IMG/VR virus record: IMGVR_UViG_3300027687_000035
Span: 1-35,862 of that record
Reading direction: 5' to 3' (one strand)
DNA: 35,862 nucleotides
Source: a virus
In this document: positions 1-35,862 of the stretch, piece after piece
Position numbering within the stretch: position 1 is the stretch's first letter
Layout of the letters: each line of letters opens with the position of its first letter
Position numbers and translations under genes: made by a program
The notes under the pieces: generated by a model
Seen by the model: the letters and a program-made list of their open reading frames with translations, nothing else
What the model was told of the DNA's origin: nothing
Databases searched by the model: none

Positions 1-243
1 ACAGCTATCACCATGATATCAGGAGATACTGAAGCTGGTAAAGCTGTACTAGAAACACTAGAAGCTAATGAAGATCTTCCCTACTTGTTGCAGAAATTAC
101 AGAAAGCTCCCCTATTGTTTACAGAAGCTGGTGTTGTCGGTGAAGGCATAGCTGAAGGTTTAGGTTTGTTGTTAAAGTATGCAAAGAACAGCCCTATGCT
201 TAAAAGCTTAAAAAGTGGTGTAAAATCTCAGTTTCAAAAAATA
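1..243 (+). repeat. Left flank of the duplicated allele cassette (copy 1)
   Basis: Matches 33292-33534 with an offset of 33291 and three mismatches (two adjacent at about 128-129, one at about 166). The match stops abruptly after CAAAAAATA, where the two gene versions become unrelated at the DNA level. It is either the overlap of a circular assembly or a real repeat. Confidence 0.95.
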
Positions 244-2238
244 GGTATAAATGCAAAAGAAACATTAGAGAATAATCAGGGAACTACAACTATATCTAGC
301 ATGGGTGCTGGTGAAATTGATAACTTCATTACAACGCAAATTGCTAAGTTTGCTCCTGACTATAAAAAAGAAATTAATAAAATAGCACTAGATAGAAATC
401 CCAATGTTAAGGATATTAATAAGCCTAAAATACTAGTTGAAGATATTCATAAATTTTATGATCAACTAGCTTTAAAAAAACATGGCAGAAAATTAACTCT
501 TTCTAATCCAAAAGATTATGAAATAATTAAAAATGAAAATATAACATCTATAAAAAACCAACTTAATAAAGAAGTTTCCGGTAAAGGTTGGTATGATGAA
601 GATGTTCTTAAAATGTTTAATATGTTGTCTAAGATGCCAGGTTTTGACAAACTAGGAAACAGCGAAACACAAAGAGTAATATACTCAGCAATACTTGGTG
701 CTACGTCACCTGGACCGAAAGTTGCACAAAATACTAAATCAGGATCAGCACAATATCTTAAATATTTAAGAACGGGCAAATTTAGTACTGAAGCACCTCC
801 TAAAGGAACATCAGTCGAAAATATAAATATGGCTGGTTTTGGTCAGTATGGTTATCCCGATGGTCTTAAAATGGTTCAATTTTTATTGGATAAATTTGGT
901 GAAGATGGGTTTGCTGATTTTATGCTGTCACCAATAACTAAAAAAGAATTAACTAAACTTAGATTAGAAGCTGGTTTTAAATCCGGTCCAACTGGTATGA
1001 GTGGTACTGGTGATAGTCAGCATTTAGGTGCAACTATACTTGGAGATAAGGCTGGTAAATTCATGCTTAATATTCAAGGTTATCCCACAACTACAAAAGA
1101 TAAATGGTTTGTAAGAACTATAAGAAGAAGTGAAGGTACCTTTGGCGATCACATGGTTAAGAAGATTGACAAGAATAAAGGTACTGAAAAAATGGTTGAG
1201 CTTGGACAACCTAAAAATCAAAGTGAAAGATTACTAATGGACCAGCTTGTTAAAGATATTGTTAATGATCCACAATTAAAAGATTTAAACTTGTCAGAAC
1301 AAGATGCACAAGCTATACTTTGGTTTCGAGAGCAGACCTTACAAAACGATTTAGGTGTGCCAACAAAACCGGAAACATTTTCTGAAGGAGTGGAGAAAGT
1401 AAGTGGACAAGAAGGATTTGGAATTCTCGCAAGCGATGCTGACAAAGTTGCGATTGAATCGGGAACAATTAAACCTGACGGATACAGAGAAATCAGTTCC
1501 CGACAGCGAACAGTTAGAAATGACAGAAGACTTCAGCAACTCAATAATTCGGGAAGCGATGGCGGATCATCCGGACCTTACGGAGGAGGAAGCCAAACAA
1601 ATGATGGAGGAGTTGGGAGCTTAACATTTGAGCCTAACCCTGAAGTTCTAGCTAAGTATAACAAAGCTGGATTAACCATACCTATAGTTAAACAAGTTGA
1701 TGCCAAAACATCATCTCAGTCTTACAGTACTGATATGGCTAATGCTGTATCTAAGCATACTTATGGTCTACAAGTAACAATTCAAAAACCTGAAGATCTT
1801 TTAGATTCAAAATTATTTAGAACTGAGCATGGTGGTGGTTTTGCCATAAAACCTGATGGTGATATCGTAGGTGTATTCCAAGCACCAAATGCCCCACCTA
1901 AAACAATATATGCAACATTACAATTAGCAATCCAGCAAGGCGGAAACAAGCTAGATGCATTTAATACAATGCTTCCAAAAATATATCAGACAGTAGGAAT
2001 GAAGCCGGTATCAAGGGTTAAATGGAGTGATGAGTTTGCACCTGAAGGATGGAGCAAGGAAACATTTGCTAAATATAATAATGGAGAGCCTGATCTAGTA
2101 TTATTTGTTTATGACAAAAATTATTTTGGTGGATCTAAAATAGATGATTTGCCAATCTTTGAAGGACCGAATGGATATGGTGAAGCTCAACTAATACAAG
2201 ATAAAGCTTTAAAAGAATTAGGAGCTAACGATGGTTAA
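1..2238 (+). CDS. Large ejected/internal virion protein, allele A (5' truncated by contig start)
   Basis: The reading frame is open through the left edge; the ATG at 13 is internal, because the same residues sit at about position 182 of the 1006-aa protein at 32758-35778. Residues 1-77 from that ATG are nearly identical to allele B, then the sequences part completely at base 243. The centre has a K346-F350-D363-R368 pattern like HhH-GPD DNA glycosylases. A Gly/Ser-rich linker (about 510-540) leads to a C-terminal domain about 75-80% identical to allele B, with a GNAT-like look (GDIVGVF strand, helix, YQTVGMKPVSRVKW). The stop overlaps the next gene (ATGGTTAA). Position after gp15-like and before another internal virion gene suggests a T7 gp16-like ejected protein. 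Function is inferred. Confidence 0.7.
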   Translation, partial: TAITMISGDTEAGKAVLETLEANEDLPYLLQKLQKAPLLFTEAGVVGEGIAEGLGLLLKYAKNSPMLKSLKSGVKSQFQKIGINAKETLENNQGTTTISSMGAGEIDNFITTQIAKFAPDYKKEINKIALDRNPNVKDINKPKILVEDIHKFYDQLALKKHGRKLTLSNPKDYEIIKNENITSIKNQLNKEVSGKGWYDEDVLKMFNMLSKMPGFDKLGNSETQRVIYSAILGATSPGPKVAQNTKSGSAQYLKYLRTGKFSTEAPPKGTSVENINMAGFGQYGYPDGLKMVQFLLDKFGEDGFADFMLSPITKKELTKLRLEAGFKSGPTGMSGTGDSQHLGATILGDKAGKFMLNIQGYPTTTKDKWFVRTIRRSEGTFGDHMVKKIDKNKGTEKMVELGQPKNQSERLLMDQLVKDIVNDPQLKDLNLSEQDAQAILWFREQTLQNDLGVPTKPETFSEGVEKVSGQEGFGILASDADKVAIESGTIKPDGYREISSRQRTVRNDRRLQQLNNSGSDGGSSGPYGGGSQTNDGGVGSLTFEPNPEVLAKYNKAGLTIPIVKQVDAKTSSQSYSTDMANAVSKHTYGLQVTIQKPEDLLDSKLFRTEHGGGFAIKPDGDIVGVFQAPNAPPKTIYATLQLAIQQGGNKLDAFNTMLPKIYQTVGMKPVSRVKWSDEFAPEGWSKETFAKYNNGEPDLVLFVYDKNYFGGSKIDDLPIFEGPNGYGEAQLIQDKALKELGANDG
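1403..1624 (+). CDS. Nested out-of-frame small gene, allele A copy
   Basis: This 73-aa frame lies +1 inside the allele A gene. It starts at GTG directly after an in-frame TAA and is preceded by AAGGAG and GGAG (the latter 7 nt upstream). Its C-terminal end (HPDLTxEEAxxMMxELGA) matches the nested frame of allele B at 34916-35173, in the same relative frame and ending at the same point. The main frame here encodes a Gly/Ser/Asn-rich linker. The product would be a charged, helical, soluble protein with no family I recognise. The conservation of a second frame across diverged alleles, plus the ribosome binding sites, argue for a true overlapping gene; expression is unproven. Confidence 0.6.
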   Translation: MDKKDLEFSQAMLTKLRLNREQLNLTDTEKSVPDSEQLEMTEDFSNSIIREAMADHPDLTEEEAKQMMEELGA

Positions 2239-2322
2239 CATACTTGGTAAAGGTGCAGAGATACTAAACAAGCTGGATTTAGCACAGCAAAAAATTCATA
2301 AAGAAACTAGACCTGATAATGA
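2204..2322 (+). repeat. Right flank of the duplicated allele cassette (copy 1)
   Basis: Identical over 119 bases to 35744-35862, the end of the window (offset 33540). It covers the last codons of the ejected-protein gene and the start of the 947-aa gene. An exact match ending at the contig end is what an assembly-graph overlap gives. Confidence 0.95.
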
Positions 2323-5074
2323 TGTTACTGTGCTTCCTGGTGGAGATCTTGCTGTAAAAGGTATGGATGATGAAGGTGTAAAAGCTTTAAATAAAATTTT
2401 GAGTGAAGAAGGATATAAAGGTCCTGGTTTAAATTTAAAAAGAATAAACTTACTATTCAAGCCTGGTGATGATGGTACTGAGGTGTTTGATCTTGAAACC
2501 ATGCTTGTAAATATAAAGTCTAATAACAAAGAACTCTTTGCTTTTTTAAGAAGACCAAAACAGACAATGGATGGAATGGTTGCCCTGGCTGAACAAACTG
2601 GGTTCTCTGAAATAGTCTATAAATTTTTAAATAGAAAACCTGGTAACATTATGCCAGCCGAAGAAACAATTGGTGGTTTAATAGCCATGCTTAAAATTGG
2701 GCAAGATTTAAATAAAAAAGCATTGGCTATAACTAAGTCTTCTGATGAAGGCGAGAAGCTACAAGCTTTTAGAGAATTAAAGATTTTAGCTACAATACAA
2801 ACAAATCTATCTGCACAAGTTTCCGGGAATGTATCTGAATATGGAAGAGGTTTAGCTGTTGTGTCTAACATAGCTAAATTAAATAATATTAATCTTTCTG
2901 AATACACAAATAGTATTACTGATTTTGTAGAAAACATGGATGAAGGAATGGTTGATTATCATGCCCATGCTTTTTTAAATCTTCAAAATCCTGGCAAAGC
3001 TCATTACACAGTAAGAGGGTTTATGGCTAGAGGTTATGATATAGCGATGGAAATATATATCAATGCCCTACTTTCATCAGGAGTTACTCATGTAGTTAAC
3101 ATGGCTGGTAATTCTATGTTTCAGGTTTCAAGCACTCTAGAAAGTGGACTTTCTGGATTAATTGGGGAAGTTAGAACCCTTGGTGGAAGACGAGGCAAAA
3201 TTGGTGATCGTGCTTATATGGGTGAGATGTCGGCTGAAGCTTATGGAGCAAGGATGGCATTAGGTGATGCTTTTAAATCGTCTGCCTTATCATTTGGTGT
3301 AACTGGATCTGCTGGTGACTTTGTATCTAAAATAGATTTAAAAAGACCTAAATCTATTGGCTCTACTGATAACCTTGCCCATATTATGGAAATGGGGGCT
3401 AAAGGTGATTTTGGGGCTATGCTTGTAAATATGATTGGTGTCACAACTAGGTTGCCTGGAAGATTTCTTGCATCAGAAGATGAATTTTTTAAGGTCATAT
3501 CTAAACGTAAAGTTCTTTATCGAGAAGCTTACAGATCACAAATGATAACTTATGAAACAGCTTTAAGGGGAGGTGTTCCCAAAGACCAAGCTAAAATCAT
3601 GGCACAAAAAAAATACACAGATATTATAATAAACCCACCTGAAGACATTGTAGAAAAGATGACAGCCGAAGCCAAAATTATGACGTTTCAAAATGATCCC
3701 CAAGGGGCATGGGCTACATTGGTTAATGTTGCAAACTTACCAGGTATGAAAACTATTGTTCCCTTTTCTAAAACACCAACTAATATTATTCAGCAAGTGT
3801 TTGATAGGACATTTAATTATTCACCAATTTATAAAGCTTTAAAACAGAATATGCCAAACAACAAACAAGGCATTGATCAAGGTGGTAGCAAACAATCAGG
3901 TCTTGAATTTGATAGAGCTATGTCTAAGTTAGTTATGGGCAATGGATTGTTCTTTGGTATGGTTATGCTTGCTGATGGTGCGTTTGGTGATAACATAGTT
4001 ATAAATGGATCAGGACCTACTGATTGGAAAGCCAGGAGATATATGAGGGGTTCAAATGTTCCACCTTATTCCATCGGAATTAAACAAGAAAATGGCGAAT
4101 ATAAATATATTACTTTTAGCCGTTTAGATCCTTTGTCGGGTATATTAGCGATGGCAAGTGATTTTTCCTATTATTCTAAGAATGAAGATGATTCAACTGT
4201 TATAGAAAATCTAGCTAAAGCCGGATCTTTAGCTATAGCTGAATACGCAATGAATTTACCATTTCTTCAAGGTGTATCAGAAATATTTAAAGCTGGTGGA
4301 AATCCATATGGTAATAAAGACGATCTTTTTAAAAGGTTGACTAAAACTTTATCGGGCATTGGTGGTGATATTGCAATGACAGTCACTAATGAAATAAACA
4401 CTTATCTTCCGGAACAGTTTGAACTTCCAGGTGCTAGTTCATTTACCAGGACCTTGGAAAGAGTTGGTAATCCTATGGCTAACAATACAATGCTCACAAC
4501 TGAACAAATTGATGATGCTAACAGCTTTTACTTTCCTGAAGTTATGAAGGGTTTTTATGAAGCTCTTAATAGAGCTAAGTCAGGCAATGCAAAATATAAC
4601 AATCAATTGGAACCAGCTTTAGACTTTTGGGGCAACATTAAAACTCAAGGCAATGGTAAAAATTACGAATATTTCAGCCCTATTAAAATTCAAAGTGGAG
4701 GCTATACATCCCTAGACAAAGAATTAATCAGGCTGTCTGAACGAGGTTTTGTCTTTCAATCACATAGAAAGAAATATAATGGGGTCCAACTATCTGACAA
4801 ACAATTTAATAGATACGTTACTATATTAAACAACTCCAATAGAGTTAATCAAAAATACAGCCTTACTATAGGTGATGGCGGATACGATGCCACAAGAGCT
4901 TTGTTACCATCTTTAAATAATACAATTAGTAGCGAAGCCTATAAATTAGAGGTTGATGACGAAGAAAAATATAACATGTTAAATGTGATATTAGGTGATG
5001 CAAGAAGTAGTGCAATGAATATTATGTTAAGTACTGATGATAGATTAAAGATATTGTCGAGTGAAAATAAATAG
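2231..5074 (+). CDS. Large internal virion / ejection-type protein
   Basis: A 947-aa protein between the gp16-like gene and the tail fibre, where short-tailed phages keep ejected internal proteins. AGGAG in the preceding gene's last codons lies 7 nt before the ATG, and the two genes overlap by 8 nt, so they are translationally coupled. No signal peptide or clear enzyme motif is visible. Long amphipathic or moderately hydrophobic stretches occur (around 272-310, with NALLSSGVTHVVNMAGN, and around 578-595, with MGNGLFFGMVMLADGAFGD), which would suit a protein that inserts in or crosses the envelope during ejection. I do not recognise a named family; the internal virion role is inferred from position and size. 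Confidence 0.6.
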   Translation: MVNILGKGAEILNKLDLAQQKIHKETRPDNDVTVLPGGDLAVKGMDDEGVKALNKILSEEGYKGPGLNLKRINLLFKPGDDGTEVFDLETMLVNIKSNNKELFAFLRRPKQTMDGMVALAEQTGFSEIVYKFLNRKPGNIMPAEETIGGLIAMLKIGQDLNKKALAITKSSDEGEKLQAFRELKILATIQTNLSAQVSGNVSEYGRGLAVVSNIAKLNNINLSEYTNSITDFVENMDEGMVDYHAHAFLNLQNPGKAHYTVRGFMARGYDIAMEIYINALLSSGVTHVVNMAGNSMFQVSSTLESGLSGLIGEVRTLGGRRGKIGDRAYMGEMSAEAYGARMALGDAFKSSALSFGVTGSAGDFVSKIDLKRPKSIGSTDNLAHIMEMGAKGDFGAMLVNMIGVTTRLPGRFLASEDEFFKVISKRKVLYREAYRSQMITYETALRGGVPKDQAKIMAQKKYTDIIINPPEDIVEKMTAEAKIMTFQNDPQGAWATLVNVANLPGMKTIVPFSKTPTNIIQQVFDRTFNYSPIYKALKQNMPNNKQGIDQGGSKQSGLEFDRAMSKLVMGNGLFFGMVMLADGAFGDNIVINGSGPTDWKARRYMRGSNVPPYSIGIKQENGEYKYITFSRLDPLSGILAMASDFSYYSKNEDDSTVIENLAKAGSLAIAEYAMNLPFLQGVSEIFKAGGNPYGNKDDLFKRLTKTLSGIGGDIAMTVTNEINTYLPEQFELPGASSFTRTLERVGNPMANNTMLTTEQIDDANSFYFPEVMKGFYEALNRAKSGNAKYNNQLEPALDFWGNIKTQGNGKNYEYFSPIKIQSGGYTSLDKELIRLSERGFVFQSHRKKYNGVQLSDKQFNRYVTILNNSNRVNQKYSLTIGDGGYDATRALLPSLNNTISSEAYKLEVDDEEKYNMLNVILGDARSSAMNIMLSTDDRLKILSSENK

Positions 5075-5101
5075 TGTATAAAACCTAGAGAGGTAATCTA
5101 G
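5054..5101 (+). promoter_or_regulatory. Promoter with ACCTAG box before the tail-fibre operon
   Basis: TTGTCG (5054-5059), a 17-base spacer and TATAAA (5077-5082) form a sigma70-like promoter. It is followed at once by ACCTAG (5083) and ATCTAG, so CTAGA (5085-5089) and TCTAG (5097-5101) can pair around a loop GAGGTAA that holds the Shine-Dalgarno of the fibre gene. Related boxes occur at 17633, 19747 and 26329. Promoter activity is inferred. Confidence 0.5.
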
Positions 5102-5102
5102 A

Positions 5103-6350
5103 ATGGCAACTTATAATGTAACGGCACAAACTAGAAGAGTTCAACATACCGGCAATGGAACAACCGGGAACTTTGCTTTTGCGTTTCAAATAAATGCTAC
5201 ATCACAATTAAAAGTCTATGTTGATAGTACCGAAAAAGAAGAAAGCACTCATTATGTTGTCACATTAAATTCAGGTACTGGTGCCGGTACTGTTGGTTTT
5301 ACTTCAGGCAACCACCCTACTAACTCTCAGACTGTTACTTTACTTTCAGATATTCCTTTTGCCAGGACATCAGTTTATACATCAGGTGGTCAGCTTACAT
5401 CAGCTAGTCTAGAAGATGACTTTGATACGAATATGTTTATTCATCAGCAGACTAATGAAGAGATTGATAGATCTTTAAGACTAGCCGAGCATGATACCAT
5501 ACCCGGTGCTAACATGACCTTGCCGGTAAAAGCTACCAGGTTAGGAAAGTTATTAGGTTTTAATGCTTCTACTGGTAATCCTGAAGCCACATTTACAATA
5601 ACCAATGGAAACACATTAGCAAGTCAATCAGCTAACATTGCTACGTTGGCTGGGATATCAAGTAACATCACAAGTGTTGCTGGGATATCAGCCTCTAATC
5701 TTTCAACTGTAGCTGGGGTTGCATCTAATGTGGCAACTGTAGCTGGCATTTCTAGTGCTGTTTCTACAGTAGCTTCTAATATAAGTAATATTAATTCGTC
5801 TAGTGCTAATGCTACAATTGCTCAAAACTATGCAACTAAAGTTGATGGTGTTGTTCCAAGCACTTCTGATTTTTCATCTAAAGCACAAGCTGTTGGTGGT
5901 ACTGGTGTAACTGGTGTAACTGGTTCAGCTAGAGAATGGGCAATTGGTGGTGGAACTAATCCTAATGCAACAGTTCATGTAGATAGTGCAGATGATTATT
6001 CAGCTAAAGGTTATGCAATAGGTGCTTTAGATAGAGGTTCAAATACTGGTAAACACTCTGCAAAAGATTGGGCAACTTATACTGCTGGTACAGTAGATGG
6101 ATCAGCTTATTCAGCTAAGTATTGGGCAACTCAATCGGCTTTATCTAAAACAGAATTTTCTAATATCTATCATGGTTCAGCTTCAAGTGATCCTAGTGGT
6201 GGAACTGTTAGTGCTGGAGATTTGTATTTTAATAGCAGTTCTAATGTACTTAAATTTTATACTGGCTCTGCATGGAACACAGTAGAAGCAACTGATACAT
6301 CAACTTTAGCATCAAAGGGATTCGCTACAGCAATGGCTGTGGCTTTATAG
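5103..6350 (+). CDS. Tail fibre protein with T7 gp17-type N-terminal domain
   Basis: 415 aa. Residues 1 to about 135 match the T7-type tail-fibre N-terminal domain that fixes the fibre to the tail: the VQHTGNGTTGNFAFAFQ start, the Y-V segment with TVTLLSDIPFARTS, and a DDFDTNMFIHQQTNEEIDRSLRLAE ending, which I know from this family. The middle has repeated hydrophobic/Ser-Ala units (TVAGISSNV-like, about 185-235), expected to form a trimeric shaft. The C-terminal part has AKDWA/AKYWA repeats and a GDLYFNSSSNVLKFYTGSAW segment common at fibre ends. It is first in a unit with its own promoter, and short downstream genes probably add or exchange tips. Confidence 0.85.
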   Translation: MATYNVTAQTRRVQHTGNGTTGNFAFAFQINATSQLKVYVDSTEKEESTHYVVTLNSGTGAGTVGFTSGNHPTNSQTVTLLSDIPFARTSVYTSGGQLTSASLEDDFDTNMFIHQQTNEEIDRSLRLAEHDTIPGANMTLPVKATRLGKLLGFNASTGNPEATFTITNGNTLASQSANIATLAGISSNITSVAGISASNLSTVAGVASNVATVAGISSAVSTVASNISNINSSSANATIAQNYATKVDGVVPSTSDFSSKAQAVGGTGVTGVTGSAREWAIGGGTNPNATVHVDSADDYSAKGYAIGALDRGSNTGKHSAKDWATYTAGTVDGSAYSAKYWATQSALSKTEFSNIYHGSASSDPSGGTVSAGDLYFNSSSNVLKFYTGSAWNTVEATDTSTLASKGFATAMAVAL

Positions 6351-6360
6351 GGAGTAAGAT

Positions 6361-7026
6361 ATGGCTCAAGATTTTGAAAGACTTTTTTTAACTGGAGTAG
6401 GAACAACTGCTCAAGACTTACCAGATGGTTCTGATTTTAATTCAGATGATACAATCATTGGGATTAACATGGCAAACACAAGTGTTAATGCTATAACAGC
6501 ATCATGTTTTATGACATCAAGTGTTCTTAGTTATGGTGCTGATTTTACATTTGTTGTTACTGTGGTCGGTGGTAATTTCTTAATAGATGGTCAGACCAAA
6601 CCACAACTTACGTTATACAAAGGTTTTACATATACATTTGATGTAAGCCATAGCAGTAATAGTGGTCATGTGTTACGATTTGCTACGCAAGCTGAAGGTG
6701 CTAATAGTTCTATTATTACTGCTGGTGTAACTGCAACTGGTACACCTTCACAAGCTAATGCAAAGGTTGTGATTACAACTTCATCAACAACAGCATCAAC
6801 CCTATATTATTATTGCACTCAACATAGTGGAATGGGTAACTCAATCACAGTTACAAACGTACATTACATAATAAAAGATGCACCTATACCTAGTGGATCA
6901 GCACTACAGTTACTAGATGGTGGAGCTAAGATGGTGGTGCAAAATAACGACAGAATGTTTTTTCAATCTAACACAGCATCTAGCTTAGATGTTTGGTTAT
7001 CAAGAGTTGATTCAATTAGCACATAA
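6361..7026 (+). CDS. Tail-associated structural protein with inserted cupredoxin-like domain
   Basis: 221 aa, 10 nt after the fibre gene. The ends (residues 1-55 and about 168-221, with VNAITASCFMTSS and APIPSGSALQLLDGGAK) form one beta-rich unit seen in tail or baseplate proteins of marine phages. Between them sits a plastocyanin-like domain: a TLYKGFTYTFDVS strand, then H103, and C152, H155 and M158 in YYCTQHSGMG, the spacing of type 1 copper ligands. All four ligands are present, so copper binding is plausible but not shown; such folds in phages could also serve only structure or glycan contact. The insertion architecture is read from the sequence; the tail role comes from neighbours. Confidence 0.65.
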   Translation: MAQDFERLFLTGVGTTAQDLPDGSDFNSDDTIIGINMANTSVNAITASCFMTSSVLSYGADFTFVVTVVGGNFLIDGQTKPQLTLYKGFTYTFDVSHSSNSGHVLRFATQAEGANSSIITAGVTATGTPSQANAKVVITTSSTTASTLYYYCTQHSGMGNSITVTNVHYIIKDAPIPSGSALQLLDGGAKMVVQNNDRMFFQSNTASSLDVWLSRVDSIST

Positions 7027-7036
7027 AGGTTTTTAA

Positions 7037-8152
7037 ATGGCATATATAGGAAACCAAGTAGACACATCATTCACAAGTCTTATCAAGCAAGATTTAACTG
7101 GTGCTTCTGGAACAAGCCTTACATTAACTCATGCAGTAGCTAATGCAAATGACATAGCATTATACATAAATAATGTTAGACAAGAACCGACCTCTGCATA
7201 TAGTACAAATGGTACAGCAGTTAGTCTTACTGGTAGTGTCGGAACATCAGATGATATTTATGTTTTGTATTTAGCAAGAGCAGTTCAAACAACTGTTCCT
7301 CCTGATGGAAGTGTAAGCACAGGTAAATTAGCAGATGGTTCTGTAACAACTGCAAAACTTCAAGCTGGTTTAACCAAAAATGCTATTGTTAATTCTTTTA
7401 CACCTACAACTTTAACTGGTTCAGCTACAGGGCAAACTATTGCTTTGTCAGGTCAATACATGGATTCAGCATCAACTGTTAAGCTTCGTAAAGTTTCTGA
7501 TAATAGTGATGTTGGAACTAATCTTTCACATACAAACGATCAAAGTGTAACTATAGCTACAACAAGTACGTTTGCAAGTGTAGCAACAAATTATAAACTT
7601 GTTTTTCAAAATCCAAATAGTAGTGAGTATATACATTCTACAATTATAACTATAGGTCTCCCTGATATAGTGCTATTTAATAGTGATGATTTTGGTGGAA
7701 GTGGCGATATTAGTTCTGTAACTGGTGGTTGGACTGTTAGTAGCTATAATCACAATTCAAGTGGAGAGGCAGGTGCAACTGCTGATAGAATTAAAACAAG
7801 AATTAATGGTACTGCTCAAACTGGGTATGGTATTGGTTACGGCATAAGAAGCACTAATAAAGTTGTTATACCAGCTGGGTACACAAAAATAGAAATTATT
7901 TACAGGTCTGTAACTAGTAATAATAACTTCTATCTTTCAGAAACAACTCTTGGAATGGCTCAGAATAATCGAACAAGTAGTGGTCATACTGATGGGTTAT
8001 CATCACATAATCCTACTGCTGGTACAAAGACAATTACAATAGATTCTACTATAGCAGATGGTACTGGGTATTATTTTTACTTTGCATCTTATGGTGGTCA
8101 ATATGCAAATGTAAACCAAGAAATCACAAAGATTAGAATTTATGCAGGATAG
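7037..8152 (+). CDS. Tail fibre/tip-like protein, YIG-type N-terminus
   Basis: 371 aa. The N-terminal about 110 residues (MAYIGN, LTLTHAVANANDIALYINNVRQ, then PPDGSVSTGKLADGSVTTAKL) form an attachment domain typical of marine phage fibre tips and are paralogous to the start of the protein at 8960. A middle Ig-like stretch (about 120-205) is followed by a Gly/Asn/Ser/Tyr-rich beta domain that probably contacts the receptor. There are no Cys residues, signal peptide or membrane segment. It lies in a same-strand array of five adhesin-like genes. The precise fold of the C-terminal half is unknown to me. Confidence 0.6.
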   Translation: MAYIGNQVDTSFTSLIKQDLTGASGTSLTLTHAVANANDIALYINNVRQEPTSAYSTNGTAVSLTGSVGTSDDIYVLYLARAVQTTVPPDGSVSTGKLADGSVTTAKLQAGLTKNAIVNSFTPTTLTGSATGQTIALSGQYMDSASTVKLRKVSDNSDVGTNLSHTNDQSVTIATTSTFASVATNYKLVFQNPNSSEYIHSTIITIGLPDIVLFNSDDFGGSGDISSVTGGWTVSSYNHNSSGEAGATADRIKTRINGTAQTGYGIGYGIRSTNKVVIPAGYTKIEIIYRSVTSNNNFYLSETTLGMAQNNRTSSGHTDGLSSHNPTAGTKTITIDSTIADGTGYYFYFASYGGQYANVNQEITKIRIYAG

Positions 8153-8161
8153 GAGCATAGA

Positions 8162-8668
8162 ATGGCATTAAGTAAAATTCAAGCTGAGTCAATGAACCTA
8201 GCAGACACATATGCTTTTAGTGGAACTGTAAGTGGTACTAGTGTGGCAGGAAGTTCTGCATTTATGGCTAGAAATGATTCTACTAGTTGGGCTACAGCAT
8301 CAGATAATGGAATCTTAGCTTTTAATAATGATTCTACTGAGGACAGTTTTGACACAGATAGTTGTTACAACACATCAACTTATAAATTTACAGCACCTGC
8401 AAATGGTGTTTATATGTTTAACTATTCTGTATATACGGCTAATGCTGATACTAGTAATGCTTTTTCTTTTCTTAAAAACTCAGCAAAAGTTGCTTCACAA
8501 CATAATAATGGAGAATATTTTTCTTATGATCAAGGAAATCAAGACCACACTCAAACTTCGTCACTTATTATCAATTTAGCAAGTGGAGACACTATAGCAG
8601 TTTGTTCTTCAAGCACTTCAGATTATCATGTAGGACATAGTCATTGGGGAGGTTGCCGATTGGCATAG
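8162..8668 (+). CDS. C1q/TNF-like fibre tip protein
   Basis: 168 aa. It starts MALSKIQAESMN, a short attachment peptide shared with the gene at 9859 (MALTKLNSASV). From about residue 30 it has the look of a C1q/TNF-like jelly roll: FMARNDSTSW, ILAFNNDSTEDSFDTDSCYN, YKFTAPANGVYMFNYSVY, then SSLIINLASGDTIAV and the final GCRLA. Such domains trimerise and bind receptors at phage fibre tips. The leader TAGGAGCATAGAATGGCATTAA is almost the same as that of the gene at 9859, pointing to duplication. Confidence 0.65.
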   Translation: MALSKIQAESMNLADTYAFSGTVSGTSVAGSSAFMARNDSTSWATASDNGILAFNNDSTEDSFDTDSCYNTSTYKFTAPANGVYMFNYSVYTANADTSNAFSFLKNSAKVASQHNNGEYFSYDQGNQDHTQTSSLIINLASGDTIAVCSSSTSDYHVGHSHWGGCRLA

Positions 8669-8677
8669 GAAAATATT

Positions 8678-8953
8678 ATGAATTATTTAGAATTAAAAAG
8701 ATGGGATAACGAACACAGTTCTGTCTGGAAAGAAATAGTTTCTAGGTTTGGTCAGTCAGATTATGATGATGAAGCTAAAAGAACTAAACATATGGCTACT
8801 CTAAAAGCAGAATGGGAAGCTAAGAAATACCAAAGAGATAGAGCAATAGAATATCCTGCAATAGCAGACCAACTAGATGACATCTACCACAATGGTGTAG
8901 TTGCTTGGAAAGCAACAATCAAAACAATTAAAGATAAATATCCAAAGGAGTAA
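8678..8953 (+). CDS. Small charged protein in the tail-fibre cluster
   Basis: 91 aa, strongly charged and mostly helical. The C-terminal half reads YPAIADQLDDIYHNGVVAWK and ends in DKYPKE, a signature I have seen in short proteins or domains next to tail-fibre genes in many phages. No enzyme motif, signal peptide or membrane segment. By position it may help fibre folding or assembly; that is inference. Confidence 0.5.
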   Translation: MNYLELKRWDNEHSSVWKEIVSRFGQSDYDDEAKRTKHMATLKAEWEAKKYQRDRAIEYPAIADQLDDIYHNGVVAWKATIKTIKDKYPKE

Positions 8954-8959
8954 TAAGCC

Positions 8960-9847
8960 ATGCCATACATAGGAAGCGAACCTAGTAGTGGGTTATTCCA
9001 AGAGTTAGATGCACTTACAGCTAGTGCCACAGATGACTATACATTAAAACTAAATGGTGCTGATTACTTTCCAGAAACAGTTAACAATCTATTAGTATCA
9101 ATTAATGGTGTGATCCAAGGTGGATCGACTATGTCTTTAAATGGTGCAGTTCTTACTGTTGGAGCTACGTTATCTAGTTCAGATACGATTGATTTTGTAC
9201 GAGTGTTTGGCAATGTTGGTACTGTGTCTACACCGACTGATGGTAGTGTGACTGCTAACAAGATTGGAACTGGTGCAGTAAATTTAACTAGCAAAGTAAG
9301 TGGAGTTCTTCCAATAGCTAATGGTGGTACTGGTGCAACAAGCTATGTTGAAACTAATAGTGTAATAGAAACTTGGTATTACAATGACGATAACACTACT
9401 CAACATAATAATACTGACTTACTGTTTGCTGGATACACACGATTAACAACTAATAATACTGCAAATAAGAATGGTGGTATGTCTCATGCTTCTTCAGCGG
9501 GAACAAATGGTACTGGTATTTGGACATTTCCTTCTACTGGTATTTGGAGAATAGAGTTAGTTTTAAACTTTTATCATAGTGGTGGAGCATCTGGAGCAAG
9601 TGGTGTTAGAATGGAAGTAACAACAGATAATAATACTTATAATGATGTTACTGGTATACGAGATCATGGATATGCAACAAATGCTAATGTAGGTATCACA
9701 CTACCATATACTCTAAATGTTAATAATGTATCAAATGTAAAGTTTAGGCATAAACTAAGTTTAAATAATACTGTAATTGTAAGAGGTGGTACTAGTGACA
9801 TTTATGGTACAAAAATACATTTCATCAAACTTTGTCCGTCAGTATAG
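8960..9847 (+). CDS. Fibre tip protein with YIG-type N-terminus and C1q-like end
   Basis: 295 aa. The N-terminal 110 residues (MPYIGSEPSSG, LLVSINGVIQGG, DTIDFVRVFG, TPTDGSVTANKI) are paralogous to the protein at 7037. A linker VLPIANGGTGATSY, a classic tail-fibre hinge motif, leads to a beta-rich C-terminal domain (about 130-295) with IWTFPSTGIWRIELVLNFYH, similar to C1q-like tips. Together with the following gene it repeats the two-gene pattern of 7037 plus 8162. Confidence 0.65.
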   Translation: MPYIGSEPSSGLFQELDALTASATDDYTLKLNGADYFPETVNNLLVSINGVIQGGSTMSLNGAVLTVGATLSSSDTIDFVRVFGNVGTVSTPTDGSVTANKIGTGAVNLTSKVSGVLPIANGGTGATSYVETNSVIETWYYNDDNTTQHNNTDLLFAGYTRLTTNNTANKNGGMSHASSAGTNGTGIWTFPSTGIWRIELVLNFYHSGGASGASGVRMEVTTDNNTYNDVTGIRDHGYATNANVGITLPYTLNVNNVSNVKFRHKLSLNNTVIVRGGTSDIYGTKIHFIKLCPSV

Positions 9848-9858
9848 GAGCATAGAGA

Positions 9859-10392
9859 ATGGCATTAACCAAACTAAATTCAGCAAGCGTGATTGATAGG
9901 CTTCCAGTAGGTAGTGTGTTGCAGACTAAAACAGCAAAGGTAACTGCTCCTGAAGATTGGACAGCACAAAACGTAATGTGTGGACCGACTGCTACTATAA
10001 CTCCAACAAGCACATCTAGTAAAATTTTAATATTAGTACAAGCAACTTTTTCTTATAGCAGTACTAGTGTTACTGGTTCAGTAGGTTTAAGGTTTGCTAC
10101 TGGAACATCTGTAGCTAATACAGATACAATAGTTAGCGGTGGAGATTCGGCAGGATCAAGACAAAGAGCTATTGGTTGGAATGGGCAAGCAAGTGCAAAT
10201 TGGCAAGGCACTAATATAGGTTACAACACAATACATGATCCTCAAACAACTTCTCAGATTTCATATAGACTATGTGCAATGGGAGATGACAGTAGTGGAA
10301 CATCATATTTAGGAAGAACTGGTAGAGACACAGATAATGCTCAGCACCCTAGAATAGATACAAACATAACTCTCATGGAGATCAAAGGCTAA
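9859..10392 (+). CDS. Fibre tip-like protein, MAL-type N-terminus
   Basis: 177 aa starting MALTKLNSASVIDRLPVGSVLQ, then a beta-rich domain with SSKILILVQATFSYSSTS and SYRLCAMGD and a final RIDTNITLMEIKG. That ending (TNITLMEI) is typical of marine phage fibre-tip domains. Its ribosome binding leader matches that of the gene at 8162. Its stop codon overlaps the next start (TAATG), coupling the fibre cluster to the lysis cassette. Confidence 0.55.
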   Translation: MALTKLNSASVIDRLPVGSVLQTKTAKVTAPEDWTAQNVMCGPTATITPTSTSSKILILVQATFSYSSTSVTGSVGLRFATGTSVANTDTIVSGGDSAGSRQRAIGWNGQASANWQGTNIGYNTIHDPQTTSQISYRLCAMGDDSSGTSYLGRTGRDTDNAQHPRIDTNITLMEIKG

Positions 10393-10553
10393 TGGTCAAA
10401 GCATCTGAAGTAAAAGCACAAATTGATACTCATGAAGCAGTTTGTTCTGAGAGATGGAAAGAGACTATACTACGCATCAAACGTATTGAACATATTATGA
10501 TAGGAACTTCAGGCACAGCTATTGTGTTACTCATAGGTTTGCTAGTGAGGTAG
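10392..10553 (+). CDS. XhlA-like small membrane protein of the lysis cassette
   Basis: 53 aa. Start overlaps the previous stop in TAATG. The N-terminal about 30 residues are soluble and charged (ERWKETILRIKRIE), and residues about 34-52 form one membrane segment (IMIGTSGTAIVLLIGLLV) with a final Arg. This order of amphipathic helix plus C-terminal anchor is that of XhlA/hemolysin-type proteins, which act beside holins. It heads the lysis genes. The family assignment rests on architecture. Confidence 0.6.
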   Translation: MVKASEVKAQIDTHEAVCSERWKETILRIKRIEHIMIGTSGTAIVLLIGLLVR

Positions 10554-10556
10554 TCC

Positions 10557-11027
10557 ATGCTTGAGATACTTTTAGTAGCTAATTCTGCTTTTAAAATAAT
10601 TAAAGAAACACTAGAAAATGGTAAGGAAATAAGTAGTTGTGGATCAGCGATTGCCAATTTTATAGGGGCTGAAGACAAACTTAAACAAGATTTATACAAA
10701 AAAAAGAATAGTCTTTGGACTAATTTCTTAGGCAAGACCGACAATGATTTAGAAGAATTTATGGCTCTTGAATCTATACGAGTTAAGCAAGAAAAATTGA
10801 GGGAGTATATGCAACTTTTTGGGAGAGCCAACCTCTACACAGACTATATACAATTTTGTGCTGATTGCCGAGTATCCCGAAAAGAAGCACGAGTGAAAGC
10901 CCAGAAACGCAGACAGTATATACAAGATATGTTTCTCAAAATTGTATTAGGCATACTCATTACAGCATTATTTACTGGAGTAGCAACTGTCCTTTTTATA
11001 TTAGCCAAGAAGAAAGGTTTGATATGA
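10557..11027 (+). CDS. Membrane-anchored phage protein in lysis cassette
   Basis: 156 aa. A soluble, mostly helical and highly charged part (residues 1 to about 130; with SLWTNFLGKTDNDLEEFMALE, RKEARVKAQKRR) is followed by one membrane segment at about 131-150 (IVLGILITALFTGVATVLFI) and a short KKKGLI tail, so the body would face the cytoplasm under the positive-inside rule. The end overlaps the next start (ATGA). I have seen similar proteins near holin genes in marine phages but know no function; a role in lysis is inferred from neighbours. Confidence 0.5.
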   Translation: MLEILLVANSAFKIIKETLENGKEISSCGSAIANFIGAEDKLKQDLYKKKNSLWTNFLGKTDNDLEEFMALESIRVKQEKLREYMQLFGRANLYTDYIQFCADCRVSRKEARVKAQKRRQYIQDMFLKIVLGILITALFTGVATVLFILAKKKGLI

Positions 11028-11224
11028 CAGCTTTCCTTTTAATTTGCACGTTAAATGGTGCAGTTAGCGAAGGCGGTATTTATTTTCAAAATGTAAATGA
11101 TTGTATGAGTTTCAAAAACACATTGACCAATCAATCTTATATTAAAAAAGACAAGCCACAAGTTTACCAATGTATGTGTAAATTAATACCGACAGTCGAT
11201 CCTAAGAAAGTACAAATCTATTAA
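11024..11224 (+). CDS. Small Cys-containing protein with hydrophobic N-terminus
   Basis: 66 aa starting at the ATG that overlaps the previous TGA; the frame is open further upstream, but this start is coupled. The N-terminus MTAFLLICTLNG is hydrophobic and could be a short signal or anchor. Four Cys follow the pattern C8, C29 and CMC at 53-55. It could be exported, given the cysteines, but this is uncertain. No family recognised beyond resemblance to small proteins next to phage lysis genes. Confidence 0.45.
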   Translation: MTAFLLICTLNGAVSEGGIYFQNVNDCMSFKNTLTNQSYIKKDKPQVYQCMCKLIPTVDPKKVQIY

Positions 11225-11235
11225 GGAGAATTAAT

Positions 11236-11628
11236 ATGTTATCTGCAATCATAGGACCCATAGCTTCACTAGCTAGTAATTGGATGAACAGTAAAGTAGA
11301 AAAAGTTAAAGCTGATGGGCAAGCTAAAGTTGCTCAAGCTAAAGCCAAAGCTGTAGTTGCTGAGAAGGTTGCTTCCGGAGAAGTTGCCTGGGAAAAATCG
11401 ATGGCTGATGCTACTGATGGATCTTATAAAGACGAGTTTGCTTTAGGTGTACTGCTTGCTCCCGCCATTTTAGTCTTCATACCCAGCATGACAGAACATG
11501 TAAGAAAAGGTTTTGAAGTTTTAAACACTCTCCCGGATTGGTATCAGTACCTTTTATTTATAGCTGTTAGTAGTTCGTTTGGAATTAAGGGTGTTGGTCA
11601 AGCTATGAAAATGATTGGAAAAAAATGA
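11236..11628 (+). CDS. Holin of the GTA 3TM type
   Basis: 130 aa with AAGGAG 8 nt before the ATG. It has the layout of the 3TM holin family first described for gene transfer agent release: a hydrophobic N-terminus (LSAIIGPIASLASNWM), an Ala/Lys-rich amphipathic helix (VKADGQAKVAQAKAKAVVAE), then two hydrophobic segments (ALGVLLAPAILVFIP and YQYLLFIAVSSSFGIKGVG). It would make the membrane holes that let the soluble lysozyme at 11961 reach the cell wall. Its last codons overlap the next start (ATGA). Confidence 0.75.
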   Translation: MLSAIIGPIASLASNWMNSKVEKVKADGQAKVAQAKAKAVVAEKVASGEVAWEKSMADATDGSYKDEFALGVLLAPAILVFIPSMTEHVRKGFEVLNTLPDWYQYLLFIAVSSSFGIKGVGQAMKMIGKK

Positions 11629-11726
11629 TTTGGTTTTGGTTAAGTCTATCAAAATTTTTTAATAGAATTGGTAACCGGTTTTATTACAAACATGTCTACG
11701 AACTAAGAAGGAAACAAAAACGATGA
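11625..11726 (+). CDS. Microprotein 1 of a related pair
   Basis: 33 aa, starting in ATGA overlap with the holin and ending in ATGA overlap with the next gene. Begins MIWFWLSLSKFF and ends ELRRKQKR, so a short aromatic/hydrophobic head and a strongly basic tail. It aligns loosely with the 33-aa product of the next gene (F-x-N-x-F-x-x-KH then basic residues). It could be a membrane-surface peptide acting with the holin; the function is unknown. Exact coupling on both sides supports its reality. Confidence 0.4.
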   Translation: MIWFWLSLSKFFNRIGNRFYYKHVYELRRKQKR

Positions 11727-11824
11727 CAAAATTTTATATGAAAATGTACGATCTGTTTACGTCTTTAGCTAATTATTTTTGGCACAAACATATTAACTCA
11801 ATGAAAAACCGAAGGAGAAACTAA
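11723..11824 (+). CDS. Microprotein 2 of a related pair
   Basis: 33 aa, coupled by ATGA upstream and TAATG downstream. MTKFYMKMYDLFTSLANYFW is followed by HKH and ends KNRRRN. Same length, aromatic head and basic tail as the preceding microprotein, so the two may be an ancient duplication. AAGGAG in its last codons is the Shine-Dalgarno of the following gene. Confidence 0.4.
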   Translation: MTKFYMKMYDLFTSLANYFWHKHINSMKNRRRN

Positions 11825-11964
11825 TGGCAAAACCAGGACTTTACGCAAATATTTTAGCTCGAAAAAAGAAAGGCATTTCACGCACTAAAAAAAATTCAAC
11901 CATAAGCAGTAAAGCCTATGCGAATATGAAAGCTGGTTTTATAAAGAAGAAGAAAAAAACATGA
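11824..11964 (+). CDS. Small basic phage protein (MAKPGLYAN type)
   Basis: 46 aa, extremely Lys-rich, beginning MAKPGLYANILARKKKG and containing STISSKAYANMKAGF. This is a widespread short protein in marine and T4-like phages, usually near tail, head or lysis genes, with no known function. Starts in TAATG overlap, preceded by AAGGAG, and ends in ATGA overlap with the lysozyme. Confidence 0.6.
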   Translation: MAKPGLYANILARKKKGISRTKKNSTISSKAYANMKAGFIKKKKKT

Positions 11965-12401
11965 ACATTGATAAGCTTCGAGAAGATCTCAAAGAAGATG
12001 AAGGATGTAAGTACGAAATTTACTTAGATCATTTAGGTCTGCCAACGCACGGGATAGGTCACCTTGTCACCGAATGGGATGAGGAATACGATCTGCCGGT
12101 TGGCACAGCCGTATCTCCTGACAGAGTAAACCAATGTTTCCAGGCGGATGTTTATGGTACCATCGATGAATGTAAAATTTTATTTGAAGACTTTGATGAG
12201 TTGCCGGAAGAAGTGCAATTGATAATTGGAAACCTTATGTTTAATATGGGCAGACCTCGTTTATCTAAATTTGTTTTGTTTCGGAAAGCTGTAAAAGATC
12301 GTGATTGGATTGAATGTGGTTACCAATTAAAAAACTCTCGCTACTACACACAAGTAACAGCAAGAGCCGATAGATTAATTGCAAGGTTGCAAGCTATATA
12401 A
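11961..12401 (+). CDS. Endolysin, T4-type lysozyme (glycoside hydrolase family 24)
   Basis: 146 aa. It would hydrolyse the beta-1,4 bond between N-acetylmuramic acid and N-acetylglucosamine. The T4 lysozyme catalytic triad Glu/Asp/Thr is visible as E14 (EDEG), D23 (YLD) and T29 (PTHGIGH); the family core continues with IIGNLMFNMG and ends with ARADRLIARL. There is no signal peptide, so release depends on the holin upstream. The last 8 bases overlap the convergent LexA-like gene on the other strand. Confidence 0.9.
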   Translation: MNIDKLREDLKEDEGCKYEIYLDHLGLPTHGIGHLVTEWDEEYDLPVGTAVSPDRVNQCFQADVYGTIDECKILFEDFDELPEEVQLIIGNLMFNMGRPRLSKFVLFRKAVKDRDWIECGYQLKNSRYYTQVTARADRLIARLQAI

Positions 12402-12621
12402 GTTCTATAGCTCTATTGCCTCCATACTTTCCTTCTTTAAATCTTTTAATATGCCCTTTCTTATCCAGGCTATTGACATAATGGAAAGCTGAACTAGTTG
12501 ATTTCATATTTAATGATTCACAAATCTCCATGTATGTTGGCATATACTCATGCTCTATATAAAAAGATTTTATAAATTTTAAAACATTTAATTGTTTAGG
12601 AGTTAATGGCATCTTTGACAT
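12394..12621 (-). CDS. LexA-type winged-helix DNA-binding protein without protease domain
   Basis: 75 aa from the ATG at 12621, chosen because GGGGAG lies 8 nt upstream; a TTG one codon earlier is less likely. The sequence matches the LexA N-terminal winged helix: LTPKQLNVLKFIKSFYIEH, MPTYMEICESLNMKS as the recognition helix-turn-helix, and a wing. The S24-type autoprotease domain of LexA or cI is absent, so it would not self-cleave on DNA damage. It is the last gene of the leftward operon, and overlaps recT by 26 nt. It may repress phage or host SOS-like promoters; the targets are unknown. Confidence 0.7.
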   Translation of the reverse strand: MSKMPLTPKQLNVLKFIKSFYIEHEYMPTYMEICESLNMKSTSSAFHYVNSLDKKGHIKRFKEGKYGGNRAIELI

Positions 12622-13501
12622 CAAACAATCTCCCCTCTTCCATTTCTATTTCTTCTATTAAACCAAAGTCACTATTTCTAAGCTGTTCTAACATCTCCAT
12701 GTTTTTAGTTTTAAGCTCAGAATATTTTTGCCTTTTAATTTCAGCGGTCCACATTTTACTTCTGTCCACTATCTGCATGATTTCAATGTACTTTAAAACA
12801 AAGTCATTTTTATTATTTAATTTTACTGGATCTTTGCCTGGTGTATTGATCATCCATGCAAGCTCGATTTCAGACTCGTCAGGAGCCGTAAGCTCTCCAA
12901 CTATATCATCAATGCTTCGAGCATCCTTATCAAACTTAGAGGTCTTCTCTAGCTCTTGTACAGCACCTTTAGGCACCGGATAGTCTTCAGCTTCTTCTCC
13001 AGTAATTAATCCACCGATAACATCAGCAAACGCATCACGCAAAGCAAAGCCCCTAGCCCTCATTTGAAGCATTCGATCAGGATAGGATTTCCAAGGTGGT
13101 CTATTTAATAAATTAGCACTTTGTGCCTGACCCATAGAAAAGCTGGAACTAATAACTTCTGTTTCTCCATTAGGGGCTAACCTGGATACTACGCAAGTTG
13201 CTGTTCTAGCTTTGCCTTCACCATCAATTGTTTCTTTAACTGATAAACACCTTCTATCATTGCGAACCATAGCCAGTAAAGCATCGCCCCATATTGATGG
13301 CTTACCATTTATAACAGCTATGTTCTGCATTGCCTGGAAAGGTGCCAGCCCAAGGGAAGCTCCAGCCGACACAGCCAAAAAGATATTAGCTGGTTTATTT
13401 TTATAACTATCAGGCACAAGGTCAGACTTAGAAAACATTTCTGAGATCCTCATAGCCTGATCAATGTTAGTTGGTATTAAATTAGTTTTAAAACTATTCA
13501 T
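12596..13501 (-). CDS. recT: RecT family single-strand annealing recombinase
   Basis: 301 aa. It resembles RecT/Bet-like annealases: NIFLAVSAGASLGLAPFQAM, NIAVINGKPSIWGDALLAM, SYPDRMLQMRARGFALRDAF and DVIGGLITGEEAED are hallmark segments of the conserved core (about 30-170). The C-terminal third is variable and acidic. It would anneal the 3' single strand made by the exonuclease encoded just upstream, with which it overlaps (TAATG at 13501). Together with SSB at 20261, these give a phage recombination set for repair, concatemer formation and gene exchange. Confidence 0.88.
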   Translation of the reverse strand: MNSFKTNLIPTNIDQAMRISEMFSKSDLVPDSYKNKPANIFLAVSAGASLGLAPFQAMQNIAVINGKPSIWGDALLAMVRNDRRCLSVKETIDGEGKARTATCVVSRLAPNGETEVISSSFSMGQAQSANLLNRPPWKSYPDRMLQMRARGFALRDAFADVIGGLITGEEAEDYPVPKGAVQELEKTSKFDKDARSIDDIVGELTAPDESEIELAWMINTPGKDPVKLNNKNDFVLKYIEIMQIVDRSKMWTAEIKRQKYSELKTKNMEMLEQLRNSDFGLIEEIEMEEGRLFDVKDAINS

Positions 13502-14424
13502 TATTTATTCTCCTCAATTGAAAATCGTCTATGTTCGGTTGATGGTTTAGCTGGCACTATTTTTTCCGGTGTCGCTTTACGTTTAATGATTGGGAAAGAA
13601 ATTTTATATTCACCAATGGTTGCATACTCGGCATCAACCTCATCAAGCACTAGCTCCAAGGCTTCCTGGCATTGTTCTTTTTTTAATTTCCAGGCTTTTT
13701 CTTCAGCTTTGCATTGATTGTAATCGGTTATAATTTGTATAACGTCATCTCTAGTTTCCATTGAATCTAATGAAATGCTGTCCGGCTTGCCATTATCAAT
13801 TGGTGGGTAAGGAAGATCCCTATCAACCCTATCCCAAAATTCAGCAACCTTTTCTATTATGATGCCTACAAGCTTTTCACTTAGCCTATATGGAAAAAGG
13901 GTAAATTTTAATTTTGGTCCAAGTTTAGCAATAACTCCCCATTTAAAACCGGCACATAACATCTGAGTTTGTAACTGAATCACCTGGTCGGCTCTTGGCG
14001 GTCCATCATCCCAGCCATCAGTTTTTATTTCTAATGCACCAAAGCCTGATACACTTATGTCATCACCTTGAGGATTAGGAATAGTAAGTTCTCCGCCTAC
14101 CACTTCTAATATACCATCAAGAGAAGCACACAGCCTCATTTCTTTTATACGATGGGCATCAATTGGCGGAGTGTAATTACAAACCACATTATCCGGGCAT
14201 AGATTATCTAACTTGTCACTTGCCCATTCAGTTAAGGTTGGTTCTAGATAGTTACCTCTATCTTTAGCATCCTGGTAAAGACCATCATCAATAGATTGAA
14301 CACCAGCTTTAGCATTTAAAACGATTTGCCTGACGGCTTCGTTAGTTTGGAAAGGTGTTTCACCCATTACGATAGCCCCTACTTTAGAAGCTCCTAATTC
14401 GTCTGCATCATTAGACCACTTCAT
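13501..14424 (-). CDS. YqaJ / lambda-Exo family exonuclease
   Basis: 307 aa. The PD-(D/E)XK core of YqaJ-like viral recombinases is visible: GNYLEP (about 57-62), SLDGIL with the catalytic Asp (about 103), ALEIKT (E and K of the E-x-K motif, about 131-135) and the Q-rich helix DQVIQLQTQM that follows. It would degrade one strand of duplex ends to expose 3' tails for RecT. The C-terminal part (from about 230) is Lys/Glu-rich. Start in ATGA overlap with the small membrane gene upstream, stop in TAATG overlap with recT. Confidence 0.85.
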   Translation of the reverse strand: MKWSNDADELGASKVGAIVMGETPFQTNEAVRQIVLNAKAGVQSIDDGLYQDAKDRGNYLEPTLTEWASDKLDNLCPDNVVCNYTPPIDAHRIKEMRLCASLDGILEVVGGELTIPNPQGDDISVSGFGALEIKTDGWDDGPPRADQVIQLQTQMLCAGFKWGVIAKLGPKLKFTLFPYRLSEKLVGIIIEKVAEFWDRVDRDLPYPPIDNGKPDSISLDSMETRDDVIQIITDYNQCKAEEKAWKLKKEQCQEALELVLDEVDAEYATIGEYKISFPIIKRKATPEKIVPAKPSTEHRRFSIEENK

Positions 14425-14669
14425 AGCTTCACTCCATAGTTAAGGGCAAAGCAAGCATCGTCTATAAGGCATACCATATGTAGTGTGTAGTAGATTGTAG
14501 CCAATGCCATAAAGGTGAGTAAAGCATAACCAAATAGCTTAGTTAGCATTATAAGAGCTAGAGGGGTGATAGCAAAAAGCCGAGTCGCTGGGTCTGACTT
14601 AGTATATATTATGCGACAAACACTATAATTTAAAAAAAGGTCTTCCCTAACGTGTTGATATAACTTCAT
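14421..14669 (-). CDS. Small predicted membrane protein
   Basis: 82 aa from the ATG at 14669, preferred over 14684 because GGAG lies 9 nt before it. One or two membrane segments are evident (about 32-66, including FAITPLALIMLTKLFGYALL and TFMALATIYYTLHMVCLI), followed by a short tail with two Cys. No family recognised. In other phages small membrane proteins sit next to recombination genes and serve exclusion or nuclease control; nothing here shows which. Confidence 0.5.
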   Translation of the reverse strand: MKLYQHVREDLFLNYSVCRIIYTKSDPATRLFAITPLALIMLTKLFGYALLTFMALATIYYTLHMVCLIDDACFALNYGVKL

Positions 14670-14790
14670 ATTTATTTTCTCCATTATTTATTTTTAATGT
14701 GCAAGCTCTAGACGGGTCAGGCAGAATGCATACCATATCTAGTTTTGCGATCTTTAAGTCATTGATAGTTGGTTGTAAAAAATAGGTCAT
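14647..14790 (-). CDS. Hypothetical 47-aa protein, translationally coupled
   Basis: Starts at the ATG in ATGA overlap with the stop of the 175-aa gene upstream and ends 23 nt inside the membrane-protein gene. It fills what would otherwise be the only gap in this part of the leftward operon. Sequence MTYFLQPTINDLKIAKLDMV then two Cys; no family recognised. The coupled start and filled gap are the only support. Confidence 0.4.
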   Translation of the reverse strand: MTYFLQPTINDLKIAKLDMVCILPDPSRACTLKINNGENKYEVISTR

Positions 14791-15314
14791 CTTAGGGAAT
14801 GTACACCTAACATTTCATATAATCCATGTTTAAACTTAATTGTACCATTGGCACTTACTATCGCTTCTTGGGCTTTTATAACCCGTTCAAATTTTGACTT
14901 GGTTGTATCCCTTTTGATTTCTCGTAAGGTGCGACCAAGCTCCATAAAAATTCGTGAAGCTGAAGCAATCATAGTGATATCAACGATTGGGATAGTCATT
15001 CGGCAAGCCACTCTTAAATCACGATACTGAAGATAATCCTTTCCATCGAGAAGCATTCTTGCAAGCTTTTCTTTTTGAGGACCAGTTAAGGTTGGAAACA
15101 CTAACCCATCTTTAAGTTCCTTGCCGGTGAACTTGCCCGTTTCTTTAATACGTTTTTTCATAATTGCACCAACCGGCATTTTATCAAAATAATCATCAGC
15201 AATCTTACTGTCGTATTCAGGAACACCGGCTCCTGGTGGTTGGTTATGACCTCTAAGATCGTTTGGATCTTTTACCGGGTCATTCGTTTTATATTTGTTT
15301 ACATAAGGTTTCAT
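14787..15314 (-). CDS. Hypothetical protein of the recombination operon
   Basis: 175 aa with a strong GAGAGGAG leader. The N-terminus is polar and contains RGHNQPPGAG, a motif common at the start of uncharacterised phage proteins; the rest is Lys/Arg-rich and mixed helical, without membrane segments. Being directly upstream of the exonuclease and recT, it may take part in recombination or replication, but no domain shows this. The 91 bases upstream (15315-15405) hold no gene; they contain an AGATGTT/AACATCT inverted repeat and an A tract, perhaps an internal promoter or weak terminator. Confidence 0.55.
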   Translation of the reverse strand: MKPYVNKYKTNDPVKDPNDLRGHNQPPGAGVPEYDSKIADDYFDKMPVGAIMKKRIKETGKFTGKELKDGLVFPTLTGPQKEKLARMLLDGKDYLQYRDLRVACRMTIPIVDITMIASASRIFMELGRTLREIKRDTTKSKFERVIKAQEAIVSANGTIKFKHGLYEMLGVHSLR

Positions 15315-15405
15315 TAATCTTCTCCTCTCTATCTATCTTTCTTCGTAAGATGTTCTATAGCTAAACACAAAAAAAAACATCTAACAATGCATACTAGTTT
15401 GATAC

Positions 15406-15888
15406 CTATTCATCTTCTTGTGTAAAGTCCTTTGACATCAATTTCTCAAAGTTGGTAAGATTTTGAAAAGCATAACCAATCACACTTTTAACCTCGTTTC
15501 GTCTAAAAAGCATGAACTCCTCAAAAACCTCTATCATTGGCTGTGATGCTGTACATTTGACCGAATTTTTTGTGCGAATAACATCTATCCAGCCTTCAGC
15601 TTCACACTCTGAAATCACAGTCGAAATTGACTGACGTGTTGAGTGCATTTCTTTTACAAGATAACCAATCGTGTAATGTTGGTTGGCATAGTAACTTGAC
15701 ATCATCCAAAAGCAAAAACCATAACGCAAGCTAGTTGAATTTATATAAGCTTGTATTTTAGTTTTATTACGAGTTTTTCGACCTTGATATAAAGTCATTT
15801 CAACTTGAATAATAGCTTGGTTATATTTTCGTATTAAATGCTGATGTATTTCTTTAACTGAATTTTCATGTACTTTGATATCATTCAT
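15406..15888 (-). CDS. Winged-helix (MarR-like) transcription regulator
   Basis: 160 aa. Residues about 68-125 form a winged helix: YTIGYLVKEMHSTRQSISTV looks like the two helices of a helix-turn-helix, SECEAEGWIDVIRTKNS the turn into the wing. The flanking helices are charged and could make a dimer, as in MarR. Start overlaps the recombinase stop (TAATG). Probably regulates phage promoters such as those in the divergent region at 17544-17680; the ligand and operator are unknown. Confidence 0.6.
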   Translation of the reverse strand: MNDIKVHENSVKEIHQHLIRKYNQAIIQVEMTLYQGRKTRNKTKIQAYINSTSLRYGFCFWMMSSYYANQHYTIGYLVKEMHSTRQSISTVISECEAEGWIDVIRTKNSVKCTASQPMIEVFEEFMLFRRNEVKSVIGYAFQNLTNFEKLMSKDFTQEDE

Positions 15889-16634
15889 TATTTATTTCCC
15901 AATCTTTTTGCTATGTTTCTGACCGATGATGCGTGCCAGTTACCGCCTCTTGCAGTCGGTACACCAAGTTCATTTAGTTCCTGGGCAATTTCTCTATAGC
16001 TTTCACCAGCTTTTAATCTTTTATTAACTGTAGGAGCTATTTTAGTCGCAAAGTTATCAGCAATGGTTTTGACGGCTGTCGAAGCTGAAGCTCTAGCCTT
16101 GTCCATTTCATTATGAATACCAAGCTTAGTGATACGATTGCCATTAGATGAGATAATACTGCCCTTCTCTATTAGCTCCCCTTTTATTCTTGCAAGACCT
16201 GATTTGGTTCTTTTAGAAATCTTATCACGTTCAAAGTCAGCGAATAATGCCTTCATATAAAATCTTTCTTTATTGTCAGACAAGGTCGGATCATCGCAGA
16301 CGATAAGTTTAACAGCATTCTTTTTAAGAATAGTTTCAAAGAATTTTAAAGTATGCCACATGGTACGACTGAATCTGTCCAAGTCAGCTACAATAATAGT
16401 GCCATTCATAGCCTTGGCTGTTTCAATGCATTGACTAAGCTTTGGTCTATGCTCCGGATCTATTGTGCCTGACACACCCTCTTCCTTAAACCAAACGACT
16501 GAATGATTACCACCATTGAGCCATTTGAGGATCTCCATCTCTTGTCTTCTTACATCCTGGTCATCTGTTGATACTCGGACATAAGCAAAGTATGTGCCGG
16601 TGTGTTCTTGCCCGGCTGTCGTTTTGACTGCCAT
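15888..16634 (-). CDS. Small serine recombinase (resolvase/invertase family)
   Basis: 248 aa. The catalytic domain is complete: YVRVSTDDQ with nucleophile S22 and R20, the GVSGTIDPEHRP segment, and DLDRFSR with R87 and R90, which activate the scissile phosphate. A Lys/Arg-rich linker helix follows (DFERDKISKRTKSGLARIKGE). The C-terminal part ends in a helix-turn-helix, ESYREIAQELNELGVPTA then a recognition helix HASSVRNIAKRLG, common in resolvases. It is too short for a large serine integrase. It could resolve multimers, invert a segment or, less typically, integrate. No recombination site was identified. Confidence 0.88.
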   Translation of the reverse strand: MAVKTTAGQEHTGTYFAYVRVSTDDQDVRRQEMEILKWLNGGNHSVVWFKEEGVSGTIDPEHRPKLSQCIETAKAMNGTIIVADLDRFSRTMWHTLKFFETILKKNAVKLIVCDDPTLSDNKERFYMKALFADFERDKISKRTKSGLARIKGELIEKGSIISSNGNRITKLGIHNEMDKARASASTAVKTIADNFATKIAPTVNKRLKAGESYREIAQELNELGVPTARGGNWHASSVRNIAKRLGNK

Positions 16635-16936
16635 TAGTTTGCTCCCTTTATAAATTGTATGTCACCACCAGGATATTGGACCATGACATATAGAGATCCA
16701 CATTTCATAGCTACATCTGTGCAGATATCTGTGAACTCGCTTTGCTCATTATCTTCTAAAGCCACCTCGATCTTTTCACATGGAAGACCATCTAAATGAC
16801 CTTTCCATATGCCGGTCACCGGATAATGTGTACATCCACCAAATTGCATATAAAATGCCTCAATGGTTTTACTGAGCAGATTTTTCATACTGCCCAGCTT
16901 AGTTTCATGTGGAATGATTATGAAGGCTAGTTTCAT
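16634..16936 (-). CDS. Hypothetical protein of the leftward operon
   Basis: 100 aa from the ATG at 16936 (the longer frame to 16975 is less likely), which overlaps the preceding stop (TAATG) and is led by GGGAG 9 nt upstream. Begins MKLAFIIIPHETKLGS; compact alpha/beta look, four Cys, no membrane segment and no known family. Ends in KGAN, as does the gene before it, because the stop region doubles as the next gene's ribosome binding site. Confidence 0.5.
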   Translation of the reverse strand: MKLAFIIIPHETKLGSMKNLLSKTIEAFYMQFGGCTHYPVTGIWKGHLDGLPCEKIEVALEDNEQSEFTDICTDVAMKCGSLYVMVQYPGGDIQFIKGAN

Positions 16937-17253
16937 TAGTTTGCTCCCTTTATTAATAGTTCTAGTTCTTCCCATGCAACACCATCATTCTTATGTGGCT
17001 GGCATTTGCCTTTCCAGGTCTTGATAAATCTTTTGAGTTGCTTGGAATCTTTAAGCCACATAGCATGATCTTCATCATCAGAAGTCAATTCTTCTAACCA
17101 TTCGATAGCTATCTCTAAATGATATTCAGCTTCCTTAACCATGTAAGCATCAGTTACAAACTCATCAACTTGTTTCCAAGTAATGTTGTCAATATCTATA
17201 AACTGATTGGATAGTTCCCCAACTTTCATGGCACTTTTAACTATTGCTCTCAT
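16936..17253 (-). CDS. Hypothetical acidic protein of the leftward operon
   Basis: 105 aa, helical and acidic, with several Trp (WKQVDEFV, AIEWLEELTSDDEDHAMWL, WEELELL). Starts in TAATG overlap and ends KGAN at the next coupled junction. No family recognised. Early leftward genes of this size are often host-takeover or inhibitor proteins; for this one, that is only a guess from position. Confidence 0.5.
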   Translation of the reverse strand: MRAIVKSAMKVGELSNQFIDIDNITWKQVDEFVTDAYMVKEAEYHLEIAIEWLEELTSDDEDHAMWLKDSKQLKRFIKTWKGKCQPHKNDGVAWEELELLIKGAN

Positions 17254-17543
17254 TAGTTTGCTCCATCTAAATATTGCTTGTATTCTTCTAGTGAAATTTC
17301 ATCCTTTAAATATCTAGTCAACAAATGAACTTTTTCAGTACCTAATCGAATTATATTTTCAATTACTGTTTTATCCATAACGGGTTGCCTTCTAGTAAAA
17401 GCATTGCCATTACGACTTTTTGTTTTAATTAATTTAGTAATTTTAGGAATATTTAAAAAATCAACTTCCTTACTATCTAAATCTCTATAATAAGGAAAAC
17501 AATATTCTTTATTTTCAAATGATACTGTTACTGTCTTTTTCAT
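17253..17543 (-). CDS. Hypothetical protein, first gene of the leftward operon
   Basis: 96 aa with a strong AGGAGGT leader 6 nt before the ATG. Mixed charge, N-terminal beta-like segment (KTVTVSFENKEYCFPYYRD) then helices (VIENIIRLGTEKVHLLTRYL). Ends DGAN at the first of three coupled junctions. No family recognised. As the first leftward gene next to the divergent promoter region it should be made early. Confidence 0.5.
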   Translation of the reverse strand: MKKTVTVSFENKEYCFPYYRDLDSKEVDFLNIPKITKLIKTKSRNGNAFTRRQPVMDKTVIENIIRLGTEKVHLLTRYLKDEISLEEYKQYLDGAN

Positions 17544-17680
17544 TAGTTTACCTCCTCATAAAATTCATACGTTCTACAAACATTCAACATATGTTCTATT
17601 TACAGATAGCACATCGATATATAGAATACAAGACCTAGACGTAAAAATAAATAATTAATTTGTACAGAGAGAAAATAACA
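17544..17680 (+). promoter_or_regulatory. Divergent early control region
   Basis: A 137-base gap between the leftward and rightward early operons. It holds a very good rightward sigma70-like promoter, TTTACA (17599-17604), 17 bases, TAGAAT (17622-17627), then an ACCTAG box (17633-17638). Upstream are two copies of GTTCTAnnnACA at 17571 and 17593, 22 bases (two helical turns) apart, and a perfect AACATATGTT palindrome at 17586-17595, all plausible operator sites for the RHH, winged-helix or LexA-like regulators. The leftward promoter is not clear. Confidence 0.6.
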
Positions 17681-17926
17681 ATGGAAGTAGTGCCACTTTA
17701 TTTAAGGTTAACAAGAGAATGTTACGATATGTTAAAGTATCAGGCTAAGAAGGAAAGATGGTCTATGGCTGGGCTAGTTGAGAGTATTTTAAGAGAAGCT
17801 CTTAGACGTAGACAGCCTGGTTCAATATCTGATGACAACATATTTAGTGAGAAGCTATTAGTTAAAGATTATGAAATAGCCCAGGCATTAGATAAAATGG
17901 TGGGTAGCAAAAATGACAAAGTATAA
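17681..17926 (+). CDS. Ribbon-helix-helix (Arc/CopG-like) regulator
   Basis: 81 aa from the ATG at 17681, with AGAGAGA 8 nt upstream; a TTG start at 17660 would lie before that site. Residues 4-45 fit a ribbon-helix-helix fold: strand VPLYLRLTR, helix ECYDMLKYQAKKERW, turn SMAG, helix LVESILREALRRR. Such proteins bind DNA as dimers through the strand pair. First gene of the rightward operon and directly downstream of possible operators, so autoregulation and early/late control are likely. End overlaps the next gene by 14 nt. Confidence 0.7.
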   Translation: MEVVPLYLRLTRECYDMLKYQAKKERWSMAGLVESILREALRRRQPGSISDDNIFSEKLLVKDYEIAQALDKMVGSKNDKV

Positions 17927-18248
17927 AGCTATTAGAACCCAGGTCGATGGCATTATGTTTGACAGCAAAAAGGAATCTGAAAGATATAAATATCTAAAAC
18001 AAAGATTAGATGATGGGATAATCCAGGACCTAAAGTTACAGCCAAAGTTTGATTGTGTCATTAATGGTAAGAAGGTTTGCACCTATAAAGCGGACTTTGA
18101 ATATCTCCTGGTAGATGAAATAGGTCCACAAGGTCAGATTAGCTACTACGTTGTAGAAGACGTTAAAGGATTCAAAACTCCAATGTACCGGTTAAAGAAG
18201 AAGATGGTTGAAGCATTGTATCCTGGAACAATCATTAATGAAGTTTGA
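17913..18248 (+). CDS. DUF1064-type putative endonuclease
   Basis: 111 aa. It fits the DUF1064 family (PD-(D/E)XK fold, found in phages near replication genes): KAIRTQVDGIMFDSKKESER with the family's F-DSK-E-R-Y motif, LQPKFD, YKADFEYLL with the Asp of the active site, and YYVVEDVKGFKTP giving E-x-K. The order D, E, K is complete, so it should be an active nuclease, maybe on branched or tailed DNA; its substrate is not known. Lies in the replication operon. Confidence 0.75.
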   Translation: MTKYKAIRTQVDGIMFDSKKESERYKYLKQRLDDGIIQDLKLQPKFDCVINGKKVCTYKADFEYLLVDEIGPQGQISYYVVEDVKGFKTPMYRLKKKMVEALYPGTIINEV

Positions 18249-18429
18249 TAATGGAATGACAGCCGAACAACAGAAGACACTAGACGATAAGTATGAAGAA
18301 ATAATGGGGCAATTAAAGATAAAAGATATCAATCTATACCATACGTTGCGAGCAAATGAACTGCCTGGTTTTATCTCAGACAAGGTTTACCAGGTTAATG
18401 ACCAGGATCAAATGGAGATGTTGTTATGA
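18238..18429 (+). CDS. Hypothetical 63-aa protein
   Basis: Start taken at the ATG at 18238, which overlaps the nuclease gene by 11 nt; 18256 is an alternative. Acidic, helical (MTAEQQKTLDDKYEEIMGQL) with a C-terminal ISDKVYQVNDQDQMEMLL. No family recognised. End overlaps the next start (ATGA), so it is part of the coupled replication operon. Confidence 0.45.
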   Translation: MKFDNGMTAEQQKTLDDKYEEIMGQLKIKDINLYHTLRANELPGFISDKVYQVNDQDQMEMLL

Positions 18430-18563
18430 ACCAAACTTATTGCCCAGTATGTTCAGCCATAGTTAATAGACCTGATGTAACAGATGAATACATATGTCCG
18501 GTCTGTAATGTTAAAACCTTACCTGAAGAAGATGCCAATGAACATGATGAAAAAGATAGATAA
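18426..18563 (+). CDS. Small zinc-ribbon protein
   Basis: 45 aa with two knuckles, CPVC at residues 6-9 and CPVC at 24-27, spaced as in a zinc ribbon, then an acidic tail (LPEEDANEHDEKDR). Starts in ATGA overlap and ends inside the initiator gene, so it is easily missed. May bind DNA, RNA or a protein partner; its place before the initiator suggests replication or transcription control. Confidence 0.55.
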   Translation: MNQTYCPVCSAIVNRPDVTDEYICPVCNVKTLPEEDANEHDEKDR

Positions 18564-19737
18564 AGTAGAGCAAATAATAGAAGCTAGGAAGCAGATCCTG
18601 GAACTACCTAAAGATAGGATGGTATCAGATATGCAAGCTCCCTCACCTTTCACTACAATACCATCTAGAGCATTATCAGATAAGTATATATTATCTCATC
18701 CATCAGCCCTTCAAGTGCTGTGTGTCTTATGTTCATATGTAAATGGTGTATCAGGCACAGCTTATCCAAACCAATACTCAGTCGCTAAAAGATTAAATAG
18801 GTCGCAACAAGCCGTATCCAGGCAGTTTAATAACCTGGTTAAATGGGGCTACATCGAGAAGGTAATTAAAGAGAATGCCTTACGAGCTAGAGGAAGAAAA
18901 GGTGCAACCTGGAGAGTTATTTACGATCCTGAACTAACAGCCGATGACATTGCTGTAGCAACCACAGATCCAAGAGTTGAAGAGAATAAGGCTCAAGATA
19001 CTATAAAGGTAGTAGCCAAAGTCCAAGCTAAAGAAGAGAAGATAAAGGCTAAGTTATCTGAAGCACAAACTAAGTTAGTGGAAAGCATTACACAACGATA
19101 CTTAAAGGATGAAAGAGAATACTTCCCATACGATACAGTCTTTAATGCCGTTACTACATATCTATCAGGACAACAAACAATAGATGCCTGGAATAAGATA
19201 GGATCAGGGCTGTTGTCACCTATTGAGAAAGGATACTTAAAGCCTAATAGTGCTATGGGATCTGTGTTTAAATCACAACGTGATGTTGTTAATAGTAGTA
19301 ATACACAACGTGAGGTTGTTAAACATGTAAATAGGAATGTAGAAAAAACAACACCTGATGTTGTACCGGTAGTGCATATTTCACAACACAATGATGTTGT
19401 ACATAACTCTAATAATATAACTATAAATAATAGTATAATAGAAAATGGAAAAGAAATGACAAAGAGATATGCACACATGCTAGATGAAGTGATGGGAACA
19501 AGAGGAAGTTGGAGATGGGATATGAGGCAAGAAGCTATGGCTGAAGACATTGCCAGGATGGGAATAACAGTAGATCAGTTTACCGATACTGTTGAGAAGA
19601 TACTAAAGCATAAACGTAAAGAAGGAATACAACCGCCATATACTATGAGCTACTTCAAGGCTGTGTTTACTGAAGACAAGCCAGTTAGTAATGTTAAAGA
19701 CATAACCAAAGCATTGACCAGGAGCTTTAAATTATAA
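18538..19737 (+). CDS. Replication initiator, winged-helix (lambda O-like role)
   Basis: 399 aa from the ATG at 18538, chosen for GAAGAAG 6 nt upstream; several nearby ATGs (18532, 18619) are possible. Residues about 38-105 hold a winged helix: HPSALQVLCVLCSYVNG, YPNQYSVAKRLNRSQQAVSR as the helix-turn-helix, FNNLVKWGYIEKV and a wing. A charged helical part (about 150-200) and a repeat-bearing linker (about 245-300) lead to a C-terminal helical domain (EAMAEDIARMGI, FTDTVEKILKHKRKEGIQPP), reminiscent of DnaD-like modules. The linker DNA contains iteron-like repeats, as lambda O contains ori. With no phage polymerase or helicase visible, it probably recruits the host replisome. Confidence 0.7.
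   Translation: MNMMKKIDKVEQIIEARKQILELPKDRMVSDMQAPSPFTTIPSRALSDKYILSHPSALQVLCVLCSYVNGVSGTAYPNQYSVAKRLNRSQQAVSRQFNNLVKWGYIEKVIKENALRARGRKGATWRVIYDPELTADDIAVATTDPRVEENKAQDTIKVVAKVQAKEEKIKAKLSEAQTKLVESITQRYLKDEREYFPYDTVFNAVTTYLSGQQTIDAWNKIGSGLLSPIEKGYLKPNSAMGSVFKSQRDVVNSSNTQREVVKHVNRNVEKTTPDVVPVVHISQHNDVVHNSNNITINNSIIENGKEMTKRYAHMLDEVMGTRGSWRWDMRQEAMAEDIARMGITVDQFTDTVEKILKHKRKEGIQPPYTMSYFKAVFTEDKPVSNVKDITKALTRSFKL
19274..19445 (+). other. Candidate replication origin: four iteron-like dyads plus AT-rich tract
   Basis: Inside the initiator gene lie four dyads of ACAAC and GTTGT: 19275-19289 and 19305-19319 (5-base spacers, starts 30 bases apart), 19348-19364 (7-base spacer) and 19383-19400 (8-base spacer). 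Three share TGATGTTGT. Directly downstream (about 19401-19445) is an almost pure A/T tract suited to strand opening. This copies the plan of lambda ori within gene O. The function is inferred. Confidence 0.55.
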
Positions 19738-19768
19738 ATATACAAAACCTAGACGTTGATCTAGAATG
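19714..19768 (+). promoter_or_regulatory. Promoter with ACCTAG box before the SSB/terminase unit
   Basis: TTGACC (19714-19719) with AAATAT (19736) 16 bases on, and an overlapping TATAAAT, form a likely promoter at the very end of the initiator gene. An ACCTAG box (19747-19752) follows, with CTAGA (19749-19753) and TCTAG (19760-19764) able to pair round a 6-base loop. The TAnAAAACCTAGA...ATCTAGAATG series repeats the element at 5077. A further CTAGG arm at 19776-19780 makes the 33-base site roughly two-fold symmetric. Confidence 0.5.
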
Positions 19769-19833
19769 TGTACAACTAGGAAAACAATGATGATTCACAC
19801 GCATAGAAAAATAAAAAACCTGGGCAAAAAAAA

Positions 19834-19876
19834 GCGACCTTTGGGGGTGGTACCCTCGTGCGAGGTATAAGGGGAG
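19834..19876 (+). other. G/C-rich hairpin region, candidate cos site
   Basis: In an otherwise AT-rich 179-base gap between the initiator and the SSB/terminase genes, this short block is strongly G/C-rich: a G5 run and GGTACC, then a perfect CCTCG-TG-CGAGG hairpin (19854-19865), then a G4 run. Cohesive-end sites often lie just before terminase genes and look like this. A terminator is less likely because no T run follows. No cleavage position can be read from the sequence. Confidence 0.35.
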
Positions 19877-19916
19877 TTCACAAAATTATTTTCCATTTTT
19901 TCATTAGGAGGAGCAT

Positions 19917-20243
19917 ATGAGAAAACCAAGACAAGTTAGAACTATAAGACGTACCAAAGCACAAATGGAAGTTGATCGTATTGATTTATTAAAGCAAAAT
20001 ATTGAGCCATGTGAAGACGAGATGTTTTTTGAAGACAATCCTATTGCAGTTGCAGAAACCACTCCTGGATCTCCTACTGAGGAAGTGGGTAGGGTTATTA
20101 GAGCATTACCGGAGGTTGCTTTTGGCATGTCCGGTCTTAGTGAAATCATGGATACCAGTTCTAATCATTATCGATTTAAGCATGGTTCGGCATTTGATGG
20201 TGTTCGTTACACTTATGAGAAGAAGAAAGAAACAAATAATTAA
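19917..20243 (+). CDS. Hypothetical protein before SSB
   Basis: 108 aa with a very strong AGGAGGAG leader. Basic N-terminus (MRKPRQVRTIRRTKAQMEVD), acidic middle (EPCEDEMFFEDNP), and a C-terminal HGSAFDGVRYTYEKKK. No family recognised. First gene after the candidate cos region and second early/middle promoter; could be a packaging or regulatory factor, but nothing in the sequence decides. Confidence 0.5.
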   Translation: MRKPRQVRTIRRTKAQMEVDRIDLLKQNIEPCEDEMFFEDNPIAVAETTPGSPTEEVGRVIRALPEVAFGMSGLSEIMDTSSNHYRFKHGSAFDGVRYTYEKKKETNN

Positions 20244-20260
20244 TTGGAGGGAAAAGTTAG

Positions 20261-20671
20261 ATGGCAAGTATAAATAAAGTTTTTATTATGGGTAATGTTG
20301 GAAGAGATCCTGAAGTAAAGGCATTTCAAAATGGTGACAAGATAGCTAATTTTTCTATAGCCACTTCTGAGAAATGGACTGACAAGTCTACGTTAGAAAA
20401 GAAGGAAGTCACGCATTGGCATAGGGTTGTTGTTCGCAATCAAAACACAATTAAGTTAGTTGAGAATTACGTTAAGAAAGGCTCTTCAGTTTATGTTGAA
20501 GGAAAGCTTGTTTATCGTAAATACACGGCTTCTGATGGTGCTGAAAAGACCAGTACTGAGGTTGTTATAGGACCATTCAATGGTGACATTGTTTTATTGG
20601 GTTCTAAAGAAGATAAGCTAAATGAACAAGACAAAACTAATCAGGATCTAGATGATGAAATCCCCTTCTAA
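20261..20671 (+). CDS. ssb: Single-stranded DNA-binding protein (SSB)
   Basis: 136 aa. A bacterial-type OB fold is clear: MASINKVFIMGNVGRDPEVK, IANFSIATSEKW, THWHRVVVRNQ, YVKKGSSVYVEGKL and a short linker, ending in the acidic tip DLDDEIPF that binds partner proteins. Covers single strands during replication and recombination and would work with RecT, the exonuclease and host repair enzymes. The last 20 bases overlap the small terminase gene. Confidence 0.93.
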   Translation: MASINKVFIMGNVGRDPEVKAFQNGDKIANFSIATSEKWTDKSTLEKKEVTHWHRVVVRNQNTIKLVENYVKKGSSVYVEGKLVYRKYTASDGAEKTSTEVVIGPFNGDIVLLGSKEDKLNEQDKTNQDLDDEIPF

Positions 20672-21077
20672 AAAAAGAGTTGTTCCTAAAATGGGTAATT
20701 TGGGTGAAGTTCGTGAGATATCGAAAAAGCTCAAAGGATCTGACGTTATATTTGAAAACCGAGAGAAGATTGCTGAAGCCTTAATGGGTTTAGCGACTGC
20801 CAAGATAACTGATATTTTGGATTGGGATAGTGAAGGCAATGTGAAAGTTATGGACCCTAGAGATATTCCTGAACATGCGTTGCAATCTATCCGGAAGATC
20901 CGGGCTGTGCCGGTTGGTGATAGTGGCAAGATGCAATTAGAAGTTGAGATGATTGACAAGGTGCGTGTGTTGCAAATGGTGGCTAAGTCGGCTGGTATTT
21001 TAGACAGAACTCCTGAGAGTGAGAAGCCAAGTGTAATTGAAATTAACATGGTAGGACCTAAAAATGGAAAAGCCTAA
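20652..21077 (+). CDS. Terminase small subunit (probable)
   Basis: 141 aa. Directly before the large terminase and overlapping it by 14 nt. The features fit small terminases of marine phages: a basic start (MMKSPSKKRVVP), a helical region with VIFENREKIAEALMGLATAK, then ITDILDWDSEGNVKVMDPRD and ALQSIRKIRAVPV, and a short C-terminal helix RVLQMVAKSAGILDR. It would form a ring that recognises the packaging site and loads the motor. The call leans on position and pattern; the DNA-binding part is not obvious. Confidence 0.65.
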   Translation: MMKSPSKKRVVPKMGNLGEVREISKKLKGSDVIFENREKIAEALMGLATAKITDILDWDSEGNVKVMDPRDIPEHALQSIRKIRAVPVGDSGKMQLEVEMIDKVRVLQMVAKSAGILDRTPESEKPSVIEINMVGPKNGKA

Positions 21078-22581
21078 TGAGATGAATCTAGACTTCAGCA
21101 CCTCGCCTAATGTGTGGAAGTTTTTAAACGATAACAGCTTTGTTCGAGGTATTATGGGTCCAGTTGGGTCCGGCAAGAGCTATGCTTGTTGTGCTGAGAT
21201 ATTTAAACGTGCCGTTCAGCAAAAGCCTTCACCAGTTGATGGCATTAGATACACCAGGTTTGCTGTTGTTAGAAACAGTTATCCTATGCTTAAAACCACT
21301 ACGATTAAAACGTGGCTGGAATTATTTCCGGAGCATATTTGGGGCAATTTACATTGGTCACCACCTATTACGCATCATTTAAAACTACCGGCTAGAGGTG
21401 ATGCTTCCGGTATTGATTGCGAGGTTATATTTCTTGCTTTAGATCAACCCAAGGACACTCGAAAATTATTATCTATGGAATTAACTGGAAGCTGGGTCAA
21501 TGAGTGTCGAGAATTACCAAGTGCCGTTATACAAGGATTATCGCATCGTGTTGGAAGATACCCTTCTATGAAAAATGGAGGCACGACCTGGAGAGGAATT
21601 TGGATGGATACTAACCCGATGGATTCAGATCATTGGTATTATCGTTTGGCTGAAAAAGAAACACCTAAAGGAAAGTTTGCCTGGAAGTTTTTTAGACAGC
21701 CTGGTGGAGTTATTGAGATTCCTACTGAAGATGTTCCGGCTGAAATACCTGAAGCTCAAGGTTATATATCGGCTGGTAGTCGCTGGTTTAAAGAAAATGA
21801 GAAAGCTGAGAATATTCACAACCTACCTGAAGGGTATTACCAAGCTTTACTTGGTGGAAAGAATTTGGATTGGGTGCGTTGTTATGCTGAAGGAAAATAC
21901 ACTTACGTTCAGGAAGGAAAAGCTGTGTGGGAAGAATATGATGACGTAACTATGTCGGCTGAACTTATGCCAACCGAAAATATACCAGTACAAATAGGAT
22001 TAGACTTTGGATTAACTCCTTCGGCTGTCTTTGCTCAAAGATTGCCTAATGGTGCCTGGCATGTACTCCATGAGATTGTAACATTCTCAATGGGCTTGGA
22101 TAGATTTGTTGATGTACTAAAAAGTGAAATGGCTATCCGGTTTCCTGGTTACGAATTTATGGTTTGGGGTGACCCGGCTGGTGGAGCTAGAGATCAACAC
22201 TATGAGGTTACCAGTTTTGATTTCTTAAAAACGCATGGTATTTTTGCTCGCCCTACTGCAACTAATGATTTTAGAGTTAGACGAGAAGCGGTTGCGATGC
22301 CGATGAATAGATTGGTCCAGGGCAAGCCCGGCTTCCTGGTTAACAAGAAATGTTTACGTCTAAGAAAAAGTTTAGGTGGTGGTTATCATTATACCAGGGT
22401 GGCTATCGGTGCTGGTCAGGAAAGATTTAAGGATAAACCTAATAAGAATGAACATTCCCACGTTGGTGATGCTTTAGGCTACTGCCTTTTAGGTGGTGGA
22501 GAAATGAAACGAATGACGAGAGGAACAACTAGAAATGCTCAACCGGTTATTGCGAACCAGGAATTTAATATTTTCGCCTAA
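21064..22581 (+). CDS. terL: Terminase large subunit (packaging ATPase and nuclease)
   Basis: 505 aa. The ATPase has a Walker A GPVGSGKS at residues 32-39, the adenine-side arginine region YTRFAVVRNSYPML, and a Walker B-like CEVIFLALDQP strand. The nuclease domain shows the RNase H-like acidic strands: IGLDFGLTPSAVF, FMVWGDPAGG and HVGDALGYCLLGG. The gene would drive ATP-powered DNA translocation into the prohead and cut the concatemer. Length is usual for the family. The terminase type (cos or headful) cannot be told from this sequence by eye. Confidence 0.93.
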   Translation: MEKPNEMNLDFSTSPNVWKFLNDNSFVRGIMGPVGSGKSYACCAEIFKRAVQQKPSPVDGIRYTRFAVVRNSYPMLKTTTIKTWLELFPEHIWGNLHWSPPITHHLKLPARGDASGIDCEVIFLALDQPKDTRKLLSMELTGSWVNECRELPSAVIQGLSHRVGRYPSMKNGGTTWRGIWMDTNPMDSDHWYYRLAEKETPKGKFAWKFFRQPGGVIEIPTEDVPAEIPEAQGYISAGSRWFKENEKAENIHNLPEGYYQALLGGKNLDWVRCYAEGKYTYVQEGKAVWEEYDDVTMSAELMPTENIPVQIGLDFGLTPSAVFAQRLPNGAWHVLHEIVTFSMGLDRFVDVLKSEMAIRFPGYEFMVWGDPAGGARDQHYEVTSFDFLKTHGIFARPTATNDFRVRREAVAMPMNRLVQGKPGFLVNKKCLRLRKSLGGGYHYTRVAIGAGQERFKDKPNKNEHSHVGDALGYCLLGGGEMKRMTRGTTRNAQPVIANQEFNIFA

Positions 22582-22664
22582 AAAACTAAAAGATAGGCAG
22601 ATTGTAAAGAGATATCAGGACCGAATACTCGGAAATAGGACTAGTAATGGAAGGAAAAATATAA

Positions 22665-23150
22665 ATGTTTACGGCAGAAGAACTGATGCAAGTGATGAAA
22701 CTTGATGGTCATAAAAACCGGATAGTTGCTTTTCAACCTAATCACATACACATGGCATCCTTTAGAGATTTTGACCAAGAAATACTGGATGGCTATGGAA
22801 GACCACATATTCAGGACTATGCTGTGGATGGTTTAAGCTATTCCGCTATGTGTGACGGCAAAGTGTTCGTCATGTTTGGGCTTTATCCTTTATGGAAAGG
22901 TGTAGCTGAAGCCTGGATGTTGCCTTCGGCTGAATTAGCTGACCGAAAAATGGTGTTTCATAAAGCATGTTTAAGGTTTTTTCCCTATGCATCTGCAAAA
23001 TTAAAGCTTCATAGAATACAAACTTATGTACGTTCTAATAATGTTCAGGCTGTCAGATGGATGGAAATGATGTACTTTAATCGGGAAGGACTATTGCAGA
23101 GATATGGTCCTGATATCAACGACTACTACGTTTATGGGAGATTATTCTAA
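22665..23150 (+). CDS. T7 gp13-like / GNAT-fold internal virion protein
   Basis: 161 aa. It resembles the T7 gp13/DUF2833 group, which has a GNAT-like fold: FQPNHIHMASFRDFDQEILD, GLSYSAMCDGKVFVMFGLYPLWKGVAEAWML as the central strands, and AVRWMEMMYFNREGLL as the final helix-strand pair. In T7 it is needed for assembly of internal core proteins. Here it precedes the portal, unlike T7. Ends in TAATG overlap with the next gene. The 83 bases before it hold no convincing gene. Confidence 0.65.
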   Translation: MFTAEELMQVMKLDGHKNRIVAFQPNHIHMASFRDFDQEILDGYGRPHIQDYAVDGLSYSAMCDGKVFVMFGLYPLWKGVAEAWMLPSAELADRKMVFHKACLRFFPYASAKLKLHRIQTYVRSNNVQAVRWMEMMYFNREGLLQRYGPDINDYYVYGRLF

Positions 23151-23398
23151 TGGGTGGTTTATTCGGTGGTTCAAAACCACCTCCAGGTCCTTCACAAGCT
23201 GAGTTAGATGCTCAAGAACAAAGAGAATCTAGGGCTGAAACGGCTGAAGCTTCTGAAAAAAGAAAGATTGCTTCTAAATCTAGATCGAGAAGAACTGGTG
23301 GAAGTCGATTATTAATGACTCAAGAAAGAGAGAACCCAGCTTTGGGTAATGAAATGGATCAAGCCACACTTGGACCAGGAAGAAACCCAAGAGCATGA
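23150..23398 (+). CDS. Small Gly/Arg-rich protein before portal
   Basis: 82 aa. MGGLFGGSKPPPGPSQAELD begins a charged helix, and the C-terminal part has GGSRLLMTQERENPALG and ends TLGPGRNPRA. This is a recurrent small protein next to portal genes of marine short-tailed phages, with no known role; perhaps a minor head or packaging component. It is coupled to the preceding gene by TAATG. Confidence 0.55.
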   Translation: MGGLFGGSKPPPGPSQAELDAQEQRESRAETAEASEKRKIASKSRSRRTGGSRLLMTQERENPALGNEMDQATLGPGRNPRA

Positions 23399-23440
23399 GG
23401 TCGCATCCTAGAAATCCTAGAAAAGTAGAGGACAACGAAA

Positions 23441-23614
23441 ATGCCAAACGTATCGTACAAGACAAGCAAAGGGATGAAGACAAAGCACTTTCCTTACAGC
23501 AAAGCGGGAATGGATCAAGCAAAAAAGATGGCAACTGAAACTGGTGGTAAGTTAAGTAAATCTCTTAACTCGGCTGGTAAATTAAAAATGAAAAAGAGTA
23601 AGTCATATGCGTAA
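23441..23614 (+). CDS. Small basic protein before portal
   Basis: 57 aa with AGAGG 8 nt upstream. Lys-rich: MPNVSYKTSKGMKTKHFPYS, KAGMDQAKKMA and a KLKMKKSKSYA end. Short proteins with this pattern are common beside phage portal genes; function unknown. The 42 bases before it include a direct repeat CCTAGAAAT/CCTAGAAAA. It overlaps the next small gene by 8 nt. Confidence 0.5.
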   Translation: MPNVSYKTSKGMKTKHFPYSKAGMDQAKKMATETGGKLSKSLNSAGKLKMKKSKSYA

Positions 23615-23720
23615 AACTATTTATGATTTAAACCCTAATTTAAAGACAAAGCCTAAAGCTGAACCTATTACTAAGCCCAAGGGAAGACCAAAAAAAGATG
23701 CCAAAATTAAAACCAAATGA
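23607..23720 (+). CDS. AT-hook-like microprotein overlapping portal
   Basis: 37 aa, very basic and Pro-rich, containing KPKGRPKKDAKIK, an AT-hook-like GRPKK motif that binds the minor groove of A/T DNA. It overlaps the previous gene by 8 nt and the portal by 23 nt. Could be a DNA-binding packaging aid in this A/T-rich genome. Existence rests on the packed, overlapping layout and a clear motif; no homologue recalled. Confidence 0.4.
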   Translation: MRKTIYDLNPNLKTKPKAEPITKPKGRPKKDAKIKTK

Positions 23721-25266
23721 TTTAAAAAAACGATACGATAGTGCCAATAGTCATAAAGACCAATGGCGATCTATTTATGAAGATGCCTATCGCTATGCCC
23801 TACCCATGAGAAATTTATATGATGGCTATGGAACAGCTAATGTTCCTGGTCAAAATAAAATGAATGATGTTTTTGATTCAACCGCAATACAATCCACACA
23901 AAAATTTGCTAACCGGCTTCAATCTGGTGTCTTTCCTCCTCAAAGGGATTGGTGCAGACTGATGCCAGGTGATGAAATACCTGATGAAAGAAATGTAGAA
24001 GTCCAAAGAATATTAGATGACTACAGTAAAAAAATGTTTGCTGTCATGCGACAATCTCAATTTGATATGTCTATGGGTGAATTTTTATTAGAACTTGCAG
24101 TTGGAACGGCTGTTATGTTGGTTCAACCAGGAGATGAAGTTCAACCAATTAGATACACTTGTATTCCAACTTTTTCTGTTTGTTTTGAAGAAGGTCCTTT
24201 TGGTAAAGTGCAAAATGTATATCGTAAAATGAAAAGACCATTTAATGTATTAGAGCAAGAATTTCCGGATATAAAAATATCGCAAGCTATGAGATCTCGT
24301 TATTCTAATGATGAAACAGAAATGGTGGATCTTATTGAAGGCACCTATTATGACAAGCTAACTGGAAATTATCATTATCAAATTATTGATGAAGCTGGGC
24401 AAGATGAACTTGTTTACAGAGATTTAAAATCATTTCCTTGGATCATCGCCAGGTTTTTAAAACTTAGTTCTGAGAGATATGGAAGAGGTCCAGTATTAAC
24501 TGCATTACCTGATATTCGCAGTTTAAATAAAGTTAAAGAGTTAATATTAAAATCATCTAGTTTGAGCATTGCGGGGGTCTACACGGCATCTGACGATGGT
24601 GTCTTAAACCCGAACACAGTAAGAATTGTGCCTGGTGCTATTATTCCGGTTGCGAGAAACGGGGGTCCCCAGGGAGAATCGTTGAAGCCCCTACCGAGAC
24701 CTGGTGATACCCAGCTTTCACAATTTGTTACGGCTGATTTGGTCGCTTCTATTAAATCTATTCTTATGGATGAAGCACTTCCAAACGATAATATGTCGGC
24801 TAGATCGGCTCTTGAAATATCGGAACGTATGAAACAGCTTAGTGTTAACATGGGTGCTAGTTTTGGAAGGCTTGTTAATGAAACCCTTATTCCAGTAGTT
24901 AAAAGAACTTTAGAAGTTATGAATGACGTTGGAATGATTGAGCTACCTTTAAAGGTTAATGGATTACAAGTTAAGATTGCTCCGACAGCACCTTTGGCTA
25001 TGGCACAGAATATGACCAAGGTGGAAGAAACCCTTAACTTTATGCAAATAACTGCACAGATGGGTCCTCAAGGACAAGCTTTTATTAAACAAGACAAATT
25101 AATGGATTATATAGCTGATCAAATGGGAGTACCGGCAGAGTTACGAACGACACCGGAAGAAAGAGAACAGCTATTACAACAAGCTATGGAAATGGCACAA
25201 CAACAAGGGCTAATAAATGGAGAACAATCAGAACAAGCAGAACAAGCAGAACCAGCAATGGTCTAG
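23698..25266 (+). CDS. Portal protein (T7-type head-tail connector)
   Basis: 522 aa of the T7 gp8-like connector family: an N-terminal KKRYDSANSHKDQWRSIYEDAYRY pattern, QKFANRLQSGVFPPQRDWCRL, LELAVGTAVMLVQPG, the central GRGPVLTALPDIRSLNKVKE and the C-terminal long helix SARSALEISERMKQL. Forms the dodecamer at the head vertex for DNA entry and tail binding. The Gln/Glu-rich C-terminus overlaps the following gene by 50 nt in another frame. Confidence 0.92.
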   Translation: MPKLKPNDLKKRYDSANSHKDQWRSIYEDAYRYALPMRNLYDGYGTANVPGQNKMNDVFDSTAIQSTQKFANRLQSGVFPPQRDWCRLMPGDEIPDERNVEVQRILDDYSKKMFAVMRQSQFDMSMGEFLLELAVGTAVMLVQPGDEVQPIRYTCIPTFSVCFEEGPFGKVQNVYRKMKRPFNVLEQEFPDIKISQAMRSRYSNDETEMVDLIEGTYYDKLTGNYHYQIIDEAGQDELVYRDLKSFPWIIARFLKLSSERYGRGPVLTALPDIRSLNKVKELILKSSSLSIAGVYTASDDGVLNPNTVRIVPGAIIPVARNGGPQGESLKPLPRPGDTQLSQFVTADLVASIKSILMDEALPNDNMSARSALEISERMKQLSVNMGASFGRLVNETLIPVVKRTLEVMNDVGMIELPLKVNGLQVKIAPTAPLAMAQNMTKVEETLNFMQITAQMGPQGQAFIKQDKLMDYIADQMGVPAELRTTPEEREQLLQQAMEMAQQQGLINGEQSEQAEQAEPAMV

Positions 25267-25525
25267 TAATACTGATGGATGGGATGGATTAAGCGAGGTA
25301 GAAGTTCAAAACAATCCACCTGAACCCTCAGAACTAGATAAAAATTTTTCAAGAACTTTTAAGACTGAAGATGGCAAGAAAGTTTTAGAATACCTCAAGA
25401 CATGTACAATAGACCAACCAACCTGGACTCCAGGTGTCGATGCTTCTCATGGTTATCTAAGAGAAGGTCAAAATTCAATAATTAGAGAAATGTTAAACAG
25501 AATAAGGAGATGTGATAATGGCTGA
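25217..25525 (+). CDS. Bbp19-like small phage protein
   Basis: 102 aa starting inside the portal gene with an Asn/Gln-rich leader (MENNQNKQNKQNQQW). The conserved part, FSRTFKTEDGKKVLEYLKTC and LREGQNSIIREMLNRIRR, matches the Bbp19-like family of small proteins encoded between portal and scaffold. Role unknown, presumably in head assembly or packaging. The low-complexity start is read in a frame different from the portal's similarly repetitive end. Confidence 0.65.
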   Translation: MENNQNKQNKQNQQWSSNTDGWDGLSEVEVQNNPPEPSELDKNFSRTFKTEDGKKVLEYLKTCTIDQPTWTPGVDASHGYLREGQNSIIREMLNRIRRCDNG

Positions 25526-26270
25526 ACAAACAGAAGGTTTAATGGCTAACACACAGATTGAAGAAAGCGAAGCAGACATAAAAGATGAAGGTATGGTAAC
25601 GGCTTCTGAAGATAATTTAATTGAGGGTGAAGATTTAGAAAATGTTGAATATGAAAGACCTGAAAATTTCCCTGAAAAGTTTTGGACTGCTGAAGGTCCT
25701 GATATTGAAAAGTTAGTAAACAGCTATAATAATGTTGAAAAGAAACTAAGTGAAGGTAGACCTAAAGCTCCTGAAGAATATGACATTACTTCTTTAGAAG
25801 GAATAGATGCCGAAGATCCGCTTCTAGTCAAATATTCTGCCTGGGCTAAAGATAATGGTATTCCTCAAGATGCTTTTTTAAAATTAGCTAATGAACTAGT
25901 CGAAACGGGATATCAATCTGAGCAACAAGCTAAGTTAGATACAGACAATGAGAGAAAGCTGTTAGGTGAAAATGCTAACGAAATAATCCAATCCAATATA
26001 AATTGGGGTCGTAGCTTAGTGTCTAAAGGTATATTTACTGATCAAGATTATTCTGAGCTTGAGGTCTTAGGTGGCACGGCTGGTGGTCAAAGATTAATGC
26101 AGAAGCTTAGACAGATGCAAGGTGAAAAAGATATACCGGTTGTGGCTATAGCTGGAAATCAGTTAGACAAGGAAGAATTGTTTGCTAGAGTTGCAGATCC
26201 TAGATATCAAACTGACCCAGCATTTAGAAGACAAACTGAGAAAATGTTTGAGGAAAATGTACCTGGTTAG
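25518..26270 (+). CDS. Scaffolding protein (probable)
   Basis: 250 aa from the ATG at 25518, which is 9 nt after AGGAG; the GTG at 25512 is too close to it. Very acidic N-terminus, then PENFPEKFWTAEGPDIEKLV, a segment typical of phage scaffold or head assembly proteins, helical middle, and C-terminal DPRYQTDPAFRRQTEKMFEE as in scaffolds that touch the capsid protein. Position between portal and capsid agrees with T7 gp9. It would be lost from mature heads. Confidence 0.75.
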   Translation: MAEQTEGLMANTQIEESEADIKDEGMVTASEDNLIEGEDLENVEYERPENFPEKFWTAEGPDIEKLVNSYNNVEKKLSEGRPKAPEEYDITSLEGIDAEDPLLVKYSAWAKDNGIPQDAFLKLANELVETGYQSEQQAKLDTDNERKLLGENANEIIQSNINWGRSLVSKGIFTDQDYSELEVLGGTAGGQRLMQKLRQMQGEKDIPVVAIAGNQLDKEELFARVADPRYQTDPAFRRQTEKMFEENVPG

Positions 26271-26514
26271 GTGGGTGACAAGGTGACACCTACTGGGTGA
26301 CAAAATGGCACACTAATAGTAATACAACACCTAGTTGTGTAATCTAGTATTTACAAGCTATAGTTTTTTTGATACTAATAAATAGATCGATAACTCCCAT
26401 GAGCCGATCTGACTAGGGATAATTCTCTACGTTGCTAGACGTACTAGTAGTCAAAGGTCGGATTTCCGGTAACCAAAGGCGAATTAATTTTAACCTTTTG
26501 ATGGGAGAGCTATA
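26271..26514 (+). promoter_or_regulatory. Structured promoter/leader region of the capsid operon
   Basis: A 244-base gap without a gene. It begins with three GGTGACA repeats (26274, 26282, 26296). GTGACA at 26297-26302, 17 bases and TAATAC (26320-26325) may be one promoter, and ACCTAG (26329-26334) with a second CTAG at 26344 follows. TTGTGT (26335), 18 bases and TATAGT (26359-26364) is another. A hairpin AGATCG/CGATCT (26384-26389 with 26405-26410) shows CTCCCAT in its loop, the complement of ATGGGAG (26501-26507), which includes the capsid Shine-Dalgarno. CGGA-TT-TCCG (26459-26468) is a further hairpin. Confidence 0.5.
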
Positions 26515-27369
26515 ATGGCAACCACTCTAAGTAACGCATTTGTTACTTTATTTGAGGCGGAAGTTCATCAGGCTTACCAGGCAACTGCTACTTTGAGAAA
26601 TGTTTCTCGAATGAGATCAGGTGTTACTGGAAGTACTGCTAAATTTCCAATCCTCGCTAAAGGTACAGCATCAGTAAGAACTCCTTCTACTGACGTAGTG
26701 CCAATTTCAGGTCAATTCTCAACAGCAACTGCTACGTTGATTGACTATATCGCATCTGAGTATTCAGATATTTTTAACCAAGCAAAAGTAAACTTTGATG
26801 AACGTCAAGAGTTAGCTAAGTTAGTTGGTAACGCAATCGGCAGACGAGAAGATCAAATAATAATTGATGCTCTTATTGCTGGTTCTGCCGGTACTACTGT
26901 GGCTAATACTGTCGTTACAACTGGTTCTGCTTCAGCATCTGACCTTAACGTAGGAAAAATTATTTCTGCTAAAAAGGCTCTTGATACTAAATCAGTTCCA
27001 CCTCAAGATCGACACATGATCATTCATGCAAGTTCTTTAGCTTCATTGTTGAGTGATGAAAGAGCAGTTAGCTCAGACTTTATCCAACTCCAGGCATTAG
27101 CTCGTGGTGAGATCCAGCAGTTTGCTGGCTTTAATATACACATGATTGGAGATCGTGACGAAGGTGGTTTACCAAAAGATGGTTCTTCTGACAGAACATG
27201 CCTAGCATTTCACAAAGATGCTGTCGGGTGTGCTGTAGGTATAGCTCCAAAAGTTGAAGTAAACTACATCCCTGAGAAAACGTCTTTCTTATGTTCAGCA
27301 ATGTACTCAGCCGGTGCAGTAGTAATTGATACTGCTGGTCTAGTTGATATAACTTGTAGGGAGGCTTAA
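26515..27369 (+). CDS. Major capsid protein
   Basis: 284 aa following a long leader with GGGAG 7 nt before the ATG. It looks like an HK97-fold capsid of marine short-tailed phages: an N-terminal FEAEVHQAYQATATLRNVSR, TAKFPILAKGTASVRTP as the E-loop region, the spine helix DERQELAKLVGNAIGRREDQ, and the P/A-domain end AVGCAVGIAPKVEVNYIPEK. Size suits a small T7-like head. Position between scaffold and tail tube matches T7 gp10. No frameshift extension is seen. Confidence 0.85.
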   Translation: MATTLSNAFVTLFEAEVHQAYQATATLRNVSRMRSGVTGSTAKFPILAKGTASVRTPSTDVVPISGQFSTATATLIDYIASEYSDIFNQAKVNFDERQELAKLVGNAIGRREDQIIIDALIAGSAGTTVANTVVTTGSASASDLNVGKIISAKKALDTKSVPPQDRHMIIHASSLASLLSDERAVSSDFIQLQALARGEIQQFAGFNIHMIGDRDEGGLPKDGSSDRTCLAFHKDAVGCAVGIAPKVEVNYIPEKTSFLCSAMYSAGAVVIDTAGLVDITCREA

Positions 27370-27371
27370 TC

Positions 27372-27653
27372 ATGGCTTTTAGTAGAACTGGGTGGAACCC
27401 AATAGGTGGTCAATCTAAAAAAGGAACAGCCCCTCAAATATTCACTTACATTACAACTGAAGCAATTGGAACTGTTGATGGTCTTGGCTACTTCAATGAT
27501 GTAGCTACTGATGTTTCTGTAGGTGATATTATTATGTCTGTTACTAGTACTGCTGGCACATTGGCATCGGCAATACATACTGTGGTTTCCAATACTGGAA
27601 CTGTAGTTGACGTTTCAAATGGAACAACCATTGCTCAGACTGATGGTGACTAA
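27372..27653 (+). CDS. Putative head decoration/structural protein
   Basis: 93 aa, 2 nt after the capsid gene, with its own GGGAGG leader. Beta-rich: MAFSRTGWNPIGGQSKKGTA, YITTEAIGTVDGLGYFNDVA, DVSVGDIIMSVTSTAGTLAS. A similar small protein follows the capsid gene in many marine phages and is likely part of the virion, for example as a decoration protein or stabiliser. No enzyme features. Confidence 0.6.
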   Translation: MAFSRTGWNPIGGQSKKGTAPQIFTYITTEAIGTVDGLGYFNDVATDVSVGDIIMSVTSTAGTLASAIHTVVSNTGTVVDVSNGTTIAQTDGD

Positions 27654-27664
27654 TAACTAAAATT

Positions 27665-27687
27665 AGGGGGCAATTAATTTGCCCTCT
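27665..27687 (+). terminator. Hairpin after capsid/decoration genes, possible partial terminator
   Basis: AGGGGGCAA (27665-27673) pairs with TTGCCCTCT (27679-27687) with one G-T wobble and a 5-base loop. It lies where T7 has its terminator after gene 10. No U run follows, so it may slow rather than stop transcription, or protect the capsid message end. Confidence 0.45.
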
Positions 27688-27713
27688 ATAACTCTAGGCG
27701 AGGTGCGTGGATT

Positions 27714-28328
27714 ATGGCTGAAGGTGATACAGACGTTTCGATTTGTTCTCAGGCACTCCTCCTTCTAGGAGCAAATCAAATCACAAGCTTTTCAGATGGA
27801 ACAGCCCCTTCATCTATCTGTTCAGTTTTATATCCACGCATTAAGTCGCAGACCCTAAGTATGTATCATTGGTCTTTTACTTTATCTAAAACTACTTTAG
27901 CCAGGTTAACGACTGCTCCAACTAACTTTTATTCTTATGCGTATCAATTACCTTCAGACATGTTCTTAGGTGTTCCAAGAGTTGTTTATACATCAACATC
28001 AACTTCGGCTCCTAACACAACAGAATATGAAATCCAAGGTGATCAATTACTTACAAATCAATCCACAATAGTCGTTGATTATCAAAGGCTGATATCTGAA
28101 CAAAATATGCCTTCTTATTTTATCCAGCTATTAATTTATCAAATGGCATGGCATTTAGCAGAACCAGTTACTGATCAATTAACTAAAGCTGACTATTGGC
28201 AAAAGATAGCTCTTGGTCAAGCAACAGAAAATATGCGTGGTGGTTATTTTAGGCAAGCTATTAACATAGATGGAGCCGGTCAGTCCAAAACAGTTATTGC
28301 TGATTATTTATTAACTGAGGTTCGTTAA
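27714..28328 (+). CDS. Tail tubular protein A (T7 gp11-like)
   Basis: 204 aa. Typical start for the family: VSICSQALLLLGANQITSFSD, then RIKSQTLSMYHWSFTLSKT and YAYQLPSDMFLGVPRV, and WHLAEPVTDQLTKAD near the C-terminus. In T7, twelve copies form the ring under the portal, the tail gatekeeper. Followed immediately by tail tube B (TAATG overlap), the conserved order. Confidence 0.9.
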   Translation: MAEGDTDVSICSQALLLLGANQITSFSDGTAPSSICSVLYPRIKSQTLSMYHWSFTLSKTTLARLTTAPTNFYSYAYQLPSDMFLGVPRVVYTSTSTSAPNTTEYEIQGDQLLTNQSTIVVDYQRLISEQNMPSYFIQLLIYQMAWHLAEPVTDQLTKADYWQKIALGQATENMRGGYFRQAINIDGAGQSKTVIADYLLTEVR

Positions 28329-30358
28329 TGAGCAGAATTACTCAATATCAATCTAACTTTACTGTCGGGGAAATAGATCCTCTTTTAGTAGGAAGAATTG
28401 ATATTCAGCAATATGCTTCAGCTTTAAGTAAAGCTCAGAACGTAGTTATACTTCCTCAAGGTGGTTTTGAGAGAAGACCTGGTCTAAGATTTATGGCAGA
28501 TATAACTTCTCATTTAGGTTCATTTACTACCTTAGACGGCATAAGGTTGGTGCCATTTGAATTTAGTACGACACAAGCTTTCATGCTTGTCTTTGTTAAA
28601 AAAGATACAACAAACACCAGGGTTTTCTTTTTTGCCAATGGTGTACAATTATTAAATATTAATGGATCAGGTGCTGATTACTTAGTGTGTGCATTAGGTG
28701 ATATAGATTTAGATCGGATGTATTTCACTCAGAATGCCGATACATTAATTTTAGTCCATGAAGATATGTCACCTAAATCTATTGTTAGAGGTGCCAATAA
28801 TACGACTTGGACATTTTCTACATTATCTTTAACTGATCCTAAAGTTGCTTTTACTTTAGCGACTAGTAACCCATCCGGTACAATAACACCTGATGCCATA
28901 GATGGAACTGTAACAATTACGGCTTCAGCTTCTGTCTTTACTACTAATCATGTTGATCAATATATAAATGTATTAAGTGGATTTGGTAGGGCTAGAATTA
29001 TAGAAAGAGAATCAGCGACTGTTGTTAAGGTTATAACTGAGTTGCCCTTCTTTAAAAAAGACCAGGCTATAGCTAATGGTGCATGGGAATTAGAAACGGG
29101 GTATGAAGATGCCTGGTCTGATGCCCGTGGATATCCCCGCACTTGTACTTTCCATGAGGGAAGACTTTATTTTGGGGGGAGCAAGGCAATGCCAAACACT
29201 CTCTTTGGATCTAAGGTGGTTGATTTTTTTAATTTTAAAAGTGCTGAAGCTTTAGACGATGATGCCATATTAGTTACGATGAACACAGATTCAGTCAATG
29301 CTATTAATGCAATGAGGTCCGGTAGAGATTTACAAATCTTTACTAATGATGCTGAGTTCTTTGTTCCTCAAGCGGATTTAGATCCTATCACTCCTTCTAA
29401 TATAGTTATTAAAAATGCTACTCGTAGAGGATCAAAAGAAGGAATAAGACCAGTAATGGCTGAAGGTGGAACTTTGTTTATTCAAAGAGAAGGTAAAGCT
29501 ATTAGAGAGTATTTATTTAGTGATGTTGATTTAAACTATCAGTCTAACAATATGAGCCTTTTAGCTAGTCATTTATTAAAAACACCTAGATCTATGGCTT
29601 TACGAGTTGCAACGTCTACTGATGATGGAGATCTTCTTTTAATACCTAACGATGACGATGGCTCAATGGCTGTCTTTTCTATTCTTAGATCTCAAAATGT
29701 AGTTGCCCCGGCTGAATTTATAACAGACGGATCTTTCCTGGATGTGTCTGTTGATGGTCCTGATATTTATACTATAGTTAAAAGAACTATTGGTAGTGCT
29801 ACAAAATACTATGTTGAGATGTTTGACGATCAAAGGACAACTGATAGTAATATTCAATATTTTGCAAACGCAACTTTACCTGATCGGGCAAAACCTTCTA
29901 ATACAACTTGCTCTAACTTAGCTCATTTAGAAGGTAAAACTGTAGACGTTATTAGAGATGATTTTGTTTTAACTGATAAGACTGTTTCATCCGGGGCTAT
30001 TACTATAGATGCTGTGCCTTCAGCATACGTTGAGGTTGGTTTGTCTTATGCTGTAGAAGTAAAGACATTGCCGGCAGAACCTAAGTTAAGTTCAGGTGTT
30101 GTGGTTAGTCGAAAACGTAGAATTTTAGAAGCCACCACTTTAGTAGATAGAACCCAAAACCTGGCAGTAAATGGTTTTGAACTCCCCTTGAAATCTTTGC
30201 CATATACTTTGGGTTCTGCTCCAATATCTTTCACCGGGAGAAAAAGATTAGCTCCTTTATTAGGTTATAGTGATACAGCACAATTAACATTCACTATGAC
30301 ACAACCTCTCTTTGCTACTGTTTTAGCTGTAGAGTACAAACTTTCTACGGGGCAATAA
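28328..30358 (+). CDS. Tail tubular protein B (T7 gp12-like nozzle)
   Basis: 676 aa. The start ITQYQSNFTVGEIDPLLVGR and ALSKAQNVVILPQGGFERRPG is diagnostic for the T7 gp12 nozzle family; FHEGRLYFGGSKAMPNTLFGS and a long beta-propeller-like body follow. Six copies make the tail nozzle through which DNA leaves. Start overlaps tail tube A, and the next gene begins one base after the stop. Shorter than T7 gp12 (794 aa), but in the range for marine podophages. Confidence 0.92.
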   Translation: MSRITQYQSNFTVGEIDPLLVGRIDIQQYASALSKAQNVVILPQGGFERRPGLRFMADITSHLGSFTTLDGIRLVPFEFSTTQAFMLVFVKKDTTNTRVFFFANGVQLLNINGSGADYLVCALGDIDLDRMYFTQNADTLILVHEDMSPKSIVRGANNTTWTFSTLSLTDPKVAFTLATSNPSGTITPDAIDGTVTITASASVFTTNHVDQYINVLSGFGRARIIERESATVVKVITELPFFKKDQAIANGAWELETGYEDAWSDARGYPRTCTFHEGRLYFGGSKAMPNTLFGSKVVDFFNFKSAEALDDDAILVTMNTDSVNAINAMRSGRDLQIFTNDAEFFVPQADLDPITPSNIVIKNATRRGSKEGIRPVMAEGGTLFIQREGKAIREYLFSDVDLNYQSNNMSLLASHLLKTPRSMALRVATSTDDGDLLLIPNDDDGSMAVFSILRSQNVVAPAEFITDGSFLDVSVDGPDIYTIVKRTIGSATKYYVEMFDDQRTTDSNIQYFANATLPDRAKPSNTTCSNLAHLEGKTVDVIRDDFVLTDKTVSSGAITIDAVPSAYVEVGLSYAVEVKTLPAEPKLSSGVVVSRKRRILEATTLVDRTQNLAVNGFELPLKSLPYTLGSAPISFTGRKRLAPLLGYSDTAQLTFTMTQPLFATVLAVEYKLSTGQ

Positions 30359-30359
30359 T

Positions 30360-30899
30360 ATGACTATGGCAGTCGCTGGGTTAGTTTTAGCTGGGGTAAG
30401 TGCTTACGCACAAATTAAGCAAGGTGAAGCAACTAAAAAGGCTATGTATAATAAGGCTAAACATACAACATTAGCTGGAAGAGTTGAAGCAACTAAAGCT
30501 AAAGAACAAGGAGTTCAGGTTTTAAAAGCTACATATAAAGCTTTATCAACTGTCAATGCAGTCGCTTCGGCTGGTGGCTTAGAGCCTACTCTTGGAACTC
30601 CTCAAGATATAGGAACTTTTGGAATACTTAATCCAGGATTAAATGATTTTATTACATCTAAAGATAATGAGTTTTTAGCTATTAGCTCGGCTAATGCCCA
30701 AGCTCAAGATGAAAGGTTTGCTGGAAGGCAAGCTAAAAAAGCTGGATATATTGGAGCATTAACAACTATGGGTAGTGCTATGGTTAGTTATAATTCTATA
30801 GGATCTGCTCCAGCCGGTGGAACTGGTACTACTCCCATTTCTAATTCAAGTCCTGGTTCTCCTGGTTATCAAACTGCAAGATATGGGAATGTTAGATAA
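30360..30899 (+). CDS. Internal virion protein (T7 gp14-like)
   Basis: 179 aa. An N-terminal hydrophobic segment (AVAGLVLAGVSAYAQI) and a long Ala/Lys-rich helix (KEQGVQVLKATYKALSTVNAV) precede GLEPTLGTPQDIG and a second Ala/Gly helix with FAGRQAKKAGYIGALTTMG. This pattern belongs to gp14-like proteins, which are ejected first and make the outer-membrane pore. Position after tail tube B agrees. Ends in TAATG overlap. Confidence 0.75.
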   Translation: MTMAVAGLVLAGVSAYAQIKQGEATKKAMYNKAKHTTLAGRVEATKAKEQGVQVLKATYKALSTVNAVASAGGLEPTLGTPQDIGTFGILNPGLNDFITSKDNEFLAISSANAQAQDERFAGRQAKKAGYIGALTTMGSAMVSYNSIGSAPAGGTGTTPISNSSPGSPGYQTARYGNVR

Positions 30900-32758
30900 T
30901 GGCACCTCGTTCTAGATATTTAGGTATACAACGTCAAGTCGGTACAAGTGGCTATCGAGGTCCTTCCGGCATTGGTATGCGTGAAGCTCAAAGAACGTCA
31001 CAGATGCTTACTAGTGCCTTAAATGATATGTCTAGTTATTTCTTTAAAAAGGCTGGTGAGCAAGCGGTAATAGAAGGTGCTGAGTATGGTGCTGAGAACC
31101 CTATAACAGTAGGTCAAATTAAGGAAAGTGCTTTACTTGGTACTGATGTAACTGAAAAGTTTGATGATGATACAATTTTTGGCAAATCGGCTAAAAAAGT
31201 TGCTCTTGAAAGTTTAGGATCTGATCTTGCTTTATCTGCTAAAAGGCACATGTCAAATATAATTACTCAAGCTTCTACAAGAGATACTGATCTAACTGAC
31301 GTAAGTGCAGATTTAAGAGCTATAACTAATGAGTATGTAACATTGGCTCAAGAAGCCTCCCCTATACTTGGTAGGAAATTATATGCAGAATTAGGTGTTA
31401 CTTCTTCGGCTCATTATAATGCTTATTCTAAAGTCTATGCAAAAAGACAGATAGATCTTATTCAGACTAGAGGTGCTTTATCCCTTAACCTTGATCTTAA
31501 TAATATGACTATAGAATTAGATGCTTTATTAAATTTTGAAGGTAATGAGGATGCATTGACATCTAAAATATATGGGGCTGGATTATATCAAAATGGAAAA
31601 AGATTAAATAGTAAGGCTGTTAACTTAGTTGAATTACAAAAACAACCTGGTTTTTCAATTACTAAAAAACGTGACTACATTCATAAAGCAACTAAATCTA
31701 AATACACCAGGACTATGATTGAATCCTCTATGAAAGATTGGGATGCTAAATGGTTAGAATCCAGAACCAATGTTATTGTTAGCACAGCATTAGAAACAGA
31801 AACGTCTGCTTCAATAGCTACAAAAATACAAACCAATCAGAAAACGGGCAATGTTAAAATAGATAGTATTTTAAATGGTATGACTGATGAAGAACGATTG
31901 AATGTCGCTAAAGCAATAAGAACCGAAAAAACCTCTCAGATGAATTTTGAAAACTCATTACAAGAAAAAAATGACGAAAAATCAGAAGCTACAATTGCTA
32001 GTCTAGAAGTCAGCATAACTAAAAAATTAGCCTTTGGTGATACAAAAAATGTAATAGAAACTGAAATAAGAAAACTAGAAGCATTAGATCCTGATAAAGC
32101 CAAAGAGTATTCAATTAAATTGATTGAATCCGGTGGGTTACGAACTGTTAGTGATTCAGAGGTTAAGAAAGATTTATTAGAATTAATTGCTAATGATAGT
32201 CTTGGGTTTGGTGAGTTGGCTAAACATATTAACTCTTTATCTTCTAAAGATTTTACTGCTCTTTCTATAAAGGTTGAAGCAAATGAAGAAGACGAATTTA
32301 AAGGTGCAATGCAAATTATAGCTAGTGAATTAGAATATGACCCTGAAGCTATAATTTTAGGTGAGCAAGATGAAAATTTTAAAAACAAACAAATTTATAT
32401 ACGAATAAAAGGTAAAGTTAGAGATGCATTAGATAAAGCTCAAGTAAGCAAAAAAGATTTTGATGCAAAAGCTGTTGCTAGATCTACTCTACAACTTGAA
32501 GGCGAAGCAGTACAAATTAAAATATATGATAATCAGTTAGTATCAGCCAAAAGTACTGTGGATACGTTTGCTAGAATTTATCCAAATAAAGGAATACAGA
32601 AAGTTTATACAAGGGCTGAATTTACTAGAGTTAAGACTTTGTTAATTGCTATTCAATCTGAAAAAAAGTTACGAGCCGGTGATTATAGAAATGAATCTAT
32701 GATTGGTGCTGGAATACAATCACTTAACACTATTATTGCAAACACTAGGTTACCATAA
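30899..32758 (+). CDS. Internal virion protein (T7 gp15-like)
   Basis: 619 aa, almost all helical and highly charged, with no membrane segment. Begins MAPRSRYLGIQRQVGTSGYR, followed by a conserved-looking helix SQMLTSALNDMSSYFFKKAG. Similar to gp15-type ejection proteins, which form the periplasmic channel with gp16. Call is based mainly on gene order (between gp14-like and gp16-like genes) and composition. Ends in TAATG overlap with the large ejected-protein gene. Confidence 0.65.
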   Translation: MAPRSRYLGIQRQVGTSGYRGPSGIGMREAQRTSQMLTSALNDMSSYFFKKAGEQAVIEGAEYGAENPITVGQIKESALLGTDVTEKFDDDTIFGKSAKKVALESLGSDLALSAKRHMSNIITQASTRDTDLTDVSADLRAITNEYVTLAQEASPILGRKLYAELGVTSSAHYNAYSKVYAKRQIDLIQTRGALSLNLDLNNMTIELDALLNFEGNEDALTSKIYGAGLYQNGKRLNSKAVNLVELQKQPGFSITKKRDYIHKATKSKYTRTMIESSMKDWDAKWLESRTNVIVSTALETETSASIATKIQTNQKTGNVKIDSILNGMTDEERLNVAKAIRTEKTSQMNFENSLQEKNDEKSEATIASLEVSITKKLAFGDTKNVIETEIRKLEALDPDKAKEYSIKLIESGGLRTVSDSEVKKDLLELIANDSLGFGELAKHINSLSSKDFTALSIKVEANEEDEFKGAMQIIASELEYDPEAIILGEQDENFKNKQIYIRIKGKVRDALDKAQVSKKDFDAKAVARSTLQLEGEAVQIKIYDNQLVSAKSTVDTFARIYPNKGIQKVYTRAEFTRVKTLLIAIQSEKKLRAGDYRNESMIGAGIQSLNTIIANTRLP

Positions 32759-35700
32759 TGGCAGAGAATGAAATAGACGTATATAATCAGATCCTATTAT
32801 CTAATAACATTAGATCTAGTGGTGAAGAGTTTGAGCAAACTTGGGATGGGAAACAATCTAATATAAACTTTCCTACAACAGTATTTGAAGACATTGTTAA
32901 TACAGCAAGTGACGTTGTTGAAACTGTAGGAGATTTCACAACTGGTGTTGTTAAAGGTTTGCCAATGGGTGGATCTAAAGCTGGCACAGAAATAATTGAT
33001 ACGTTTACTAATCAATGGTATTCGCAAATGGCTATTCCTTGGATGAATGATAATATTCCAGGATTGGCATCGGCTAATAAATCTATTAATGAAGCTATAA
33101 AACCTGATGGAACGGCTCAAGAGGTAGGAGCCATAGTTGGTGAAGTTGGAACGCAGATTATTCTTCCTGGTGCTATGGCTACAAAATCTTTACAAGGAGC
33201 AAACTTAGGCAGTCGTTTTCTTACAAATGTTCTTGGTTATGGAACAACTGAAGCCCTAGTCATTCCGGCTAAAGATAAAGGATTATTGGAAACAGCTATC
33301 ACCATGATATCAGGAGATACTGAAGCTGGTAAAGCTGTACTAGAAACACTAGAAGCTAATGAAGATCTTCCCTACTTGTTGCAGAAATTACAGAAAGCTC
33401 CCCTATTGTTTACAGAAGGCGGTGTTGTCGGTGAAGGCATAGCTGAAGGTTTAGGATTGTTGTTAAAGTATGCAAAGAACAGCCCTATGCTTAAAAGCTT
33501 AAAAAGTGGTGTAAAATCTCAGTTTCAAAAAATATTTGCAGAAAAAGAATTAGCTCCAAAATTAGAATTTGCACCTGAAGGAACAAGGGGGAATAAAATG
33601 CCCTCATCTTTACTAGTTAAAAATAATAATGAAGCAAATGTAATAACACCAGTTACACAAACTTTTATAACATCCAATAAAAAATCAAACTTTAATAATA
33701 TGGATACAGCTTTGACTAATAATCCTGATGCATTGAAGACAAATGAAAATTGGTTAAAGTTTGAAAACGAAACAATGGGTGGTGAATTTTTGCCAGTTCC
33801 ACCATTACAAGCAATTAAATATGCCAACAATCCAAAGCTTATGGCTGAGAAGCTCAAAAAACTAACACCTGAAATGAAAGCTGGAGTTGATGAAGGATTT
33901 GGATACGTTGATAAAATTAGAACAATGTATAAAGCAGAAAACGTAAATCCTAAAATTACTGCTGATTTATTTATATGGGGCATTCTTTCAAGAGGTGCTG
34001 GACCAGTACAACAAGAAAGTGCATTTATTGATATTATAGAAGGTGCAAGACCATTAATAGACAAAGCTGTAAATGGAAACTTTACAAAACAAGATCAGGC
34101 AACCTGGGAAAAAACTATAAATAAATTATTGCCTGATGGATCACCAGGTAAGCAAGTAACACAAAATGTTAACGCAACCGGACAGATGTTATTTGAATTA
34201 GGCAAAAAGGTGCCAGGCTCAAATAAAACAGTTTTACAAACATTGCATGACATGATGAAAGACCCAAATGTACCAGCTAAACAAATAAGAAGAGAGTTTT
34301 TAAATTTAACTGAAGGTGCTGGCATAGACAACAAAGTTGTTAGTTTTATTCTGCTTGTTGCTGGTCGTGATGACGTTTTAGTGATGGATAGAATACAAGG
34401 CAGACACTTGTGGGATGATGGTACATTTAAAGGTGAAAATATATATGATGGTATTAAAAAAGATGGTACAACGGCAAAAGAGGGTTTGATTGGTATTATG
34501 AGAGGTCCAAGAGGTTTGCTGACTACAGAAGCCTTAGAAGATGGATTGAGAAACAATATTAAAGAAACGTATGATATTGTAGGCAGACCTCAAGATGCAA
34601 CTTTGGGAAGATGGCATTGGGAAAACTGGGTTATTGAAGGTGAGCAAGTTGTTTCGCATTCCACTCTTAAAGGTGTAGCAGATCAACAATACCTTGGATT
34701 ATCAGTTACAGAAGGAAAGCCTGGAACATTTTCATCAGGTGCAAAATACATAAAAACAAAAGAAGGTACATTTTACGAATACCCATTATCTGATGGCTCA
34801 ACTGTGTTTATGACACCATCTCGTCAAAAAGAATTTGAAGGCTTTATTAAAAATGCAAAGAATGGTATAATTCCAAAAGGGTTTAAAGTAACTGAAAATA
34901 AGGAGATACCCTGGTATGAGCGAAAAGGAATTGACAGAGAAAAACTCGATGAAACAGCAAGACGATTATCAAACGCAAGCCCAAACATTAAGGGAAGCAT
35001 TGACGGGTCTGAGCAAGGTGCAACTACCCTTTCAGGAGGACAGCGAAGTTCAAGCAAGCAAACTGTCACAGACAACCGGGTTCAGGCAATCAATAATGCA
35101 GAAGGCAATGGAACGTCATCCGGACCTTACTCAAGAGGAAGCCGAAGAAATGATGAAGGAACTGGGAGCTTAACGCACACTCCTGATCCTAAAGTTTTAG
35201 CTTCTTATAATGAAGCTGGCTTAAACATTCCAATAATAAAACAAGTTGATGCTAAAAAATCTTCTGATACTTTTAGTTCAGATATGGCTAAAGCTATGTC
35301 TAAACACAAATATGGTTTACAAGTAACAATTCAAAAACCTAATGACCTTTTAGATTCAAAATTATTTAGAAGTGAACATGGTGGTGGTTTTGCCATAAAG
35401 CCTGATGGAGATATTGTTGGTGTATTTAATCCTATAGAAGCTCCAAAAGGAACAATATATGCAACATTACAATTAGCTATCGAGCAAGGTGGTAAAAAGC
35501 TGGATGCCTTTGATACGATGTTACCGGACATTTATGAAACAGTAGGAATGAAGCCGGTTGCTAGAGTTAAATGGAATGATGCCTATGCTCCTGAAGGATG
35601 GAGTAAAGAAACATTTGCTAAGTATAACAAAGGTGAGCCTGATTTAATTTTATTTGTATATGATAAGAATTACTTTAGTGGTGTTAATCTTAAAGATCTG

Positions 35701-35778
35701 CCTTTGTTTAAAGAATACGATGATGCTCAAAAAATTCAAACACAAGCTTTAAAAGAATTAGGAGCTAACGATGGTTAA
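32758..35778 (+). CDS. Large ejected/internal virion protein, allele B (full length)
   Basis: 1006 aa, the complete version of the gene whose 3' part opens the window. Residues 1-260 are shared or upstream: an acidic start, hydrophobic amphipathic helices (VGTQIILPGAMATKSL, VVGEGIAEGLGLLLKYA). From about 260 it differs fully from allele A. Residues about 510-552 look like an HhH-GPD DNA glycosylase core: a GAGIDNK hairpin with K526, D544 18 residues later and R549, the spacing of the Lys/Asp pair in endonuclease III. A linker (about 745-805) is followed by the C-terminal GNAT-like domain (KPDGDIVGVFN, YETVGMKPVARVKW). It is probably ejected into the host as a T7 gp16 analogue; enzyme activity is inference. 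Confidence 0.65.
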   Translation: MAENEIDVYNQILLSNNIRSSGEEFEQTWDGKQSNINFPTTVFEDIVNTASDVVETVGDFTTGVVKGLPMGGSKAGTEIIDTFTNQWYSQMAIPWMNDNIPGLASANKSINEAIKPDGTAQEVGAIVGEVGTQIILPGAMATKSLQGANLGSRFLTNVLGYGTTEALVIPAKDKGLLETAITMISGDTEAGKAVLETLEANEDLPYLLQKLQKAPLLFTEGGVVGEGIAEGLGLLLKYAKNSPMLKSLKSGVKSQFQKIFAEKELAPKLEFAPEGTRGNKMPSSLLVKNNNEANVITPVTQTFITSNKKSNFNNMDTALTNNPDALKTNENWLKFENETMGGEFLPVPPLQAIKYANNPKLMAEKLKKLTPEMKAGVDEGFGYVDKIRTMYKAENVNPKITADLFIWGILSRGAGPVQQESAFIDIIEGARPLIDKAVNGNFTKQDQATWEKTINKLLPDGSPGKQVTQNVNATGQMLFELGKKVPGSNKTVLQTLHDMMKDPNVPAKQIRREFLNLTEGAGIDNKVVSFILLVAGRDDVLVMDRIQGRHLWDDGTFKGENIYDGIKKDGTTAKEGLIGIMRGPRGLLTTEALEDGLRNNIKETYDIVGRPQDATLGRWHWENWVIEGEQVVSHSTLKGVADQQYLGLSVTEGKPGTFSSGAKYIKTKEGTFYEYPLSDGSTVFMTPSRQKEFEGFIKNAKNGIIPKGFKVTENKEIPWYERKGIDREKLDETARRLSNASPNIKGSIDGSEQGATTLSGGQRSSSKQTVTDNRVQAINNAEGNGTSSGPYSRGSRRNDEGTGSLTHTPDPKVLASYNEAGLNIPIIKQVDAKKSSDTFSSDMAKAMSKHKYGLQVTIQKPNDLLDSKLFRSEHGGGFAIKPDGDIVGVFNPIEAPKGTIYATLQLAIEQGGKKLDAFDTMLPDIYETVGMKPVARVKWNDAYAPEGWSKETFAKYNKGEPDLILFVYDKNYFSGVNLKDLPLFKEYDDAQKIQTQALKELGANDG
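33292..33534 (+). repeat. Left flank of the duplicated allele cassette (copy 2)
   Basis: Copy of bases 1-243 with three mismatches. It is here inside the full-length gene, so it shows which part of the ejected protein the window start represents (about residues 179-259). Confidence 0.95.
34916..35173 (+). CDS. Nested out-of-frame small gene, allele B copy
   Basis: 85 aa in the +1 frame of the large gene. ATG with AAGGAG 10 nt upstream (34900-34905), a clear ribosome binding site inside a coding region. Charged helical product starting MSEKELTEKNSMKQQ and ending HPDLTQEEAEEMMKELGA, which matches the nested frame of allele A (1403-1624); between alleles, several third-position changes in this frame are synonymous (GCG/GCA, ACG/ACT, TTG/CTG). 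The main frame encodes a Ser/Gly/Asn-rich linker over the same DNA. Unknown function; could be a small virion or regulatory protein tied to the cassette. Confidence 0.6.
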   Translation: MSEKELTEKNSMKQQDDYQTQAQTLREALTGLSKVQLPFQEDSEVQASKLSQTTGFRQSIMQKAMERHPDLTQEEAEEMMKELGA

Positions 35779-35862
35779 CATACTTGGTAAAGGTGCAGAG
35801 ATACTAAACAAGCTGGATTTAGCACAGCAAAAAATTCATAAAGAAACTAGACCTGATAATGA
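35744..35862 (+). repeat. Right flank of the duplicated allele cassette (copy 2)
   Basis: Exact copy of 2204-2322, running to the last base of the window. It marks the return of the contig to shared sequence after the second allele. Confidence 0.95.
35771..35862 (+). CDS. Start of the 947-aa internal virion protein (repeat copy, truncated)
   Basis: The first 30 codons, identical to those at 2231, cut by the contig end. In a circular genome this is the same gene as 2231-5074 and not a second one. Confidence 0.85.
   Translation, partial: MVNILGKGAEILNKLDLAQQKIHKETRPDN

Follow-up and report, generated by a model that had tools for sequence, protein, structure and literature searches.

Alternative cassettes in a putative ejectosome gene of a marine podovirus, with a predicted DNA glycosylase-like module and a candidate +1-frame nested gene

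The two ends of the window, by which we mean the whole 35,862-base stretch of DNA analysed, a metagenomic virus contig, carry alternative versions of one gene in the putative internal-core operon of a T7-like marine podovirus. We consider it probable that a phage backbone that closes on itself was opened by the assembler at a bubble within this gene, that the gene encodes an ejectosome protein with a swappable effector module, that a second gene is nested in it and that its versions are exchanged by recombination in the conserved flanks. The more specific proposition, that a marine podovirus ejectosome protein carries swappable glycosylase-like effectors, with alleles coexisting in one species and a conserved out-of-frame gene that recombines in register, is advanced tentatively, at somewhat less than even confidence.

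The gene order is that of a podovirus: TerL, portal, major capsid protein, tail tubular A/B-like proteins, a gp14-like protein, a 619-aa protein in the gp15 position, the variable gene, a gp16-like protein and the tail fibre. The variable gene, all of its parts described below and its two immediate neighbours lie on the forward strand of the window. The gp14-like gene (30360–30899) matched the internal virion protein family phrog_418. It is followed by the 619-aa gene (30899–32758), which had no PHROG match and forms the constant flank directly 5′ of the variable gene. Directly 3′ of the variable gene, the other constant flank is a 947-aa gene resembling gp16/internal virion protein D (2231–5074), which matched the internal virion protein family phrog_6651 (E = 1e-15) and whose phage matches carry the annotation internal virion protein D. 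The variable gene itself begins with a constant N-terminal domain of 259 aa (32758–33534), which was 64–83% identical over six loci with differing cassettes (alignment A2).

Comparison of the window with itself confirmed that positions 1–243 repeat 33292–33534 with three mismatches only (at 128, 129 and 165), as originally predicted, and that 2204–2322 repeat 35744–35862 exactly over 119 bases, with a mismatch at 2203/35743. Chance was ruled out for the 243-base repeat (BLAST E = 1e-119). Besides both end repeats, self-BLAST returned an 80% DNA match between 1532–2322 and 35081–35862 and one unrelated 27-base repeat. The left constant flank thus has a copy on allele A with three linked SNPs (1–243), and the right constant flank has a copy on allele B (35744–35862). 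Between the repeats lie the allele A cassette of 1,960 bases (244–2203) and the allele B cassette of 2,209 bases (33535–35743). An ORF check bore out that both stretches are open and in frame with the same neighbours; they lie in the frame of one and the same gene, which with allele B encodes 1,006 aa (32758–35778). For allele A, the window contains the C-terminal 745 aa of the gene product, which is complete, at 923 aa, in locus L004; complete allele A genes are also found in L019/L047 (100% identity) and L012 (81% at the protein level). The claim that the two versions are unrelated at first and related in their last domain also held: homology between the middle parts could not be detected even when profile was compared with profile (hhalign probability, 0.7%), whereas the last domains shared 75.6% protein identity. 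At 33535–33553, allele B is without the linker (GTNAQ..LSSMGGGEID..; about 30 aa) that separates the N-terminal domain from the module in allele A and in the nearest other B genes; its absence is possibly a recombination scar.

Two further contigs supported the original prediction that the cassettes are alleles that replace each other on a single backbone, which closes into a circle, and not a tandem duplication. Contig G001 (locus L004; sample 3300031626; 22,984 bases) ran from window positions 28402–33534 straight into 1–18095 at 99.98% identity, with a single complete allele A gene between the same genes. Contig G010 (locus L019; sample 3300027791; 12,554 bases) covered 23068–33534 and then 1–2330, ending exactly 127 bases beyond the point, 2203/2204, at which A and B diverge. 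The window itself begins with exactly 127 matching bases before the first mismatch. These exact 127-base shared ends fit a branch of a de Bruijn graph with k=127, presumably the value used by the assembler, and such an assembly bubble does not require a tandem copy. The right-hand overlap of the window is 119 bases, not 127, and trimming of the end is the only explanation that we can offer. The shared ends imply that the second version was present in two of the samples and little represented in the third, and the assembly signatures suggest that A and B coexisted within one sample. The three SNPs accompanied allele A in all three contigs. An exact search returned no other conspecific contigs, and allele B on this exact backbone was seen in the window only.

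A duplicated gene pair present in every genome and cut by the contig ends would account for one contig holding both copies. However, G001 has the same backbone with a lone allele A gene between the flanks, which contradicts a tandem arrangement for sample 3300031626; each relative carries exactly one version, and the exact 127-base overlaps match a graph bubble. We therefore reject tandem duplication on the evidence of G001 and G010 and regard it as highly improbable. It is also improbable, if somewhat less so, that one allele is an assembly chimera whose sequence belongs to a different phage species of the same sample. Allele B is nearest to modules of other species (95.8% protein identity to L020, 91.5% to L006), occurs on this backbone in the window alone and is without the linker of its closest relatives, all of which speaks for a chimera. 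Yet 243 matching bases precede the left divergence and 119 exact ones follow at the right, B-carrying relatives are clearly different in those flanks (about 75–88% identity), and both the main frame and the nested gene described below remain open. Moreover, the B flank differs from the A flank at the three SNPs and is therefore not a simple copy of it. Site-specific switches of phages are exemplified by the Mu G-segment and tail-fibre shufflons, and the window does encode a small serine recombinase of 248 aa (15888–16634; phrog_125, DNA invertase). Nevertheless, neither an inverted copy nor a silent cassette was present on either strand of the window, no invertible segment for the recombinase was seen there, and the alleles differ by whole replacement and are also present in other species; we therefore reject an invertible or shufflon-type switch, and variation generated by any phage-encoded switch, invertase or DGR-type, is extremely improbable. 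The 27-base near-identical direct repeat (16632–16658 and 16934–16960) lies at the starts of the serine recombinase gene and a neighbouring gene and may be merely repeated gene-junction sequence.

The original prediction had proposed a search for additional versions within these flanks, and related phages do carry them: at least five module types (A–E) occupy the slot. Among the relatives, module B was carried by L005, L006, L010, L016 and L014, module A by L012, a third type (C) by L007 and L011, a fourth (D, DUF7178) by L009 and a fifth (E) by L013. In two further cases different cassettes occupied nearly one backbone: the flanks of L016 (B) and L013 (E) were 96–97% identical, and those of L006 (B) and of L007 and L011 (C) were 90–94% identical. 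Unrelated sequence flanked by near-identical sequence in related phages is the pattern of a metaviromic island. The allele B module was 86.9–87.7% identical at the DNA level in L005, L006 and L010 and 94% in L020, with flanks that were 74–80% identical or unalignable; in L020 and L038 the module was 94–95% identical at the DNA level, the matching flanks were 80–83% identical and the N-terminal domain was unrelated. In L027–L036 module identity fell to 66–76% and the remaining locus was mostly unalignable. Cassettes have been replaced between conserved flanks, and modules have moved between species. The genome contigs searched contained no bacterial or prophage copies of module B, and isolated phages contained none. 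Module C (L007, L011, 3543–6008), which occupies the same slot, had no Pfam or PHROG match.

Three lines of evidence, each weak alone, agree in pointing to an HhH-GPD (Endonuclease III/Ogg-like) domain in module B (33553–34985). The AlphaFold2 model of the module had a pLDDT of mostly 80–94 over residues 11–300, and the top four PDB matches in Foldseek, well apart from the rest, were Deinococcus Endonuclease III structures (probability 0.92–0.99, E = 0.03–0.05). When the module B profile was searched against PDB sequences at E values up to 10, the sole match was 3fhf, an N-glycosylase/DNA lyase (E = 0.89), with GIDNKVVSF...VMDR of module B aligned to GIGYKEASH...IIDR. In this alignment the proposed catalytic lysine and aspartate, Lys267 (codon 34333–34335) and Asp285 (34387–34389), are paired with residues of 3fhf; they are 18 residues apart and invariant in alignment A5. 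The catalytic pair of Endonuclease III, Lys120 and Asp138, has the same spacing of 18 residues. Module B is thus very probably a glycosylase/lyase-like domain that has kept the Lys/Asp pair, and it may be enzymatically active and act on DNA. It had no match to PF00730 (HhH-GPD) at E values up to 10. An unlikely alternative is that the modules are structural or nucleic-acid-binding ejectosome parts without enzyme activity and that their variation reflects differences in host envelopes or receptors. In its favour, the modules are encoded amid core genes, mosaicism of ejection proteins has been described (PMC8954989) and metaviromic islands include internal virion proteins (PMC3909814). Against this, the Lys/Asp pair and the surrounding motifs were invariant over nine module B homologues, some of which are 58–59% identical, as would be expected of an active site.

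Module A (361–1500), with homologues in 43 viral loci, is likely to be a DUF7178-like domain. The window's own module did not match the Pfam family PF23802 (DUF7178), and one of the 28 module A homologues, a divergent member, did so (2e-4); comparison of the module A profile with the modules of L009, which is DUF7178, and L013 gave a probability of 75% (E = 2.5e-5). Modules A and D would accordingly both be DUF7178-like by sequence comparison. A search of the literature library for DUF7178 found no paper. Module A retains a GDK...KD motif that is reminiscent of HhH-GPD, which is suggestive only; a direct comparison of modules A and B detected no homology between them. The profile of module A gave chance-level matches only to PDB sequences, and the structure model of the A cassette was poor (pLDDT, 47.7). 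A PDB fold search with this model gave only a weak acetyltransferase match (E = 0.63), on which we place no reliance. In L061, L068, L075 and L087, module A lies within far larger fused genes, with more than 1,300 residues after the module, which recall giant virion proteins.

The module is followed by a C-terminal domain in both alleles (1627–2238 in A; 35185–35778 in B, where it is phrog_2563-like), and this domain is absent from some B genes (L014, L015, L027–L036). The phrog_2563 domain also forms the C-terminus of MuF-type minor capsid proteins encoded beside portal genes, as in Microbacterium phage UtzChips gene 4 and Methanobrevibacter virus vir075. In Limnohabitans phage DC33, one gene of about 9.4 kb contains module A and then a phrog_2563 C-terminal domain. 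A short PDB sequence match of the domain to FtsE (E = 0.008) was judged spurious.

Each A or B cassette very probably carries a second gene, nested in the +1 frame, of 73 aa in allele A (1403–1624) and 85 aa in allele B (34916–35173, with AAGGAG 5′ of its ATG). In both cassettes the nested ORF runs from close to the module's end to the start of the C-terminal domain. All B-module loci examined that span the region have it, as do 27 of 28 module A loci, in which it shows a matching motif; a GGAG-like site typically lies 5′ of it. Identity at synonymous codons of the main frame was raised in the overlap, being 0.78 for B (vs 0.57 upstream and 0.68 downstream) and 0.86 for A (vs 0.56 and 0.62), and the nested protein was better conserved than the main-frame protein that it overlaps (0.442 vs 0.358; 318 of 351 pairs from 27 loci). 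When synonymous codons were shuffled, the probability that the nested frame stayed open was 0.001–0.5 at each locus; multiplied over 12 divergent representatives, it comes to about 1e-17 on the assumption of independence, which related sequences do not fully satisfy. Frame +2 was never open in this comparison. The N-terminal half of the nested protein tracks the module, A or B, and its C-terminal half tracks the C-terminal domain; exchanges have therefore kept the two frames aligned with each other. Searches of PHROG and Pfam gave no credible family for the nested protein, which is possibly a partner, a regulator or an immunity-like protein of the effector.

To account for these observations, we propose that a self-closing phage backbone of about 33.4 kb was opened at a two-allele bubble inside a gene of the ejectosome (internal-core) operon, between the gp15-position and gp16-like genes. 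The constant N-terminal domain probably takes the protein into the virion and then into the cell; we infer delivery into the host because the gene sits between the gp14/gp15-position and gp16-like core genes. The replaceable module, which would be the effector, comes next (type A or B in this phage; type C, D or E in related ones) and is followed by the optional C-terminal domain common to MuF-type head proteins. Homologous recombination within the conserved flanks would swap the versions, and the phage's own RecT-like annealing protein and RecE-like exonuclease (12596–14424, reverse strand; phrog_561, E = 4e-45, and phrog_434, E = 1e-26), a possible engine of allele exchange, may assist in it. 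Once ejected, the module probably targets nucleic acid or a defence in the new host; since it would act on host-side targets, alternative versions may suit different hosts. Diversifying selection by host factors, suggested in the original prediction, is a plausible driver of the cassette diversity.

Marine phage islands with alternative content within populations are known, from the description of metaviromic islands, which include internal virion proteins among their genes (Mizuno 2014, PMC3909814), to Warwick-Dugdale 2019 (PMC6487183) and the HVR of Polarivirus skadi (PMC10504331). As in metaviromic islands, near-identical backbones here have unrelated content over a stretch of a few kilobases. 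Unlike in those reports, both alleles are fully read, they are in-frame modules of one gene, near-identical copies link the modules to other species, and a fold is predicted. Polyvalent proteins (Iyer 2017, PMC5512222) are likewise large and multidomain, occur in virion-gene context, are probably injected and have domains that are reshuffled between elements. The variable gene encodes a multidomain protein among virion and packaging genes, but its variation is allelic inside one phage species. No catalogued polyvalent domain (MPTase, ART, ParB, LPD and others) was matched in Pfam, the sole link being a BFVD structural match annotated as LPD-containing; glycosylase domains do not appear in the text of PMC5512222. 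MuF polymorphic toxins (Jamet 2017, PMC5576092) similarly combine a constant virion-delivery N-terminus with exchangeable C-terminal modules, and the variable gene shares a C-terminal module with MuF-type proteins (UtzChips gene 4, vir075). Here, by contrast, the carrier is a putative podovirus ejectosome gene, and Pfam found no MuF domain in it. As the defining domains were not found, we class the protein neither as a polyvalent protein nor as a MuF toxin; these two groups are its nearest conceptual relatives. Module B has the predicted fold and the Lys..Asp spacing of the bifunctional glycosylase/AP lyases among HhH-GPD glycosylases (Endonuclease III, MjaOgg) but, unlike them, is too divergent for PF00730 and is embedded in a phage virion-operon protein. 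Gene order and position agree with gp14/gp15/gp16 of T7-like phages, in which the swapping of an enzymatic domain from one ejection protein to another is known for the gp16 lysozyme (PMC8954989); unlike in T7, an extra gene with a nucleic-acid-enzyme-like module lies after the gene in the gp15 position and before the gp16-like one. That virion-core genes vary in the manner of islands is already known; the identity of the module and the nested gene appear to be new.

These results give molecular content to a poorly explained finding, namely that hypervariable islands of abundant marine phages contain virion-core genes: here the variable part resembles an enzyme module that acts on DNA and can be exchanged. 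The nested gene is conserved in dozens of divergent marine phages and is a clear candidate for a missed gene with an assayable product. Should module B prove to be an active glycosylase/lyase that enters the host at infection, it would represent a new strategy of early infection.
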